From positions 2,479,001 through 2,543,000 of the forward strand of contig CP032507.1 in assembly GCA_008375315.1 (NCBI GenBank): a DNA stretch of 64,000 nt. The letters are read 5' to 3'. Below are positions 1-64,000 of the stretch, in pieces. The notes under the pieces were generated by a model, which saw nothing but the letters and a program-made list of their open reading frames with translations, was not told where the DNA came from and made no database searches. The position numbers and the translations under genes are program-made. This DNA comes from Ectothiorhodospiraceae bacterium BW-2 (GTDB lineage Bacteria > Pseudomonadota > Gammaproteobacteria > Thiohalomonadales > Thiohalomonadaceae). Positions within the stretch are counted from its first letter, which is position 1; each line of letters opens with the position of its first letter.

Positions 1-1
1 A

Positions 2-823
2 CGGGAGGGGGAGAGCCCTGAACTGGTCTGGTTGAGCGCCACCCCCGGCTGTGAGGAGAGTGTCATTATGGGTATTCAGCAGGTGATTGGTGATCAGACC
101 CCGATCGCCGGTGGTAGCGCTGCCGATAATAGTGTGGCGGGGGGGTGGTCGCTCTTTAACCAGCAGCAGCAAGAGCGGCAGGGGGTATTGGTGACGGCGT
201 TCTATCCCTCGGTGGAGCTCTCGTTCGCCTTTCACAGCGGTTACTATCCGACAGCGTTTCGCGGTGTGGTGACGCGCTCTAGTGGGCGGACAATTTGGGA
301 GATCGATCACCAGTGCGCCGCCGCTGTCTATAACCGTTGGATCGACCACCGTCTCGATGAGGTGATCGCCCAAGGTGGGGGGAGTATTCTGTCGCAGACC
401 ACACTCTTTCCGTTAGGACGGGTGGGGGGAGATGGCAGTCAGCGCTATAAACTGTCACACCCAGAGAGCATCACTGCCGCAGGAGGGCTGGCGCTCTTTA
501 CCGATATGAGTGAGGGCGAGGAGCTAATTTTAATGGAGGGCTCTAGCGAGTCTCTCATTCATCGAGCCGGACGGGTGGCCGATGAGGCGTTAACGATTGC
601 CGACATGGCTGCCGAGGGGTCGAGTGGCGCGTTAGTCATCTACTGCGCCGGCTGTATGTTGACAGTCGAGGCGCAGATGGGGGAGGTGGTCGAGTCGATC
701 AAAAGCGCCATTCCAGCGGTGCCGTTTTTAGGTGCCTTCACCTTTGGCGAACAGGGCTGTTTTATCGATGCGGGCAATTTGCATGGAAATTTAATGATCT
801 CGATCGTTATTTTTGGTCGTTAA
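2..823 (+). CDS. FIST domain sensory protein, 5' end outside window
   Basis: The frame is open from the first bases of the window, so the N-terminus is missing; the first in-window start candidate is a TTG at 32. The segments PGCEESVIMGIQQVIG and TPIAGGSAADN fit the FIST N-terminal domain. The later ALVIYCAGCML and PFLGAFTFGEQG segments fit the FIST C-terminal domain. FIST proteins are proposed intracellular small-ligand sensors coupled to signalling proteins. The stop lies 6 bases before the hybrid histidine kinase start, so the two are probably one operon and the FIST protein may feed signals to the kinase. No membrane segment is visible. Family assignment is by recognition of conserved segments; the ligand is unknown. 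Confidence 0.8.
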   Translation, partial: REGESPELVWLSATPGCEESVIMGIQQVIGDQTPIAGGSAADNSVAGGWSLFNQQQQERQGVLVTAFYPSVELSFAFHSGYYPTAFRGVVTRSSGRTIWEIDHQCAAAVYNRWIDHRLDEVIAQGGGSILSQTTLFPLGRVGGDGSQRYKLSHPESITAAGGLALFTDMSEGEELILMEGSSESLIHRAGRVADEALTIADMAAEGSSGALVIYCAGCMLTVEAQMGEVVESIKSAIPAVPFLGAFTFGEQGCFIDAGNLHGNLMISIVIFGR

Positions 824-829
824 CTGACG

Positions 830-2605
830 ATGGAGGTCGAAAAACGGCAACCGCCTCATCAGGCTAACAACGAGGAGCTGCTAGAGACGCAGCTACAGTT
901 AGAGCGGATTGTCGCTCAGGAGAAGCATCTTCGCGGCGAGGCGGAGGGGATTCTTAATGGACTGAAGATTTTAAACAGCTCGACCTCGCCACAGCAGATG
1001 TTTATTGCGCTGCTAGAGCTGCTACGCCAATTTATCCCCTTTGAAGAGGCGATGATCTTAATTGAGGAGGAGGGCGTACTGTTAGCCGCAGCGACGACCT
1101 CGCCCCCGTTAGCCGACTGCCGTTGGCAGCCGCAGGCGCTATTTCGGCGGGTGTTAGACGGTAAGATTGTCGCCTCTTTTGATGTCACCCCGATCCCTGA
1201 GTGGCAGCAGCTACAGCAGCTTAAACTGTCGGTTAAGTCGGCACTACACGCACCGCTGCAGACCAAATCGACTCGGGCTATTTTAGTCTGTACCCACTCT
1301 GAGCCGGCCAAGTTCAATAAACAGCATGTTAAGCTGCTAGAGCGATTCTCGCCACTTACCAATCAGGCACTCTTTAACCTAGAGCATCGGCTCGATTTAG
1401 AGCGCACCGTCGAGGAGCGCACGGCCGAGTTACGAGACGCGAAAGAGCGAGCAGAGGCGGCTAATCGGGCGAAAAGCGAATTTTTGGCCACGATGAGCCA
1501 TGAGATTCGCACCCCCATGAATGGCGTGTTAGGGATGGCTGAACTGCTGCACGCTACCGAGCTCAATTCACAGCAGCAGAGCTATCTGCACCACATGATC
1601 GCCTCGGCCAAACTGCTGCGAACTATTATTGACGATATTCTCGACTTTTCGAAAATCGAATCCTCTCGCCTGATATTAGAGCGGGCACCGTTTGATCTGT
1701 CGCAGTTACTCCAGACAACCCTAGAGCTGATTCGGCCCGCGACCGATAAATGGGGCGTGGCGCTACTTTGCGAACTCGATCCCTGTTTGCCACCGCGGTT
1801 TTACGGTGACAGTAGTCGGGTGAAGCAGATTCTGTTAAACCTACTTAGCAACGCGGCTAAATTTACCCATCAGGGGCAGATTAAGCTGAGCGTAGCGCTT
1901 AAACAGCAGCAGCAACAGCGTTTACAACTGCTGTTTGTGGTTGAAGATAGCGGTATCGGCATCGAGCCGGAGAAGATTGCCGGACTGTTCGAGCGCTTTA
2001 CCCAAGCCGATAGCTCGACGACTCGTAACTATGGGGGAACCGGACTAGGGTTAGCTATCTGTAAAGCGCTAGTTGAGTTAATGGAGGGGGAGATTGAGGC
2101 TGAGAGTCGTCCGGGGGAGGGGAGTCGGTTTCAGTTCTATATCTCGCTAGAGCCGATGAGAGGTGGGGAGGTGGCCGATCCTGCCTTAGCTAAGAGCGCC
2201 ACGACTGCTACCTCCGCGGCACTATCGATTCTTTTGGTCGAAGATAATCGAGTTAACCAAATTGTGGCTAAAGAGCTGCTAGCCTCTTTAGGGCATGAGG
2301 TGGTGGTGGTGGATGATGGTCAGGCGGCGATAGAGCTGCTGCTGAGGCGGGGCGAGCACTTCGATCTTATCTTTATGGATATGATGATGCCGCGACTCGA
2401 TGGGCTCGAAGCGACCCGCGCTATTCGTGGTCGGCAGATGGTTCCGGCCACTGTACCTATTATTGCGATGACGGCCAATGCCATGGCAGAGGATCGGCAG
2501 CGCTGTCTCGATGCCGGTATGGATGACTATATTGCCAAGCCGATTTCGGGCCAAAATCTGCAACGGCTATTGTCGCGCTGGGCAGACACTCTCTCCTGTG
2601 TTTAG
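830..2605 (+). CDS. Hybrid sensor histidine kinase with C-terminal receiver
   Basis: 591 residues without membrane segments, so a cytoplasmic sensor. Residues about 45-185 look like a GAF domain, followed by a short coiled coil (185-215). HisKA has the H-box [11 protein letters not shown] with phospho-acceptor His224. HATPase_c has the N-box [12 protein letters not shown] (334-345), DSGIGI and GGTGLGL. The receiver (about 465-591) carries acidic E471-D472, phospho-acceptor Asp517 in FMDMMMP and Lys570. It is probably translated with the upstream FIST gene (6-base gap). No output domain follows the receiver, so phosphate probably passes to a separate Hpt or regulator. The last codons (TLSCV) appear altered: array units downstream keep the same 3' end with a stop directly after TLS, suggesting an insertion at about 2598. 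Confidence 0.93.
2522..2597 (+). repeat. Kinase 3'-end segment copied in the tandem array
   Basis: These 76 bases recur in array units 1-11 (for example 18577-18652) with two mismatches (2551 and 2590). In the array they are fused, out of frame, behind the first 38 codons of the locus B giant gene. Confidence 0.88.
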
Positions 2606-2620
2606 ATAGGAAAGAAAAAT

Positions 2621-3802
2621 TTGAAAAAGAAACTTTTAGTTGATTTGTTTGCAGGTGCTGGAGGTCTTTCGCGTGGTTTGGAAATGGCTGGTTTTTCACC
2701 AATATTGGCAAATGAAATTGACCAAAATTATGCAGATACCTACAAGCGAAACCATTCAGATACAGAGGTTGTTGTCGATGATATCCGAGAGATCTGCGAA
2801 GGAGATTTGAAGAAAAGCCTTGGCTTGAAAGTTGGCGAGCTAGATTTGCTTGCAGGCGGGCCGCCTTGCCAAGGCTTCTCTATAAATGCACCAATCCGAA
2901 GCCTTGATGATAAACGAAATCATCTATTTAAAGATTATTTGCGCATTGCAGAAACACTTAAGCCTAAAGCTGTATTGATTGAAAATGTACCTGGCATTGT
3001 ATCTTTAGGAAAAGGAACAGTTGTTGAACAAATTTATAAAGAGCTTGACAGGATGGGCTATAGTGTTTGCCATAAAATATTATTTGCAGGCCATTACGGA
3101 GTGCCGCAAATGAGATTCAGAACCACCTTTATTGCAATTAAAGGTCGAGGAAAAAAGATAATTTTTCCTGGGCCTACTTATAACGCAACAGCAGTTGCCA
3201 ATTTCACTGGTGCAAAAGAACTTTGCATTAACATCCCGCCGTTGTTTGCACAGCACTTAAAAACCCACACAAGTGTATGGGATGCAATATCAGATTTGCC
3301 AGACATAGAATCGGGAAATACTAACGGTATATTTGACTATCGGACAGAGCCAAAAAGCGAATATCAACAAACTCTTCGCATAGGCTCCAAGCGCATTGAA
3401 AACCATATTTGCTCAAAACTTGGCAAGATTAATTTAGAGCGACTAAAACATATACCGCAAGGCGGTAGCTGGAGAGATATTCCATTTGATTTGTTACCCG
3501 CGGGATTAAAGCGTGCTCGTCGAAGTGATCACACTAAACGATATGGAAGACTTCACCCTGATGGGTTATGTTCAACGGTGTTAACTAAATGTGACCCGCA
3601 TTGGGGTAGCTTCTTCCATCCGGTACAAGATAGGGTTATATCTGTTAGGGAGGCTGCGAGAATACAATCGTTCCCAGATACATATATTTTCTATGGAAAC
3701 ATCACTCAGCAATATGAACAAGTAGGCAATGCTGTTCCACCGTTTTTGGCAAAATCAATCGGTGAAACTATATTAAAAATGATTGGGGACGATGATGAGT
3801 AG
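2621..3802 (+). CDS. DNA (cytosine-5-)-methyltransferase
   Basis: 393 residues, starting at a TTG (2621) that gives the expected N-terminus MKKKLLVDLFAGAGGLSRG and has an AGGAAAG Shine-Dalgarno just upstream. The C5-MTase motifs are in canonical order: motif I DLFAGAGG (8-15, AdoMet binding), motif IV GGPPCQGFS with catalytic Cys83, motif VI ENVPG (121-125), motif VIII QMRFR, a target-recognition region, and motif X YEQVGNAVPPFLA near the C-terminus. It transfers a methyl group from AdoMet to cytosine C5. The next gene overlaps its end and resembles the NotI endonuclease, so this is probably the protective enzyme of a type II system. Base composition is AT-rich compared with both sides, suggesting horizontal acquisition. 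The recognition sequence cannot be read from the protein. Confidence 0.93.
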   Translation: MKKKLLVDLFAGAGGLSRGLEMAGFSPILANEIDQNYADTYKRNHSDTEVVVDDIREICEGDLKKSLGLKVGELDLLAGGPPCQGFSINAPIRSLDDKRNHLFKDYLRIAETLKPKAVLIENVPGIVSLGKGTVVEQIYKELDRMGYSVCHKILFAGHYGVPQMRFRTTFIAIKGRGKKIIFPGPTYNATAVANFTGAKELCINIPPLFAQHLKTHTSVWDAISDLPDIESGNTNGIFDYRTEPKSEYQQTLRIGSKRIENHICSKLGKINLERLKHIPQGGSWRDIPFDLLPAGLKRARRSDHTKRYGRLHPDGLCSTVLTKCDPHWGSFFHPVQDRVISVREAARIQSFPDTYIFYGNITQQYEQVGNAVPPFLAKSIGETILKMIGDDDE

Positions 3803-4700
3803 AAAAAAAGATCTAATTGAAGTGTTTGGATACAGTCCCGATGACTTAACACAGAGTGTCCGAGCACTTTGGAGTATGGGGGGATGCCCATTCACCAATA
3901 AAGGCTGCATTAAAATTAATCACGATCAAACCATAATCTATGGAACATGCAGTGTAACCTCACCGTATGGCGATATTATTATTTTTCCAAATAGACTATA
4001 CATTAACACTTACGAAGTTTTGGCTAAGGTGAGTCAAGATGCTTTCGGAGATAACTTACCATTCTTAATGTATGATCAATTTATTGAAAAAAGGGCTTTA
4101 CATTCAGAATATATCGTTGCACTCGGTAAGAATTCTGGAAGAGAGATACAAGTCGGTCGATCTTTATCAATGGATTGGGTTTTGGCGCATATTTCAGAAG
4201 CCAAATTGATTGAGTATGTAGGCATAGAGGTTCAAAGCATAGATATTACAGGAAATTATCGCGATGCATGGCATGCCTATAAGAATTTCAAAAAGAACAG
4301 TGATCGAGATACGCTGCCATCATCTCAACATGGCCTCAACTGGGCCAATGTTCACAAGCGTTTAATACCCCAAATAATCCGAAAAAGTATGGTGTATTCA
4401 TGTTCAAATCTAGTCAAGAAGGGCCTTTATTTTATATTGCCAGATATTGTCTATCAGAAATTTGAGGAAATTGTTGGTAGTGATATCCCATTGGTTGATG
4501 ATTTAAGTCATGACACCATAACGGTTTATACCTATGAATTAGGTGAGTCGGTTCCGTATGGTAGTCAGAGAAATTTAGTTCAAGTTAGAAAATTGAGATT
4601 CAATTTAGATGAGTTTTCAAATCGTTTTATTTCAGGCCCGAATTTACCAAGTGGTGAAGATTTAGATCAAGTAGTCAAAAGGGTTCTTGGGGTGGGCTAA
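3792..4700 (+). CDS. NotI-like type II restriction endonuclease
   Basis: I chose the ATG at 3792 because it follows GGGGAC; a TTG at 3783 is also in frame. About 302 residues, overlapping the methyltransferase end by 11 bases. By memory of NotI, several blocks match: a Cys-rich N-terminal part (Cys32, Cys39, Cys53, then FPNR where NotI has CPNR), the block SMDWVLAHISEAKLIEYVG followed by IEVQSID, and GLNWANVHKRLIPQI. In NotI the Cys residues hold a structural iron and the later block carries the PD-(D/E)XK-type active site; here Asp128 and Glu146-x-Gln148 are the candidates. The fourth Cys appears to be Phe65, so metal binding may differ. Pairing with a C5-methyltransferase supports the call. 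No alignment was run. Confidence 0.72.
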   Translation: MMSRKKDLIEVFGYSPDDLTQSVRALWSMGGCPFTNKGCIKINHDQTIIYGTCSVTSPYGDIIIFPNRLYINTYEVLAKVSQDAFGDNLPFLMYDQFIEKRALHSEYIVALGKNSGREIQVGRSLSMDWVLAHISEAKLIEYVGIEVQSIDITGNYRDAWHAYKNFKKNSDRDTLPSSQHGLNWANVHKRLIPQIIRKSMVYSCSNLVKKGLYFILPDIVYQKFEEIVGSDIPLVDDLSHDTITVYTYELGESVPYGSQRNLVQVRKLRFNLDEFSNRFISGPNLPSGEDLDQVVKRVLGVG

Positions 4701-4822
4701 GTGCATGACAAGGCGCTGCATTGCCGCTGGTGAGCTTGGTCGTTAGCAAACGCCTAATGGATAAAGTATGAGGGGTCTATTTACGAATAAGAGTAAAATA
4801 AAAATAGAGGTTGAGAGTGATT

Positions 4823-4867
4823 ATGAGTAGTATCTTGAAAAATATTTATGCGACTCTACCTCGATAA
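4823..4867 (+). CDS. 14-codon ORF overlapping the PIN gene start
   Basis: ATG at 4823 encodes MSSILKNIYATLPR and stops inside the next gene. It could be a leader that couples translation to the PIN ORF, which lacks a Shine-Dalgarno, or the stub of a deleted antitoxin. The evidence is position only. Confidence 0.2.
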   Translation: MSSILKNIYATLPR

Positions 4868-5111
4868 CTGCTGTCTGAATCGCCCTTTTGACGATCAATC
4901 CAATTTGCGGATTCATCTGGAATCTGAGGCGATTAAAACGATACTGAAACAGTGTGATACCGGTGACTGGCAGCTATTGGTCAGTGATGTGCTGCTGTTT
5001 GAAATTGCCAAAACACCGGATCAGGAGAAACGACAAAAACTATCTGCACTGATTGCGATTCCCCATCAAACTATTGCCCTAACAACCGACATTAACGAGG
5101 TACTGCAATGA
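4848..5111 (+). pseudogene. Truncated PIN-domain (VapC-like) toxin
   Basis: 87 residues beginning MRLYLDNCCLNRPFDDQSN, the typical start of a subgroup of PIN-domain proteins of about 140-155 residues. The first catalytic Asp (Asp6) is present. The protein ends at about the middle of the fold (TDINEVLQ), so the later acidic residues (the usual DALH and TTDD segments) are absent. The stop overlaps the ATG of the next gene (ATGA at 5108-5111). I infer a deletion or decay product, unlikely to be an active RNase. No ribosome-binding site is visible ahead of the ATG. Confidence 0.6.
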
Positions 5112-5326
5112 AAAATGAACCCTATCAAACCGATGCACAACTCCACCAGCAGGTATTTCAATTGTTAAGCAAACAGTTAGGTGCCGCTAACTTTATCCGC
5201 TTTATCCAGCATTACGAACAAGGTAACGGCGATTACACCAAGGATCGCGAAAGCTGGCAGGCAGGTTACACGGTTGATTCACTTGCCGACGAAATCATGC
5301 GGTGGAAAGAGCAGAATCAGGGATAA
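5108..5326 (+). CDS. Antitoxin-like small protein of a PIN toxin pair
   Basis: 72 residues; start overlaps the end of the PIN fragment by four bases (ATGA). The segment FIRFIQHYEQGNGDYTKDRESW resembles small proteins I have seen encoded beside PIN-domain toxins of this subgroup, where it is presumed to be the antitoxin. No DNA-binding motif is recognisable. With the toxin truncated it may be a relic. Function is inferred from context only. Confidence 0.5.
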   Translation: MKNEPYQTDAQLHQQVFQLLSKQLGAANFIRFIQHYEQGNGDYTKDRESWQAGYTVDSLADEIMRWKEQNQG

Positions 5327-5649
5327 ATTGACCCCTCCCGCATAATCTTCCTGATACTCTCCTCCGATAATTTCCTAAACTCGCCTGAACGGGCAATCTT
5401 CCCCGCAATCCATTTACCCGGTTTATTGGGATTTAACTATAGGGAGCTGACGAAGAGATGAACAGGGATGACTATACCCCTCCCCCCAACCCTCTCCCAC
5501 TGGGAGAGGGAGATTAAGGAGGGAGAGTGAACGGCTATGTACCCAGACCCACTAAAAACCCAATAGCCCCAAATTTTAGCTTGCCCCCTCCCAAGTCATT
5601 GGCTAGACTACCGCCTTATTTCCCACCACTGAAAGAGAGCTTAATCCCG
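5327..5649. other. Intergenic region upstream of locus A giant gene
   Basis: About 320 bases without a supported gene. It holds a C-rich inverted repeat around 5482-5510 (CCCTCTCCCA facing TGGGAGAGGG) of the kind often dispersed in genomes. The 30-base segment 5539-5568 is shared with the array. The frame upstream of the chosen ATG (5527-5649) is open, but its proline-rich product does not look like a protein start. Confidence 0.5.
5539..5568 (+). repeat. 30-base segment shared with the array units
   Basis: Identical over 30 bases to 18668-18697 and the equivalent place in the other ten chimeric units, where it lies 15 bases after the kinase-end relic. It marks the right edge of the putative island. 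Confidence 0.85.
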
Positions 5650-8600
5650 ATGTCAACCCTACGAGCCATCCTCTCCCTCCTACTTATCCTTAGTACATCA
5701 ACCGCCTTTAGCGGCCAGACGCTCACCCTAAATAACGGCTGGAACCTAGTCTCCCTCTACAGCGAAGCGGAGGAGGGGAGGGCGACCGTCGCCGAAACCT
5801 TCGCCATCGACGGCATCGAACGCATCTTCGCCTTTATCGACGGTCGCTGGCAATTTTACGATGCGACATCGAACACCGGTTCACTAGGGGCCGAACCCCT
5901 CACCCACCTACTCAACCGCGGCGTATGGATCAAGACCAGCCTCAGCAGTGATGCCCCCCCTATCGAACTGACCCTGACCGGCCCGAGCCACAGCCTCGAT
6001 CCCAACACCCTCAGCTCAGGCTGGAACCTCATCGGCCTAGGCAGCGGCCTCAACGACATCGACAGCTTTAACCAACAGATGGCCCTCTATCCCATCCGCC
6101 CCCAGCGCCTCTTCGCCTTTAGCAATGGTAGCTGGCAATTTCGTGACCTCACCAGCCACAGCGGTAGCCTCACCGACCTAGATCCCCACCACGGCCTCTG
6201 GCTCTACCTCAACACCGCCCTAACCCTCACCCAAAACAACCAAACCACCTCCCGCATCGACCTAGGCGACGACCTCTACGGCTACCTCTTTGCCGAAGGC
6301 ACCCCCCGCGATACCCCCCAACCCCTCACCCTACGACACAACAACACCGACTACCCACTCACCGTACCACAGGCCGACAACTACACCCTACAACTCCACG
6401 ACCCCTACGGCAGCGACTACGCCCCCCTCACCCTCAGCGGTGACACCGACCTAAGCGACCACCTCGCCCAGACCGAACGACTGCGCCCGACCCGACTCTA
6501 TGTTTACGGCCTACCCGACCAAAACAACCCCGCCACCCTACTGCAAGAGGTCGAACTCTACCAAAACGGCACCCTGCTCGGCACCCTCACCGACCCTGTG
6601 ACCGGCTTCGAACTCCCCCCCCTGAGCGCAAGCACCGAACTTACCCTCAAAAAATCGGGCTACCTCGACACCCTCCTCGAAACCACCGACCAACCGACCC
6701 TCTACGCCGTCATGCAACCGGCCACCTACCAGAGCGGCCAACTCCTCCAAAACCAACGCCTCAATGACGACTACACCGCTACCCGCCCCCTAGAGGCCAG
6801 CGCCCCCCTCGCCGTACCGAACAACGGCAACCACCAACTCGGTGCCGTCCTGCTCCACCGCAGCGGCCGCGACAACCCCAACCGCAGCCTCAGCATTCGC
6901 CTCACCCCCTACCAGAGCCAGAGCGCCATCCCCGACTTAGAACAACTCCAGAGCGCTGCCGCCCAAGACTTCCTCACCGAACAGAACCTCACCGAGCTAC
7001 CCGAACGCTGGCACTGGCAAGTGATAGCCGGCAGCCAACTCGACATCATCGACATCAGTCGCGAGACCCGACTTACCCTCAGCGAACGAAGCGCCGACTC
7101 CCTCGGTGCCTACGCCACCATCGACCCCTACCAGAGCCAACTCCTCCAGGGCGACCTCAACAACTACCGAGCCCTCCTCGAAGAGCTTCGCGATAGCCGC
7201 GACTACCCCACCTCCATCGACCTCTATGTTCGCACCGCAAGCGGCTGGCAAAAAGCGTCCGAGGGCGTCCGCATCATCGACCCCCTCACCGGTTACGATA
7301 ACCAAGAGAGCTACGCCGTCAAAGGCCAACTCCCCCTCAATCGCCCCCTCATCACCTCCGCCACCCCCGGCAGCCTCATGAGCCAACAGAACAGCGGCGG
7401 CCTCTACGACTACGCCTTTGTCCTCAAACAGAACGCCCCAATACAGCGTGATCTCACCCTCACCCTCATCGACGCACAAGGCCAACCCCTCCCCAACGCC
7501 CTCATCGCTCTCGACTGGACTCGCTGGGGGCTGACCGATACCAATGGCCAATACACCTTCACCAACCTCACCCTACCGCTCGACCGCACCGCCCTCAACT
7601 TCGAAGCGATACACACCAGCACCGCCCGCACCCCCCTCACCCTCAGCATCAACGACCTAGTCGATACCCCCGCCCCGAGCGCCACCCTAGCACTCAACGA
7701 CACCCTCAACCGCCCCCTCAACCGTCTCCTTGAGAGCCAACAACTCACCCTCACCGGCAGCATCGTTGATAGCCAAAGCGGCAGCCCCATCGTCGGAGCC
7801 AGAGTTCGCCTCCAAGCCCCCGCCGCCCTAGCCAACCTCCACTACCACCAAGGCACCTTTAGCGCCTACCAGCTCCACCAAGCCAACTACACCTGGCAGA
7901 TCCGCATCCGCCCCGGCACCACCAGCCGCCTCTTGCGCCTACTCGACAATCAGTGGCGCACCCTCAAACAGGCCAGCGGTAGCCAAAACGGCCACCGCCT
8001 CACCCAAAGCGAACTCCTGCAAGAGCTCATCATCGCCAGTGACGACCAAGACCCTAACGCCCCCTTCACCCTCGTCGGCGACTTCGACCTCAGCCTCACC
8101 GTTGAGCACGACCTCGACCAAAATGGCACCATCGACTACACCGAAACCGCCACCAACATGGGCGTCAGCATCGCCCTCAACGAAACCTACCTCACCCTAA
8201 ACGGCAGCGCCACCGCTGATGAGCGCTACCAACTAAACGGTGGCCCCGACCAAGGCTTCTTTCTCCTCAAACGACTCGATGCTAACGCCCCCGCAGCCGA
8301 CGCCCTCTGGCAACTCCGCCTCGGCGAGACCACCCTCAGCCTCAACACCCAACCGACCCCCATGATTAGCTGGAAACAGCTCCTACAACACCTCTCCGAC
8401 CCGACCACTCTCGCCAACCTCATCACCAGCGGCGCCATCGAAGGGAGCGACTTAGCCCTCACCGCCACCCTAAACGGCACCGACTACAGCCAACCCCTAC
8501 GCCTAGCCGCCCCCTACGCCGACGAACCCCTCTCCATCCTCACCCTCCAAAACGGCAGCGCCACCCCCGGCCAAGGCCTCCCCGAACGGATAGCCCGCAC

Positions 8601-8844
8601 CGACGAGCGCGGCCGCTACCAATTTAACGACATTAACCCCGCCTTTAACGGCGACAGCTTCGCCAGCCTCACCCTCGAAGCGAGCCACCCTAGCTACCAA
8701 CCCCACCCCCAACCCTCCTGCCCCCCTTTGAGAGCGCCGCCCTCAACCAGACCCTCAACCTCACCGCCATCCCGACTCGCGATGTCACCGTCAGCGTCAA
8801 CCTCAGCAACACCACCCCCGCCGCCAACGCCACCGTCCGCCTAG
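5650..8844 (+). CDS. Locus A giant secreted protein, N-terminal part (frameshifted)
   Basis: The ATG at 5650 gives a clear signal peptide (MSTLRAILSLLLILSTS, cleavage near AFSG), so the product is exported. Two similar modules follow (about residues 25-100 and 118-200), each with NGWNLV or SGWNLIG, FAFIDGRWQFYD or FAFSNGSWQFRD, and GVWIKT or GLWLYLN. The rest is beta-rich, with likely carboxypeptidase-regulatory-like folds (NALIALDWTRWGLTDTNGQY). Homology to the locus B paralogue stops at about 8720. After that the frame encodes a proline/serine-rich tail to 8844 while the true sequence continues in another frame (PFESAALNQTLNL from 8724). One missing base in the C-rich stretch 8701-8726 would explain it. 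The gene is strikingly C-rich and G-poor on the coding strand. Likely a cell-surface or released adhesin-like protein; no enzyme domain seen. Confidence 0.8.
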   Translation: MSTLRAILSLLLILSTSTAFSGQTLTLNNGWNLVSLYSEAEEGRATVAETFAIDGIERIFAFIDGRWQFYDATSNTGSLGAEPLTHLLNRGVWIKTSLSSDAPPIELTLTGPSHSLDPNTLSSGWNLIGLGSGLNDIDSFNQQMALYPIRPQRLFAFSNGSWQFRDLTSHSGSLTDLDPHHGLWLYLNTALTLTQNNQTTSRIDLGDDLYGYLFAEGTPRDTPQPLTLRHNNTDYPLTVPQADNYTLQLHDPYGSDYAPLTLSGDTDLSDHLAQTERLRPTRLYVYGLPDQNNPATLLQEVELYQNGTLLGTLTDPVTGFELPPLSASTELTLKKSGYLDTLLETTDQPTLYAVMQPATYQSGQLLQNQRLNDDYTATRPLEASAPLAVPNNGNHQLGAVLLHRSGRDNPNRSLSIRLTPYQSQSAIPDLEQLQSAAAQDFLTEQNLTELPERWHWQVIAGSQLDIIDISRETRLTLSERSADSLGAYATIDPYQSQLLQGDLNNYRALLEELRDSRDYPTSIDLYVRTASGWQKASEGVRIIDPLTGYDNQESYAVKGQLPLNRPLITSATPGSLMSQQNSGGLYDYAFVLKQNAPIQRDLTLTLIDAQGQPLPNALIALDWTRWGLTDTNGQYTFTNLTLPLDRTALNFEAIHTSTARTPLTLSINDLVDTPAPSATLALNDTLNRPLNRLLESQQLTLTGSIVDSQSGSPIVGARVRLQAPAALANLHYHQGTFSAYQLHQANYTWQIRIRPGTTSRLLRLLDNQWRTLKQASGSQNGHRLTQSELLQELIIASDDQDPNAPFTLVGDFDLSLTVEHDLDQNGTIDYTETATNMGVSIALNETYLTLNGSATADERYQLNGGPDQGFFLLKRLDANAPAADALWQLRLGETTLSLNTQPTPMISWKQLLQHLSDPTTLANLITSGAIEGSDLALTATLNGTDYSQPLRLAAPYADEPLSILTLQNGSATPGQGLPERIARTDERGRYQFNDINPAFNGDSFASLTLEASHPSYQPHPQPSCPPLRAPPSTRPSTSPPSRLAMSPSASTSATPPPPPTPPSA

Positions 8845-9056
8845 GCGACCGCACCCAAACCACCGACAGCCAAGGCCAGACCACCTTCACCGCCGTCCCC
8901 CTCGGCAGCTACCACCTGAGCGCCACCCCCACCGAAACCGGCTACGACCTCGCCAGCGACACCCTCACCGTCCAACAGAGCCTAACCGATCCGACCGCAC
9001 CGCTGACCCCCACCCTCACCGCCACCACCAGCGAATGGCTCTCCCCCCTACCACCC

Positions 9057-12000
9057 GTGATACAACTCACCGCCAGCGAACTCCAAGGGAGCAACATCGT
9101 CATCGAAGGGGCTATTTTCGAATATCGACTCAACAACAACCAACTCGAAGCGATACCCTACGGCCTCGCCGACAACGGTAGCCGCCTGCGCAACCAAGTG
9201 AGCCTCACCCTCAACAACCAGACCCAACCGCTCACCCTCAGCCACGACTCCACCTTTCGCCAAACCCTCACCCTCCAACAGGGGCGCAACCAAATCGCCC
9301 TCACCGCCCTCAACAGCAGTGGCACCACCACCACCCCGACCCTAGAACGAACCCTCTTCCCCCCCCAAGGGAGCTTTGCCGGCCAACTGACCTACGGCAG
9401 CGACGCCCAATTAGCCACCCACGCCAAAGTCACCCTCACCGATGCCAAAGGCGATGGCCGCATGACACGCACCGACAGCGACGGGCGCTACCAATTTAGT
9501 GGCCTCATCGCCGGCGAGAGCTACCGCCTCAGCGCCAGCTACTACGCCGATAGCATCAACTACCGCTACACCGACGAACTACTGCTAACCGCTCCGGCCA
9601 ACAGCCGCCTGACTCTCCCGACCCTCAACCTAAGCGCTGTCGAGACCACCTTTACCGGTGCCCCCCTAGTCGTCCTCAACCCACTCATCGCGCCCGATGA
9701 GAACGGCAGCCTCACCTTCAGCGGCCAAATCGCCAACTACGACGCCACCCTCGCCGGTAGCGACCGTCCGGTGACCCTGCTCATCAACGGTCAGAGCGTC
9801 GCCCAACTGACAGTCACCCTAACCGATGGCGTAGGGAGCTTCAGCGGCACCCACACCTTAACCGAAGCCGACAATCAGATCGCCATTCGTGCGACCAACC
9901 TCAACGGCCTCAGCAGCCAAACCCCGCCACAACTCAGTCGCCTCGACCTAACCCACTATGGCGCTATCGGCCTCACCATTAACGCCAGCGGCGGGATCGG
10001 GAGCCAAGGGCGGCTACAGATCTTTAACAGCGCCCAACAGCTAACCGTTGACCGCCAAATTACCCTAACTGGCGAACAGAGCGTTATCGAAATCGATAGA
10101 CTCGCCTACGATAGCTACCACTACCAACTCGCCCTAAACGGCTACCTTAACCAAAGTGGCAACTTTATCGTCAACGAACCGAGCAGAACGGTGACCGCCC
10201 AACTCACTGCCGCCGGTATTGACCTAAGCTGGATTAGCCAGAGCGTCACCCTTCGCCCCTACGCCGAAGACCCCGCACTTGCCCACCTAAGCGGTAACTA
10301 TACCCTAGAGGTACCAACCAGTCGGGTCGCCGGCCTCAACGGCGAGCTAGGTCTTAGCGCCCTTATCAGCCACAACCACAACCTAGGCACACAACAGCTC
10401 ACCCTCAGCCTGCCAACTCAACTGCCACCCCCCCTCAGTAGCAGCGACACCACCACCCGCTATCTGATTCCATTTAACTACCTGCTTGAGCTAGTTGCCG
10501 GAGAGAATCGTTTCAAACTCACCACTACCACCCGTCAGGCCAGTCAAGAGACGCTGCTCGATAGCCTCACCTACCAACCCCAAACGGTCGATCTTAACAA
10601 TCAACCACCGCTAGCCTATGCTGGGGAAGATCAAAGCGTCATCAGTGGCGACCGTTTTACCCTAACCGGCCAAGGTAGCGATAGCGACGGCAGCCTCACC
10701 GCCTACCTATGGCAACAGCTCGATGGCCCCACCCTCCCTCTAAGCGACCCCACCCTCGCCACCATTGAACTGACCGCCCCCACACTCACCGAGCGCCAAT
10801 CCGCCATTTTTGAGCTAACCGTCTTTGATAACCAAAACGGCCAAGGGAGCGATATTGTGATCGTAGAGATTGAGCCTAGACTCACCCTTGCACACCCCTT
10901 TGAACTAATCGCGCAGAGCGATGTGCGACTCAACACCGTCATCGAATCGAACCCCATCACCGTGAGCGGAATTAATGTAGCCGTTCCCCTCACCATTAGC
11001 GGCGGCGAATACCGCATCGACCAAGGCAGCTACACCACCGCCGATGGCAGCGTCACCAACGGCCAAACCGTCACCGTACGCCATACCAGCAGCAGCAGCC
11101 ACAGCAGCCAAACCGACACCATCCTCACCCTCGGCGGCATTAGCGACACCTTCACCACCACCACCCTCGACGACACCACCCCCGACGCCTTCAGCTTTAC
11201 CGACCAAACCGGCGTAGCGCTCACCACCCCAACCGAATCGAACACCCTCACCATTACCGGCCTCAACGCTGCCACCCCCATCAGCATCAGCGGTGGCGAA
11301 TACCGCATCGACAGCGGCAACTACACCACCGAAGCCGGCACTCTCAACAACAACCAAACCGTCACCCTACGCCAAACCAGCGCCTCCAGCTTTAGCACCC
11401 TCACCACCGCCACCCTCACCATCGGCGGCGTCGAAGGGAGCTTCAGCCTCACCACCCTAGCGGCCATCACCGCCCCCGAGGCCTTTAGCTTTAACGACCA
11501 ACAAAATGTCGCCCTCAACAGCGTCATCGAATCGAACCCCATCACCGTCAACGGCATCAACACCGTCTCAACCCTCACCATCAGCGGCGGCGAATACCGC
11601 ATCGACCAAGGCAACTACACCACCGCCGATGGCAGCGTCACCAACGGCCAAACCGTCACCGTACGCCATACCAGCAGCAGCAGCCACAGCAGCCAAACCG
11701 ACACCATCCTCACCATCGGCGGCATTAGCGACACCTTCACCACCACCACCCTCGACGACACCGTTCCCGACGCCTTCAGCTTTATTGCCCAAACCGGCGT
11801 GGCGCTCACCACCCCAACCGAATCGAACACCCTCACCATTACCGGCCTCAACGCTGCCACCCCCATCAGCATCAGCGGTGGCGAATACCGCATCGACAGC
11901 GGCAACTACACCACCGAAGCCGGCACTCTCAACAACAACCAAACCGTCACCCTACGCCAAACCAGCGCCTCCAGCTTTAGCACCCTCACCACCGCCACCC

Positions 12001-14216
12001 TCACCATCGGCGGCGTCGAAGGGAGCTTCAGCCTCACCACCCTAGCGGCCATCACCGCCCCCGAGGCCTTTAGCTTTAACGACCAACAAAATGTCGCCCT
12101 CAACAGCGTCATCGAATCGAACCCCATCACCGTCAACGGCATCAACACCGTCTCAACCCTCACCATCAGCGGCGGCGAATACCGCATCGACCAAGGCAAC
12201 TACACCACCGCCGATGGCAGCGTCACCAACGGCCAAACCGTCACCGTACGCCATACCAGCAGCAGCAGCCACAGCAGCCAAACCGACACCATCCTCACCA
12301 TCGGCGGCATTAGCGACACCTTCACCACCACCACCCTCGACGACACCACCCCCGACGCCTTCAGCTTTACCGACCAAACCGGCGTAGCACTCAGTACGCT
12401 CATCGAGTCGAACACTATCACCGTAGCAGGCATTAACGCCGCCACAGCCATTAGTATCAGCGGTGGGGAGTACAAAATAGACGCCGGCAGCTACACCAGC
12501 ACAGCAGGCACCGTACTGAATGGCCAGACGGTAACGGTGCGCCATACCAGCTCGGCCAGCCACAGCAGCCAAACCGACACCATCCTCACCCTCGGCGGCA
12601 TTAGCGACACCTTCACCACCACCACTCTCGACGACACCACCCCCGACGCCTTCAGCTTTACCGACCAAACCGGCGTAGCGCTCAGTACGCTCATCGAGTC
12701 GAACACTATCACCGTAGCAGGCATTAACGCCGCCACAGCCATTAGTATCAGCGGTGGGGAGTACAAAATAGACGCCGGCAGCTACACCAGCACAGCAGGC
12801 ACCGTACTGAATGGCCAGACGGTAACGGTGCGCCATACCAGCTCGGCCAGCCACAGCAGCCAAACCGACACCATCCTCACCCTCGGCGGCATTAGCGACA
12901 CCTTCACCACCACCACTCTCGACGACACCACCCCCGACGCCTTCAGCTTTACCGACCAAACCGGCGTAGCGCTCAGTACGCTCATCGAGTCGAACACTAT
13001 CACCGTAGCAGGCATTAACGCCGCCACAGCCATTAGTATCAGCGGTGGGGAGTACAAAATAGACGCCGGCAGCTACACCAGCACAGCAGGCACCGTACTG
13101 AATGGCCAGACGGTAACGGTGCGCCATACCAGCTCGGCCAGCCACAGCAGCCAAACCGACACCATCCTCACCCTCGGCGGCATTAGCGACACCTTCACCA
13201 CCACCACCACCCTCGACGACACCACCCCCGACGCCTTCAGTTTTATTGCTCAAACAGGGGTGCCTCGCGCCACAGTCACAGAGTCTAACGCCATTACCGT
13301 ATCGGGTCTTAGTGTTGGGGCAGAGATTAGCGTCATAGGAGGGGAGTACCAAATCGATGGTGGCGGATATAGCGCCATAACCGGTACGGTACAAAACGGC
13401 CAGACGGTACAGCTTCGTCATACCAGCTCGGCCGATTATGCCACCCTAACAACAACCACACTCACCATAGGTGGGGTAGAGGCTAGCTTCTCCACTACTA
13501 CGGAGGCTGAACCTGCTCAACCCGCCACCCGCCCCCTCAACGACACCGGCCTGCTTTGGGGCGGGAACTACCCTAGCGGCAATAACGGTACCTGTATTGG
13601 TGAGACTATTGAGCAACAGGACTGCTCCCACGGTCGCGATGCGCAGGCATTAGCCGGCACCCTGACTAAAGTGGGGGGAGGCCATGGGGGCTTTGACTTC
13701 ACCAAACTGGGTGCTAACGGCGAGCCGCTGGCGATACAAACGGGTGCCTATGATGCTATTAGCGGCAGCGAAGCGGCGGGCACGCTCTGGCGTTGCGTTA
13801 AAGATAATCTCACCGGCCTAATATGGGAGGTCAAAACCGATGATGGCGGGATTCATGATAAAGATAACACCTACCGTTGGGGTGGGGTGACGGCGCTGCT
13901 TAATGGTGATTTTGGTACCCGTTATAACGATTGGGATACGCTGGTTAACGGTAGTAACAGCGAAGCGCTCTGCGGCTTTAGTGACTGGCGGGTGCCTTCG
14001 ATTCGTGAGCTAGAGTCGATTCGCAATCTTAATCGTGCTAATCCTGCGATTGATACTGCCTACTTTCCTAATACGCTGGGCTCGTTTGTCTGGTCGGCTT
14101 CGGCCAATGCCAACTATAGTGACGATGCCTGGGTTGTCTATTTCTACTATGGCAACTCCTACAACGACAACCGTACCAACTCTTACGGTGTGCGGCTGGT
14201 TCGTAGCGGACAGTGA
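9057..14216 (+). CDS. Locus A giant protein, C-terminal part; DGR target VP1
   Basis: The frame is open and homologous from about 8724; the GTG at 9057 is only the first convenient start, so this is the continuation of the 5650 gene (about 2,850 residues joined). Domains in order: a carboxypeptidase-regulatory-like module (VTLTDAKGDGRMTRTDSDG), a PKD-like domain (NNQPPLAYAGEDQSV to SDIVIVEIEP, about 518-605), nine repeats of about 97 residues (about 606-1482) and a DUF1566/Lcl domain (about 1490-1719) beginning RPLNDTGLLWGGNYPSGNN. DUF1566 domains belong to the C-type-lectin-like folds used as DGR variable proteins. The last 45 residues (SFVWSASANANYSDDAW to LVRSGQ) are variable repeat VR1. 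Avd, TR and RT follow directly. Export depends on the signal peptide of the upstream part, so the frameshift matters for function. Confidence 0.82.
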   Translation: MIQLTASELQGSNIVIEGAIFEYRLNNNQLEAIPYGLADNGSRLRNQVSLTLNNQTQPLTLSHDSTFRQTLTLQQGRNQIALTALNSSGTTTTPTLERTLFPPQGSFAGQLTYGSDAQLATHAKVTLTDAKGDGRMTRTDSDGRYQFSGLIAGESYRLSASYYADSINYRYTDELLLTAPANSRLTLPTLNLSAVETTFTGAPLVVLNPLIAPDENGSLTFSGQIANYDATLAGSDRPVTLLINGQSVAQLTVTLTDGVGSFSGTHTLTEADNQIAIRATNLNGLSSQTPPQLSRLDLTHYGAIGLTINASGGIGSQGRLQIFNSAQQLTVDRQITLTGEQSVIEIDRLAYDSYHYQLALNGYLNQSGNFIVNEPSRTVTAQLTAAGIDLSWISQSVTLRPYAEDPALAHLSGNYTLEVPTSRVAGLNGELGLSALISHNHNLGTQQLTLSLPTQLPPPLSSSDTTTRYLIPFNYLLELVAGENRFKLTTTTRQASQETLLDSLTYQPQTVDLNNQPPLAYAGEDQSVISGDRFTLTGQGSDSDGSLTAYLWQQLDGPTLPLSDPTLATIELTAPTLTERQSAIFELTVFDNQNGQGSDIVIVEIEPRLTLAHPFELIAQSDVRLNTVIESNPITVSGINVAVPLTISGGEYRIDQGSYTTADGSVTNGQTVTVRHTSSSSHSSQTDTILTLGGISDTFTTTTLDDTTPDAFSFTDQTGVALTTPTESNTLTITGLNAATPISISGGEYRIDSGNYTTEAGTLNNNQTVTLRQTSASSFSTLTTATLTIGGVEGSFSLTTLAAITAPEAFSFNDQQNVALNSVIESNPITVNGINTVSTLTISGGEYRIDQGNYTTADGSVTNGQTVTVRHTSSSSHSSQTDTILTIGGISDTFTTTTLDDTVPDAFSFIAQTGVALTTPTESNTLTITGLNAATPISISGGEYRIDSGNYTTEAGTLNNNQTVTLRQTSASSFSTLTTATLTIGGVEGSFSLTTLAAITAPEAFSFNDQQNVALNSVIESNPITVNGINTVSTLTISGGEYRIDQGNYTTADGSVTNGQTVTVRHTSSSSHSSQTDTILTIGGISDTFTTTTLDDTTPDAFSFTDQTGVALSTLIESNTITVAGINAATAISISGGEYKIDAGSYTSTAGTVLNGQTVTVRHTSSASHSSQTDTILTLGGISDTFTTTTLDDTTPDAFSFTDQTGVALSTLIESNTITVAGINAATAISISGGEYKIDAGSYTSTAGTVLNGQTVTVRHTSSASHSSQTDTILTLGGISDTFTTTTLDDTTPDAFSFTDQTGVALSTLIESNTITVAGINAATAISISGGEYKIDAGSYTSTAGTVLNGQTVTVRHTSSASHSSQTDTILTLGGISDTFTTTTTLDDTTPDAFSFIAQTGVPRATVTESNAITVSGLSVGAEISVIGGEYQIDGGGYSAITGTVQNGQTVQLRHTSSADYATLTTTTLTIGGVEASFSTTTEAEPAQPATRPLNDTGLLWGGNYPSGNNGTCIGETIEQQDCSHGRDAQALAGTLTKVGGGHGGFDFTKLGANGEPLAIQTGAYDAISGSEAAGTLWRCVKDNLTGLIWEVKTDDGGIHDKDNTYRWGGVTALLNGDFGTRYNDWDTLVNGSNSEALCGFSDWRVPSIRELESIRNLNRANPAIDTAYFPNTLGSFVWSASANANYSDDAWVVYFYYGNSYNDNRTNSYGVRLVRSGQ
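10875..13500 (+). repeat. Nine tandem 97-residue beta repeats within VP1
   Basis: Period 291 or 294 bases. Each repeat has an ESNxITVxGI segment, an ISGGEYxID segment, a GQTVTVRHTSS segment and an LTxGGxSDTFTTTTLDD segment. Repeats 2-3 recur almost identically as repeats 4-5 (period 585), and repeats 6, 7 and 8 are nearly identical to each other, while repeats 1 and 9 are diverged. The pattern indicates recent duplication. Ig-like stalk or spacer modules are likely. Confidence 0.88.
14079..14216 (+). repeat. Variable repeat VR1 (3' end of VP1)
   Basis: Aligns with the TR without gaps. TR AAT/AAC codons have become TTT, TAT, GAT, GTT, TAT, TAC, TAT, TAC and GAC: 11 changes, all at TR adenines. 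The only other difference is TR G14890 versus C14211, in the codon before the stop. It encodes the end of the DUF1566 domain. Confidence 0.95.
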
Positions 14217-14244
14217 TTTTGATTTTTTTATTTTTATTTTTATT

Positions 14245-14619
14245 ATGAGTCATAACCTACCTATTTGGCGTGATACGCAACGGCTGTTAGTACGGATTGA
14301 GGAGGTGGTGCGCCACTTCCCCCGCTACCATAAATATGCCCTCGGCAGCGATATGCGCCGTCAAGCGATGCGACTAATGCAGTTGCTAATGCGAGCGCTA
14401 CAAGCACAAAACTCGGAGCGAATTGAGCAGGTCAAAGAGCTACAGCTAGCGATAGGGGAGATGAAGGTAATGATTCAGACAGCCAAAGAGCTACAAGCGT
14501 TTCAACATTTTGCCCAATTTGAAGAGCTATCGCTATTGGCTGTCACAATAGGACGACAGAGCGGTGGTTGGTTAAACAAGCTCTCTAGCAGAGCACAGCC
14601 AGAACAGGGAGGGGGCTAA
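14245..14619 (+). CDS. avd: Avd-like DGR accessory protein
   Basis: 124 residues from the ATG at 14245. Mostly alpha-helical, with the signature region HFPRYHKYALGSDMRRQAM typical of the Avd/S23-like four-helix-bundle family. In characterised DGRs a pentameric Avd binds the reverse transcriptase and TR RNA and is required for template-primed cDNA synthesis. It lies 28 bases after the VP1 stop and directly before the TR, the standard order. No Shine-Dalgarno is visible, since the spacer is nearly pure T, so translation may rely on coupling to VP1 or on an A/U-rich leader. The basic C-terminal part (KLSSRAQPEQGGG) is probably flexible. Confidence 0.88.
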   Translation: MSHNLPIWRDTQRLLVRIEEVVRHFPRYHKYALGSDMRRQAMRLMQLLMRALQAQNSERIEQVKELQLAIGEMKVMIQTAKELQAFQHFAQFEELSLLAVTIGRQSGGWLNKLSSRAQPEQGGG

Positions 14620-14624
14620 CTTTG

Positions 14625-14798
14625 ATGGCCTCTCATCTCTGGCGTGCTGAGTTCACTGTGCGCCGCTGGAGCCGGTTCGATAACTATCGACGGCATCAAC
14701 AGGGTGCCCCTCTCTACCCCTCGGGATGGGACGGGCGCGAGCAATACCAGCGGCTAAGGCTCGAATGTCTGGTCGGCTTCGGCCAATGCCAACAATAG
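14625..14798 (+). CDS. 57-residue ORF between avd and TR, unknown
   Basis: ATG at 14625, five bases after the avd stop, GAGGGGG a little upstream; ends at a TAG inside the TR. The protein starts MASHLWRAEFTVRRWSRFDN and is rich in Arg, Trp and Tyr, which looks protein-like up to the TR edge. It may be a remnant of a longer gene cut by the TR, or part of the non-coding TR transcript. I recognise no family. Confidence 0.3.
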   Translation: MASHLWRAEFTVRRWSRFDNYRRHQQGAPLYPSGWDGREQYQRLRLECLVGFGQCQQ

Positions 14799-14895
14799 TG
14801 ACAATGCCTGGAATGTCAATTTCAACAATGGCAACTCCAACAACAACAACCGTACCAACTCTTACGGTGTGCGGCTGGTTCGTAGCGGAGAGTGA
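14758..14895 (+). ncRNA. DGR template repeat (TR) and template RNA
   Basis: 138 bases matching VR1 and VR2. It is rich in AAT and AAC codons in the VR frame, the usual TR design that lets adenine mutagenesis reach many residues without creating stop codons. It ends with the IMH* version of the 3' segment (TAGCGGAGAGTGAT), against TAGCGGACAGTGAT in both VRs. The functional RNA probably extends into avd on one side and RT on the other. The VR reading frame has no start here, so it is a template rather than a gene. Confidence 0.93.
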
Positions 14896-14902
14896 TACTC
14901 GG

Positions 14903-16360
14903 GTGGCGTTTGACTACAGCTCACTCTACCATGCGTGGTTAGCGTGTCGGCGCCGGAAACGGCGCTCACCCCAAGCACAGCGTTATGAGGTCTATCTGTT
15001 AGATAACCTCGCAACGGCAGTGCAAGCTCTGCAACGAGGCACTTGGAGACCTAGCCGCTCTGTCGTTTTTGTTACCACTCACCCCAAAGCAAGGGAGATT
15101 CACGCCGCCCCCTACGCCGACCGAGTGATACACCACTGGCTGGTTCCACGGCTAGAGCGGCTATATGAGCCGATATTGATTGACGACCTCTACTCCAATC
15201 GGCGCAACAAAGGGAGCCATACCGCCGTTGTCAGACTGCAACACTTCATGCGTAGCGTCAATAACCAAGCACAACCAGCAGCAGGCGGCGGCTACTACCT
15301 GCAGCTCGATATTCGCAACTTTTTTCATAGCATCGATAAAGTGAGACTATTCCAACTGTTGCAACACCGTCTTGCGCGGTCAGTGAAAGCCAAACTCTTA
15401 ACCGTCGTAGAGGCAGAGCGTCTTCGCGACCTGTCGCACCACATCCTCAAACCCCATGTCGGCCGCGAAGCGCGTTGGGTCGGCCCCCCTCAGGCGCGTT
15501 ACCAAGTGCCAGCGCATAAACGGCTAGAGTCTGTCGCCGAAGGTAAGGGCCTGCCGATTGGCAATCTCACTAGCCAGTTCTTTGCTAATGTCTATCTCAA
15601 CGAGCTAGACCAATTTATCAAACATCAACTCAAATGCCGTCACTACATCAGATATGTCGATGACTTTATTCTGCTCCACCCTGACAGAGGGCAACTACAG
15701 CAGTGGCAACACGCCATCAGCGACTTTTTGGCTAAACGGCTGCAGTTACAACTAAAAGCGTCGCCACCGCTTCGGCCGATTCATAACGGTGCCGACTTTT
15801 TAGGCTATATCGTTCGCCCCCACTACCTACTCGTGCGGCGACGAGTTATTGGCCATTTACGACAAAAACTCTACCGCTGGCAGCAACAGAATCTACTAAA
15901 CAGCCCCCAAAGCGGCCAACGACTACGACTCTCGCCCCCCCAGCGCGAATCGTTACGAGCGCTGCTAGCGAGCTACTTAGGCCACTTTCGCCACGCATCG
16001 AGCCACCGCTTAATCGCCTCCCTATTTGAACAGCGCTACCGCTGGCTCTCGCTGCTATTTTATTATCGGGAGGGACGCCTAACCCCCCTTTGGCAACCAC
16101 AACAGGTGAGCAGCTATCGTAGCCAAGTGCGCTACTTCCGGCGCACCTACCCCTATAGCGAACTCACTATCCAACGAGGCAGCGAGTTTGACCACTTTCA
16201 GCCCCTAGTCACTGCCCCTAGTCTGTCGCGCTCACCCTTTACGATGGTGCGCCATATTCATGTCATTGAGTCAGGCTATCTTCGCGGCGGGCTAAAACGA
16301 CGCCAAATCCACTTTATCGACACTCACCTAGGAGTAAATCTATGTTCCCTGCAACCGTAA
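14903..16360 (+). CDS. DGR reverse transcriptase
   Basis: About 485 residues from a GTG at 14903, the first plausible start after the TR; the frame is also open back to 14726 through the TR, but that part is template. RT motifs: DRVIHHWLVPRL (74-84), LQLDIRNFFHSID with catalytic Asp136, GLPIGNLTSQFFANVYLNEL (216-235) with the SQ in place of the SP of other RTs, a DGR hallmark, and YVDD (251-254) with the catalytic Asp pair. It would copy TR RNA with A-specific infidelity together with Avd. The roughly 200 residues after the palm are basic and longer than the thumb of compact DGR RTs, with repeated RYRW/YFRR patches. The last 19 bases overlap the VP2 start, so RT and VP2 are translationally linked. 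Confidence 0.93.
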   Translation: MAFDYSSLYHAWLACRRRKRRSPQAQRYEVYLLDNLATAVQALQRGTWRPSRSVVFVTTHPKAREIHAAPYADRVIHHWLVPRLERLYEPILIDDLYSNRRNKGSHTAVVRLQHFMRSVNNQAQPAAGGGYYLQLDIRNFFHSIDKVRLFQLLQHRLARSVKAKLLTVVEAERLRDLSHHILKPHVGREARWVGPPQARYQVPAHKRLESVAEGKGLPIGNLTSQFFANVYLNELDQFIKHQLKCRHYIRYVDDFILLHPDRGQLQQWQHAISDFLAKRLQLQLKASPPLRPIHNGADFLGYIVRPHYLLVRRRVIGHLRQKLYRWQQQNLLNSPQSGQRLRLSPPQRESLRALLASYLGHFRHASSHRLIASLFEQRYRWLSLLFYYREGRLTPLWQPQQVSSYRSQVRYFRRTYPYSELTIQRGSEFDHFQPLVTAPSLSRSPFTMVRHIHVIESGYLRGGLKRRQIHFIDTHLGVNLCSLQP

Positions 16361-16863
16361 TCATAGCCCTGCTAATGCTACTGCCCCTCTCGCTACAGGC
16401 GGTGACCTGCAATAACTCAGCCCTCCCACCTTCGACCCCCGATAGCCAATTTACCGTTCATGGCGATGGTACCGTCACCGATACCGTCACCGGCTTGATG
16501 TGGAAGCAGTGTGTTGAGGGGCTCAGTGGCGGCGACTGCTCGACCGGCAGTGCGCAAACCTTCACTTGGCAAGGTGCGCTGCAACGCCCAGCGTCGCTCA
16601 ATGTGGGGGGTGGCTTTGCCGGTTATACCGATTGGCGTCTGCCTAATCTAAACGAGTTGCTGTCATTGGTGGAAACTTGTCGCAACTCTCCGGCCATTAA
16701 TAATGTGGTATTTCCTAATACGCCTAGCTCGTATGTCTGGTCGGCTTCGGCCAATGCCAACGTTAGTGACTTTGCCTGGCGTGTCTATTTCAACAATGGC
16801 AACTCCAACAACAACTTCCGTCCCTACTCTTACGGTGTGCGGCTGGTTCGTAGCGGACAGTGA
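16342..16863 (+). CDS. Small secreted DUF1566 protein, DGR target VP2
   Basis: 173 residues; the ATG at 16342 follows TAGGAGTAAATCT and gives a signal peptide (MFPATVIIALLMLLPLSLQA). A single DUF1566 domain fills the rest: DGDGTVTDTVTGLMWKQC, FAGYTDWRLPNLNELLSL, FPNTPSSYVWSASA and the closing YGVRLVRSGQ. The final 46 residues are variable repeat VR2. The start lies inside the RT end. It resembles the DUF1566 tail of VP1 and the small gene at 57375. Probably exported to the periplasm, surface or medium, where the diversified face can contact ligands. Confidence 0.9.
   Translation: MFPATVIIALLMLLPLSLQAVTCNNSALPPSTPDSQFTVHGDGTVTDTVTGLMWKQCVEGLSGGDCSTGSAQTFTWQGALQRPASLNVGGGFAGYTDWRLPNLNELLSLVETCRNSPAINNVVFPNTPSSYVWSASANANVSDFAWRVYFNNGNSNNNFRPYSYGVRLVRSGQ
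16726..16863 (+). repeat. Variable repeat VR2 (3' end of VP2)
   Basis: Gap-free match to the TR. TR codons become TAT, GTT, TTT, CGT, TAT, TTC, CCC and TAC: 12 changes, every one at a TR adenine. The first base of the block (A16726 against G14758) and the IMH base (C16858 against G14890) also differ. The mutated codon set overlaps that of VR1 only partly, so the two VRs were diversified independently. Confidence 0.95.
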
Positions 16864-17068
16864 TTTTGATTTTTTATTTTTTATCCTTTGCTACTGCTGT
16901 GGCGATGGGGGTATGGTTGGGCGGTTTTTCTCGTCTCCTTGCTCATGCCTATACTGAAAAGAGCGCTACTAACCTCTCGCCCCTCTTTGGCCTCATTGAG
17001 TAGGGGCGAGTTTCAAACCCGCCCTGACACGCCGTTAGTTACCGAAAATCGTTTGGGCATTAGAAATA
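16864..17068. other. Intergenic region between DGR and array
   Basis: Begins with a T-rich run like that after VR1. Around 17003-17060 it has a diverged version of the palindromic block found upstream of every Rpn gene (GGGGCGAGTTT facing AAACCCGCCC, then the ACGCCGTTAGTTACC segment). No gene supported. Confidence 0.6.
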
Positions 17069-17240
17069 GTGTCATCCCGACGAATCAACGAATCGCTCCA
17101 AACCCGAGTATAAAGCTATAAAGCTATGGCAATGCAATGATTGGGAACAGGTTATCTGCATTGTCGGGCTGGTTTCGTAGAGACTGGTTTCAGGTTTCGT
17201 GGCCATGACCGCCTAAAAAGCACGGTTTGAATCACGCTCC

Positions 17241-18224
17241 TTACAACTTTAGTCTCTTTTTTAACTCCGCTAACTCAGCTAAAGCCTGCTCCCGCTCGGC
17301 TTGAGCCTGCTCTCGCTCGGCTTGAGCCCTTAATTCGCGCTCTATTGCCTGCTCCCGCTCGGCTTGAGCCCTTAATTCGCGCTCTATTGCCTGATCCCGC
17401 TCGGCTTGAGCCAGCTCCTGCGCACTTTTAGCTTGTTGTAGTTCCTGCTCCATCATATCGTGCTCATGCAGAATGGTTAAGTGCTCCCGCTGTGCATCAA
17501 GTCGGGAGAGGTAGAGATAACGAGCCTGTTTGTTAGCCGAAAATGTTCTGAGGGTATGCTGTGCCTGTCTCATCTCTTTGGTTCTCATCCATTGGGGTAA
17601 ATTATTGCTATCAAGCCGATGTGCTTCCATAAAAAAGCGGATCCAGCGCTGGGCTTCGCTGGATACTATATCGTCTTTAAACTCAAAACGGTGCAGTTCG
17701 CAGATCGTGATACCGCCACACCGGTCACTTATCGCTCTGCCCGACTCATCAAGCAGAGCATAGTGTCGTAGTGGTGGAGGTGGTTGGCTCTTAGTTTGAG
17801 TCGCTGTCTTTGCGGCTTGTTGGGCCGCATTGAGCCGTTTATGTCCAAACGACTCGGTTAACAGCCAGATGGAGTAAACGGGTTGTAGTTCATCGTAGTT
17901 CATCCCCTCTTCTAGCTGCTCCTGATAGAGGTGGCACCAACTATAGACTATACGCTCTGGCAGCGAGGTGTAATTTTTACGCTGAATCTCTAACTGAAAC
18001 TGGCGGCCACGGCTATCTTCGGCTCTGATATCGACAATATGGAGCTTGTCAGTCTCATAATCTTTACTGCTGTAGGGGTTAAGGATAGTCACTTTAACCA
18101 GCGGGTAGCGCAGCTTATCCTCCAGCATGGCATTAAGAAAGTGGAGCAGCAGATGACGCCGGCTGCGCCGCCCTAATATCGCCTTAAAGACGCAATCTAC
18201 TTTGGGGTCGATGTTGTATATCAT
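17241..18224 (-). CDS. Rpn-family PD-(D/E)XK nuclease, array copy 1
   Basis: 327 residues. The N-terminal part (1-125) is the PDDEXK_2 'Rpn / putative transposase' fold: NIDPKVDCVFKAILG at the start, LLHFLNAMLED, then Asp65 in HIVDIRAEDSRGR and Glu79-x-Gln81 in FQLEIQ as the active site. Rpn proteins are Mg-dependent DNA nucleases that raise RecA-independent recombination in E. coli. The middle (126-255) is family-typical. From about 255 on the chain is a highly charged coiled coil built of 7-residue units (AQAEREQ, AIERELR) ending LAELKKRLKL. In known rpn genes a small protein made from the C-terminal part can restrain the nuclease; no internal start was proven here. The gene diverges from a truncated copy of the locus B gene. 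Confidence 0.88.
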   Translation of the reverse strand: MIYNIDPKVDCVFKAILGRRSRRHLLLHFLNAMLEDKLRYPLVKVTILNPYSSKDYETDKLHIVDIRAEDSRGRQFQLEIQRKNYTSLPERIVYSWCHLYQEQLEEGMNYDELQPVYSIWLLTESFGHKRLNAAQQAAKTATQTKSQPPPPLRHYALLDESGRAISDRCGGITICELHRFEFKDDIVSSEAQRWIRFFMEAHRLDSNNLPQWMRTKEMRQAQHTLRTFSANKQARYLYLSRLDAQREHLTILHEHDMMEQELQQAKSAQELAQAERDQAIERELRAQAEREQAIERELRAQAEREQAQAEREQALAELAELKKRLKL

Positions 18225-18463
18225 GGGTTGATAATAGGCCGTTGGGGAGGTGGGTGCAAGATGGAATTGGGAAAAAATATCCCGCTGTACAAGCCAGTAG
18301 GGGCGGGTTTTAAACCCGCCCTGACACGCCGTTAATTACCGAAAATCGTTTGGGCAGGGCAGACACTACCAATTTACCAATGTTAAAAATAACGGTTGCC
18401 GCTCATTGCTTTCATCAATTACACCCAGTAAGTTTTTAACTTATACCAAAGGCCACTCTCGTA
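18225..18463. promoter_or_regulatory. Divergent intergenic spacer, unit 1 (repeated in all units)
   Basis: 239 bases between the Rpn start and the locus B gene start. It holds a perfect 21-base palindrome at 18301-18321 (GGGCGGGTTT, one T, AAACCCGCCC), and AAAGG as a weak Shine-Dalgarno 11 bases before ATG 18464. Divergent promoters must lie here, but I could not fix -10/-35 boxes. Confidence 0.5.
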
Positions 18464-18760
18464 ATGAATTTTCGCCATAATCTGAGTATATTAAACGCTT
18501 TTCTTCTTTGTTTTGCTTTTTTAAGTCAATCGTTTAGCGCTCAAACGCTACAGTTGCAAAATGGTTGGAATCTGGTGATGACTATATTGCCAAGCCGATT
18601 TCGGGTCAAAATCTGCAACGGCTATTGTCGCGCTGGGCAGACACCCTCTCCTAGCGGGGAAGCGGTCGTACCCAGACCCACTAAAAACCCAATAGCCTCA
18701 AATAATAGTGTCATCCCGACGAATCAACGAATCGCTCCAAACCCGAGTATAAAGCTATAA
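18464..18760 (+). pseudogene. Chimeric fragment: giant-gene start plus kinase relic, unit 1
   Basis: Codons 1-38 (signal peptide MNFRHNLSILNAFLLCFAFL to NGWNLV) are identical to the locus B giant gene. From 18577 the sequence is the kinase 3' end read out of frame, then a short tail to 18760. If translated it would give an exported 98-residue peptide, but nothing shows it is functional. Confidence 0.8.
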
Positions 18761-18879
18761 AGCTATGGCAATGCAATGATTGGGAACAGGTTATCTGCAT
18801 TGTCGGGCTGGTTTCGTAGAGACTGGTTTCAGGTTTCGTGGCCATGACCGCCTAAAAAGCACGGTTTGAATCACGCTCC

Positions 18880-19884
18880 TTACAACTTTAGTCTCTTTTT
18901 TAACTCCGCTAACTCAGCTAAAGCCTGCTCCCGCTCGGCTTGAGCCTGCTCTCGCTCGGCTTGAGCCCTTAATTCGCGCTCTATTGCCTGCTCCCGCTCG
19001 GCTTGAGCCAGCTCTCGCTCGGCTTGAGCCCTTAATTCGCGCTCTATTGCCTGATCCCGCTCGGCTTGAGCCAGCTCCTGCGCACTTTTAGCTTGTTGTA
19101 GCTCCTGCTCCATCATATCGTGCTCATGCAGAATGGTTAAGTGCTCCCGCTGTGCATCAAGTCGGGAGAGGTAGAGATAACGAGCCTGTTTGTTAGCCGA
19201 AAATGTTCTGAGGGTATGCTGTGCCTGTCTCATCTCTTTGGTTCTCATCCATTGGGGTAAATTATTGCTATCAAGCCGATGCGCTTCCATAAAAAAGCGG
19301 ATCCAGCGCTGGGCTTCGCTGGATACTATATCGTCTTTAAACTCAAAACGGTGCAGTTCGCAGATCGTGATACCGCCACACCGGTCACTTATCGCTCTGC
19401 CCGACTCATCAAGCAGAGCATAGTGTCGTAGTGGTGGAGGTGGTTGGCTCTTAGTTTGAGTCGCTGTCTTTGCGGCTTGTTGGGCCGCATTGAGCCGTTT
19501 ATGTCCAAACGACTCGGTTAACAGCCAGATGGAGTAAACGGGTTGTAGTTCATCGTAGTTCATCCCCTCTTCTAGCTGCTCCTGATAGAGGTGGCACCAA
19601 CTATAGACTATACGCTCTGGCAGCGAGGTGTAATTTTTACGCTGAATCTCTAACTGAAACTGGCGGCCACGGCTATCTTCGGCTCTGATATCGACAATAT
19701 GGAGCTTGTCAGTCTCATAATCTTTACTGCTGTAGGGGTTAAGGATAGTCACTTTAACCAGCGGGTAGCGCAGCTTATCCTCCAGCATGGCATTAAGAAA
19801 GTGGAGCAGCAGATGACGCCGGCTGCGCCGCCCTAATATCGCCTTAAAGACGCAATCTACTTTGGGGTCGATGTTGTATATCAT
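18880..19884 (-). CDS. Rpn-family nuclease, array copy 2
   Basis: 334 residues; identical in the nuclease part to copy 1 with one more 7-residue tail unit (an AQAEREL unit inserted). Active-site residues Asp65, Glu79 and Gln81 are intact. Confidence 0.87.
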   Translation of the reverse strand: MIYNIDPKVDCVFKAILGRRSRRHLLLHFLNAMLEDKLRYPLVKVTILNPYSSKDYETDKLHIVDIRAEDSRGRQFQLEIQRKNYTSLPERIVYSWCHLYQEQLEEGMNYDELQPVYSIWLLTESFGHKRLNAAQQAAKTATQTKSQPPPPLRHYALLDESGRAISDRCGGITICELHRFEFKDDIVSSEAQRWIRFFMEAHRLDSNNLPQWMRTKEMRQAQHTLRTFSANKQARYLYLSRLDAQREHLTILHEHDMMEQELQQAKSAQELAQAERDQAIERELRAQAERELAQAEREQAIERELRAQAEREQAQAEREQALAELAELKKRLKL

Positions 19885-20123
19885 GGGTTGATAATAGGCC
19901 GTTGGGGAGGTGGGTGCAAGATGGAATTGGGAAAAAATATCCCGCTGTACAAGCCAGTAGGGGCGGGTTTTAAACCCGCCCTGACACGCCGTTAATTACC
20001 GAAAATCGTTTGGGCAGGGCAGACACTACCAATTTACCAATGTTAAAAATAACGGTTGCCGCTCATTGCTTTCATCAATTACACCCAGTAAGTTTTTAAC
20101 TTATACCAAAGGCCACTCTCGTA

Positions 20124-20420
20124 ATGAATTTTCGCCATAATCTGAGTATATTAAACGCTTTTCTTCTTTGTTTTGCTTTTTTAAGTCAATCGTTTAGCGC
20201 TCAAACGCTACAGTTGCAAAATGGTTGGAATCTGGTGATGACTATATTGCCAAGCCGATTTCGGGTCAAAATCTGCAACGGCTATTGTCGCGCTGGGCAG
20301 ACACCCTCTCCTAGCGGGGAAGCGGTCGTACCCAGACCCACTAAAAACCCAATAGCCTCAAATAATAGTGTCATCCCGACGAATCAACGAATCGCTCCAA
20401 ACCCGAGTATAAAGCTATAA
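20124..20420 (+). pseudogene. Chimeric giant-gene/kinase fragment, unit 2
   Basis: Same 98-codon chimera as at 18464, with the long spacer form (ACTCTCGTAATG) before the start. Confidence 0.78.
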
Positions 20421-20539
20421 AGCTATGGCAATGCAATGATTGGGAACAGGTTATCTGCATTGTCGGGCTGGTTTCGTAGAGACTGGTTTCAGGTTTCGTG
20501 GCCATGACCGCCTAAAAAGCACGGTTTGAATCACGCTCC

Positions 20540-21607
20540 TTACAACTTTAGTCTCTTTTTTAACTCCGCTAACTCAGCTAAAGCCTGCTCCCGCTCGGCT
20601 TGAGCCTGCTCTCGCTCGGCTTGAGCCTGCTCTCGCTCGGCTTGAGCCCTTAATTCGCGCTCTATTGCCTGCTCCCGCTCGGCTTGAGCCCTTAATTCGC
20701 GCTCTATTGCCTGCTCCCGCTCGGCTTGAGCCAGCTCTCGCTCGGCTTGAGCCCTTAATTCGCGCTCTATTGCCTGATCCCGCTCGGCTTGAGCCAGCTC
20801 CTGCGCACTTTTAGCTTGTTGTAGCTCCTGCTCCATCATATCGTGCTCATGCAGAATGGTTAAGTGCTCCCGCTGTGCATCAAGTCGGGAGAGGTAGAGA
20901 TAACGAGCCTGTTTGTTAGCCGAAAATGTTCTGAGGGTATGCTGTGCCTGTCTCATCTCTTTGGTTCTCATCCATTGGGGTAAATTATTGCTATCAAGCC
21001 GATGCGCTTCCATAAAAAAGCGGATCCAGCGCTGGGCTTCGCTGGATACTATATCGTCTTTAAACTCAAAACGGTGCAGTTCGCAGATCGTGATACCGCC
21101 ACACCGGTCACTTATCGCTCTGCCCGACTCATCAAGCAGAGCATAGTGTCGTAGTGGTGGAGGTGGTTGGCTCTTAGTTTGAGTCGCTGTCTTTGCGGCT
21201 TGTTGGGCCGCATTGAGCCGTTTATGTCCAAACGACTCGGTTAACAGCCAGATGGAGTAAACGGGTTGTAGTTCATCGTAGTTCATCCCCTCTTCTAGCT
21301 GCTCCTGATAGAGGTGGCACCAACTATAGACTATACGCTCTGGCAGCGAGGTGTAATTTTTACGCTGAATCTCTAACTGAAACTGGCGGCCACGGCTATC
21401 TTCGGCTCTGATATCGACAATATGGAGCTTGTCAGTCTCATAATCTTTACTGCTGTAGGGGTTAAGGATAGTCACTTTAACCAGCGGGTAGCGCAGCTTA
21501 TCCTCCAGCATGGCATTAAGAAAGTGGAGCAGCAGATGACGCCGGCTGCGCCGCCCTAATATCGCCTTAAAGACGCAATCTACTTTGGGGTCGATGTTGT
21601 ATATCAT
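20540..21607 (-). CDS. Rpn-family nuclease, array copy 3
   Basis: 355 residues, one of the longest copies: the tail has four more 7-residue units than copy 1. Nuclease core unchanged. Confidence 0.87.
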   Translation of the reverse strand: MIYNIDPKVDCVFKAILGRRSRRHLLLHFLNAMLEDKLRYPLVKVTILNPYSSKDYETDKLHIVDIRAEDSRGRQFQLEIQRKNYTSLPERIVYSWCHLYQEQLEEGMNYDELQPVYSIWLLTESFGHKRLNAAQQAAKTATQTKSQPPPPLRHYALLDESGRAISDRCGGITICELHRFEFKDDIVSSEAQRWIRFFMEAHRLDSNNLPQWMRTKEMRQAQHTLRTFSANKQARYLYLSRLDAQREHLTILHEHDMMEQELQQAKSAQELAQAERDQAIERELRAQAERELAQAEREQAIERELRAQAEREQAIERELRAQAEREQAQAEREQAQAEREQALAELAELKKRLKL

Positions 21608-21846
21608 GGGTTGATAATAGGCCGTTGGGGAGGTGGGTGCAAGATGGAATTGGGAAAAAATATCCCGCTGTACAAGCCAGTAGGGGCGGGTTTTAAACCC
21701 GCCCTGACACGCCGTTAATTACCGAAAATCGTTTGGGCAGGGCAGACACTACCAATTTACCAATGTTAAAAATAACGGTTGCCGCTCATTGCTTTCATCA
21801 ATTACACCCAGTAAGTTTTTAACTTATACCAAAGGCCACTCTCGTA

Positions 21847-22143
21847 ATGAATTTTCGCCATAATCTGAGTATATTAAACGCTTTTCTTCTTTGTTTTGCT
21901 TTTTTAAGTCAATCGTTTAGCGCTCAAACGCTACAGTTGCAAAATGGTTGGAATCTGGTGATGACTATATTGCCAAGCCGATTTCGGGTCAAAATCTGCA
22001 ACGGCTATTGTCGCGCTGGGCAGACACCCTCTCCTAGCGGGGAAGCGGTCGTACCCAGACCCACTAAAAACCCAATAGCCTCAAATAATAGTGTCATCCC
22101 GACGAATCAACGAATCGCTCCAAACCCGAGTATAAAGCTATAA
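21847..22143 (+). pseudogene. Chimeric giant-gene/kinase fragment, unit 3
   Basis: Same chimera as in unit 1; long spacer form before the ATG. Confidence 0.78.
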
Positions 22144-22262
22144 AGCTATGGCAATGCAATGATTGGGAACAGGTTATCTGCATTGTCGGGCTGGTTTCGT
22201 AGAGACTGGTTTCAGGTTTCGTGGCCATGACCGCCTAAAAAGCACGGTTTGAATCACGCTCC

Positions 22263-23288
22263 TTACAACTTTAGTCTCTTTTTTAACTCCGCTAACTCAG
22301 CTAAAGCCTGCTCCCGCTCGGCTTGAGCCTGCTCCCGCTCGGCTTGAGCCTGCTCTCGCTCGGCTTGAGCCCTTAATTCGCGCTCTATTGCCTGCTCCCG
22401 CTCGGCTTGAGCCAGCTCTCGCTCGGCTTGAGCCCTTAATTCGCGCTCTATTGCCTGATCCCGCTCGGCTTGAGCCAGCTCCTGCGCACTTTTAGCTTGT
22501 TGTAGCTCCTGCTCCATCATATCGTGCTCATGCAGAATGGTTAAGTGCTCCCGCTGTGCATCAAGTCGGGAGAGGTAGAGATAACGAGCCTGTTTGTTAG
22601 CCGAAAATGTTCTGAGGGTATGCTGTGCCTGTCTCATCTCTTTGGTTCTCATCCATTGGGGTAAATTATTGCTATCAAGCCGATGCGCTTCCATAAAAAA
22701 GCGGATCCAGCGCTGGGCTTCGCTGGATACTATATCGTCTTTAAACTCAAAACGGTGCAGTTCGCAGATCGTGATACCGCCACACCGGTCACTTATCGCT
22801 CTGCCCGACTCATCAAGCAGAGCATAGTGTCGTAGTGGTGGAGGTGGTTGGCTCTTAGTTTGAGTCGCTGTCTTTGCGGCTTGTTGGGCCGCATTGAGCC
22901 GTTTATGTCCAAACGACTCGGTTAACAGCCAGATGGAGTAAACGGGTTGTAGTTCATCGTAGTTCATCCCCTCTTCTAGCTGCTCCTGATAGAGGTGGCA
23001 CCAACTATAGACTATACGCTCTGGCAGCGAGGTGTAATTTTTACGCTGAATCTCTAACTGAAACTGGCGGCCACGGCTATCTTCGGCTCTGATATCGACA
23101 ATATGGAGCTTGTCAGTCTCATAATCTTTACTGCTGTAGGGGTTAAGGATAGTCACTTTAACCAGCGGGTAGCGCAGCTTATCCTCCAGCATGGCATTAA
23201 GAAAGTGGAGCAGCAGATGACGCCGGCTGCGCCGCCCTAATATCGCCTTAAAGACGCAATCTACTTTGGGGTCGATGTTGTATATCAT
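22263..23288 (-). CDS. Rpn-family nuclease, array copy 4
   Basis: 341 residues; tail two units longer than copy 1, ending with three successive AQAEREQ units. Core intact. Confidence 0.87.
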   Translation of the reverse strand: MIYNIDPKVDCVFKAILGRRSRRHLLLHFLNAMLEDKLRYPLVKVTILNPYSSKDYETDKLHIVDIRAEDSRGRQFQLEIQRKNYTSLPERIVYSWCHLYQEQLEEGMNYDELQPVYSIWLLTESFGHKRLNAAQQAAKTATQTKSQPPPPLRHYALLDESGRAISDRCGGITICELHRFEFKDDIVSSEAQRWIRFFMEAHRLDSNNLPQWMRTKEMRQAQHTLRTFSANKQARYLYLSRLDAQREHLTILHEHDMMEQELQQAKSAQELAQAERDQAIERELRAQAERELAQAEREQAIERELRAQAEREQAQAEREQAQAEREQALAELAELKKRLKL

Positions 23289-23525
23289 GGGTTGATAATA
23301 GGCCGTTGGGGAGGTGGGTGCAAGATGGAATTGGGAAAAAATATCCCGCTGTACAAGCCAGTAGGGGCGGGTTTTAAACCCGCCCTGACACGCCGTTAAT
23401 TACCGAAAATCGTTTGGGCAGGGCAGACACTACCAATTTACCAATGTTAAAAATAACGGTTGCCGCTCATTGCTTTCATCAATTACATCCAGTAAGTTTT
23501 TAACTTATACCAAAGGCCACTCGTA

Positions 23526-23816
23526 ATGAATTTTCGCCATAATCTGAGTATATTAAACGCTTTTCTTCTTTGTTTTGCTTTTTTAAGTCAATCGTTTAGC
23601 GCTCAAACGCTACAGTTGCAAAATGGTTGGAATCTGGTGATGACTATATTGCCAAGCCGATTTCGGGTCAAAATCTGCAACGGCTATTGTCGCGCTGGGC
23701 AGACACCCTCTCCTAGCGGGGAAGCGGTCGTACCCAGACCCACTAAAAACCCAATAGCCTCAAATAATAGTCAATACCTTCGCCAAAAAAATGAGGAGGG
23801 CGAGGGGCTAAGGTGA
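23526..23816 (+). pseudogene. Chimeric fragment, unit 4, cut by IS701-like element
   Basis: Short spacer form (ACTCGTAATG) before the start. The last codons are replaced because an IS enters at 23771, so the frame ends inside the element at 23816. Confidence 0.78.
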
Positions 23817-25476
23817 TAAGCTTAAGTGACAAAACAACAAGCGAACACCGGAGCCCCAGCCCATGCCAGACATTATGCTACTTTTAACCTGTTTAAGCTA
23901 CGAGTTAGGAAAAACGGCCTTGTTCATCTCTTCGTCAGCTCCCCTCCACCCCTCCCCGCTGGGGGAGGCGAAAAGGGAAGGCGAGGGAGTTATGCCTCAT
24001 GAGGGTGACGAGACGATGAACAATACCCGGGTTTCGTAGGGGCGGGTTTGAAACCCGCCCCTACACGCCGTGGATTACTGGAAAAAAGGGTCGTCTAAAA
24101 AGCACGGTTTGAATCACACTTGGTTGGATGGGCATAATAGAAATCGCAAGGGTGACGAAACGATGAACAAGGCCGGAAAAACAAATCAGCGTCGTTTAGT
24201 TCGAATCGCTGAAGCGATGCTGTCGATGACAGGCCGAGTCACCATGTTGGGACTTTCCCGCTGGAGCGGTCGAGGGGGGAGTTATCGTACACTTCAGCGT
24301 TTTTTTCATAGCACGATTAATTGGCCACAACTGAATTGGTCGCTGTTTCAGAGCCATCTTTTAGGAGAGGATACCGAATGGGTGATGGCTGCGGATGAGG
24401 TTGTGGTCACGAAATCGGGTAAAAAAACATATGGCTTGGAACGATTTTTTTCTTCAATATATGGCAAGACGGTACCCGGATTGTGCTTTTTCAGTCTATC
24501 ACTTATTAATGTAAAGCGACGCAGTTCGCACCCGATGCTGCTAGAGCCGATTATAAAAGAGGCAGCGGCGAGCTGTCCTAAAGGAACGAGTAGCGTTAAA
24601 GAAAAAAAGAGCGGTCGTCCGAAAGGGAGTAGCAATCGAAACCTTAAAGAAGTCGAGTTATCTCCTTATTTGCAGTTTGCAAAAGGATTGATAAATCAGG
24701 TATTAACGCGGATCAATGGCCGGATTTTAATCCGCTATTTTGTTTTCGACGGCGCATTTGGACACAATAACGCCCTGCAAATGGTTCAACAATTGAAATT
24801 ACACCTCATCTCAAAGCTACGCTGCAATTCAGCACTTTATCTCCCCTATGACAGTCCCTACAGTGGCCGAGGCCGACGACGCAAATAGGGTGAACGGCTT
24901 GATTATCGCAACCTGCCACAAGCGTATCTCAAAAACACATCGACTGAAGACCATATTCGAACGGACATCTATCAGATGCCTGTTTTCCACAAGAAATTTG
25001 CCGATTTACTGAATGTTGTAATCATTGTCAAAACGAATCAAATGAGTGGTGCACACTCTCATGTCATTCTCTTCAGCAGTGATGTGGAATTAGGCTATGA
25101 GAAGTTGGTTGACTACTACCGACTCAGATTCCAAATTGAGTTCAATTTTAGGGATGCCAAGCAGTACTGGGGACTGGAAGATTTTATGGCCGTCAAACAA
25201 ACACCAGTTTACAACAGTGCTAATCTTGCGATGCTGATGGTTAACCTCTCTTATATATTACGCCAGTCCATGCGTGAAGAGTGTCCAGACTTCAGTGTGA
25301 ACGATCTCAAAGCGCAGTTCAGAGGGCTCCAATATGTCTTGGAAGCTTTAAAATTGCTTCCGGAAATGCCGGATGCGGTTATTATTGACCAAATTATTCA
25401 GCAGGCGGCTAATAGAGGCCGTATTAATCAGATACCTAAGGCTGCCTAGCATGAATAATTTTGGCGAAGGTATTGA
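23771..25476 (+). mobile_element. IS701-like insertion sequence
   Basis: Terminal inverted repeats TCAATACCTTCGCCAAAA at 23771 and its complement ending at 25476; 4-base target duplication ATAG (23767-23770 and 25477-25480), which fits IS701-type elements. 1,706 bases. The first 390 bases are non-coding and contain host-like sequence: a palindromic GGGCGGGTTTGAAACCCGCCC-type block at 24040-24060, and 24095-24117 identical to the non-coding part of the array units. Confidence 0.85.
24163..25449 (+). pseudogene. IS701/IS4-type DDE transposase with amber stop
   Basis: From ATG 24163 the frame runs to 24885, meets a TAG at 24886-24888 (codon 242) and continues in the same frame to 25449, so a single nonsense change splits a 428-codon gene. 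DDE-type segments: VMAADEVVVTKSGKKTYG (first Asp), RYFVFDGAFGH (second Asp), and DYYRLRFQIEFNFRDAKQYW (Glu region) after the stop. Without the C-terminal part the enzyme should be inactive, unless the stop is suppressed or is a sequencing error. Confidence 0.82.
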
Positions 25477-25651
25477 ATAGTGTCATCCCGACGAATCAAC
25501 GAATCGCTCCAAACCCGAGTATAAAGCTATAAAGCTATGGCAATGCAATGATTGGGAACAGGTTATCTGCATTGTCGGGCTGGTTTCGTAGAGACTGGTT
25601 TCAGGTTTCGTGGCCATGACCGCCTAAAAAGCACGGTTTGAATCACGCTCC

Positions 25652-26661
25652 TTACAACTTTAGTCTCTTTTTTAACTCCGCTAACTCAGCTAAAGCCTGC
25701 TCCCGCTCGGCTTGAGCCTGCTCTCGCTCGGCTTGAGCCCTTAATTCGCGCTCTATTGCCTGCTCCCGCTCGGCTTGAGCCCTTAATTCGCGCTCTATTG
25801 CCTGCTCCCGCTCGGCTTGAGCCAGCTCTCGCTCGGCTTGAGCCCTTAATTCGCGCTCTATTGCCTGATCCCGCTCGGCTTGAGCCAGCTCCTGCGCACT
25901 TTTAGCTTGTTGTAGCTCCTGCTCCATCATATCGTGCTCATGCAGAATGGTTAAGTGCTCCCGCTGTGCATCAAGTCGGGAGAGGTAGAGATAACGAGCC
26001 TGTTTGTTAGCCGAAAATGTTCTGAGGGTATGCTGTGCCTGTCTCATCTCTTTGGTTCTCATCCATTGGGGTAAATTATTGCTATCAAGCCGATGCGCTT
26101 CCATAAAAAAGCGGATCCAGCGCTGGGCTTCGCTGGATACTATATCGTCTTTAAACTCAAAACGGTGCAGTTCGCAGATCGTGATACCGCCACACCGGTC
26201 ACTTATCGCTCTGCCCGACTCATCAAGCAGAGCATAGTGTCGTAGTGGTGGAGGTGGTTGGCTCTTAGTTTGAGTCGCTGTCTTTGCGGCTTGTTGGGCC
26301 GCATTGAGCCGTTTATGTCCAAACGACTCGGTTAACAGCCAGATGGAGTAAACGGGTTGTAGTTCATCGTAGTTCATCCCCTCTTCTAGCTGCTCCTGAT
26401 AGAGGTGGCACCAACTATAGACTATACGCTCTGGCAGCGAGGTGTAATTTTTACGCTGAATCTCTAACTGAAACTGGCGGCCACGGCTATCTTCGGCTCT
26501 GATATCGACAATATGGAGCTTGTCAGTCTCATAATCTTTACTGCTGTAGGGGTTAAGGATAGTCACTTTAACCAGCGGGTAGCGCAGCTTATCCTCCAGC
26601 ATGGCATTAAGAAAGTGGAGCAGCAGATGACGCCGGCTGCGCCGCCCTAATATCGCCTTAA
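25652..26661 (-). pseudogene. Rpn-family nuclease, array copy 5, split by IS
   Basis: Would be 348 residues. A 1.7 kb IS inserted at 26662 separates the first 12-15 codons (28358-28402) from the rest. The longest remaining frame starts at the internal Met33 (26602), which keeps Asp65, Glu79 and Gln81 but lacks the first helix. Probably inactive or altered. Confidence 0.82.
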
Positions 26662-28357
26662 CAGCAATTCAGGGGCAGCTCCATAACCGACTAACTTCAT
26701 AAACTTACATTGGCAAAAAAATTATTTTTTCCAGCAAAAATAGCCCATATATCTCCAATTTTGAGAGGTAACCGCATGTCAACTGCACGAAAATCAGCTT
26801 CGAACCAATCCGTCCGGTCTAAAAAAAGAATCGGAATAAACGTAAATTACAGCGCAAAGATGTCGTCTATCAACTCCACCTGACCATCACACACTTCTTT
26901 CCTGCTCTCTTTGAGCAGATGAGAGAGCTGGATGAGTGCCGGACATCTACTAATTATGATTTGGCGGCTCTTATTACGGCCTGCATTGCCATGTTTCTCT
27001 TTAAAGCCGGTTCTCGTAATGAAATGAATAATCTGCGCGAAGAGAAACGCTTTCGCAAAAACTACCAGCGGTTGTTCAAAATGCCGCTACCTCATATGGA
27101 TACCGTCGATAATGTCATGCGACAACTCACGGAGGATCAACTGCAAAAACTGACTCAATCCATGGTTAGGGCGCTGTTGAAAAAGAAGATATTCCACAAT
27201 CAACGGCTGTTTGGTGAATGGTTTGTCATTGCGGTGGATGCGAGCGGGATTCATAGTTTTACAGAGTGTCCCCATGAACAGGCGCTGCACAAAGACTACA
27301 GCAGCGGTAAAAGTAGCTGGCATAACATGGTTTTAGAGGCCAAACTGATTACCGCTAACGGCTTCGCCATCTCCATTGCCACAGAGTGGCTGGAAAACCC
27401 CGAAGAGGGCAACTATGACAAACAGGATTGTGAGCGTAAGGCATTCAAACGCCTAGCAAAAAAGTTGAAATCGGCGTTTCCGCGTCTACCCATCTGTCTG
27501 GTTGCCGATGGACTCTATCCTTATCAGGGATTCTTCGAAATTTGCTCAGAGTATGGTTGGGGCTGGATAGTCACCTTCAAGGATGGCAATCTGCCATCTG
27601 TTTGGGAAGAGGTTAAATCCTTGTGCCAGTTAACATCCGGCAATCAACGAAAAATCATTCTACGGCAACAGGATAATGTCATTGAGCAAAACTATACATG
27701 GATTAACGATATTGACTATCATGGCGTGAAACTACACTGGCTGGAATGCATAGAGACAACCACCGACAAAGAGGGGCAGATAATTGAAAATCGGTTCGTT
27801 CACATTAGCTCCTATCCCATCAACTGGAATACGGCACCGGAATTGAGCCGTACCGGACGCTTACGCTGGAAAATAGAGAACGAAGGCTTTAATACCCAAA
27901 AAAATCATGGATATGCATTAGAGCACAAATTTTCACGGGTGAGTTATCTGGCGACCAAGAATTACTACCAGTGCTTGCAAATAGCTCACATCATCAATCA
28001 GTTACTGGTATTTAGCAAGACATTTCAAAGTGTTATGCAGGGGAAGATGACCTTAAAGCGCATCTGGGGAAAGATGATTGCCGTTATGACTGAACGAAAA
28101 CTGTCGGTAACGAAATTAGCCCAACTCACCGGGCGCCCCTGCCAGATTCGACTCATCAATTAAAAGACGATGGAGATCCCCGCTCCGAAATTCGGGATAA
28201 CCCTCATTACACACTGGAGACAAGCTCACTCAACACCGCTGTACAATTTGAAATAGTTGACTTTTCAACAAGGAAATGTTGAGAAGAGGGGGGGTATTGT
28301 CGCCAAGAAAGCAAGGCTATGTAGTGATGCTGGTTTGGCGGTGACTCTGAATTGCTG
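26662..28357 (+). mobile_element. 1.7 kb DDE insertion sequence, copy 1
   Basis: Ends CAGCAATTCAG and its complement CTGAATTGCTG; 8-base target duplication CGCCTTAA at 26654-26661 and 28358-28365. Inserted in the Rpn copy 5 gene. One transposase gene; identical relatives at 30250, 38823 and 63699. Confidence 0.88.
26919..28163 (+). CDS. DDE transposase of the 1.7 kb IS, copy 1
   Basis: 414 residues in this frame. DDE candidates: VIAVDASGIHSF (first Asp), ICLVADGLYPYQG (second Asp) and LRWKIENEGFN (Glu). The fold resembles IS4-superfamily / unclassified (ISNCY-type) transposases. Protein-like sequence continues upstream of the first ATG (QRKDVVYQLHLTITHFFPAL). It would join an ATG at 26776, which has a good GAGAGG Shine-Dalgarno, through a -1 shift at the seven-A run 26821-26827. 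So the real product is probably about 460 residues made by frameshifting. Confidence 0.82.
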   Translation: MRELDECRTSTNYDLAALITACIAMFLFKAGSRNEMNNLREEKRFRKNYQRLFKMPLPHMDTVDNVMRQLTEDQLQKLTQSMVRALLKKKIFHNQRLFGEWFVIAVDASGIHSFTECPHEQALHKDYSSGKSSWHNMVLEAKLITANGFAISIATEWLENPEEGNYDKQDCERKAFKRLAKKLKSAFPRLPICLVADGLYPYQGFFEICSEYGWGWIVTFKDGNLPSVWEEVKSLCQLTSGNQRKIILRQQDNVIEQNYTWINDIDYHGVKLHWLECIETTTDKEGQIIENRFVHISSYPINWNTAPELSRTGRLRWKIENEGFNTQKNHGYALEHKFSRVSYLATKNYYQCLQIAHIINQLLVFSKTFQSVMQGKMTLKRIWGKMIAVMTERKLSVTKLAQLTGRPCQIRLIN

Positions 28358-28641
28358 CGCCTTAAAGACGCAATCTACTTTGGGGTCGATGTTGTATATC
28401 ATGGGTTGATAATAGGCCGTTGGGGAGGTGGGTGCAAGATGGAATTGGGAAAAAATATCCCGCTGTACAAGCCAGTAGGGGCGGGTTTTAAACCCGCCCT
28501 GACACGCCGTTAATTACCGAAAATCGTTTGGGCAGGGCAGACACTACCAATTTACCAATGTTAAAAATAACGGTTGCCGCTCATTGCTTTCATCAATTAC
28601 ACCCAGTAAGTTTTTAACTTATACCAAAGGCCACTCTCGTA

Positions 28642-28938
28642 ATGAATTTTCGCCATAATCTGAGTATATTAAACGCTTTTCTTCTTTGTTTTGCTTTTTT
28701 AAGTCAATCGTTTAGCGCTCAAACGCTACAGTTGCAAAATGGTTGGAATCTGGTGATGACTATATTGCCAAGCCGATTTCGGGTCAAAATCTGCAACGGC
28801 TATTGTCGCGCTGGGCAGACACCCTCTCCTAGCGGGGAAGCGGTCGTACCCAGACCCACTAAAAACCCAATAGCCTCAAATAATAGTGTCATCCCGACGA
28901 ATCAACGAATCGCTCCAAACCCGAGTATAAAGCTATAA
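28642..28938 (+). pseudogene. Chimeric giant-gene/kinase fragment, unit 5
   Basis: Same 98-codon chimera; long spacer form before the ATG. Confidence 0.78.
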
Positions 28939-29057
28939 AGCTATGGCAATGCAATGATTGGGAACAGGTTATCTGCATTGTCGGGCTGGTTTCGTAGAGA
29001 CTGGTTTCAGGTTTCGTGGCCATGACCGCCTAAAAAGCACGGTTTGAATCACGCTCC

Positions 29058-30020
29058 TTACAACTTTAGTCTCTTTTTTAACTCCGCTAACTCAGCTAAA
29101 GCCTGCTCCCGCTCGGCTTGAGCCAGCTCTCGCTCGGCTTGAGCCCTTAATTCGCGCTCTATTGCCTGATCCCGCTCGGCTTGAGCCTGATCCCGCTCGG
29201 CTTGAGCCAGCTCCTGCGCACTTTTAGCTTGTTGTAGTTCCTGCTCCATCATATCGTGCTCATGCAGAATGGTTAAGTGCTCCCGCTGTGCATCAAGTCG
29301 GGAGAGGTAGAGATAACGAGCCTGTTTGTTAGCCGAAAATGTTCTGAGGGTATGCTGTGCCTGTCTCATCTCTTTGGTTCTCATCCATTGGGGTAAATTA
29401 TTGCTATCAAGCCGATGCGCTTCCATAAAAAAGCGGATCCAGCGCTGGGCTTCGCTGGATACTATATCGTCTTTAAACTCAAAACGGTGCAGTTCGCAGA
29501 TCGTGATACCGCCACACCGGTCACTTATCGCTCTGCCCGACTCATCAAGCAGAGCATAGTGTCGTAGTGGTGGAGGTGGTTGGCTCTTAGTTTGAGTCGC
29601 TGTCTTTGCGGCTTGTTGGGCCGCATTGAGCCGTTTATGTCCAAACGACTCGGTTAACAGCCAGATGGAGTAAACGGGTTGTAGTTCATCGTAGTTCATC
29701 CCCTCTTCTAGCTGCTCCTGATAGAGGTGGCACCAACTATAGACTATACGCTCTGGCAGCGAGGTGTAATTTTTACGCTGAATCTCTAACTGAAACTGGC
29801 GGCCACGGCTATCTTCGGCTCTGATATCGACAATATGGAGCTTGTCAGTCTCATAATCTTTACTGCTGTAGGGGTTAAGGATAGTCACTTTAACCAGCGG
29901 GTAGCGCAGCTTATCCTCCAGCATGGCATTAAGAAAGTGGAGCAGCAGATGACGCCGGCTGCGCCGCCCTAATATCGCCTTAAAGACGCAATCTACTTTG
30001 GGGTCGATGTTGTATATCAT
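29058..30020 (-). CDS. Rpn-family nuclease, array copy 6
   Basis: 320 residues, the shortest uninterrupted copy; the tail has one unit fewer than copy 1 and a doubled AQAERDQ unit. Core residues intact. Confidence 0.87.
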   Translation of the reverse strand: MIYNIDPKVDCVFKAILGRRSRRHLLLHFLNAMLEDKLRYPLVKVTILNPYSSKDYETDKLHIVDIRAEDSRGRQFQLEIQRKNYTSLPERIVYSWCHLYQEQLEEGMNYDELQPVYSIWLLTESFGHKRLNAAQQAAKTATQTKSQPPPPLRHYALLDESGRAISDRCGGITICELHRFEFKDDIVSSEAQRWIRFFMEAHRLDSNNLPQWMRTKEMRQAQHTLRTFSANKQARYLYLSRLDAQREHLTILHEHDMMEQELQQAKSAQELAQAERDQAQAERDQAIERELRAQAERELAQAEREQALAELAELKKRLKL

Positions 30021-30249
30021 GGGTTGATAATAGGCCGTTGGGGAGGTGGGTGCAAGATGGAATTGGGAAAAAATATCCCGCTGTACAAGCCAGTAGGGGC
30101 GGGTTTTAAACCCGCCCTGACACGCCGTTAATTACCGAAAATCGTTTGGGCAGGGCAGACACTACCAATTTACCAATGTTAAAAATAACGGTTGCCGCTC
30201 ATTGCTTTCATCAATTACACCCAGTAAGTTTTTAACTTATACCAAAGGC

Positions 30250-31945
30250 CAGCAATTCAGGGGCAGCTCCATAACCGACTAACTTCATAAACTTACATTG
30301 GCAAAAAAATTATTTTTTCCAGCAAAAATAGCCCATATATCTCCAATTTTGAGAGGTAACCGCATGTCAACTGCACGAAAATCAGCTTCGAACCAATCCG
30401 TCCGGTCTAAAAAAAGAATCGGAATAAACGTAAATTACAGCGCAAAGATGTCGTCTATCAACTCCACCTGACCATCACACACTTCTTTCCTGCTCTCTTT
30501 GAGCAGATGAGAGAGCTGGATGAGTGCCGGACATCTACTAATTATGATTTGGCGGCTCTTATTACGGCCTGCATTGCCATGTTTCTCTTTAAAGCCGGTT
30601 CTCGTAATGAAATGAATAATCTGCGCGAAGAGAAACGCTTTCGCAAAAACTACCAGCGGTTGTTCAAAATGCCGCTACCTCATATGGATACCGTCGATAA
30701 TGTCATGCGACAACTCACGGAGGATCAACTGCAAAAACTGACTCAATCCATGGTTAGGGCGCTGTTGAAAAAGAAGATATTCCACAATCAACGGCTGTTT
30801 GGTGAATGGTTTGTCATTGCGGTGGATGCGAGCGGGATTCATAGTTTTACAGAGTGTCCCCATGAACAGGCGCTGCACAAAGACTACAGCAGCGGTAAAA
30901 GTAGCTGGCATAACATGGTTTTAGAGGCCAAACTGATTACCGCTAACGGCTTCGCCATCTCCATTGCCACAGAGTGGCTGGAAAACCCCGAAGAGGGCAA
31001 CTATGACAAACAGGATTGTGAGCGTAAGGCATTCAAACGCCTAGCAAAAAAGTTGAAATCGGCGTTTCCGCGTCTACCCATCTGTCTGGTTGCCGATGGA
31101 CTCTATCCTTATCAGGGATTCTTCGAAATTTGCTCAGAGTATGGTTGGGGCTGGATAGTCACCTTCAAGGATGGCAATCTGCCATCTGTTTGGGAAGAGG
31201 TTAAATCCTTGTGCCAGTTAACATCCGGCAATCAACGAAAAATCATTCTACGGCAACAGGATAATGTCATTGAGCAAAACTATACATGGATTAACGATAT
31301 TGACTATCATGGCGTGAAACTACACTGGCTGGAATGCATAGAGACAACCACCGACAAAGAGGGGCAGATAATTGAAAATCGGTTCGTTCACATTAGCTCC
31401 TATCCCATCAACTGGAATACGGCACCGGAATTGAGCCGTACCGGACGCTTACGCTGGAAAATAGAGAACGAAGGCTTTAATACCCAAAAAAATCATGGAT
31501 ATGCATTAGAGCACAAATTTTCACGGGTGAGTTATCTGGCGACCAAGAATTACTACCAGTGCTTGCAAATAGCTCACATCATCAATCAGTTACTGGTATT
31601 TAGCAAGACATTTCAAAGTGTTATGCAGGGGAAGATGACCTTAAAGCGCATCTGGGGAAAGATGATTGCCGTTATGACTGAACGAAAACTGTCGGTAACG
31701 AAATTAGCCCAACTCACCGGGCGCCCCTGCCAGATTCGACTCATCAATTAAAAGACGATGGAGATCCCCGCTCCGAAATTCGGGATAACCCTCATTACAC
31801 ACTGGAGACAAGCTCACTCAACACCGCTGTACAATTTGAAATAGTTGACTTTTCAACAAGGAAATGTTGAGAAGAGGGGGGGTATTGTCGCCAAGAAAGC
31901 AAGGCTATGTAGTGATGCTGGTTTGGCGGTGACTCTGAATTGCTG
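30250..31945 (+). mobile_element. 1.7 kb DDE insertion sequence, copy 2
   Basis: Same ends as the copy at 26662; flanked by ACCAAAGGC (30241-30249 and 31946-31954), a 9-base duplication. It separates the Rpn copy 6 upstream region from the start of the chimeric ORF at 31963. Confidence 0.88.
30507..31751 (+). CDS. DDE transposase of the 1.7 kb IS, copy 2
   Basis: Identical protein to the one at 26919, including the upstream ATG (30364) and the seven-A run before the main frame. Confidence 0.82.
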   Translation: MRELDECRTSTNYDLAALITACIAMFLFKAGSRNEMNNLREEKRFRKNYQRLFKMPLPHMDTVDNVMRQLTEDQLQKLTQSMVRALLKKKIFHNQRLFGEWFVIAVDASGIHSFTECPHEQALHKDYSSGKSSWHNMVLEAKLITANGFAISIATEWLENPEEGNYDKQDCERKAFKRLAKKLKSAFPRLPICLVADGLYPYQGFFEICSEYGWGWIVTFKDGNLPSVWEEVKSLCQLTSGNQRKIILRQQDNVIEQNYTWINDIDYHGVKLHWLECIETTTDKEGQIIENRFVHISSYPINWNTAPELSRTGRLRWKIENEGFNTQKNHGYALEHKFSRVSYLATKNYYQCLQIAHIINQLLVFSKTFQSVMQGKMTLKRIWGKMIAVMTERKLSVTKLAQLTGRPCQIRLIN

Positions 31946-31962
31946 ACCAAAGGCCACTCGTA

Positions 31963-32259
31963 ATGAATTTTCGCCATAATCTGAGTATATTAAACGCTTT
32001 TCTTCTTTGTTTTGCTTTTTTAAGTCAATCGTTTAGCGCTCAAACGCTACAGTTGCAAAATGGTTGGAATCTGGTGATGACTATATTGCCAAGCCGATTT
32101 CGGGTCAAAATCTGCAACGGCTATTGTCGCGCTGGGCAGACACCCTCTCCTAGCGGGGAAGCGGTCGTACCCAGACCCACTAAAAACCCAATAGCCTCAA
32201 ATAATAGTGTCATCCCGACGAATCAACGAATCGCTCCAAACCCGAGTATAAAGCTATAA
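31963..32259 (+). pseudogene. Chimeric giant-gene/kinase fragment, unit 6
   Basis: Same chimera, short spacer form. Its normal upstream region is displaced by the IS ending 17 bases before the ATG. Confidence 0.77.
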
Positions 32260-32378
32260 AGCTATGGCAATGCAATGATTGGGAACAGGTTATCTGCATT
32301 GTCGGGCTGGTTTCGTAGAGACTGGTTTCAGGTTTCGTGGCCATGACCGCCTAAAAAGCACGGTTTGAATCACGCTCC

Positions 32379-32857
32379 TTACAACTTTAGTCTCTTTTTT
32401 AACTCCGCTAACTCAGCTAAAGCCTGCTCCCGCTCGGCTTGAGCCAGCTCTCGCTCGGCTTGAGCCCTTAATTCGCGCTCTATTGCCTGATCCCGCTCGG
32501 CTTGAGCCAGCTCCTGCGCACTTTTAGCTTGTTGTAGCTCCTGCTCCATCATATCGTGCTCATGCAGAATGGTTAAGTGCTCCCGCTGTGCATCAAGTCG
32601 GGAGAGGTAGAGATAACGAGCCTGTTTGTTAGCCGAAAATGTTCTGAGGGTATGCTGTGCCTGTCTCATCTCTTTGGTTCTCATCCATTGGGGTAAATTA
32701 TTGCTATCAAGCCGATGTGCTTCCATAAAAAAGCGGATCCAGCGCTGGGCTTCGCTGGATACTATATCGTCTTTAAACTCAAAACGGTGCAGTTCGCAGA
32801 TCGTGATACCGCCACACCGGTCACTTATCGCTCTGCCCGACTCATCAAGCAGAGCAT
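32379..32857 (-). pseudogene. Rpn copy 7, C-terminal half (split by IS3-like element)
   Basis: Carries the middle region and tail from ALLDESGRAISD on; tail shortest of all (the whole gene would give 313 residues). The nuclease half lies beyond the insertion at 34745-35211. Confidence 0.8.
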
Positions 32858-33215
32858 CGGAAGCTGTCAAGTAATTTGAGACCAGTTGTTAAAAAAATAA
32901 AGCTCTAAATCTAGCCGGTGATTGCCACTGCCCTCACCGGCAAATTTCGCCTATGTTGAGTCATGACGCAACAAGGAGCGAACATGACCCTCATGGCCCT
33001 TTGCCGCAAGAGCCAAGCCCTTCAGCAAGGGGGAGCTGCAAGGCGAACTGCAACCCCTAATCTAGGAACCTCCCTCCTGCACCGCGTTACCCACAGCCCG
33101 CCCCCCTACGATAATAAGGGGGTCTCCGGGGGGCGGGCTATGGATAACGCTCTGTCATTCAGCCACCACAACCGGCTAAAGCCATCGACGATAGACCCAC
33201 TAGCGGCACCGTCAC

Positions 33216-34263
33216 TCATCTCTCCTTCGCTCTATTCAGGGTTGGATAGTTGACCTCCAGCGACCCCACCCCCTCCTCCGGTAGAGCGGGGTTAATCCAT
33301 ACCTCAGTAGGGGGTTGCTTAACCTTGGGCTCACCATGAATAAAGCGTTTCGGATGCTGCTGATAGGCCTGCTTCAGCGCCTGTTCACGCTGCTCGCTAA
33401 CCTCCTTGTAACGACCGGTAAATACCTGCTCTGGAGTGAACCACGCAATCCCTCGATGGTGGTGGTGGAAACAGTACCAGTCAACATAGTCACTAAACCA
33501 TATTCTGGCATGGTCAACTCCTGTCAATCGTTGAGGATAATCGGGTTGTTGCTTGAGTGTTTTAAATTGACTCTCGCTAAACGGATTGTCGTTACTGACT
33601 CGTGGACGGCTGTGGGAGCAGGTGATCCCCAGTTCGGCCATCAAGTCGAGATAGCCTCTGGCGGTCATCGGCACACCTCTATCCTGATGCAGTGTTAAGC
33701 CACTGAGCGCGACCCGATAGCGAGCCGCTGCGTCACTGATTAACAGCTTGGAGAGCTCACTATTCTCCTTCCTTGAGACCATCCAAGCCACAATAAAACG
33801 GCTGTAGAGATCCATCACCACATAGAGATTCAAGAAGTTACCCTGCTCTGTGGTGGGAAGCTTAGTGATATCCCATGTCCAAACCTCATTCGGGCGGGTC
33901 GCCCGTAATCGGGGATAGCGTGTGATTTGGCCGGTTTTTGAGCTCGCCGCTCTCCCGTCTGTTGATTAGCACGAAGGATCCGATACATCGTACTGATTGA
34001 ACAGTAATATTTCCCTTCATCCAGCAGGCTAGCATAGATCTCTGCCGGAGGTTGGTCATAGAATCGTTCGCTGTTCAAAAGCCCCAGAACGGCTTGCCTC
34101 TCTGCCTCACTCAGCGCATTGGCTGCGACGGGTCTTGGAAGGCTCGCTCGGGGGAGACAACCGGAGCCTGTCGGCGGTAGTAGCCTGCACGCGAGAGCGC
34201 TAGGCTATCGCAAGCGGCTCTTATGCTCACCGAACTGGGGCACTCTTTTTCAACTAATCTCAT
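33216..34263 (-). pseudogene. IS3-family orfB transposase, two frameshifts
   Basis: Starts with ATG at 34263, overlapping the orfA stop (ATGA). The first frame (MRLVEKECPSSVSIRAACDS) breaks near 34130, the second (LNSERFYDQPPAEIYASLLD) near 33910 at a four-C run. The third (33216-33833) has the integrase core: VVMDLYSRFIVAW, LHQDRG and NPFSESQFKTLK (D, D, E). The catalytic residues are present but the reading frame is not continuous. Confidence 0.8.
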
Positions 34264-34664
34264 AAGCTTATCTCTGTGTTCATCTGCTCCAATAAGCTGA
34301 AGGCTTTTTTTTGGAGCGCAATCACCCCTTCGGTCTGCTGTAACCGTTGGCTAAGACGCTGAATTTCCTTCTTTAAACGCTCTATCTCCTTATCTCGCTT
34401 GTCTAGGCTCGGTTTGCGACCACTCTGTTTCCCTTTCAGGCCAGCCTGCCCCTGTGCTTGCAGTTGTCGGCGCCATTTGGTCAGATGGGAGCTGTAGATC
34501 TGCTCTTTGCGCAGCAGCTCGCCTAGCTGACCCGGCTCCTTGCACTGCTCTGCTTCTGCTAGGATCCGAAGCTTCTCTTCCTCACTAAATTTGCGGTAGG
34601 AGCGCTTCTCTTCATCGGGGTCGGTAACCTCGTTGGAGGGTAAAACGGTAGTATCTTTGGGCAT
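34260..34664 (-). CDS. IS3-family orfA (HTH) protein
   Basis: 134 residues from ATG 34664, chosen for the GAGGAG Shine-Dalgarno 10 bases upstream. KFSEEEKLRILAEAEQC and a helix-turn-helix, then a leucine-zipper-like coiled coil (KEIERLKKEIQRLSQRLQQ), as in IS3 orfA proteins that bind the IS ends. Ends in ATGA overlap with orfB, the usual arrangement for coupled or frameshifted orfAB synthesis. Confidence 0.85.
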   Translation of the reverse strand: MPKDTTVLPSNEVTDPDEEKRSYRKFSEEEKLRILAEAEQCKEPGQLGELLRKEQIYSSHLTKWRRQLQAQGQAGLKGKQSGRKPSLDKRDKEIERLKKEIQRLSQRLQQTEGVIALQKKAFSLLEQMNTEISL

Positions 34665-34744
34665 CGTGTATCTCCTCTGTTGCCCCCCTGATTCTACATT
34701 CATTTCTCATCAGGGGTGGTCTCAGGGTATCTTGACACTCAGGG

Positions 34745-35211
34745 GCATAGTGTCGTAGTGGTGGAGGTGGTTGGCTCTTAGTTTGAGTCGCTGTCTTTGC
34801 GGCTTTTTGGGCCGCATTGAGCCGTTTATGTCCAAACGACTCGGTTAACAGCCAGATGGAGTAAACGGGTTGTAGTTCATCGTAGTTCATCCCCTCTTCT
34901 AGCTGCTCCTGATAGAGGTGGCACCAACTATAGACTATACGCTCTGGCAGCGAGGTGTAATTTTTACGCTGAATCTCTAACTGAAACTGGCGGCCACGGC
35001 TATCTTCGGCTCTGATATCGACAATATGGAGCTTGTCAGTCTCATAATCTTTACTGCTGTAGGGGTTAAGGATAGTCACTTTAACCAGCGGGTAGCGCAG
35101 CTTATCCTCCAGCATGGCATTAAGAAAGTGGAGCAGCAGATGACGCCGGCTGCGCCGCCCTAATATCGCCTTAAAGACGCAATCTACTTTGGGGTCGATG
35201 TTGTATATCAT
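34745..35211 (-). pseudogene. Rpn copy 7, N-terminal half
   Basis: Codons 1 to about 155 with the nuclease core (Asp65, Glu79, Gln81) intact; the frame then runs into the IS (to 34612). One difference from other copies: NAAQKAAK where they have NAAQQAAK. Confidence 0.8.
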
Positions 35212-35450
35212 GGGTTGATAATAGGCCGTTGGGGAGGTGGGTGCAAGATGGAATTGGGAAAAAATATCCCGCTGTACAAGCCAGTAGGGGCGGGTTTTAA
35301 ACCCGCCCTGACACGCCGTTAATTACCGAAAATCGTTTGGGCAGGGCAGACACTACCAATTTACCAATGTTAAAAATAACGGTTGCCGCTCATTGCTTTC
35401 ATCAATTACACCCAGTAAGTTTTTAACTTATACCAAAGGCCACTCTCGTA

Positions 35451-35747
35451 ATGAATTTTCGCCATAATCTGAGTATATTAAACGCTTTTCTTCTTTGTTT
35501 TGCTTTTTTAAGTCAATCGTTTAGCGCTCAAACGCTACAGTTGCAAAATGGTTGGAATCTGGTGATGACTATATTGCCAAGCCGATTTCGGGTCAAAATC
35601 TGCAACGGCTATTGTCGCGCTGGGCAGACACCCTCTCCTAGCGGGGAAGCGGTCGTACCCAGACCCACTAAAAACCCAATAGCCTCAAATAATAGTGTCA
35701 TCCCGACGAATCAACGAATCGCTCCAAACCCGAGTATAAAGCTATAA
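35451..35747 (+). pseudogene. Chimeric giant-gene/kinase fragment, unit 7
   Basis: Same chimera; long spacer form. Confidence 0.78.
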
Positions 35748-35866
35748 AGCTATGGCAATGCAATGATTGGGAACAGGTTATCTGCATTGTCGGGCTGGTT
35801 TCGTAGAGACTGGTTTCAGGTTTCGTGGCCATGACCGCCTAAAAAGCACGGTTTGAATCACGCTCC

Positions 35867-36934
35867 TTACAACTTTAGTCTCTTTTTTAACTCCGCTAAC
35901 TCAGCTAAAGCCTGCTCCCGCTCGGCTTGAGCCTGCTCCCGCTCGGCTTGAGCCTGCTCCCGCTCGGCTTGAGCCTGCTCTCGCTCGGCTTGAGCCCTTA
36001 ATTCGCGCTCTATTGCCTGCTCCCGCTCGGCTTGAGCCCTTAATTCGCGCTCTATTGCCTGCTCCCGCTCGGCTTGAGCCCTTAATTCGCGCTCTATTGC
36101 CTGATCCCGCTCGGCTTGAGCCAGCTCCTGCGCACTTTTAGCTTGTTGTAGCTCCTGCTCCATCATATCGTGCTCATGCAGAATGGTTAAGTGCTCCCGC
36201 TGTGCATCAAGTCGGGAGAGGTAGAGATAACGAGCCTGTTTGTTAGCCGAAAATGTTCTGAGGGTATGCTGTGCCTGTCTCATCTCTTTGGTTCTCATCC
36301 ATTGGGGTAAATTATTGCTATCAAGCCGATGTGCTTCCATAAAAAAGCGGATCCAGCGCTGGGCTTCGCTGGATACTATATCGTCTTTAAACTCAAAACG
36401 GTGCAGTTCGCAGATCGTGATACCGCCACACCGGTCACTTATCGCTCTGCCCGACTCATCAAGCAGAGCATAGTGTCGTAGTGGTGGAGGTGGTTGGCTC
36501 TTAGTTTGAGTCGCTGTCTTTGCGGCTTGTTGGGCCGCATTGAGCCGTTTATGTCCAAACGACTCGGTTAACAGCCAGATGGAGTAAACGGGTTGTAGTT
36601 CATCGTAGTTCATCCCCTCTTCTAGCTGCTCCTGATAGAGGTGGCACCAACTATAGACTATACGCTCTGGCAGCGAGGTGTAATTTTTACGCTGAATCTC
36701 TAACTGAAACTGGCGGCCACGGCTATCTTCGGCTCTGATATCGACAATATGGAGCTTGTCAGTCTCATAATCTTTACTGCTGTAGGGGTTAAGGATAGTC
36801 ACTTTAACCAGCGGGTAGCGCAGCTTATCCTCCAGCATGGCATTAAGAAAGTGGAGCAGCAGATGACGCCGGCTGCGCCGCCCTAATATCGCCTTAAAGA
36901 CGCAATCTACTTTGGGGTCGATGTTGTATATCAT
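35867..36934 (-). CDS. Rpn-family nuclease, array copy 8
   Basis: 355 residues like copy 3, but the tail order differs (three AIERELR/AQAEREQ pairs followed by repeated AQAEREQ), so the equal length arose independently. Confidence 0.87.
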   Translation of the reverse strand: MIYNIDPKVDCVFKAILGRRSRRHLLLHFLNAMLEDKLRYPLVKVTILNPYSSKDYETDKLHIVDIRAEDSRGRQFQLEIQRKNYTSLPERIVYSWCHLYQEQLEEGMNYDELQPVYSIWLLTESFGHKRLNAAQQAAKTATQTKSQPPPPLRHYALLDESGRAISDRCGGITICELHRFEFKDDIVSSEAQRWIRFFMEAHRLDSNNLPQWMRTKEMRQAQHTLRTFSANKQARYLYLSRLDAQREHLTILHEHDMMEQELQQAKSAQELAQAERDQAIERELRAQAEREQAIERELRAQAEREQAIERELRAQAEREQAQAEREQAQAEREQAQAEREQALAELAELKKRLKL

Positions 36935-37173
36935 GGGTTGATAATAGGCCGTTGGGGAGGTGGGTGCAAGATGGAATTGGGAAAAAATATCCCGCTGTAC
37001 AAGCCAGTAGGGGCGGGTTTTAAACCCGCCCTGACACGCCGTTAATTACCGAAAATCGTTTGGGCAGGGCAGACACTACCAATTTACCAATGTTAAAAAT
37101 AACGGTTGCCGCTCATTGCTTTCATCAATTACACCCAGTAAGTTTTTAACTTATACCAAAGGCCACTCTCGTA

Positions 37174-37470
37174 ATGAATTTTCGCCATAATCTGAGTATA
37201 TTAAACGCTTTTCTTCTTTGTTTTGCTTTTTTAAGTCAATCGTTTAGCGCTCAAACGCTACAGTTGCAAAATGGTTGGAATCTGGTGATGACTATATTGC
37301 CAAGCCGATTTCGGGTCAAAATCTGCAACGGCTATTGTCGCGCTGGGCAGACACCCTCTCCTAGCGGGGAAGCGGTCGTACCCAGACCCACTAAAAACCC
37401 AATAGCCTCAAATAATAGTGTCATCCCGACGAATCAACGAATCGCTCCAAACCCGAGTATAAAGCTATAA
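37174..37470 (+). pseudogene. Chimeric giant-gene/kinase fragment, unit 8
   Basis: Same chimera; long spacer form. Confidence 0.78.
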
Positions 37471-37623
37471 AGCTATGGCAATGCAATGATTGGGAACAGG
37501 TTATCTGCATTGTCGGGCTGGTTTCGTAGAGACTGGTTTCAGGTTTCGTGGCCATGACCGCCTAAAAAGCACGGTTTGAATCACGCTCCTTACAACTTTA
37601 GTCTCTTTTTTAACTCCGCTAAC

Positions 37624-38640
37624 TCAGCTAAAGCCTGCTCCCGCTCGGCTTGAGCCTGCTCTCGCTCGGCTTGAGCCCTTAATTCGCGCTCTATTGCCTG
37701 CTCTCGCTCGGCTTGAGCCCTTAATTCGCGCTCTATTGCCTGGCCTCTCTCGCTCGGCTTGAGCCCTTAATTCGCGCTCTATTGCCTGTTCGCGCTCGGC
37801 TTGAGCCTGATCCCGCTCGGCTTGAGCCAGCTCCTGCGCACTTTTAGCTTGTTGTAGCTCCTGCTCCATCATATCGTGCTCATGCAGAATGGTTAAGTGC
37901 TCCCGCTGTGCATCAAGTCGGGAGAGGTAGAGATAACGAGCCTGTTTGTTAGCCGAAAATGTTCTGAGGGTATGCTGTGCCTGTCTCATCTCTTTGGTTC
38001 TCATCCATTGGGGTAAATTATTGCTATCAAGCCGATGTGCTTCCATAAAAAAGCGGATCCAGCGCTGGGCTTCGCTGGATACTATATCGTCTTTAAACTC
38101 AAAACGGTGCAGTTCGCAGATCGTGATACCGCCACACCGGTCACTTATCGCTCTGCCCGACTCATCAAGCAGAGCATAGTGTCGTAGTGGTGGAGGTGGT
38201 TGGCTCTTAGTTTGAGTCGCTGTCTTTGCGGCTTGTTGGGCCGCATTGAGCCGTTTATGTCCAAACGACTCGGTTAACAGCCAGATGGAGTAAACGGGTT
38301 GTAGTTCATCGTAGTTCATCCCCTCTTCTAGCTGCTCCTGATAGAGGTGGCACCAACTATAGACTATACGCTCTGGCAGCGAGGTGTAATTTTTACGCTG
38401 AATCTCTAACTGAAACTGGCGGCCACGGCTATCTTCGGCTCTGATATCGACAATATGGAGCTTGTCAGTCTCATAATCTTTACTGCTGTAGGGGTTAAGG
38501 ATAGTCACTTTAACCAGCGGGTAGTGCAGCTTATCCTCCAGCATGGCATTAAGAAAGTGGAGCAGCAGATGACGCCGGCTGCGCCGCCCTAATATTGCCT
38601 TAAAGACGCAATCTACTTTGGGGTCGATGTTGTATATCAT
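37624..38640 (-). pseudogene. Rpn-family nuclease, array copy 9, tail frameshift
   Basis: Start at 38640 as in other copies; the frame is open further upstream only because an IS1634-like element begins at 38709. A 4-base insertion (GCCT, near 37743) in the tail repeat shifts the frame, giving an arginine-rich end (GNRARIKGSSRARAG) and a stop at 37624 instead of about 37590. The core is intact apart from one substitution, KLHYPL for KLRYPL. Confidence 0.82.
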
Positions 38641-38822
38641 GGGTTGATAATAGGCCGTTGGGGAGGTGGGTGCAAGATGGAATTGGGAAAAAATATCCCG
38701 CTGTACAACTCGCATTTCGCACCCTGCTATCTAAATTTTCCGAATTATCGTCATGATGCGTGAAAAAATCATCACTCACGATAGCCGATATATTACAGCA
38801 AAATCAAACAATGGCAGATCAA

Positions 38823-40519
38823 ACAGCAATTCAGAGTCACCGCCAAACCAGCATCACTACATAGCCTTGCTTTCTTGGCGACAATACCCCCCCTCTTCTC
38901 AACATTTCCTTGTTGAAAAGTCAACTATTTCAAATTGTACAGCGGTGTTGAGTGAGCTTGTCTCCAGTGTGTAATGAGGGTTATCCCGAATTTCGGAGCG
39001 GGGATCTCCATCGTCTTTTAATTGATGAGTCGAATCTGGCAGGGGCGCCCGGTGAGTTGGGCTAATTTCGTTACCGACAGTTTTCGTTCAGTCATAACGG
39101 CAATCATCTTTCCCCAGATGCGCTTTAAGGTCATCTTCCCCTGCATAACACTTTGAAATGTCTTGCTAAATACCAGTAACTGATTGATGATGTGAGCTAT
39201 TTGCAAGCACTGGTAGTAATTCTTGGTCGCCAGATAACTCACCCGTGAAAATTTGTGCTCTAATGCATATCCATGATTTTTTTGGGTATTAAAGCCTTCG
39301 TTCTCTATTTTCCAGCGTAAGCGTCCGGTACGGCTCAATTCCGGTGCCGTATTCCAGTTGATGGGATAGGAGCTAATGTGAACGAACCGATTTTCAATTA
39401 TCTGCCCCTCTTTGTCGGTGGTTGTCTCTATGCATTCCAGCCAGTGTAGTTTCACGCCATGATAGTCAATATCGTTAATCCATGTATAGTTTTGCTCAAT
39501 GACATTATCCTGTTGCCGTAGAATGATTTTTCGTTGATTGCCGGATGTTAACTGGCACAAGGATTTAACCTCTTCCCAAACAGATGGCAGATTGCCATCC
39601 TTGAAGGTGACTATCCAGCCCCAACCATACTCTGAGCAAATTTCGAAGAATCCCTGATAAGGATAGAGTCCATCGGCAACCAGACAGATGGGTAGACGCG
39701 GAAACGCCGATTTCAACTTTTTTGCTAGGCGTTTGAATGCCTTACGCTCACAATCCTGTTTGTCATAGTTGCCCTCTTCGGGGTTTTCCAGCCACTCTGT
39801 GGCAATGGAGATGGCGAAGCCGTTAGCGGTAATCAGTTTGGCCTCTAAAACCATGTTATGCCAGCTACTTTTACCGCTGCTGTAGTCTTTGTGCAGCGCC
39901 TGTTCATGGGGACACTCTGTAAAACTATGAATCCCGCTCGCATCCACCGCAATGACAAACCATTCACCAAACAGCCGTTGATTGTGGAATATCTTCTTTT
40001 TCAACAGCGCCCTAACCATGGATTGAGTCAGTTTTTGCAGTTGATCCTCCGTGAGTTGTCGCATGACATTATCGACGGTATCCATATGAGGTAGCGGCAT
40101 TTTGAACAACCGCTGGTAGTTTTTGCGAAAGCGTTTCTCTTCGCGCAGATTATTCATTTCATTACGAGAACCGGCTTTAAAGAGAAACATGGCAATGCAG
40201 GCCGTAATAAGAGCCGCCAAATCATAATTAGTAGATGTCCGGCACTCATCCAGCTCTCTCATCTGCTCAAAGAGAGCAGGAAAGAAGTGTGTGATGGTCA
40301 GGTGGAGTTGATAGACGACATCTTTGCGCTGTAATTTACGTTTATTCCGATTCTTTTTTTAGACCGGACGGATTGGTTCGAAGCTGATTTTCGTGCAGTT
40401 GACATGCGGTTACCTCTCAAAATTGGAGATATATGGGCTATTTTTGCTGGAAAAAATAATTTTTTTGCCAATGTAAGTTTATGAAGTTAGTCGGTTATGG
40501 AGCTGCCCCTGAATTGCTG
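38823..40519 (-). mobile_element. 1.7 kb DDE insertion sequence, copy 3 (nested)
   Basis: Reverse orientation, inside the non-coding left part of the IS1634-like element; flanked by AGATCAA on both sides (7 bases). Ends as in the copy at 26662. Confidence 0.87.
39018..40262 (-). CDS. DDE transposase of the 1.7 kb IS, copy 3
   Basis: Same 414-residue frame as at 26919; the upstream ATG is at 40405, with the seven-A run in between. Confidence 0.82.
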   Translation of the reverse strand: MRELDECRTSTNYDLAALITACIAMFLFKAGSRNEMNNLREEKRFRKNYQRLFKMPLPHMDTVDNVMRQLTEDQLQKLTQSMVRALLKKKIFHNQRLFGEWFVIAVDASGIHSFTECPHEQALHKDYSSGKSSWHNMVLEAKLITANGFAISIATEWLENPEEGNYDKQDCERKAFKRLAKKLKSAFPRLPICLVADGLYPYQGFFEICSEYGWGWIVTFKDGNLPSVWEEVKSLCQLTSGNQRKIILRQQDNVIEQNYTWINDIDYHGVKLHWLECIETTTDKEGQIIENRFVHISSYPINWNTAPELSRTGRLRWKIENEGFNTQKNHGYALEHKFSRVSYLATKNYYQCLQIAHIINQLLVFSKTFQSVMQGKMTLKRIWGKMIAVMTERKLSVTKLAQLTGRPCQIRLIN

Positions 40520-40613
40520 AGATCAAATCTCTTAATACCCCGATCAAATATTTTGAACAGACAAATGGGTAAAAATCCGGCATTTTGTCTGTTTTTGCGA
40601 ACGGGGAGTTTTG

Positions 40614-42296
40614 ATGACCACATCCATAGAGAGCACGACACAATCAGTCGATGCCATGCCTATCATCAAGCACTATATGGACAAGCTAGAGATACCGGCA
40701 CTGCTCAATAAATATGTTCCCAATAACACCGGGGCCGATATTGCTCCGGCGCAGGTCTTGTCGCTGCTGGTGATGAACCTGCTCAACGCCCCCACGCCGC
40801 TCTATCAAATCCCGCAATGGCTCGGCAAATATGTCGACGGGCTGGGAGAAGATATCGATATCGCCAATAAATACAACGATGATCGCTCTGCACGGGCGCT
40901 AACTCGTCTCTACGACGCCGATCGGGATAATCTGCTGGTCGAGTTAACCGCCAACGCGATTCGGGTCTGGCGTCTGGAATACGCCTGTATTCAGAACGAT
41001 ACCACCAGCATCACGCTCATCGGTGCTTACGATACCCCTTACCCGCATGCGGCGTTACCGCTACATGGTCACAACAAGGATTTCCGACCCGACTGCAAAC
41101 AGTTAGTTTTTGGCTTGAACACCACCACCGATGGTTATGTTCCGTTAAGCTATCGGCTCTATGATGGCAATCAGGCCGACATCGCGACCCATCAGACCAA
41201 CTGGCAGCAACTCAGAGAGCAACTGGGTAAGAGTGATTTCATCTATGTCGCCGACAGCAAACTCTGCTCCCAAGCCAACCTGGATGTGATTGCCTCGGCC
41301 GGAGGCCAGTTCATTACCGTGATGTCGCGCAATATCAAGGTGGCCAAACAGTTCACCCAGGCGGTTGAAGAGGGTTTCGAGCCGAAGTGGGATGCCGAGT
41401 GGAGCAAGCCCAACCCGCGCAAAAAAGGGAGTGAGCACCACTACGAGTTGCATGAAGCCGCAGAGCAGTGGCAAGGCTACCGCGTTATCTGGGTACGCTC
41501 ATCCAGTAAAGCAGCGACCCAATCAAAACAACGCCATCATGACATCACAACCGCCTGTGCCAACCTGACTGCACTCCAACCCAAACTGAACCGCTATCAC
41601 CTCAAAAGCCGCCAACAGATTGAAGCGGCAATCAAAGAGGCCGCAGGCTCTGCCGCAATCTATCTGGATATCCAACTCACCGAACAGTGCCAAACCGTAT
41701 CCGTGAAGATAGGTCGTGGTCGCCCGGGAGCCGATAGCGAATACCAGCAACAAGAGGTCATCAGCTATCAGCTTAGCTGGCAAATCAAGCAGAGTGACAT
41801 CGATAAGAAAGCCCGCAGCGATGGCCTGTTTCCCCTGTTGACTAACACCGATTTACCCCCTCTGGAGGTGTTGCAGACATATAAAAAACAACCCCATCTG
41901 GAGAAACGCTTTTTGGCCGGCAAGTCGGTACTGGAGATTGCGCCGGTCTTCCTGAAAGATACGCGCCGCATTGAGGCGATGATGCTACTCATCTTCATCG
42001 CCCTGATGATTCTGTCGCTGGTTGAGCGCGCTATCCGTAAAGCGATGGACGAACAGGCCATCACTGCGCTGCCTATCCGTCCCTCGGGCTTAAAGACCAA
42101 AGCGCCTACTTGGCGAGTTATCCGCCAATTCTTTACCGATATCAATCTGACACACATTCGCCAGAACGGCGTGATCATTCATCGTGAACTTAAGGGGCTA
42201 AGCGCGCTGCATCAGCAAGTACTCAGACTCATCGATGTTCCGCTGGCAGTCTACCAACAACTACAGCGCTCCTGGTGGGTATTTGTGGAGCCGTAA
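40614..42296 (+). CDS. IS1634-family transposase
   Basis: 560 residues; ATG 40614 preceded by GGGGAG, preferred over the in-frame TTG at 40611. The N-terminal 100 residues (ESTTQSVDAMPIIKHYMDKL, then YVPNNTGADIAPAQVLSLLV) are the DUF4277-type domain that marks IS1634 elements. The DDE core follows: LIGAYDTPYPHAALP (first Asp), FIYVADSKLC (second Asp), and the late block YKKQPHLEKRFLAGKSVLE (Glu). Intact and probably active; the nested IS lies upstream of the gene and could affect its promoter. Confidence 0.87.
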   Translation: MTTSIESTTQSVDAMPIIKHYMDKLEIPALLNKYVPNNTGADIAPAQVLSLLVMNLLNAPTPLYQIPQWLGKYVDGLGEDIDIANKYNDDRSARALTRLYDADRDNLLVELTANAIRVWRLEYACIQNDTTSITLIGAYDTPYPHAALPLHGHNKDFRPDCKQLVFGLNTTTDGYVPLSYRLYDGNQADIATHQTNWQQLREQLGKSDFIYVADSKLCSQANLDVIASAGGQFITVMSRNIKVAKQFTQAVEEGFEPKWDAEWSKPNPRKKGSEHHYELHEAAEQWQGYRVIWVRSSSKAATQSKQRHHDITTACANLTALQPKLNRYHLKSRQQIEAAIKEAAGSAAIYLDIQLTEQCQTVSVKIGRGRPGADSEYQQQEVISYQLSWQIKQSDIDKKARSDGLFPLLTNTDLPPLEVLQTYKKQPHLEKRFLAGKSVLEIAPVFLKDTRRIEAMMLLIFIALMILSLVERAIRKAMDEQAITALPIRPSGLKTKAPTWRVIRQFFTDINLTHIRQNGVIIHRELKGLSALHQQVLRLIDVPLAVYQQLQRSWWVFVEP

Positions 42297-42534
42297 TTGA
42301 AAAAATTTAGTACCCGATTTAATTCGGGAATTGTCTGTGCTAGGGTGCGAAATGTGTGGTACAAGCCAGTAGGGGCGGGTTTTAAACCCGCCCTGACACG
42401 CCGTTAATTACCGAAAATCGTTTGGGCAGGGCAGACACTACCAATTTACCAATGTTAAAAATAACGGTTGCCGCTCATTGCTTTCATCAATTACACCCAG
42501 TAAGTTTTTAACTTATACCAAAGGCCACTCCGTA

Positions 42535-42831
42535 ATGAATTTTCGCCATAATCTGAGTATATTAAACGCTTTTCTTCTTTGTTTTGCTTTTTTAAGTCAA
42601 TCGTTTAGCGCTCAAACGCTACAGTTGCAAAATGGTTGGAATCTGGTGATGACTATATTGCCAAGCCGATTTCGGGTCAAAATCTGCAACGGCTATTGTC
42701 GCGCTGGGCAGACACCCTCTCCTAGCGGGGAAGCGGTCGTACCCAGACCCACTAAAAACCCAATAGCCTCAAATAATAGTGTCATCCCGACGAATCAACG
42801 AATCGCTCCAAACCCGAGTATAAAGCTATAA
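42535..42831 (+). pseudogene. Chimeric giant-gene/kinase fragment, unit 9
   Basis: Same chimera with an intermediate spacer (ACTCCGTAATG). The frame happens to be open upstream to 42478. Confidence 0.78.
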
Positions 42832-42950
42832 AGCTATGGCAATGCAATGATTGGGAACAGGTTATCTGCATTGTCGGGCTGGTTTCGTAGAGACTGGTTT
42901 CAGGTTTCGTGGCCATGACCGCCTAAAAAGCACGGTTTGAATCACGCTCC

Positions 42951-44018
42951 TTACAACTTTAGTCTCTTTTTTAACTCCGCTAACTCAGCTAAAGCCTGCT
43001 CCCGCTCGGCTTGAGCCTGCTCTCGCTCGGCTTGAGCCCTTAATTCGCGCTCTATTGCCTGCTCTCGCTCGGCTTGAGCCCTTAATTCGCGCTCTATTGC
43101 CTGCTCCCGCTCGGCTTGAGCCTGCTCTCGCTCGGCTTGAGCCCTTAATTCGCGCTCTATTGCCTGTTCGCGCTCGGCTTGAGCCTGATCCCGCTCGGCT
43201 TGAGCCAGCTCCTGCGCACTTTTAGCTTGTTGTAGTTCCTGCTCCATCATATCGTGCTCATGCAGAATGGTTAAGTGCTCCCGCTGTGCATCAAGTCGGG
43301 AGAGGTAGAGATAACGAGCCTGTTTGTTAGCCGAAAATGTTCTGAGGGTATGCTGTGCCTGTCTCATCTCTTTGGTTCTCATCCATTGGGGTAAATTATT
43401 GCTATCAAGCCGATGTGCTTCCATAAAAAAGCGGATCCAGCGCTGGGCTTCGCTGGATACTATATCGTCTTTAAACTCAAAACGGTGCAGTTCGCAGATC
43501 GTGATACCGCCACACCGGTCACTTATCGCTCTGCCCGACTCATCAAGCAGAGCATAGTGTCGTAGTGGTGGAGGTGGTTGGCTCTTAGTTTGAGTCGCTG
43601 TCTTTGCGGCTTGTTGGGCCGCATTGAGCCGTTTATGTCCAAACGACTCGGTTAACAGCCAGATGGAGTAAACGGGTTGTAGTTCATCGTAGTTCATCCC
43701 CTCTTCTAGCTGCTCCTGATAGAGGTGGCACCAACTATAGACTATACGCTCTGGCAGCGAGGTGTAATTTTTACGCTGAATCTCTAACTGAAACTGGCGG
43801 CCACGGCTATCTTCGGCTCTGATATCGACAATATGGAGCTTGTCAGTCTCATAATCTTTACTGCTGTAGGGGTTAAGGATAGTCACTTTAACCAGCGGGT
43901 AGCGCAGCTTATCCTCCAGCATGGCATTAAGAAAGTGGAGCAGCAGATGACGCCGGCTGCGCCGCCCTAATATCGCCTTAAAGACGCAATCTACTTTGGG
44001 GTCGATGTTGTATATCAT
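42951..44018 (-). CDS. Rpn-family nuclease, array copy 10
   Basis: 355 residues; tail order differs again (AQAERDQAQAEREQ followed by alternating AIERELR pairs). Core intact. Confidence 0.87.
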   Translation of the reverse strand: MIYNIDPKVDCVFKAILGRRSRRHLLLHFLNAMLEDKLRYPLVKVTILNPYSSKDYETDKLHIVDIRAEDSRGRQFQLEIQRKNYTSLPERIVYSWCHLYQEQLEEGMNYDELQPVYSIWLLTESFGHKRLNAAQQAAKTATQTKSQPPPPLRHYALLDESGRAISDRCGGITICELHRFEFKDDIVSSEAQRWIRFFMEAHRLDSNNLPQWMRTKEMRQAQHTLRTFSANKQARYLYLSRLDAQREHLTILHEHDMMEQELQQAKSAQELAQAERDQAQAEREQAIERELRAQAEREQAQAEREQAIERELRAQAEREQAIERELRAQAEREQAQAEREQALAELAELKKRLKL

Positions 44019-44257
44019 GGGTTGATAATAGGCCGTTGGGGAGGTGGGTGCAAGATGGAATTGGGAAAAAATATCCCGCTGTACAAGCCAGTAGGGGCGG
44101 GTTTTAAACCCGCCCTGACACGCCGTTAATTACCGAAAATCGTTTGGGCAGGGCAGACACTACCAATTTACCAATGTTAAAAATAACGGTTGCCGCTCAT
44201 TGCTTTCATCAATTACACCCAGTAAGTTTTTAACTTATACCAAAGGCCACTCTCGTA

Positions 44258-44554
44258 ATGAATTTTCGCCATAATCTGAGTATATTAAACGCTTTTCTTC
44301 TTTGTTTTGCTTTTTTAAGTCAATCGTTTAGCGCTCAAACGCTACAGTTGCAAAATGGTTGGAATCTGGTGATGACTATATTGCCAAGCCGATTTCGGGT
44401 CAAAATCTGCAACGGCTATTGTCGCGCTGGGCAGACACCCTCTCCTAGCGGGGAAGCGGTCGTACCCAGACCCACTAAAAACCCAATAGCCTCAAATAAT
44501 AGTGTCATCCCGACGAATCAACGAATCGCTCCAAACCCGAGTATAAAGCTATAA
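44258..44554 (+). pseudogene. Chimeric giant-gene/kinase fragment, unit 10
   Basis: Same chimera; long spacer form. Confidence 0.78.
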
Positions 44555-44673
44555 AGCTATGGCAATGCAATGATTGGGAACAGGTTATCTGCATTGTCGG
44601 GCTGGTTTCGTAGAGACTGGTTTCAGGTTTCGTGGCCATGACCGCCTAAAAAGCACGGTTTGAATCACGCTCC

Positions 44674-45699
44674 TTACAACTTTAGTCTCTTTTTTAACTC
44701 CGCTAACTCAGCTAAAGCCTGCTCCCGCTCGGCTTGAGCCAGCTCTCGCTCGGCTTGAGCCTGCTCTCGCTCGGCTTGAGCCCTTAATTCGCGCTCTATT
44801 GCCTGCTCCCGCTCGGCTTGAGCCAGCTCTCGCTCGGCTTGAGCCCTTAATTCGCGCTCTATTGCCTGATCCCGCTCGGCTTGAGCCAGCTCCTGCGCAC
44901 TTTTAGCTTGTTGTAGCTCCTGCTCCATCATATCGTGCTCATGCAGAATGGTTAAGTGCTCCCGCTGTGCATCAAGTCGGGAGAGGTAGAGATAACGAGC
45001 CTGTTTGTTAGCCGAAAATGTTCTGAGGGTATGCTGTGCCTGTCTCATCTCTTTGGTTCTCATCCATTGGGGTAAATTATTGCTATCAAGCCGATGCGCT
45101 TCCATAAAAAAGCGGATCCAGCGCTGGGCTTCGCTGGATACTATATCGTCTTTAAACTCAAAACGGTGCAGTTCGCAGATCGTGATACCGCCACACCGGT
45201 CACTTATCGCTCTGCCCGACTCATCAAGCAGAGCATAGTGTCGTAGTGGTGGAGGTGGTTGGCTCTTAGTTTGAGTCGCTGTCTTTGCGGCTTGTTGGGC
45301 CGCATTGAGCCGTTTATGTCCAAACGACTCGGTTAACAGCCAGATGGAGTAAACGGGTTGTAGTTCATCGTAGTTCATCCCCTCTTCTAGCTGCTCCTGA
45401 TAGAGGTGGCACCAACTATAGACTATACGCTCTGGCAGCGAGGTGTAATTTTTACGCTGAATCTCTAACTGAAACTGGCGGCCACGGCTATCTTCGGCTC
45501 TGATATCGACAATATGGAGCTTGTCAGTCTCATAATCTTTACTGCTGTAGGGGTTAAGGATAGTCACTTTAACCAGCGGGTAGCGCAGCTTATCCTCCAG
45601 CATGGCATTAAGAAAGTGGAGCAGCAGATGACGCCGGCTGCGCCGCCCTAATATCGCCTTAAAGACGCAATCTACTTTGGGGTCGATGTTGTATATCAT
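44674..45699 (-). CDS. Rpn-family nuclease, array copy 11
   Basis: 341 residues; like copy 4 but with an AQAEREL unit in the last part of the tail. Confidence 0.87.
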   Translation of the reverse strand: MIYNIDPKVDCVFKAILGRRSRRHLLLHFLNAMLEDKLRYPLVKVTILNPYSSKDYETDKLHIVDIRAEDSRGRQFQLEIQRKNYTSLPERIVYSWCHLYQEQLEEGMNYDELQPVYSIWLLTESFGHKRLNAAQQAAKTATQTKSQPPPPLRHYALLDESGRAISDRCGGITICELHRFEFKDDIVSSEAQRWIRFFMEAHRLDSNNLPQWMRTKEMRQAQHTLRTFSANKQARYLYLSRLDAQREHLTILHEHDMMEQELQQAKSAQELAQAERDQAIERELRAQAERELAQAEREQAIERELRAQAEREQAQAERELAQAEREQALAELAELKKRLKL

Positions 45700-45938
45700 G
45701 GGTTGATAATAGGCCGTTGGGGAGGTGGGTGCAAGATGGAATTGGGAAAAAATATCCCGCTGTACAAGCCAGTAGGGGCGGGTTTTAAACCCGCCCTGAC
45801 ACGCCGTTAATTACCGAAAATCGTTTGGGCAGGGCAGACACTACCAATTTACCAATGTTAAAAATAACGGTTGCCGCTCATTGCTTTCATCAATTACACC
45901 CAGTAAGTTTTTAACTTATACCAAAGGCCACTCTCGTA

Positions 45939-46235
45939 ATGAATTTTCGCCATAATCTGAGTATATTAAACGCTTTTCTTCTTTGTTTTGCTTTTTTAAG
46001 TCAATCGTTTAGCGCTCAAACGCTACAGTTGCAAAATGGTTGGAATCTGGTGATGACTATATTGCCAAGCCGATTTCGGGTCAAAATCTGCAACGGCTAT
46101 TGTCGCGCTGGGCAGACACCCTCTCCTAGCGGGGAAGCGGTCGTACCCAGACCCACTAAAAACCCAATAGCCTCAAATAATAGTGTCATCCCGACGAATC
46201 AACGAATCGCTCCAAACCCGAGTATAAAGCTATAA
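45939..46235 (+). pseudogene. Chimeric giant-gene/kinase fragment, unit 11
   Basis: Last chimeric copy; long spacer form. Confidence 0.78.
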
Positions 46236-46354
46236 AGCTATGGCAATGCAATGATTGGGAACAGGTTATCTGCATTGTCGGGCTGGTTTCGTAGAGACTG
46301 GTTTCAGGTTTCGTGGCCATGACCGCCTAAAAAGCACGGTTTGAATCACGCTCC

Positions 46355-47380
46355 TTACAACTTTAGTCTCTTTTTTAACTCCGCTAACTCAGCTAAAGCC
46401 TGCTCCCGCTCGGCTTGAGCCTGCTCTCGCTCGGCTTGAGCCCTTAATTCGCGCTCTATTGCCTGCTCTCGCTCGGCTTGAGCCCTTAATTCGCGCTCTA
46501 TTGCCTGCTCCCGCTCGGCTTGAGCCCTTAATTCGCGCTCTATTGCCTGATCCCGCTCGGCTTGAGCCAGCTCCTGCGCACTTTTAGCTTGTTGTAGCTC
46601 CTGCTCCATCATATCGTGCTCATGCAGAATGGTTAAGTGCTCCCGCTGTGCATCAAGTCGGGAGAGGTAGAGATAACGAGCCTGTTTGTTAGCCGAAAAT
46701 GTTCTGAGGGTATGCTGTGCCTGTCTCATCTCTTTGGTTCTCATCCATTGGGGTAAATTATTGCTATCAAGCCGATGTGCTTCCATAAAAAAGCGGATCC
46801 AGCGCTGGGCTTCGCTGGATACTATATCGTCTTTAAACTCAAAACGGTGCAGTTCGCAGATCGTGATACCGCCACACCGGTCACTTATCGCTCTGCCCGA
46901 CTCATCAAGCAGAGCATAGTGTCGTAGTGGTGGAGGTGGTTGGCTCTTAGTTTGAGTCGCTGTCTTTGCGGCTTGTTGGGCCGCATTGAGCCGTTTATGT
47001 CCAAACGACTCGGTTAACAGCCAGATGGAGTAAACGGGTTGTAGTTCATCGTAGTTCATCCCCTCTTCTAGCTGCTCCTGATAGAGGTGGCACCAACTAT
47101 AGACTATACGCTCTGGCAGCGAGGTGTAATTTTTACGCTGAATCTCTAACTGAAACTGGCGGCCACGGCTATCTTCGGCTCTGATATCGACAATATGGAG
47201 CTTGTCAGTCTCATAATCTTTACTGCTGTAGGGGTTAAGGATAGTCACTTTAACCAGCGGGTAGCGCAGCTTATCCTCCAGCATGGCATTAAGAAAGTGG
47301 AGCAGCAGATGACGCCGGCTGCGCCGCCCTAATATCGCCTTAAAGACGCAATCTACTTTGGGGTCGATGTTGTATATCAT
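46355..47380 (-). CDS. Rpn-family nuclease, array copy 12
   Basis: 341 residues with three AIERELR/AQAEREQ pairs. It diverges from the full-length locus B gene, so this unit probably shows the original gene arrangement from which the others were copied. Confidence 0.87.
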   Translation of the reverse strand: MIYNIDPKVDCVFKAILGRRSRRHLLLHFLNAMLEDKLRYPLVKVTILNPYSSKDYETDKLHIVDIRAEDSRGRQFQLEIQRKNYTSLPERIVYSWCHLYQEQLEEGMNYDELQPVYSIWLLTESFGHKRLNAAQQAAKTATQTKSQPPPPLRHYALLDESGRAISDRCGGITICELHRFEFKDDIVSSEAQRWIRFFMEAHRLDSNNLPQWMRTKEMRQAQHTLRTFSANKQARYLYLSRLDAQREHLTILHEHDMMEQELQQAKSAQELAQAERDQAIERELRAQAEREQAIERELRAQAEREQAIERELRAQAEREQAQAEREQALAELAELKKRLKL

Positions 47381-47616
47381 GGGTTGATAATAGGCCGTTG
47401 GGGAGGTGGGTGCAAGATGGAATTGGGAAAAAATATCCCGCTGTACAAGCCAGTAGGGGCGGGTTTTAAACCCGCCCTGACACGCCGTTAATTACCGAAA
47501 ATCGTTTGGGCAGGGCAGACACTACCAATTTACCAATGTTAAAAATAACGGTTGCCGCTCATTGCTTTCATCAATTACACCAGTAAGTTTTTAACTTATA
47601 CCAAAGGCCACTCGTA

Positions 47617-47934
47617 ATGAATTTTCGCCATAATCTGAGTATATTAAACGCTTTTCTTCTTTGTTTTGCTTTTTTAAGTCAATCGTTTAGCGCTCAAACG
47701 CTACAGTTGCAAAATGGTTGGAATCTGGTTGCGATATACAGGGAGGTATGGCGCAGGCAAGCACATGTATCCGATATATTTAGCGCTGATGGCATTGAGC
47801 GCCGGTTTGCGTTTATTGAGGGGGATGGCAATTTTATGATGTGGCGGGCGATACCGGTTCGCTCGGTGGTGAGCTGCTCTCCTCGCTACAGAATCGGGGC
47901 GTTTGGGTTAAGGTGGCTACCTCTACGACCGTAG
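47617..47934 (+). pseudogene. Locus B giant gene, piece 1 (signal peptide)
   Basis: ATG 47617 gives signal peptide MNFRHNLSILNAFLLCFAFL with cleavage near FSAQT, then NGWNLV as in locus A. At 47820-47825 (a run of five G) the frame is lost: the encoded GDGNFMMWRAIP should read GWQFYDVAGDTG, which is found in the frame of the next piece. A short spacer (ACTCGTAATG) puts AAAGG 9 bases from the ATG. Confidence 0.8.
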
Positions 47935-50606
47935 AAATTACTCTCGGTGGAGCATCGGCTACAATTGATCCGCAACAGTTACAGTCGGGGTGGAATTTAG
48001 TCGGGTTTGGTCCTGAGTTAACCGCTATAGAGCAGATGCTGATACATACGGCGGCTAACCGGTTACAGATTTTACGCCTGTTTGCCTTTGTGGAGGGTGG
48101 CTGGCAGTTTCGTGATATTTTGAGTGAACAGGGTTCACTGGAGCAGCTCGATCCCGACTATGGCGTCTGGGTCTATACGCAGCAGCCGTTAATCATTACC
48201 CAAAACGGGGTTGAAGCCGATACAATCGACTTGGGCGAGGGCTTAACCGCAACACTCTTTGCTACAACGGCAGGGGGTGAGATGACCGATTTAAGTTTCG
48301 ATTTAGGCAGTGGTGAAACGGCAAGAACGGTTACGGTATCGGCTCCCTCTGCTGTGAGTTACACCCTGCGTATTGGTGATGCTAACGACAATTTTTACCC
48401 CGATATCGCCGTGACAACGGCTGCAAATGATCTGACTGCTCTGGAGCCCTTCACCACAGGCTTACAGCTCTATGTTTACGGCATGCCGGCTGAAGCCGGT
48501 TCACCAACGCTGCTGCAGGATGTGGCTGTGTATAGTGGTGACAACTACTTAGATACTTTAATCGATCCGGTAACCGGCCTCACGCTGGATGAATTGGCGG
48601 AAGGGACGACTTTAACACTGCAAAAAGAGGGCTATCTGGATGTGGCTCTGACCGTTGAGAGCGGACAGAGTGTGTTATACGCCATTATGCAGCAGGCCTC
48701 CTCGACCCATGGTCAGCTCATAGAGAATCAATACAATAGTGATGACTATGTCGCTAGCCGACCACTCGATGCTAGTGCGCCATTAACCGTCCCCTCAAAT
48801 GGCGATCACCAACTCGGAGCGGTACTGCTGCACCGTGCCGGACGCAATAATCCGAATCAAAGTATCAATATTAGGGTGACGCCCTATCAGGGACTGGATG
48901 CGATTAACGATGTCGAGACGCTATCACAACAGGTGGCGAGTGACTTTATTGAGGCATACTCTCCTACAGGGGCCTCGAATCCTGATGAACTCAATAGTAA
49001 CCCCTTCTGGAGTTGGCAGATTATCGCCGGTGCTCAGATGGAAGTGACCGACATGACCACCGGCGAGGTGATCACCGATAGAAGTAGCAGTACGCTGGGC
49101 GCTTATGCCACGATTGATCCCTATCAGGCGACACTTATTAGCGGTAAAGCGGAGGAGTATCAGGCACTGCTACAGGAGTTTGGCCAAAGCAGCGACTACC
49201 CTGCTGTGGTTGATCTCTATGTGCGGGGGGCTCAGGGTTGGCAGCTAGCCTCAACCGGAGTGCGTTTTATCGACCCGACGCTGGATGAGGCAACAGAGGG
49301 TGTCGATATCTACGATGCGCAGGAGAGTTATGCGGTTGCCGGCCAGCTACCGCTAAATCGGTTAATTATAGCCCCTGCAACCACGGGGACACTTATGACC
49401 CAAGATAGCGGTGGTGGGCTGTTTGACTATGTTTTTGTGCTCAAACAGCTAACTCCGGTTACCCGTGATATGACGGTAACGGTGACCGATACCGCTGGTG
49501 CCCCGTTAGCTAATGCACTGGTATCGCTTAACTGGGGACTGCGCGAGTTGAGCGATAGTCGTGGTCAGGTTGTGTTTAGTGATATCGCTATGCCCCTGAC
49601 CGAAGCCTCTTTAAATCTGGAGGCACTACGGAACGATCACTACCGTAATGGGATGGCACTGAGTGTCGGTGATCTACTTAATAATACCGAACCGGCCTAC
49701 ACACTACAGCTACGACCAGTCAATGAAACCGCCACGATTCGTGGCACCATTACCGATGTTGTCACCGGCGAGCCGCTGGAAAAGGCGACCGTACGCCTGA
49801 TCACGCCTGCTGCCCTATCACAGTTAAGCTATGACGAGGGGACATTTACCGCCTATAACGATCCACAGGCGAACTATCGTTGGCAGATTAGAGCACGAGA
49901 TGTTCTAGCTAGTAGCGGCGGTCGGTTGTTGCGACTGCTCGATAGTGACTGGGTTGAGATTAAAGCGGATAGTGGTGCGAATGAGGGGTATCAGTTAACC
50001 GAAAGTGAAGTCGTACAGGCGCTGCTAGTGGCCGAAGAGGGCCAGGATAGCAGTGCGTTATTCTATATGGTAGGGGATTACGATCTGACACTGACGGTTG
50101 AGTACGATATCGACCAGGATGGCACCGCCGATTTTAGCGAAACATCGGGTGATGGTATGGGAGTGAGTGTTTCACTCAATCCTGCCTATATTACCGCTAA
50201 TGGTCGTGGTGAGAGTGACAGCGACTATAGTCTCGATGGCAGCATAGCGCAGGGCTTTTTTGTGCTGCGCCGCTTAGGTAGCACCGTAGCGCAACCGAGT
50301 GTGCTGTGGCAGTTAGATACCCCCCATGAGACGATTGAGCTTAACCAACAACCGACGCCAATCCTTAACTGGCGCTATCTGCTGGATCAGCTCTCTACAC
50401 CGCAGCGGGTATTTGATTTAATTGCCGATGGTTCGATTGAAAATAGCCAACTGACACTGCGTGCGATGGTGACGGTTGATGGCGTGAGTCGTAGTTATAG
50501 TCAACATGTCGATTTAGCGATTCCCTATAGCGATGAGCCGTTAGAGACGCTGGCGCTACACCATGGCACCGCTGTGCCCGGAGGGGGGGAGCGGAGCGGA
50601 CGCTAA
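47841..50606 (+). pseudogene. Locus B giant gene, piece 2
   Basis: 921 residues from a GTG; homologous sequence begins at about 47826. It matches locus A residues throughout (DTGSLGGELLSSLQNRGVWV; DHQLGAVLLHRAGR; GAYATIDPYQ; ANYRWQIRAR). Beta-rich modules with carboxypeptidase-regulatory-like segments. The frame fails at the seven-G run 50583-50589: downstream homology (ERTLSSDANGYYQFSEIN) lies in another frame and the present one stops at 50606. Codon use is more balanced than in locus A, so the paralogues have diverged in composition. Confidence 0.8.
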
Positions 50607-50776
50607 GTAGTGATGCGAATGGTTATTACCAATTTTCTGAAATTAATACCATCTATAGTGGCAGCGATAGCTCCTACCTGCGTTTAAGTGTCGAAAGAGA
50701 GGGCTATGATGAGCATCCACTGGAACTCATTCCCGCCTTTAGTCTCGATAACCCTGCGACCGCTGAGCTAGAGGAT

Positions 50777-52927
50777 GTGGTCGAGTTGAATATCGCGTTA
50801 GATGCTATTCCGGCACGGGATGTGATCGTGACTGTCGAGCTTGGTACATCTGGTGTCGCTGAGGGGGCAACGGTCTATTTAGGAGATCTGCAGCAGGTGA
50901 CTGATGCCAATGGCCAAGCCACCTTTAGTGCGGTACCTGAGGGCTCCTATCCTCTGTCGATAGTTGCCGCTACTAGCGGTTATGAACTAGAGGGCGATAA
51001 CACTATTGTTGTAGCGCAAGAGTTTGATAGCGAAGGTAATCTTCTCTCAACCCCTCAGTCTGAAACCATATCGTTGGTTGCGGTGGAGTGGGTTTCGCCG
51101 TTGCCGCCGGTAATTGATGCGACGATTAGTAGTGTTGACAGTAGTGGCACCGTGGTAGTTGAAGGAAGCGTTATAGAGTATCGTTTAGAGAATAACCAAA
51201 TCTACCCGACTGCGTATGGTATTGCCGATGATGGTGAGAGGATGCGCCAGGCCGTTACTATTATTGTGAATGGCGAAGCAACGCCGCTAGTCCTGGATCA
51301 AGACTCCGTTTTTCGTACCACAGTTAATCTGCGAGAGGGGCGCAACCACCTCAATCTAACTGCTCGTAATAGTGTTGGCGTAGCTAGCAGCCAGCCGGCT
51401 ATGCGTGTCTATTTTCCCGATTTTGGGAGTGTGACCGGCGTGTTGAGCTATACTCCGGATGGCGGTAGTAGTCAGGCGGCCGCTAATGCTAGGGTGACCT
51501 TAATGGATGGTCGCGGTCAGGGACGGGTGACCCGAGCCGATGCCGAGGGGAATTTCCGCTTTACTGCGCTGCAGGCGGGTCAGAGCTACCGCTTAGGGGC
51601 TTTGTTAGAGAGCGATGGGGTACGCTATACGCTTTCGGCTGACGCGAGCAACACCTTGACCGCGCCATCAGGCAGTCGGCTCGACTTAGGCACCAAAGCA
51701 CTGGTTGAACAGGCACTGCAGCAGACTATTAATGGCGCACCGATTGTGCAGATTAATCCACCGGTTTTGACCGGAAGTGTGGTCACGGTGACAGGGCGCC
51801 TTGGTAACTTTAATGGCAGTGCGGAACTGATTGTTAATCGTGAGCCGGTTGAGACCTTAACCTTAACCCAAAATGGCACCTTGTGGGATTTTAGTACCAC
51901 TGTGACTCTAATCGAACCGCAAAATGGTATCACCGTTCGGGCGACTAACCTGAATGGGCAATCCAATCTGGCACCGCCGCGTCTGATAACACTCAATACG
52001 ATTGAATATGGTAGCGTCGGTTTAACCATTGAGTCACCGGCCGGTATCGGTACCGAGGGGCGGCTGCAGGTGATGAATGCCGAAAACCGAATTGTGATAG
52101 ACCGACCGACGATTTTGACCGGAACCACGACGACTATTACCTTAAATAATCTCCCCTTTGGCAGCTATAGCTATCAGCTATTTATGCCCGGTTTTGTGGG
52201 GCAATTAAACAACTTTGTGGTCGATGAGGCGAGTGAATCGGCCTCAGTCACACTCTCTTCAACTGGCATTGATCTCTCTTGGATCTCCTTTAATAGTGTC
52301 GTGGCGGAGCCTCAAAGTGAAGGTTCAACCTTGGCAAAGATGAGCGGTAACTTAGTGCTAACGGTACCTCAGAGCCGAGTGGAGAGTTTGGGTAATCAGC
52401 TACCGCTAGCGATGCAGCTAATGCACGGTAGTCGCGAGGGTGTGCTATCACAGCCGGTTGGCTTACCGGCAGAGCTGCCTGATGCCGATACCATCACTAC
52501 TGTAGCAGATCAGACTATCTATACCTTTTCGTGGACAGCCTATCGCGAGATGGAGCCGGGGGTTAACCGCTTTTCACTGCGGGTTTCGACCCAGAGGGGG
52601 GAGTTTAACTACCCGAACAGGCCATTTGAGTTGGCACTAGTTGAAGATTTGAACCAGACTAACACACCACCTGTGGCCGATGCCGGTAGTGATCAGACTG
52701 TCTCTGCCGGGGTCGCGGTGACCTTAGAGGGCAGCGCCAGTAGTGATACCGAGTCGCCCGCTTTAGCCTATCACTGGATGCAGCTTGATGGTCCGCCTAC
52801 CCGTCTGACGAATCCGACTAGCGCGACACCGACCTTTATGGCACCGAGCCTGCTCAATGGTGCCGAACTCACTTTTGAGTTGACTGTATTTGATGCTCAA
52901 GGGGGCAGAGTCGTGATCGGGTGGTGA
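50777..52927 (+). pseudogene. Locus B giant gene, piece 3
   Basis: 716 residues from a GTG; homology starts earlier, at about 50590. Contains a carboxypeptidase-regulatory-like module (ARVTLMDGRGQGRVTRADAEG) and the PKD-like domain (TPPVADAGSDQTVSAG to LTFELTVFDAQG), as in locus A. It breaks at the five-G run 52901-52905; the continuing frame reads GQSRDRVVITVEA, like GQGSDIVIVEIE in locus A. Confidence 0.8.
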
Positions 52928-55900
52928 TTACCGTGGAAGCGGGCGGCGGCTTCCCGCAGCCGGTTACCGGTGGTGGGCAGTTAACAACATATTTTAATGT
53001 ACAAACCGGCAGTCATGATAATTTTGCTCTTGATTTTGATCGCATTGATTTTTTTGAAAATCATCTCGTAATATCGCGCTTGATAGCTCAGGGAGAGATA
53101 GAGTCATTACCCTACCAAATTAACGGCAATATTCTGAAAATAGGCTCAAGTGAGGAGTTTTGGGAGTATGAGCTGATTGAGAGCAATACCGACTATCTGC
53201 TGCTGCGTTTAAAAGGTGATATTAATAATCCTACTATGCGCTGGTACTCTAACGAAGCCGTAGCACGCGACTGGTTTAATGCGAACCGCGTTGTGCCGCC
53301 AAGCACTCCGATAGTGATCAATGGTAGCCTTGATGATTGGGCTAATGTTGACGATGTTGGTAACCGTGGGACTCGCTCCTCCATCATTAGCATAACTAAT
53401 ATTCGTTATGCTCAGGACATTGATAATCTCTATGTGTTAGTCGAAGCGAGTAGTGATATCAGCGCTTTTGTTTCGACTAGCAGTCAAGAGGGGCAACACC
53501 GGTTTCAGTTTAGTTTAAAGGCGCTTGAGTTTACTATATTAGGCGATCCGACTACTGCGACTTTAGTTAACACGAATAATAACAGCCAATTAGATACGCT
53601 ATCGGTTGCTAATGGTGACTATTCGATAAATGGCAACATACTGGAGTTGCGTTTACCAAAATCATATCTTGCTAGTAGTATCATTAATGCAAACCTCATC
53701 TCTGAATCAGCGAGTTTTGCGGCTGTGAATAGTGACAATAGATATTACTATTCAATTTCGCAACGCCCTTCGCTATTACTTGATCCCGAAGCGCAGCAGA
53801 ATCCTCTCTTTACGACTACCGAACAGGCGTTGTCAGGAGTTTGGTGGGCCAGTGTGGTTGATGATGGCGTTTTGGCTAATGGAGCTGTAGATAACCATGC
53901 TGAAGAGTTAAATCAATGGCTCCATCTAGCGATGCAGGGAGGTGGTAGCTACTACTATTCACTCTTTACTGATTCGGGTGAAGTGTTGGATGTCGGTTAT
54001 GATAGAGAGATAGTGATTGATGATACAGAACAAACCTTGACGGTTACCGAAAGTGATAGTCAGAATCGGTCAATCATAGATTTTGACCCTGTTACTGGAA
54101 CGGCACTTATCTCTCGACAACAGTTAGCTACTGATGGTTTAAGCTATTTTGTCACCGATACCACTAACTTAGTCCGCACCCGTCCGCTTCCGGCCACTCC
54201 GCTAGCTGATCTCAATGGTGAGGTGCTCTACTTTGTCGGTATTGATCAAACCGGACAGTTTGCGACCGGTTACCCGATTAAACAGCTCTTTAGTGCCGGT
54301 AATATGGTCGGTGGCGAGTTAGTCGGAGAGGTGGTGACGGCACAAAAACTGGCTACTCTTATTGACCAGCCGAATGAGTATCACCGTTATCGGGTCGAGG
54401 GCAATCAACTGATTCTCTTTAGTGATTCCCACACCCAGGAAAATCTGCGCCTGACTCTTGAGACCAATGGTACTGGTGAGCTGCAATTTATCACCACCGG
54501 TGGTGCGCAGTTTTATGCCTATCGCAGTGACGGTGAAGCGCAAAACCGCTGGGCTAGCAGCCAGCGCTATCCAGTTGCTAATGCAGCAATGAGTGTTGAT
54601 GGGGTGAATAGTGACTGGGCGGATATTATCGGCGTTGCGACTTCTACAGAGAGCCAGCCACTCTCTGCGGCGATACATATTAACGATATTAAAGTCGCCA
54701 GCGATGGGACTAACCTCTACGTCAATATTGAAGCCGATCGCGAGATTAGCCCGTTCCTGAGTGCTACCAGTGCTGAAGGGTGGGATCATGAACTGCTGTT
54801 TGGTTTTGGCGGTTGGGATTTTGAGATTTGGAGTCGTGATGGACTCACTGCGCGTAGTGATAACCCCTTCGATCCTGATGGCAGTTCGGTTGATATTACC
54901 AACTACGGTGGTCAATTGGTGGTAAACGGCGCTACTGCTGAGCTGAAAGTACCGCTTGATCTACTACCGCAGTTTAATAACACTATCGGGATGCAGCTAC
55001 AGTTTAAGGCGGTGCAGCCACAAATTGATGGCGGTAATGACTATAGCTATAGCGGTGGTGGTCTGTTACTAGATGCCAATTCGATTATCCGGCCCGAACT
55101 ACAGACCCCGCGCCTGCTGTCACGCATCTGGTGGACCACTCACAATGATGACGGTACTCGTCAGGATGGGTCTGTTGACGATACAACGGGTGAAGAGCCG
55201 GGTGGCGAGACGCTGGTAGGTAATCCTGATGGTAGCTGGACTATAAGTAACGGCGATGGGGTCTATAACTTCACCGCTGACAGAGTTACCCTTCTCGATA
55301 GCCTTAATACCGTGATCTTAAATGAGAGGGATGGTCAGGGCCGGGTGGTCTATCGGGTTAACCCGGAGGGAACTCAGCTTTTCGGCCAATGGCAGAAAAT
55401 GGCACCCGATGGCAGTTGGTGGGCCGACTATGAGACTTGGAACGGTCAAATGATGGCACCGCTGCCCGATAGTGCGCCTGAGGCGGTTTATGGCCAATAT
55501 AATAGTGGCGGGGCGCTGCTTAACTGTCTGGAACTGCGCGGTGAGCAGACGCTGATCTACCCACCTACCAGTCGAAATATCCCAACCGATGTGCGCAATC
55601 GCTCAATTCAGACCTCGCTGTCGCTCGCAGCGGTGCAACCGGTGACGAATAGTGTGTTGACCCTGCATCAATTGACGCAGGAGCCGGATGGTTCACACTA
55701 TATGTTACGCTCTCAGGGCACGACGCCACTGGGGTTAGCCTATCGTAAACGGGTCAATAGCTGTACTCAGGCACCGGCAACGATCACGCCGCCGGCAATG
55801 GGTCACGCCTACTACCGTATGAGCGGCCAAAATGGGGTGCTAGAGAGTTGTGCGGTGATTGACCCATCTAGCGGCCGTTTTACCCTCTATCGTGACAACA

Positions 55901-57315
55901 CAACGACAGAACCTAACCTCTCCGGTCAGCTTTTTGTTCAGGTCGATGCGTTGCGCTTAGTGGCGGATGATGGTCAAACTGAGTTCAATATTCACCGTAC
56001 CTCACCTCTCTTTGATGATGGCAGTTATATCGTGCGAATGGATCAATCGGCTGACTACTACCACCGTCTGCAGAGCGTTAGTTGTGACTACGATACCCTG
56101 CCGCCTACTATGACAGTCATGCCTTCGGGAGCTGTATCGGGTGAGTTTGTGTTAGATAACACAGAGTCGGTCTATATCCCGTTTGATGATTATGAGCTGA
56201 TATCGGGCAGTGTCACTTTTGTGGATGAGTTAGGTAACCCGATAGCGGTGCCGACCGATGCTAAAGTGCGCTTTGTGCCTAACCGCTATATTGCCATTAA
56301 TGACTATAACTACAGTATCGATTGTGCGGTGCGGAGTGATGGCTCTTTTGGTAATGGTGGCTGTTATGCCTACTCCAACCGCTTTAACGGGCTCTACCTC
56401 TCATTGGCATATGATGTTGCTGAAACTTGGCAAGTGGTGCTCTATAAAGATCACCTACAGGATATTTCGGGCTGGAACTGTGGTGAAGATGCTTACCTTT
56501 ATATGGGTGATAATATCGAAAATACGATCTTTGAGCCCTTTACTGTAGCGCCGACAGACTATCAGGATCGCTCTGGCGATGTGTGTGATAGTGGCTCAAG
56601 TGGTGGTGAGACGACCACACCGCTATTTCGTCCGCTAAACGATACCGGCTTGGTATGGGGCGGTAACTACCCCGAAGGTAATAACACGACCTGTATTGGT
56701 GAAACGATTGAGCAGCAGGATTGTGCTCATGGTCGCGATGCAGAGGCGCTGGCCGGTACGCTAACTAAAATGGGTGCTGGTCATGCTGGTTTTGATTACA
56801 CCAAGCTGGGCGCTAATGGTCAGCGATTAGCGATACAGGATGGGGTCTATGATGCTTTAAATGGCAGCGAGGCGGCCGGAACAAAGTGGAGCTGTGTGCA
56901 GGATAATGTCACCGGTTTGATATGGGAAGTTAAAACCGATGATGGTGGGATTCACGATAAGGACAATACTTACCGTTGGGGTGGGGTGACGGCGCTGCTG
57001 ACTGGTGAGTTTGGTACCCGCTATAGCGACTGGGATGAGCTGGTTATTGGTAGTAACAATGAGATGCTGTGCGGTTTTAGTGACTGGCGGGTGCCTTCGG
57101 TGCATGAGTTGACTTCGTTGGTGAACAGTCATCAAAGCAATCTAGCTATTGACACCAACTTTTTTCCTAATAGTGGCTCTAGCCTATTTTGGTCGGGCTC
57201 GCCTCGTGCAAATCTCTCCAGCTATGGGTGGGCCGTGAATTTCAACTATGGTAATGTTGGCGATGTCGGTCGTCTTAGTCCTTACGGCGTGCGACTGGTT
57301 CGTAGTAGAGAATAA
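52921..57315 (+). CDS. Locus B giant protein, piece 4 with DUF1566 end
   Basis: 1,464 residues from a GTG at 52921 that overlaps the end of piece 3. In place of the nine 97-residue repeats of locus A it carries two DOMON/CBM9-like segments (NGSLDDWANVDDVG at about 130, VDGVNSDWADIIG at about 555), each followed by a conserved LLDPEAQQNP or LLDANSIIRPE and WWASVVDDG or WWTTHNDDG block. The C-terminal DUF1566 domain (about 1236-1464) is closely related to that of VP1 (RPLNDTGLVWGGNYPEGNN; HDKDNTYRWGGVTALL). Its last residues (NFNYGNVGDVGRLSPYGVRL) vary at positions diversified in locus A, but the DNA differs from the TR at many non-A sites. No signal peptide in this piece; it depends on the upstream pieces. 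Confidence 0.82.
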   Translation: MVITVEAGGGFPQPVTGGGQLTTYFNVQTGSHDNFALDFDRIDFFENHLVISRLIAQGEIESLPYQINGNILKIGSSEEFWEYELIESNTDYLLLRLKGDINNPTMRWYSNEAVARDWFNANRVVPPSTPIVINGSLDDWANVDDVGNRGTRSSIISITNIRYAQDIDNLYVLVEASSDISAFVSTSSQEGQHRFQFSLKALEFTILGDPTTATLVNTNNNSQLDTLSVANGDYSINGNILELRLPKSYLASSIINANLISESASFAAVNSDNRYYYSISQRPSLLLDPEAQQNPLFTTTEQALSGVWWASVVDDGVLANGAVDNHAEELNQWLHLAMQGGGSYYYSLFTDSGEVLDVGYDREIVIDDTEQTLTVTESDSQNRSIIDFDPVTGTALISRQQLATDGLSYFVTDTTNLVRTRPLPATPLADLNGEVLYFVGIDQTGQFATGYPIKQLFSAGNMVGGELVGEVVTAQKLATLIDQPNEYHRYRVEGNQLILFSDSHTQENLRLTLETNGTGELQFITTGGAQFYAYRSDGEAQNRWASSQRYPVANAAMSVDGVNSDWADIIGVATSTESQPLSAAIHINDIKVASDGTNLYVNIEADREISPFLSATSAEGWDHELLFGFGGWDFEIWSRDGLTARSDNPFDPDGSSVDITNYGGQLVVNGATAELKVPLDLLPQFNNTIGMQLQFKAVQPQIDGGNDYSYSGGGLLLDANSIIRPELQTPRLLSRIWWTTHNDDGTRQDGSVDDTTGEEPGGETLVGNPDGSWTISNGDGVYNFTADRVTLLDSLNTVILNERDGQGRVVYRVNPEGTQLFGQWQKMAPDGSWWADYETWNGQMMAPLPDSAPEAVYGQYNSGGALLNCLELRGEQTLIYPPTSRNIPTDVRNRSIQTSLSLAAVQPVTNSVLTLHQLTQEPDGSHYMLRSQGTTPLGLAYRKRVNSCTQAPATITPPAMGHAYYRMSGQNGVLESCAVIDPSSGRFTLYRDNTTTEPNLSGQLFVQVDALRLVADDGQTEFNIHRTSPLFDDGSYIVRMDQSADYYHRLQSVSCDYDTLPPTMTVMPSGAVSGEFVLDNTESVYIPFDDYELISGSVTFVDELGNPIAVPTDAKVRFVPNRYIAINDYNYSIDCAVRSDGSFGNGGCYAYSNRFNGLYLSLAYDVAETWQVVLYKDHLQDISGWNCGEDAYLYMGDNIENTIFEPFTVAPTDYQDRSGDVCDSGSSGGETTTPLFRPLNDTGLVWGGNYPEGNNTTCIGETIEQQDCAHGRDAEALAGTLTKMGAGHAGFDYTKLGANGQRLAIQDGVYDALNGSEAAGTKWSCVQDNVTGLIWEVKTDDGGIHDKDNTYRWGGVTALLTGEFGTRYSDWDELVIGSNNEMLCGFSDWRVPSVHELTSLVNSHQSNLAIDTNFFPNSGSSLFWSGSPRANLSSYGWAVNFNYGNVGDVGRLSPYGVRLVRSRE

Positions 57316-57374
57316 TTGTTATTTGTAATTTTTTGTTCCCATGCTTTCCTTGGGAGTGTATTAGGAGTATTTCG

Positions 57375-57908
57375 ATGAGACTGAATAGTGCATTATGGCT
57401 GGCAGCTATTGCTATAGCTACTCTACCAGTATCCCTACAGGCTCAAATCTGCGAAGTAACTATTCCTCGTTTAGCGCCCGATAGTCGCTATATTGACCAT
57501 GGGAATGGTACTGTGACTGATAGTGTTACCGGATTGATGTGGAAACAGTGTAGCGAAGGGCAGAGCGGTAGTGGCTGTAGCAGTGGTAGTGCTGAAATAT
57601 TTACTTGGGATGCTGCCCTACAGCGTCCCGCTACGCTAAACAGTTCTGGTGGTTTTGCCGGTTATGGCGATTGGCGATTACCTAACCGTCATGAACTCTA
57701 CTCGTTAGTAGAAGTCGCTTGTGCCAGTCCTTCTATTAATTTGACCTATTTTCCCAATACATCTTCAGGTATCTTCTGGTCGTCATCGGTTGTTGCGGAT
57801 CTTAACGGTAATGCTTGGTTTGTTGATTTTAATATTGGTAGATCTAACTATAATTACAGCCGTACGAGTACAGATTTTGTGCGACTGGTTCGCGGTGGAA
57901 CATTTTGA
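57375..57908 (+). CDS. Small secreted DUF1566 protein, locus B
   Basis: 177 residues; ATG 57375 after TTAGGAGTATTTCG. Signal peptide MRLNSALWLAAIAIATLPVS with cleavage near LQAQ. One DUF1566 domain: HGNGTVTDSVTGLMWKQCSE, FAGYGDWRLPNRHELYSL, IFWSSSVVADLNGNAW, FVRLVRGGTF. It occupies the position that VP2 has in locus A, without an RT before it. The C-terminal end is not an adenine-only variant of the TR. Confidence 0.85.
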   Translation: MRLNSALWLAAIAIATLPVSLQAQICEVTIPRLAPDSRYIDHGNGTVTDSVTGLMWKQCSEGQSGSGCSSGSAEIFTWDAALQRPATLNSSGGFAGYGDWRLPNRHELYSLVEVACASPSINLTYFPNTSSGIFWSSSVVADLNGNAWFVDFNIGRSNYNYSRTSTDFVRLVRGGTF

Positions 57909-57950
57909 TTTTGATCTTGATTTTTTCGTTCAGGTATTCCGAAGGTGTAG

Positions 57951-58042
57951 TGTGTAGGTCGGGTTAGCCCGTAGGGCGTAACCCGACGCCGGATAGGTTC
58001 AGGGGGATTGTCGGGTTACGCTGCGCTAACCCGACCTACACA
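57951..58042. repeat. Palindromic REP-like element, copy 1
   Basis: TGTGTAGGTCGGGTTAGCCC at the left and the complementary GGGTT...CCGACCTACACA at the right, with an inner CCCGTAGGGCGTAACCCGAC. A strong hairpin is predicted; may act as terminator for locus B. Similar elements are widespread in bacterial genomes. Confidence 0.8.
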
Positions 58043-58074
58043 CTTGATTTTTTTTCGTTCAGATACTTTGAAGA

Positions 58075-58111
58075 TGTAGGTCGGGTTAGCCCGCAGGGCG
58101 TAACCCGACAC
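58075..58111. repeat. Palindromic REP-like element, half copy
   Basis: Left half only of the element at 57951 (GTAGGTCGGGTTAGCCCGCA and GGGCGTAACCCGAC), ending 44 bases before the toxin start. Confidence 0.75.
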
Positions 58112-58154
58112 ACACTCGCTGGATATTGTACGTCAATGACGTATTGTTCACTCC

Positions 58155-58472
58155 ATGATTATCTTCGAGACAACAGTTTTCACCAAAATTATTCATTCAC
58201 TGATGCCCGATGATGAGTATCGCCTGCTCCAAAATCACATAATTGAATCTCCTGATACGGGGGAGCTAATTAAAGGAAGTGGAGGACTTCGAAAAGTTCA
58301 TTGGAAACTTCAAGGTCGTGGAAAACGAGGTGGTGTTCGGGTAATCTACTACTGGGCGATAAATGACGATCAAATTTTCATGCTCTATGAATATCCAAAG
58401 AGTGAGCAAGAGAATTTAACCCATGAGCAGTTGTCAGCGCTTAAAAAACTTGTTGAGTCGGAGTTCAGATAA
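58155..58472 (+). CDS. RelE/HigB-like toxin
   Basis: 105 residues resembling the RelE superfamily (HigB-2 type): TKIIHSLMPDDEYRLLQNHI, GELIKGSGGLRKVHWKLQGRGKRGGVRVIYYW, FMLYEYPKSEQENLT. The LRKVRW-like and RVIYYW strands with basic residues are the usual mRNA-contact surface of ribosome-dependent mRNA interferases. It precedes its antitoxin, as in higBA-type operons, with a one-base overlap (TAATG). Flanked by REP-like palindromes. Confidence 0.85.
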   Translation: MIIFETTVFTKIIHSLMPDDEYRLLQNHIIESPDTGELIKGSGGLRKVHWKLQGRGKRGGVRVIYYWAINDDQIFMLYEYPKSEQENLTHEQLSALKKLVESEFR

Positions 58473-58771
58473 TGAAAGATGAACATTTCAAAGAGCTAGT
58501 GGCTAGCATTGAAGAAGCGGGTAAAATTCACAGAGGAGAGGAGAAGCCTTCTCGGTCATACGAATTGCCAGAGCCTGATGTGAAAGCTATAAGGGAGGGA
58601 ATTGGTTTTTCTCAGTCGAAGTTTGCCGCGTTAATTGGCGTTAATGTGCGCACATTGCAACATTGGGAACAAGGCCACCGGCACCCAACTGGTCCGGCCA
58701 AGATCTTATTAAGACTTGTGCAATCTGATCCCGTATCGGTATTCAAAAATCTGCACATAAATCACATATAA
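58472..58771 (+). CDS. HTH antitoxin (HigA/NadS-like)
   Basis: 99 residues. The N-terminal segment ELVASIEEAGKIHRGE is typical of NadS-like antitoxins. A Cro/CI-type HTH follows at about 45-75 (IGFSQSKFAALIGVNVRTLQ, HWEQG). It would neutralise the upstream toxin and repress the operon. Start and toxin stop share a base, so translation is coupled. Confidence 0.86.
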   Translation: MKDEHFKELVASIEEAGKIHRGEEKPSRSYELPEPDVKAIREGIGFSQSKFAALIGVNVRTLQHWEQGHRHPTGPAKILLRLVQSDPVSVFKNLHINHI

Positions 58772-58784
58772 CGGATAAGGTTAG

Positions 58785-58875
58785 TGTGTAGGTCGGGTTA
58801 GCCCGTAGGGCGTAACCCGACGCTGGATAGGTTCAGGGGATTGTCGGGTTACGCTGCGCTAACCCGACCTACACA
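58785..58875. repeat. Palindromic REP-like element, copy 3
   Basis: Almost the same sequence as 57951-58042 (one base shorter in the AGGGGA run, GCTGG for GCCGG). With copy 1 it brackets the toxin-antitoxin pair in direct orientation. Confidence 0.8.
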
Positions 58876-58926
58876 CTACACACTGAGGGCGACTTCACTT
58901 AGATGAGAGGGTTAGCTACCCCCGAC

Positions 58927-60309
58927 CTATTGAACGCTACGGACTAAACGAACATAGTTGAAGACCCTCAACGCATCGCCCTGAGGCCCGTGGCTTTGGG
59001 GATAGTCAGCGGCATTGCCACTTTTCGGATCACTGCGTTGAGCACCGGCGCCATGGACATCCAACCAACTTTTGCCACCATCCATTGAGCCGATGGCTCT
59101 GCCAAAAGCGATGTAGGCTCCATACCCTCCACTGATTTCGCCGAGAGTGGCGTGGGTAGTACTGCTCCAGTAATAGGGGGCATCGGTCTGCCCTGCCTCA
59201 TTGGTGATTGCGCTGACGCCAAAGAGTGAGTCGATGGCCGCTCGGTTAGCGTGGGTATCCGGAGAGAGGCTGTAGTCCAATAGGCTTTGTAACTCTTTGA
59301 TAGTTGGCAGACGCCAGTCACGATACCCTAGATGGTTTTCGCTATTGCGTTGTTCGGCTAGCTTTAAGGCCTCCTCCCAGTTGAGACCGACACCACTATC
59401 GCTAGCCTGCCACATTAGCTGGGTCGCCTCATCTGTAATGGTGCCATCGCCGTTGGAGACGAATCGGTTGCTACCGTAAGTAGGGTTATCTCGGACGCAC
59501 AGAGTATAGAAGGTTTTATCAGATCCTTGCATAGTGGTGGGATAGCCTTTGATACGGCCATCGGCAAAATTGACCCCAAAAACGGTTTCATCGCCATTCA
59601 TGGTGGTGGAGACATATCGGGTAGCGGAGACAAACTGGGCATCAATGAGTCGTTCGTTGGCAGAGGTATCGCCATAGCCAAAGCCAAAATAGCGAGTATC
59701 AATAAAGGGGGTAAGTCCACTAGTCTCGCTGCCGGTATAGCTACTAGGATCGAGTCCGCGAAAGTCGATGAGTGAGTAGAGTGTTTTGATGTCTGGTAAG
59801 CGCCAATCGTTGTAACCGGCGAGTGAGAGGCTCTCACAATAGTCAATCGCAGCGCTGTAGCTCAATTTATCCTTGGCGGTGATGCTCTGATCGTTGGTTA
59901 GATCAGGGCTCTGCATCCACATCAAGCCGGTTATTTGATCGCTCACCGTACCCTCTTCATGGAGAAGATAGCTAGCCTGATTTCCCTGTTGCTGCCCATC
60001 TTGGCCATAAAAGGGCGAGCCACTCGTCGGACAGTCGATAGGCGTGGTCGCATTAAAGCACTGCGCCTGCATCGTATCGACAATGGGATAGGTTGGTTTT
60101 GCCGATGAGTCTGGATTAGTCTCATCGGCTTCGGTTGTATCGAGGGATGGCTCTTCTTGTGTTGGTGAGTCAGTCTTATCGGTATCTGTAGGCGTGAGCG
60201 AGGAGGGGCTCTTCTCATCGGCTTGTGTGGGCTGGCTACTGTTGTCTGAAGAGCTGGAGCAGCTAGAGAGGAGTAGCAGTGCTAGAGTGTGTAAAAGATA
60301 ACGATTCAT
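58927..60309 (-). CDS. Lipoprotein with two DUF1566 domains
   Basis: 460 residues; ATG 60309 with AAGGA upstream. Lipobox LLLLSSC (acylated Cys17), then a Ser/Thr/Asp/Glu-rich linker (18-75). First DUF1566 domain about 95-275 (GTVSDQITGLMWMQSPDL, AGYNDWRLPDIKTLYSLID), second about 280-460 (GDGTITDEATQLMWQASDSG, GYRDWRLPTIKELQSLLD, FNYVRLVRSVQ). Probably anchored in the outer membrane. It is the fifth DUF1566 gene of the window, on the opposite strand, and shows no TR-like 3' end. Function unknown; ligand or surface binding is the family-level guess. Confidence 0.87.
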   Translation of the reverse strand: MNRYLLHTLALLLLSSCSSSSDNSSQPTQADEKSPSSLTPTDTDKTDSPTQEEPSLDTTEADETNPDSSAKPTYPIVDTMQAQCFNATTPIDCPTSGSPFYGQDGQQQGNQASYLLHEEGTVSDQITGLMWMQSPDLTNDQSITAKDKLSYSAAIDYCESLSLAGYNDWRLPDIKTLYSLIDFRGLDPSSYTGSETSGLTPFIDTRYFGFGYGDTSANERLIDAQFVSATRYVSTTMNGDETVFGVNFADGRIKGYPTTMQGSDKTFYTLCVRDNPTYGSNRFVSNGDGTITDEATQLMWQASDSGVGLNWEEALKLAEQRNSENHLGYRDWRLPTIKELQSLLDYSLSPDTHANRAAIDSLFGVSAITNEAGQTDAPYYWSSTTHATLGEISGGYGAYIAFGRAIGSMDGGKSWLDVHGAGAQRSDPKSGNAADYPQSHGPQGDALRVFNYVRLVRSVQ

Positions 60310-60383
60310 AGTGATGGTTCCTTAAATTGAGGGGGGAATATCATACAAAACCTATCGGTGTGAGGTTACTAATGTACCCTAGA

Positions 60384-61094
60384 TCACAACCCCGCGCGAG
60401 GGTAGAGCAGCCGTTTGAGCGGTAGATCCTTGCCACCGGTTAGCTGCTCTCGTTGCACTAAAAAGAGCTCTGCGGTGGCTAACGCATCACTGAGTGCGTT
60501 GTGGGCTCTATAGAGTGGCAGTTGGGCGTGTTGACGCAGTGTAGCTAGGCGCAGATCACCGCGCCTTATCGGCAGGTTGCGCCGCTGCATCTGGCGGCGG
60601 GCGAGCCATTCGGTATCGATGACCGGTACTATCCAGCGGCAGCCGTAAATGATTTCGATAGCTCGGCCGATAAAGTTAAGCTCCATCGCGGCGTGGTGGG
60701 CTAGCATCACCCGTCCAGCGATGAGGGGGAGGATCTGGTTGAGTGCCTCTTCTAGGGGGAGGCCGGCGGCGGCATCGGTATCGGTAATTCCGTGGATAAT
60801 CGCACTCGGTTCGGGAATCGCTTGCGCCGGACGGACTAAGAGGTGGAGACTCTGTTGTAGTTCGATGATCTCGCCATTGAGATGGAGCAGGCCGATGGAG
60901 AGGATATCATCCTCTTTCGCCTTGAGGCCGGTGGTCTCTAGATCGATAGCGACTATCGGTACCTGACGGCTCGGTGTGTTCGGATCGGGAAAGGGGGTGG
61001 AGAGGAAGTGGTGCAGGGCGGTGCCTGTCGGGCAGTGGCGTAGTCGTTGTAGGCGGTAGTGGTTGTCACTGAGTAGAAAACGGGGCCACTGCAT
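60384..61094 (-). CDS. DnaQ-like 3'-5' exonuclease
   Basis: 236 residues. Exo I VAIDLETTGL (Asp51, Glu53), Exo II AHHAAMELNFIGRA and Exo III HNALSDALATAELF of the DEDD superfamily. In Exo II the usual FD is ME, an Asp-to-Glu change that may alter metal binding. The 45-residue N-terminal extension before Exo I (HYRLQRLRHCPTGTALHHFL) is typical of the family encoded beside DUF294/CBS proteins. Starts 12 bases after the stop of that gene, so co-transcribed. It cleaves nucleotides from DNA or RNA 3' ends; the biological substrate is unknown. Confidence 0.88.
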   Translation of the reverse strand: MQWPRFLLSDNHYRLQRLRHCPTGTALHHFLSTPFPDPNTPSRQVPIVAIDLETTGLKAKEDDILSIGLLHLNGEIIELQQSLHLLVRPAQAIPEPSAIIHGITDTDAAAGLPLEEALNQILPLIAGRVMLAHHAAMELNFIGRAIEIIYGCRWIVPVIDTEWLARRQMQRRNLPIRRGDLRLATLRQHAQLPLYRAHNALSDALATAELFLVQREQLTGGKDLPLKRLLYPRAGL

Positions 61095-61106
61095 CGTTCG
61101 ATTCGC

Positions 61107-62501
61107 CTAACTCAATTCGGCCACAGAGTAGTGCTGGCTTAGTTGGCTCTGCCACTGGCGCAGGGTGAGGAAGATCTCCTTTAGGTGCTGCATCTCCCAG
61201 CGACTGAGGTGGTTGGGGTTGATAAAGTTATCGACCGGCTGCGCGTTGGCTATCTGTTGGGCGTGGTGGCGCAGCCGCAGCTTGGCAACAAAATGAAAGG
61301 CCTGTTGTAGCTCGATGCTCTCTTCTCGATTGAGTTGGCCGGCAGATTCGCACTGGCGCAGGCGGTTGAGGGTCGATGGGGGGAGGGGGGCAAGGGCTAG
61401 TGCGAGGGCGCGGTGGCGGGCGAGTGAGACGAGTGGAATCAGTGCCCCCTGTTTGATATCGAGCTCTTCGGCGTGCTCCCCCTCGCCCATGACCACCAGT
61501 TGGCGAAAAAAGCCGATCGGGGGGCGGCAGGTGACGGCGTGGGCGGCAAGATAGCGCAAAAAGCGCTCTTGTCGGGCAATGTCGCGGCTCAGCGGAGACC
61601 ATACAGACTCAAAGAGGGTTAGATCGCCCGCTAGGGGGCGGGCATCGAGTAGATTAACGGCGACGGCCACGCTATGGAGGGTCGGTGCCGTTAGCCACTG
61701 CTGCCACTGCCGCTGCCAGCTAGTGAGGGTGCGACACCAGGGGCGGTGTTGCGCCATCACTCTGCCGGAGCAGAGCGGGTAGCCACACTGTGCTAGGTGC
61801 TGGTTGACGGTCGTGGCGAAGTGTTGAAACCAGTTAAGATCACTCTCTGAGGCGCCATCGGCAATAATGAGCGCATTATCTTGGTCGCTATAGGTGAGCT
61901 GCTCCTGCCGTGCCTGTGAGCCGCCGCAGATCCAGCACCAGGCTGTCGGTGCCTCCCCCTGCTGCTGTAGTGTGAGGCTGAGGGTCTGGCGGGTAATGGC
62001 GTCACTTAAGAGTGTCATGGTTTGGTGGATATGTTCGGCGCTGTGGCCGAAGAGGGTGAGCTGAGACTGTAGTTTCGGTAGTCGTTGCGCTAGCGTTATT
62101 AGCTCATGGTGGCTCTGGCAGCGGCCGATATCGACCGTCAGATAGAGCGGGTGATCGCTCTGTAGCCGAAGTAGATCGAGGCTGGTGATCATGCCGCAGA
62201 GCTGCCCCTGTTCGACCACTGCGAGATGGTTAATTTGGTGGCTAGAGAGCAGATAGAGTGCCTCATTGACCGAAGCGCTACGCTCAATCGTCAGTGGGTT
62301 GAGGGTCATAATCGACTTAATGGCGGTAGCGGGAGAGAGGGCGGCGGCGAGGCAGCGATTGCGTAGATCAAGATCGGTCACTACCCCCTCTAAGCGATCG
62401 GGGCTGCCGATAAAGAGGGCAGAGAGGCTATGTTGCTGCATGAGTCGAGCCGCTTCGGTAATGGGGATCGTGGCTGCGGCGGTTAGGGTTAGCGGCCGCA
62501 T
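61107..62501 (-). CDS. CBS-DUF294 putative nucleotidyltransferase, C-terminal part
   Basis: 464 residues from ATG 62501, but homologous sequence (IEVERLRQQQRKFDHHFSQP) runs upstream to about 62650, so this is the larger part of a broken gene. Two CBS motifs (1-120: ALFIGSPDRLEGVVTDLDLR; HLAVVEQGQLCGMITSLDLL), a DUF294 nucleotidyltransferase domain with GGSQARQEQLTYSDQDNALI (G-S and D-x-D, about 190-212), and the helical DUF294_C substrate-binding domain. Related to GlnD-type uridylyltransferases; targets unknown. Family members have an N-terminal cyclic-nucleotide-binding domain, found here in the next fragment. Confidence 0.85.
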   Translation of the reverse strand: MRPLTLTAAATIPITEAARLMQQHSLSALFIGSPDRLEGVVTDLDLRNRCLAAALSPATAIKSIMTLNPLTIERSASVNEALYLLSSHQINHLAVVEQGQLCGMITSLDLLRLQSDHPLYLTVDIGRCQSHHELITLAQRLPKLQSQLTLFGHSAEHIHQTMTLLSDAITRQTLSLTLQQQGEAPTAWCWICGGSQARQEQLTYSDQDNALIIADGASESDLNWFQHFATTVNQHLAQCGYPLCSGRVMAQHRPWCRTLTSWQRQWQQWLTAPTLHSVAVAVNLLDARPLAGDLTLFESVWSPLSRDIARQERFLRYLAAHAVTCRPPIGFFRQLVVMGEGEHAEELDIKQGALIPLVSLARHRALALALAPLPPSTLNRLRQCESAGQLNREESIELQQAFHFVAKLRLRHHAQQIANAQPVDNFINPNHLSRWEMQHLKEIFLTLRQWQSQLSQHYSVAELS

Positions 62502-62584
62502 AATGTCGGCTAGTGGTTGGTTGATCGCGGTGATCGGTAGCGGTGAGGTGTGGAGGTAGTGGGTCGCTTTGCGCAGGCGACGGG

Positions 62585-62947
62585 TCAGGGGCTGGCTGAA
62601 GTGGTGATCAAATTTGCGCTGCTGTTGTCGTAGCCGTTCGACCTCAATGAGGGGAGCAGATAGACTAGGCTATCCTCTATTGCTTGTAGTTGTTGAGGGG
62701 TATTGGGGTCGGGAAGGTAGTGATCGCCTTCACTTAGCTGCTGTTGTAGCTCGCCTTGTGGATTGAGGAGCGAGAGTGCCCCTTGACGAATAATCGTTAA
62801 CGCCTGTAGGGGTGGCAGTAGGGCGTGTTGTCGAAAATAGCGGATCTGTAGCCGCTGGGGCAGGGCGTTAAGCTGCCTCTCTTCTAGCAGATCAAACGGT
62901 GGGTAGAGGGCGAGAAAGTTGCGAATCTCTAGTAGTTCAATATCCAC
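62585..62947 (-). pseudogene. cNMP-binding N-terminal part of the DUF294 gene
   Basis: From the GTG at 62947: FLALYPPFDLLEERQLNALP starts the typical cyclic-nucleotide-binding-like domain, with LTIIRQGALSLLNPQGEL and LSEGDHYLPD. At the four-G run 62651-62654 (plus strand) one base appears missing: the frame changes from LVYLLP into a short unrelated end (SLRSNGYDNSS), while the correct LIEVERLRQQQ lies in the frame of the downstream part. Confidence 0.78.
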
Positions 62948-62994
62948 GCTGTTCCAAAATCTAACCCGATAGGGTGGGTGGGAGGAGGAGAGGC

Positions 62995-63023
62995 TCAACC
63001 GGCGACAGTGTGTCGCCGGTTGA
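62995..63023 (-). terminator. Hairpin after the symporter gene
   Basis: Perfect 13-base-pair stem (62995-63007 with 63011-63023, TCAACCGGCGACA) and a three-base loop, 13 bases after the symporter stop. The following minus-strand sequence is pyrimidine-rich but not a clean T-run. Confidence 0.6.
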
Positions 63024-63035
63024 AAAGTCTGGCCT

Positions 63036-63704
63036 CTAGTGGTCGGTAGCGCTACTAGCGCCTTTAGGCACGCGAATATCTTCAACCAGAGTCTGAATAT
63101 GCTCCGGTGGGGGAGCGGTCACTTTGGAGAGGATAATCGCAGTGGCAAAGTTGAGTAGAGCGCCAATGGCACCGAAGGATTCAGGCTGAATCCCCATAAA
63201 CCAGTGTTCGGCGTTATTCGGTGCCATTGCCGTTCCCGGAATAAAGAACCACCCTTTAAACCAGAAGATGTAGAGCAGTGTTGATCCGAGACCGACCAGC
63301 ATACCGGCAACGGCAGCGATATTATTAATCCGCTTGCTGAAGATACCCATCATCAGTGCTGGGAAGAGTGACGAGGCGGCTAGGCCGAAGGCGAGCGCTA
63401 CCACTTGAGCGGCAAAGCCGGGGGGGTGCATCCCTAGATAGCCGGCGACTAAAATCGCCCCCGCCATCGCGATGCGCCCTGCCATTAGCTCGTTTTTCTC
63501 TGAGATTGAGGGCATAAATACCCCCTTTAACAGATCGTGCGAAATGGCCGAGGCGATCGCAAGCAGTAGTCCTGCTGCGGTCGAGAGTGCCGCTGCCAGT
63601 CCCCCAGCTGCCACCAGCGCAATCACCCAGTTAGGGAGTTGGGCGATTTCGGGGTTAGCTAGTACCATAATGTCGCGGTCAACCTTGACCATTTCGTTCA
63701 GCAA
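63036..63704 (-). pseudogene. Sodium:solute symporter, C-terminal fragment cut by IS
   Basis: The last 220 or so residues of an SSF-family permease. VDRDIMVLANPEIAQLPNWV, ALVAAGGLAAALSTAAGLLL and AIASAISHDLLKG match the conserved late transmembrane segments of the acetate/VC_2705-type subgroup. At least five hydrophobic helices remain, then a polar tail. At 63699 the frame enters an IS copy, so the N-terminal part lies beyond the element, outside the window. In related genomes this permease sits beside DUF294 and the DnaQ-like gene, as here. Transport is presumably lost unless the IS excises. Confidence 0.82.
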
Positions 63705-64000
63705 TTCAGAGTCACCGCCAAACCAGCATCACTACATAGCCTTGCTTTCTTGGCGACAATACCCCCCCTCTTCTCAACATTTCCTTGTTGAAAAGTCAAC
63801 TATTTCAAATTGTACAGCGGTGTTGAGTGAGCTTGTCTCCAGTGTGTAATGAGGGTTATCCCGAATTTCGGAGCGGGGATCTCCATCGTCTTTTAATTGA
63901 TGAGTCGAATCTGGCAGGGGCGCCCGGTGAGTTGGGCTAATTTCGTTACCGACAGTTTTCGTTCAGTCATAACGGCAATCATCTTTCCCCAGATGCGCTT
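63699..64000 (-). mobile_element. 1.7 kb DDE insertion sequence, copy 4 (partial)
   Basis: Begins CAGCAATTCAG at 63699 in the same orientation as the nested copy at 38823 and runs out of the window, so its other end and target duplication cannot be seen. Confidence 0.85.
63893..64000 (-). CDS. DDE transposase of the 1.7 kb IS, copy 4 (3' end only)
   Basis: The last 35 codons of the same transposase (ending LAQLTGRPCQIRLIN) lie in the window; the rest is beyond position 64000. Confidence 0.8.
   Translation of the reverse strand, partial: KRIWGKMIAVMTERKLSVTKLAQLTGRPCQIRLIN

Follow-up and report, generated by a model that had tools for sequence, protein, structure and literature searches.

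An adenine-restricted DGR with Lcl_C targets, distant VRs and a candidate post-VR motif in Ectothiorhodospiraceae bacterium BW-2

The DGR of Bordetella phage BPP-1 is arranged as mtd-avd-TR-brt. A GC-rich hairpin/cruciform lies just 3' of its VR (PMC3240598), and a spacer recruits the RT–Avd complex and primes cDNA (PMC12875486). The passages of PMC6642488 that deal with DUF1566 (Lcl_C) name it as the commonest Pfam domain among DGR targets and report it with CLec folds. They also describe DUF1566-target DGRs of Stenotrophomonas, Vibrio and other Proteobacteria, with several VRs per TR. Targets distant from the TR are known elsewhere (PMC4891356, PMC7517822, PMC10907252). In the DGR of Treponema denticola and for the remote variable proteins of cyanobacteria (PMC4891356, PMC7517822), one TR goes with target genes scattered chromosome-wide. 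Thiohalocapsa PB-PSB1 (PMC10907252) carries several distinct DGRs in one genome, at IS-shaped loci for which trans diversification has been proposed.

The locus analyzed here lies in a 64,000-nt stretch of DNA from Ectothiorhodospiraceae bacterium BW-2 (the window), in the order VR1-Avd-TR-RT-VR2, all on the (+) strand. It shares the VR-avd-TR-RT order, the adenine restriction, Avd and the RT fold with BPP-1, and the target domain and plurality of VRs per TR with the DUF1566-target DGRs of PMC6642488. We take it to be a complete DGR of the Lcl_C/DUF1566-target lineage, with a probability of about 0.95. Since DUF1566 is reported as the commonest target domain, the element is of a known, ordinary DGR type.

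Target gene 1 (9057..14216, +) is an ORF of 1719 aa that ends in VR1. Its product is long, repeat-rich and of surface type, with a Lcl_C/DUF1566 domain at the C-terminal end (Pfam E 9.4e-29, residues 1580–1716). The coding frame probably extends further upstream, with an apparent frameshift near 8697–8740. Target gene 2 (16342..16863, +), an ORF of 173 aa that ends in VR2, encodes a hydrophobic N-terminal stretch followed by a Lcl_C domain (Pfam E 3.2e-35). The predicted model of the Lcl_C target had a pLDDT of 39, a low confidence for judging a CLec fold. The target proteins may have a surface-binding role.

Downstream of VR1 lies avd (14245..14619, +), which encodes a 124-aa protein of the bAvd family (Pfam bAvd E 9.2e-14, 52.3 bits, cut-off 40). 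The same protein matches the NCBIfam Avd model at E 3.3e-12 and 46.6 bits, under the curated cut-off of 80. A small ORF that starts at 14625, in the gap between avd and the TR, was considered as a gene and rejected, as convincing homologues are absent in related loci. The TR (14758..14895, +) is 138 nt long and has 38 adenines; in the VR frame, codon positions 1 and 2 hold 18 of these each and position 3 holds 2, and 15 codons are AAY. The RT gene (14903..16360, +) encodes 485 aa from GTG 14903 and matches RVT_1 (E 2e-15). This GTG is most likely the start, yet the frame is open back across the TR. A start within the TR was also considered and set aside: many loci have no stop in this frame across the TR, but the offset between it and the VR frame seems not to be the same in the window as in the Xanthomonad loci. 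Overlap of TR and RT has been described previously (PMC3521204). With Avd and an RT bearing IGNLTSQ between VR1 and VR2, and with both target ORFs ending in Lcl_C, the preliminary description of a complete DGR holds.

To compare the repeats, we aligned the TR without gaps to VR1 (14079..14216, +) and VR2 (16726..16863, +). VR1 differs from the TR at 12 positions, 11 of them TR adenines and the last G14890>C (14211 in VR1). VR2 differs at 14: 12 TR adenines, the same G>C (16858) and the left-edge base 14758. The two VRs thus place 23 of 26 mismatches at TR adenines, in exact agreement with the original count: 23 adenine substitutions, plus one edge base and the G/C difference. Mismatches would concentrate on A to this degree with a probability of 2.0e-6 in VR1 and 2.7e-6 in VR2. 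Pooling four DGRs of this genome (11 VRs) gave changes at 161/390 A, 0/396 C, 6/326 G and 1/271 T. Only 7/993 non-A TR bases are therefore changed (Fisher p ∼1e-90), far from the parity between A and non-A substitutions that would have spoken against adenine targeting. Five of the six G changes are G>C. In T. denticola, 38/56 varied alignment columns are at TR A, a looser restriction than that of DGR1, as we call the window cassette. The non-A position at 14890, G in the TR and C in 4/4 DGR1 VRs, is a discriminator of the IMH*/IMH-like kind; in BPP-1, too, non-A differences between TR and VR lie at the 3' end.

In the mechanism we envisage, an RT–Avd complex would reverse transcribe TR RNA and misincorporate bases opposite adenines; the resulting cDNA would then take the place of the VR in the 3' portion of Lcl_C genes. 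Most variable TR codons are AAY, so that Asn positions could be turned into many residues without stops.

The RT carries YVDD and IGNLTSQ; the latter fits the [ILV]GxxxSQ type of DGR RTs, and three non-DGR RTs encoded in this genome lack it. Its best PDB match by sequence is the BPP-1 DGR RT (8ub7, E 7e-33), followed by LtrA (7e-10). An AlphaFold2 model (pLDDT 88) likewise gave 8ub7 as the top Foldseek match, and VIA-align superimposed the two with Z 28.4 and rmsd 2.4 over 310 residues at 29% identity; group II intron RTs scored lower (Z ∼21). In a tree whose deep branches are weakly supported, the RT is sister to that of Ca. Venteria, among RTs of mostly adenine-restricted TR/VR loci. Adenine-restricted TR/VR pairs were found in 41 of the 43 nearest loci. 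The RT thus groups with DGR RTs, and not outside their clade. A C-terminal extension takes it beyond the length of the BPP-1 RT; PDB matches cover mostly residues 1–394 and scarcely reach the extension.

Besides this longer RT, DGR1 differs from BPP-1 in its second VR downstream and its far-off VRs. The gap from the TR to the likely RT start is ∼8 nt, versus 144 nt between TR and brt in BPP-1. Likewise, a T-rich bipartite motif follows the VRs here, where BPP-1 has its GC hairpin. No BPP-1-type hairpin was found 3' of the four DGR1 VRs, whose longest stems are 5, 2, 3 and 2 bp. Stems of ≥7 bp occur at 3/71 genome-lineage VRs (1.2 by shuffling) and 0/44 viral VRs, and the BPP-1 control gave 8 bp. 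In relatives, the 5' end of the RT gene was searched for a hidden priming spacer, and neither a synonymous-constraint peak nor a conserved fold was found; a structured spacer of the BPP-1 kind (Sp, ∼140 nt) may yet overlap the RT gene. As DGR1 has neither the hairpin nor a BPP-1-like spacer, it must differ from BPP-1 in how exactly it primes and targets; both are features of a subtype, and DGR membership does not depend on them. Compared with the DGRs in the passages of PMC6642488 cited above, the RTs here are longer (485–520 versus ∼400 aa) and VRs can be found Mb away from the TR.

The anatomy of DGR1 recurs across its lineage. The RT follows the TR in the 39 related genome loci, mostly directly, and VRs occur on the upstream side, the downstream side or both; avd homologues are present in 35/39, nearly all immediately 5' of the TR. 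Changes in these loci number 1051/2123 at A, 4/2322 at C, 12/1950 at G and 7/1377 at T. Viral contigs show DGR1-like anatomy in 39/43 cases, with changes at 901/1510 A and 3/5159 C+G+T. Loci of Stenotrophomonas/Xanthomonas share the anatomy, discriminator and downstream motif of DGR1; neither discriminator nor motif is described in the passages of PMC6642488 on DUF1566 DGRs. At the 3'-end position, C in the VR faces G, A or T in the TR in 64/70 genome pairs and in 44/44 scored viral pairs, the remaining 19/63 viral pairs being unscored for want of a match to the IMH pattern applied. In the window the TR ends in GGAGAG ahead of the RT start, which raised a Shine–Dalgarno sequence as the cause of the sole non-A difference. 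Several relatives have GGAAAG or GGATAG instead, so this is not the only reason for the discriminator. The direction from TR to VR is probably set by the C/non-C discriminator plus a TTTG-n-TTTG element.

This bipartite element lies at a near-fixed register 3' of the discriminator C in VRs of the Lcl_C lineage. In the window, the candidate target-site element of VR1 (14211..14235, +) consists of the VR-specific C (14211) and a T-rich TTTTG motif that is missing from the 3' flank of the TR. The corresponding element of VR2 (16858..16882, +) has its C at 16858 and a T-rich motif directly downstream. Both window VRs have a long T run in place of a clean second TTTG. As a fixed pattern, TTTG-n-TTTG follows 42/71 VRs, versus 5.8 in shuffled sequence; counting one VR per locus, the mean is 23.5/38 versus 3.2. 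We found no earlier description of a T-rich post-VR motif in a literature search that mostly excluded subscription papers, and as a conserved feature it looks new.

Could the motif reflect base composition, a terminator remnant or a co-duplicated flank rather than a target-site element? Many VRs lie at gene ends, which are often T-rich, flanks are shared between paralogous VRs, and the loci from which the pattern was picked by eye are related by descent. Yet the register is the same after stop codons (33/56 versus 5.1 shuffled) and in VRs that lack a stop right past CAG, most of which read on (9/15 versus 0.9). The motif is nearly absent 30 nt further on (2/71) and from TR flanks (0/36). In the separate viral set, with the pattern fixed beforehand, it was found at 18/44 VRs versus 1.6, and at none of the flank and TR controls. 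Other DGR lineages lack it (3/38 versus 1.7) and are enriched instead for the hairpin (7/38 versus 0.5). We therefore consider such an origin doubtful, though it keeps some weight. A role of the motif and discriminator in target recognition would fit these patterns.

The genome (4.07 Mb, a single contig) contains four complete DGR cassettes with 11 assigned VRs. They were found with TR, Lcl_C, RVT_1 and bAvd queries, and the retrieved regions were scanned for adenine-restricted repeats; as this search relied on sequence and family, dissimilar VRs could be missed. Two of the four cassettes belong to the Lcl_C lineage: DGR1, with four VRs, and DGR2 (C1:3.982–3.986 Mb), which also has Lcl_C targets and whose RT is 51% identical. 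DGR3 (C1:867–869 kb) has FGE-sulfatase-type targets, and DGR4 (C1:996–998 kb) an FGE-sulfatase-type target with a caspase domain. FGE-type targets also occur in Thiohalocapsa PB-PSB1, which differs in having nine loci, clade 5 RTs and conflict-system targets. Degenerate DGR pieces were seen near C1:993–1002 kb, and VR2 of DGR2 has lost its 3' end where it adjoins an IS.

The DGR1 TR also matches two VRs ∼1–2 Mb away on the same chromosome, an arrangement like that of T. denticola and the cyanobacterial proteins. VR3 (C1:366.3 kb) lies in the gene for a PEGA-Lcl_C protein of 821 aa; it has 18 A changes and equals the TR at every non-A site except the discriminator and one edge base. VR4 (C1:3520.6 kb) lies in a 5'-truncated paralogue of target gene 2. 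DGR2 also has distant VRs, two in one 1804-aa gene (C1:2812–2813 kb). Between target gene 2 and the VR4 gene, 74/238 upstream sites differ (31%), versus 1/94 non-A sites and 18/36 A sites in the VR. The like comparison for DGR2 gave 96/580 upstream, 1/84 VR non-A and 17/37 VR A sites. Given 31% divergence outside the VR versus one change in 94 non-A sites within it, VR4 was probably rewritten in trans. Continued overwriting from the TR would explain drifted flanks around a near-invariant VR backbone, which duplication alone would not. One TR very probably serves the two adjacent VRs plus at least two others ∼1–2 Mb off, and at that distance they must be reached in trans.

These numbers also bear on whether the system still works. 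The preliminary description saw direct evidence of retrohoming; this stands for past activity, whereas ongoing activity is something we infer, with indirect support from the near-invariant VR backbone beside drifted flanks. A DGR that was formerly active and is now dead, leaving the VRs as frozen products, is improbable. It would suit the fact that all VRs come from one genome, as well as the signs of decay: the IS-adjacent loss in DGR2 VR2, the truncated VR4 gene and the degenerate DGR pieces. But long-frozen VRs would have drifted, and the non-A sites of paralogous VRs are nearly constant beside 17–31% upstream divergence; RT, Avd and TR are also intact.

Distant VRs might also be recent duplicates of local targets, with no rewriting from the DGR1 TR. 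The VR4 gene and target gene 2 are indeed clearly paralogous, with similarity in both flanks. Against this, its upstream divergence of 31% compares with 1% at VR non-A sites, the near-complete non-A match of VR3 sits in a protein of other architecture, and DGR2 repeats the pattern of drifted flank and constant backbone. We regard duplication without trans rewriting as quite improbable, and prefer rewriting in trans. Finally, although the genome has ∼19 Lcl_C domains with variable Asn-rich loops, the view that the repeats are ordinary Lcl_C paralogues shaped by point mutation and gene conversion, with codon bias in those loops producing the A pattern, can be dismissed: the base spectrum already refutes it, seven non-VR Lcl_C paralogues of the same genome depart from the TRs at A, C, G and T alike, which the VRs do not, and the TR lies between avd and an RT of the DGR kind.

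Taken as a lineage, Lcl_C/DUF1566 DGRs may recognize their targets by the VR-specific C plus TTTG-n-TTTG at fixed register, inside or outside ORFs, such that any chromosomal VR could be reached with neither a hairpin/cruciform nor a separate priming spacer; we put the odds of this at about even. The four-DGR genome, the trans signature and the candidate motif add some interest beyond the known DGR type. Distant VRs served in trans have so far mostly been deduced from repeats alone, and the contrast between flank drift and VR backbone gives trans rewriting a quantitative signature, here in a genome of one contig that carries four separate TR/VR sets. Should this common lineage use the motif as its target signal, distant DGR targets would be predictable from sequence, and the motif would offer a way of recognizing targets other than the BPP-1 hairpin.

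Upstream of target gene 1, which carries VR1 of the window cassette (DGR1), there is a C-rich tract at window 8697-8740. A 1105-aa ORF (5527-8844) and the frame of the VR1 gene apparently constitute one protein split by a frameshift at this tract, and pseudogene formation, phase variation or an assembly error may account for it. Further downstream (window 10929-13245), target gene 1 contains ∼8 tandem repeats of 291/294 bp, some of them nearly identical.

Elsewhere in the window, an extended series of similar ORFs of ∼320–360 aa, with internal repeats of a 21-bp unit and transposase genes in between, spans 17241-47380. The first three are near-identical, and the one member examined is a PDDEXK_2 protein. 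A second cluster of Lcl_C genes lies at 52921-60309 and includes a paralogue of target gene 1; neither a TR nor an adenine-restricted match was found for this cluster. These genes are possibly former DGR targets.

The gene carrying VR4, a distant VR of DGR1 (L046:6569-6940), appears 5'-truncated and adjoins IS-end-like sequence; its VR still obeys the adenine rule. DGR2, the second Lcl_C-type DGR of the genome (L040, C1:3976000-3994000), has its TR on the minus strand at ∼C1:3984449-3984569 and two local VRs, one of which (C1:3982396-3982486) lacks its 3' end and adjoins IS-end sequence. Two further DGR2 VRs reside in an 1804-aa gene (L152:4132-9546, C1:2812131-2817545), where they lie not at its 3' end but inside the tandem Lcl_C domains of its N-terminal part; matches to PKD, TSP3, Ig-like and Peptidase_C13 follow.

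The third cassette, DGR3 (L041, C1:862500-882000), has targets of the FGE-sulfatase type, with the RT upstream, the TR downstream of it, and a VR on the opposite strand (C1:867067-867196). The fourth, DGR4 (L042, C1:988000-1006000), has an FGE + caspase target, and degenerate pieces of RT and Avd lie nearby (C1:993140 and C1:1001613). A separate RT of 1307 aa (L048:2354-6277) has a C-terminal part that reads as nitrilase-like, and in this it may resemble defence RTs.

Directly 3' of the VR in five loci of other DGR lineages (L118, L123, L131, L133 and L140), CTG recurs by eye every ∼8–9 nt. YTG steps are likewise spaced 7–9 nt apart 3' of the VRs of the Lcl_C lineage.

What the first reader, a model, noticed from the sequence alone, without database searches (positions are those of the whole stretch)
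18464..18760. Array unit is a chimera of three distant segments
Each of eleven units joins the first 38 codons of the locus B giant gene (now starting at 47617), 76 bases of the histidine kinase 3' end (now at 2522-2597) and 30 bases from upstream of the locus A giant gene (now at 5539-5568). The break is clean (CTGGT to GATGACT). The unit therefore records a recombination between locus A and locus B before amplification.
Basis: seen in the sequence. Interest (0 to 1): 0.7.

Follow-up and report, generated by a model that had tools for sequence, protein, structure and literature searches.

The report
Nuclease-gene array preserving a lost junction
A bacterial chromosome carries twelve tandem copies of a DNA-cutting (Rpn-type) gene, and the short seam between copies keeps a piece of the neighbourhood as it looked before later DNA insertions pulled its two halves 3 kb apart.

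Summary
Eleven identical seams join the 5' end of the locus B giant gene to kinase-3'-end and locus-A-upstream sequence. The "three distant segments" reading needs correcting. In today's locus A that stretch is split by a low-GC restriction-modification island plus a MITE. The locus A piece begins at the exact base after the MITE terminus (5538|5539), so the seam holds the MITE's empty site. The kinase frame also closes with a stop at the linker. The array (17065-47729) has 12 units, each an Rpn/PDDEXK nuclease gene plus the B1 promoter region and 38 codons. Nuclease cores are nearly identical, but all 12 C-terminal heptad-repeat tails differ. Simpler rpn arrays lie at 1.18 and 1.45 Mb. rpn arrays formed by tandem duplication are published; this composite seam is a variant. 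Whether it arose by duplication plus deletion, template-switch insertion, or one joint before locus A's cassette arrived is unresolved. No close relative was available.

The parts
17065..47729 (.). Tandem array of 12 units (M module = rpn gene plus flanks; then B1 upstream + first 113 bp of B1; then 127-bp seam, absent after the last unit); IS insertions at the unit 4/5 border and in units 5, 6, 7 and 9
   Evidence: BLAST of one unit on the array region; per-unit alignment and insertion contexts
18464..18760 (+).
18577..18703 (+). 127-bp seam (first of 11): kinase 3' end 76 bp, linker 15 bp giving an in-frame TAG, P36. Others: 20237-20363, 21960-22086, 23639-23765, 28755-28881, 32076-32202, 35564-35690, 37287-37413, 42648-42774, 44371-44497, 46052-46178
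   Evidence: 11 identical copies
2522..2597 (+). Present-day homologue of the kinase part of the seam (3' end of hybrid histidine kinase 830-2605); 2 of 76 differ, both synonymous
2598..5474 (+). Inferred later insertion: Type II RM island (C5 methylase 2621-3802, REase 3783-4700) plus 0.77 kb unidentified, GC 0.39-0.44 against 0.54 and 0.62 on the two sides; absent from all 11 seams
5475..5538 (+). Left-truncated copy of a roughly 92-bp MITE (TIR GTAACCGTTCAC / GTGAACGGTTAC, 8-bp target-site duplication in most copies); its last base is 5538
5539..5574 (+). P36: present-day homologue of the locus A part of the seam; begins with the MITE's predicted 8-bp target GTACCCAG
47429..47729 (+). Right-most copy of the M right end, B1 upstream region and first 113 bp of B1 (ATG 47617), source of the B part of each unit; B1 itself changes frame near 47830
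16999..17064 (+). 61-bp remnant of an M right end plus ATTAG: an older simple M-M junction at the left border of the array, same junction as at 1.18 Mb
46355..47380 (-). rpn gene of the right-most unit (341 aa); 11 other copies, intact or broken, lie at 17241-45699
   Evidence: profile matches shown for the copy 18880-19884

Best explanation
The array is an rpn (Rpn-family PD-(D/E)XK nuclease) gene array made by tandem duplication. Its founding joint fused B1 (after codon 38) to a 127-bp stretch of the kinase-A1 intergenic region, which led back into the left flank of the rpn gene. At that time the kinase ended ...WADTLS-stop and was followed directly by a 13-bp spacer and P36, upstream of A1. 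Later a MITE inserted immediately before P36, and an RM island then replaced the MITE's left half and the old linker in the parental locus. Today's locus A is therefore split while the array keeps the unsplit version. The duplicated unit grew to 12 copies, presumably by homologous exchange between the 1.5-kb repeats, keeping the seams identical, while the 21-bp tail repeats slipped so that every copy now has its own tail. For the founding event I lean slightly to a tandem duplication reaching back into the kinase followed by deletion of the roughly 11.5 kb between P36 and the rpn flank (amplicon remodelling). SHOWN: the sequences, boundaries, empty-site geometry, identity of seams and tail diversity. 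INFERRED: the order of events and the route. Rpn activity as the cause is speculation. The confidence given is for the contiguous-fragment and tandem-duplication core; the lean to duplication plus deletion alone is about 0.45.
For: 11 of 11 seams identical. The MITE family ends GGTTAC in 15 of 15 aligned copies, and at the same register the window copy ends at 5538, one base before P36. Of 13 two-ended copies printed, 8 have perfect 8-bp duplications and one has 7 of 8; the sequence after the window MITE starts GTACCCAG, and the seam has GTACCCAG straight after its linker. The repeat's 63-bp core or a part of it matches at 19 further places. GC is 0.54 in the kinase, 0.39 in the RM genes and 0.62 after 5538. 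The kinase frame in the seam closes ...WADTLS*, against ...WADTLSCV* today. The 15-bp linker has no other exact copy and one 1-mismatch copy in 4.07 Mb. All pieces have the same strand and order as locus A. Both kinase differences are synonymous. Simple M-M joints exist at 1.18 Mb and as a 61-bp remnant at the array's left border. A further rpn array lies at 1.454-1.458 Mb. Tails 12 of 12 distinct.
Against: No relative with the unsplit kinase-P36-A1 order was found (no match longer than 24 bp in the 55 other genomes; no A1 homologue in them). The in-frame stop has roughly a 5% chance of arising by accident. The window MITE lacks its left end and left target copy, so the duplication cannot be checked on both sides in locus A; 4 of 13 two-ended family copies lack a matching 8-bp duplication. 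The seam-to-M joint (P36|AATAGTG) lies 5-6 bp from the older M-M joint; duplication plus deletion does not predict that. Both joints show no overlap in the simplest parse, and the genome has no Ku hit, so the joining route is not identified.
Confidence: 0.75

Rival explanations
1. One-step template switching: during repair of a break at B1 codon 38 the polymerase copied 127 bp of the kinase-A1 intergenic region and then jumped to the rpn flank, giving the tandem duplication with a templated insert at once. Rpn nucleases, which leave 3' hydroxyl ends and raise RecA-independent recombination, could have provoked it.
For: Same contiguous 127-bp insert. Kingston et al. (PMC5350276: abstract, outline and section 30 read) propose template switching for RpnA-stimulated recombination. 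At P36|M an AAAT overlap with a 3-bp AAT repeat can be parsed (own reading). No Ku found.
Against: No experiment. The overlap at B1|kinase is 0 bp.
Confidence: 0.35
2. Single-joint model: the ancestral order was kinase-P36-rpn-B1 with no A cassette between. Only B1|kinase is a new joint; the A cassette (A1, A2, RT, Lcl gene; from 5575 to about 16998) arrived later between P36 and the first rpn unit.
For: Needs only one illegitimate duplication joint. Removing M from the unit leaves a plausible kinase-to-B1 intergenic region of about 150 bp (own reading).
Against: A and B are adjacent, same-strand paralogous cassettes with about 40-60% aa identity over most matched stretches, which suggests old in-situ duplication. 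The A cassette would have to land exactly at P36|M.
Confidence: 0.2
3. One reading: three separate segments (B1 start, kinase end, A1 upstream) were joined by recombination of loci A and B already arranged as today.
For: The present distance of 2.9 kb between kinase piece and P36.
Against: P36 starts exactly at the MITE's end, the low-GC RM island starts at the kinase piece's end, the linker has no source, and the seam contains the MITE's empty site.
Confidence: 0.06
4. The kinase part comes from another kinase paralogue or from a foreign strain's chromosome rather than from this locus.
For: 2 of 76 and 1 of 36 differences from the present copies.
Against: Only one DNA match outside the array in the genome; other kinases at most 48% identical at the protein level. 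Only a conspecific donor is not excluded.
Confidence: 0.08
5. IS- or MITE-mediated amplification, with the seam as a by-product of an element's ends.
For: Five places in the array carry IS insertions; two inverted 196-bp MITE-like copies bound the array at 1.18 Mb.
Against: No IS or TIR at any intact seam; no IS position is shared by two units, so the insertions look later than the amplification.
Confidence: 0.05
6. The chimeric 98-aa ORF (signal-peptide-like start plus out-of-frame kinase sequence) is a new secreted-peptide gene whose dosage is selected.
For: The 297-bp ORF is intact in 10 of 11 copies; the eleventh is cut by an IS.
Against: All copies are identical, so there is no test of selection, and the rpn gene is an ordinary reason for amplification. 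The signal-peptide reading is by eye.
Confidence: 0.05

Closest known systems
rpn gene arrays (COG5464) in the 2023 preprint 'Toxic anti-phage defense proteins inhibited by intragenic antitoxin proteins' (PMC10327210)
   Same: Arrays attributed there to tandem direct duplication of genomic regions, not transposition; a hypervariable repeat region in the C-terminal part of the protein (sections 4 and 11 read).
   Different: Here the unit also captures the promoter region and first 38 codons of a neighbouring giant gene plus a 127-bp fragment from about 11.5 kb away (pre-insertion distance). The tail repeats are 7 aa (21 bp), not 4 aa.
Amplicon remodelling after segmental amplification (E. coli, PMC8763031; passages read)
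   Same: A large duplicated segment later trimmed by deletion; joints with little sequence identity.
   Different: That is an observed laboratory evolution; here it is inferred from one genome.
Templated insertions at rearrangement joints (search listing only)
   Same: A short copied fragment from elsewhere at a duplication joint.
   Different: The 12 listed papers are mostly on human cancer or other eukaryote genomes; not shown to be the route here.
MITE empty sites as markers of the older state (general knowledge, recalled)
   Same: Pre-insertion target sequence identifies the older arrangement.
   Different: Here the empty site survives in a duplicated fragment of the same genome rather than in a relative.

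Membership tests
Rpn nuclease family | Significant match to curated Rpn/PDDEXK_2 profiles | tested here: met
   Copy 18880-19884: PF12784 E 6.9e-37; TIGR01784 72 bits against cut-off 52.1
Rpn nuclease family | Hypervariable repeats in the C-terminal tail | tested here: met
   12 of 12 tails distinct in the array; 21-bp repeats. Repeat unit 7 aa, not the 4 aa reported
Rpn nuclease family | Separately translated small C-terminal protein (RpnS) | tested here: inconclusive
   An in-frame ATGATG begins the tail in 12 of 12 units; no strong Shine-Dalgarno seen by eye in the one printed context
Rpn nuclease family | DNA cleavage / toxicity | not testable with these tools
   needs an assay
rpn array by tandem direct duplication | Direct repeats with identical joints, no TIR/TSD at unit ends | tested here: met
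   (absence of TIR/TSD by reading the joints)
IS-mediated amplification | IS copies at the unit joints | tested here: not met
   10 of 11 seams run unbroken into the next unit; one carries an IS just after it, inserted with its own flanking repeat; IS positions are private to single units
MITE (element at 5475-5538) | Terminal inverted repeats and constant-length target duplication | tested here: met
   For the family: TIR GTAACCGTTCAC/GTGAACGGTTAC, 8-bp duplication perfect in 8 of 13 two-ended copies, 7 of 8 in one, absent in four. The window copy is left-truncated
Ku-dependent end joining as the joining route | Ku gene present | tested here: not met
   0 hits for PF02735 in the genome; among 14 control genomes it rings in Bacillus subtilis
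Amplicon remodelling | Intermediate with the full large duplication | not testable with these tools
   no same-genus genome among the 56 searched

The most novel reading that the evidence does not exclude
The seam is a natural product of Rpn action: the nuclease broke its own neighbourhood, a template-switch repair copied a 127-bp insert and duplicated the gene, and the resulting array diversifies its tail repeats so that one chromosome now holds a repertoire of about a dozen near-identical nucleases with private, possibly mutually incompatible, self-inhibitory tails.
Probability: 0.15. Interest if true: 0.7.

Novelty: new variant of a known kind. Interest (0 to 1): 0.42.

Why it matters
The seam records the order of events: the rpn duplication predates the arrival of the MITE and of the restriction-modification island next door. 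The array shows identical seams beside 12 different tails, so tail slippage is far faster than point mutation. It also gives a defined natural joint against which the published suggestion that Rpn proteins help to generate their own duplications (PMC10327210, passage) can be tested.

Tried and rejected
Literature: 15 papers; 23, 20 listed; 40, 12 listed; 3; 2,053 papers holding at least 2 of 4 terms, 12 listed; none of the listed titles describes a composite rpn seam, and supplements could not be read.

Considered and rejected: three-segment chimera; IS-driven amplification; paralogous kinase source; Ku end joining. Not resolved: duplication plus deletion, template switch, or later arrival of the A cassette. 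Reverse-transcriptase involvement (a DGR lies in locus A) was thought of, but nothing in the sequence speaks for it. Divergence dating was dropped as uninformative: 3 differences in 112 aligned bp.

Full report
OBSERVATION. A BLAST of 18464-18760 against the window gives ten full and one IS-truncated copy, all 100% identical, plus the four partial sources: 47617-47729 (113 bp, no mismatch), 2522-2597 (74 of 76), 5539-5574 (35 of 36) and 17065-17121 (57 of 57). Genome-wide the kinase piece has one match outside the array (E 1.8e-30) and so does the locus A piece (E 3.2e-10).

WHAT THE UNIT IS. The repeat unit is 1.6-1.7 kb, running from 17065 to 18703 in the first copy. It contains an Rpn-family nuclease gene on the minus strand (PF12784; TIGR01784), the region upstream of B1, B1 codons 1-38, and the 127-bp seam. 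There are 12 units with 11 seams; the last unit runs on into B1. Insertion sequences interrupt the array at five places, each private to one unit or unit border. B1 changes frame near 47830 (tblastx offsets; ORFs), so the B locus may be decaying, although single-base assembly errors are not excluded.

ONE FRAGMENT, NOT THREE. In today's locus A the kinase piece and P36 are 2,941 bp apart. That stretch holds a C5 methylase and a Type II restriction enzyme at GC 0.39, 0.77 kb of unidentified DNA at 0.44, and a truncated copy of a dispersed element. The element is a MITE of about 92 bp with inverted ends GTAACCGTTCAC/GTGAACGGTTAC. Of 13 two-ended copies examined, 8 carry a perfect 8-bp target duplication, one 7 of 8, and four do not. 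All 15 aligned copies end GGTTAC; the window copy, in the same register, ends at 5538, and P36 starts at 5539. In the seam the linker runs directly into GTACCCAG, the predicted 8-bp target. The seam therefore looks like the empty site of this MITE, and the linker is what the MITE and island displaced. In addition the kinase frame in the seam ends ...WADTLS* exactly at the linker, while the present kinase ends ...WADTLSCV*, its last codons lying in the low-GC stretch. The linker has no other exact copy in 4.07 Mb. I conclude that kinase end, linker and P36 were contiguous when copied.

HISTORY. A simple rpn array without seam exists at 1.18 Mb (three modules, two of them truncated; junction GTTTGGGC-ATTAG-AAATAGTG), and the same junction survives as a 61-bp remnant at the left border of the window array. 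A third tandem rpn family lies at 1.453-1.458 Mb with four full and two shortened copies. Simple tandem duplication of rpn genes is thus recurrent in this genome, and the composite seam came later at this locus. After the seam formed, the unit was amplified; the seams stayed identical (11 of 11), the rpn modules differ at a handful of sites outside the tail, but the C-terminal tails of 21-bp repeats differ in all 12 units. By ORF length, nine of the twelve rpn genes read intact; units 5 and 7 are cut by IS and unit 9 is frameshifted in its tail.

ROUTE. Two joints bound the 127-bp piece: B1|kinase and P36|M. Neither shows overlap in the simplest parse, and no Ku gene was found. The pieces keep locus A's order and strand, which a duplication of kinase-to-B1 followed by an 11.5-kb deletion would force. 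A one-step template switch would also give this product and fits the model that Kingston et al. proposed for RpnA. A third possibility is that the A cassette was not yet there, so that only B1|kinase is a new joint; the adjacency of two old paralogous cassettes speaks against it. I cannot separate these with one genome.

WHAT IS KNOWN. The 2023 rpn preprint states that rpn arrays appear to arise by tandem direct duplication and that the number of tail repeats varies and affects toxin/antitoxin specificity (sections read; passages). It speculates that RpnL proteins may help to generate the duplications. The present array is a variant of that kind with a captured neighbour-gene start and a copied insert. 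My searches for a description of such a composite seam found none, but beyond three papers only listings were seen, and supplements could not be opened.

Unrecombined junctions in relatives could not be tested, because the 55 other genomes searched are of other genera and hold neither the fragment nor A1.

Noticed in passing
14758-16864: Diversity-generating retroelement: template repeat about 14758-14896 at the start of the RT ORF (14726-16360), with variable repeats at the 3' ends of the giant A2 gene (14079-14217) and of a small Lcl_C gene (16727-16864); 11 of 12 and 12 of 13 mismatches fall on template adenines.
   Followed up: partly
57224-57316 and 57775-57899: The paralogous B targets end in repeats only about 63-65% like the template, with changes not confined to adenines: probably no longer served by this element.
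   Followed up: partly
17241-47380, minus strand: 12 rpn copies with 12 different heptad-repeat tails but nearly identical nuclease cores: slippage diversity inside one array.
   Followed up: partly
L009 4487-4682 and 8223-8418: Two 99.5% identical 196-bp inverted elements (ends CAATACCTTCGCC) bound the three-module rpn array at 1.18 Mb, like a MITE-bounded composite; the same terminal sequence bounds the IS at window 23766-25475.
   Followed up: partly
L060 2208-6860 (G000:C1:1.453-1.458 Mb): Another rpn array with four full and two internally deleted copies, spacing 945-981, 495 and 303 bp; further related repeats follow at 8432-10981.
   Followed up: no
2598-5474: Low-GC Type II restriction-modification island directly after the kinase gene, apparently overwriting its last codons.
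   Followed up: partly
10929-13245: Giant A2 gene holds about 8 copies of a 291-bp repeat (97 aa).
   Followed up: no
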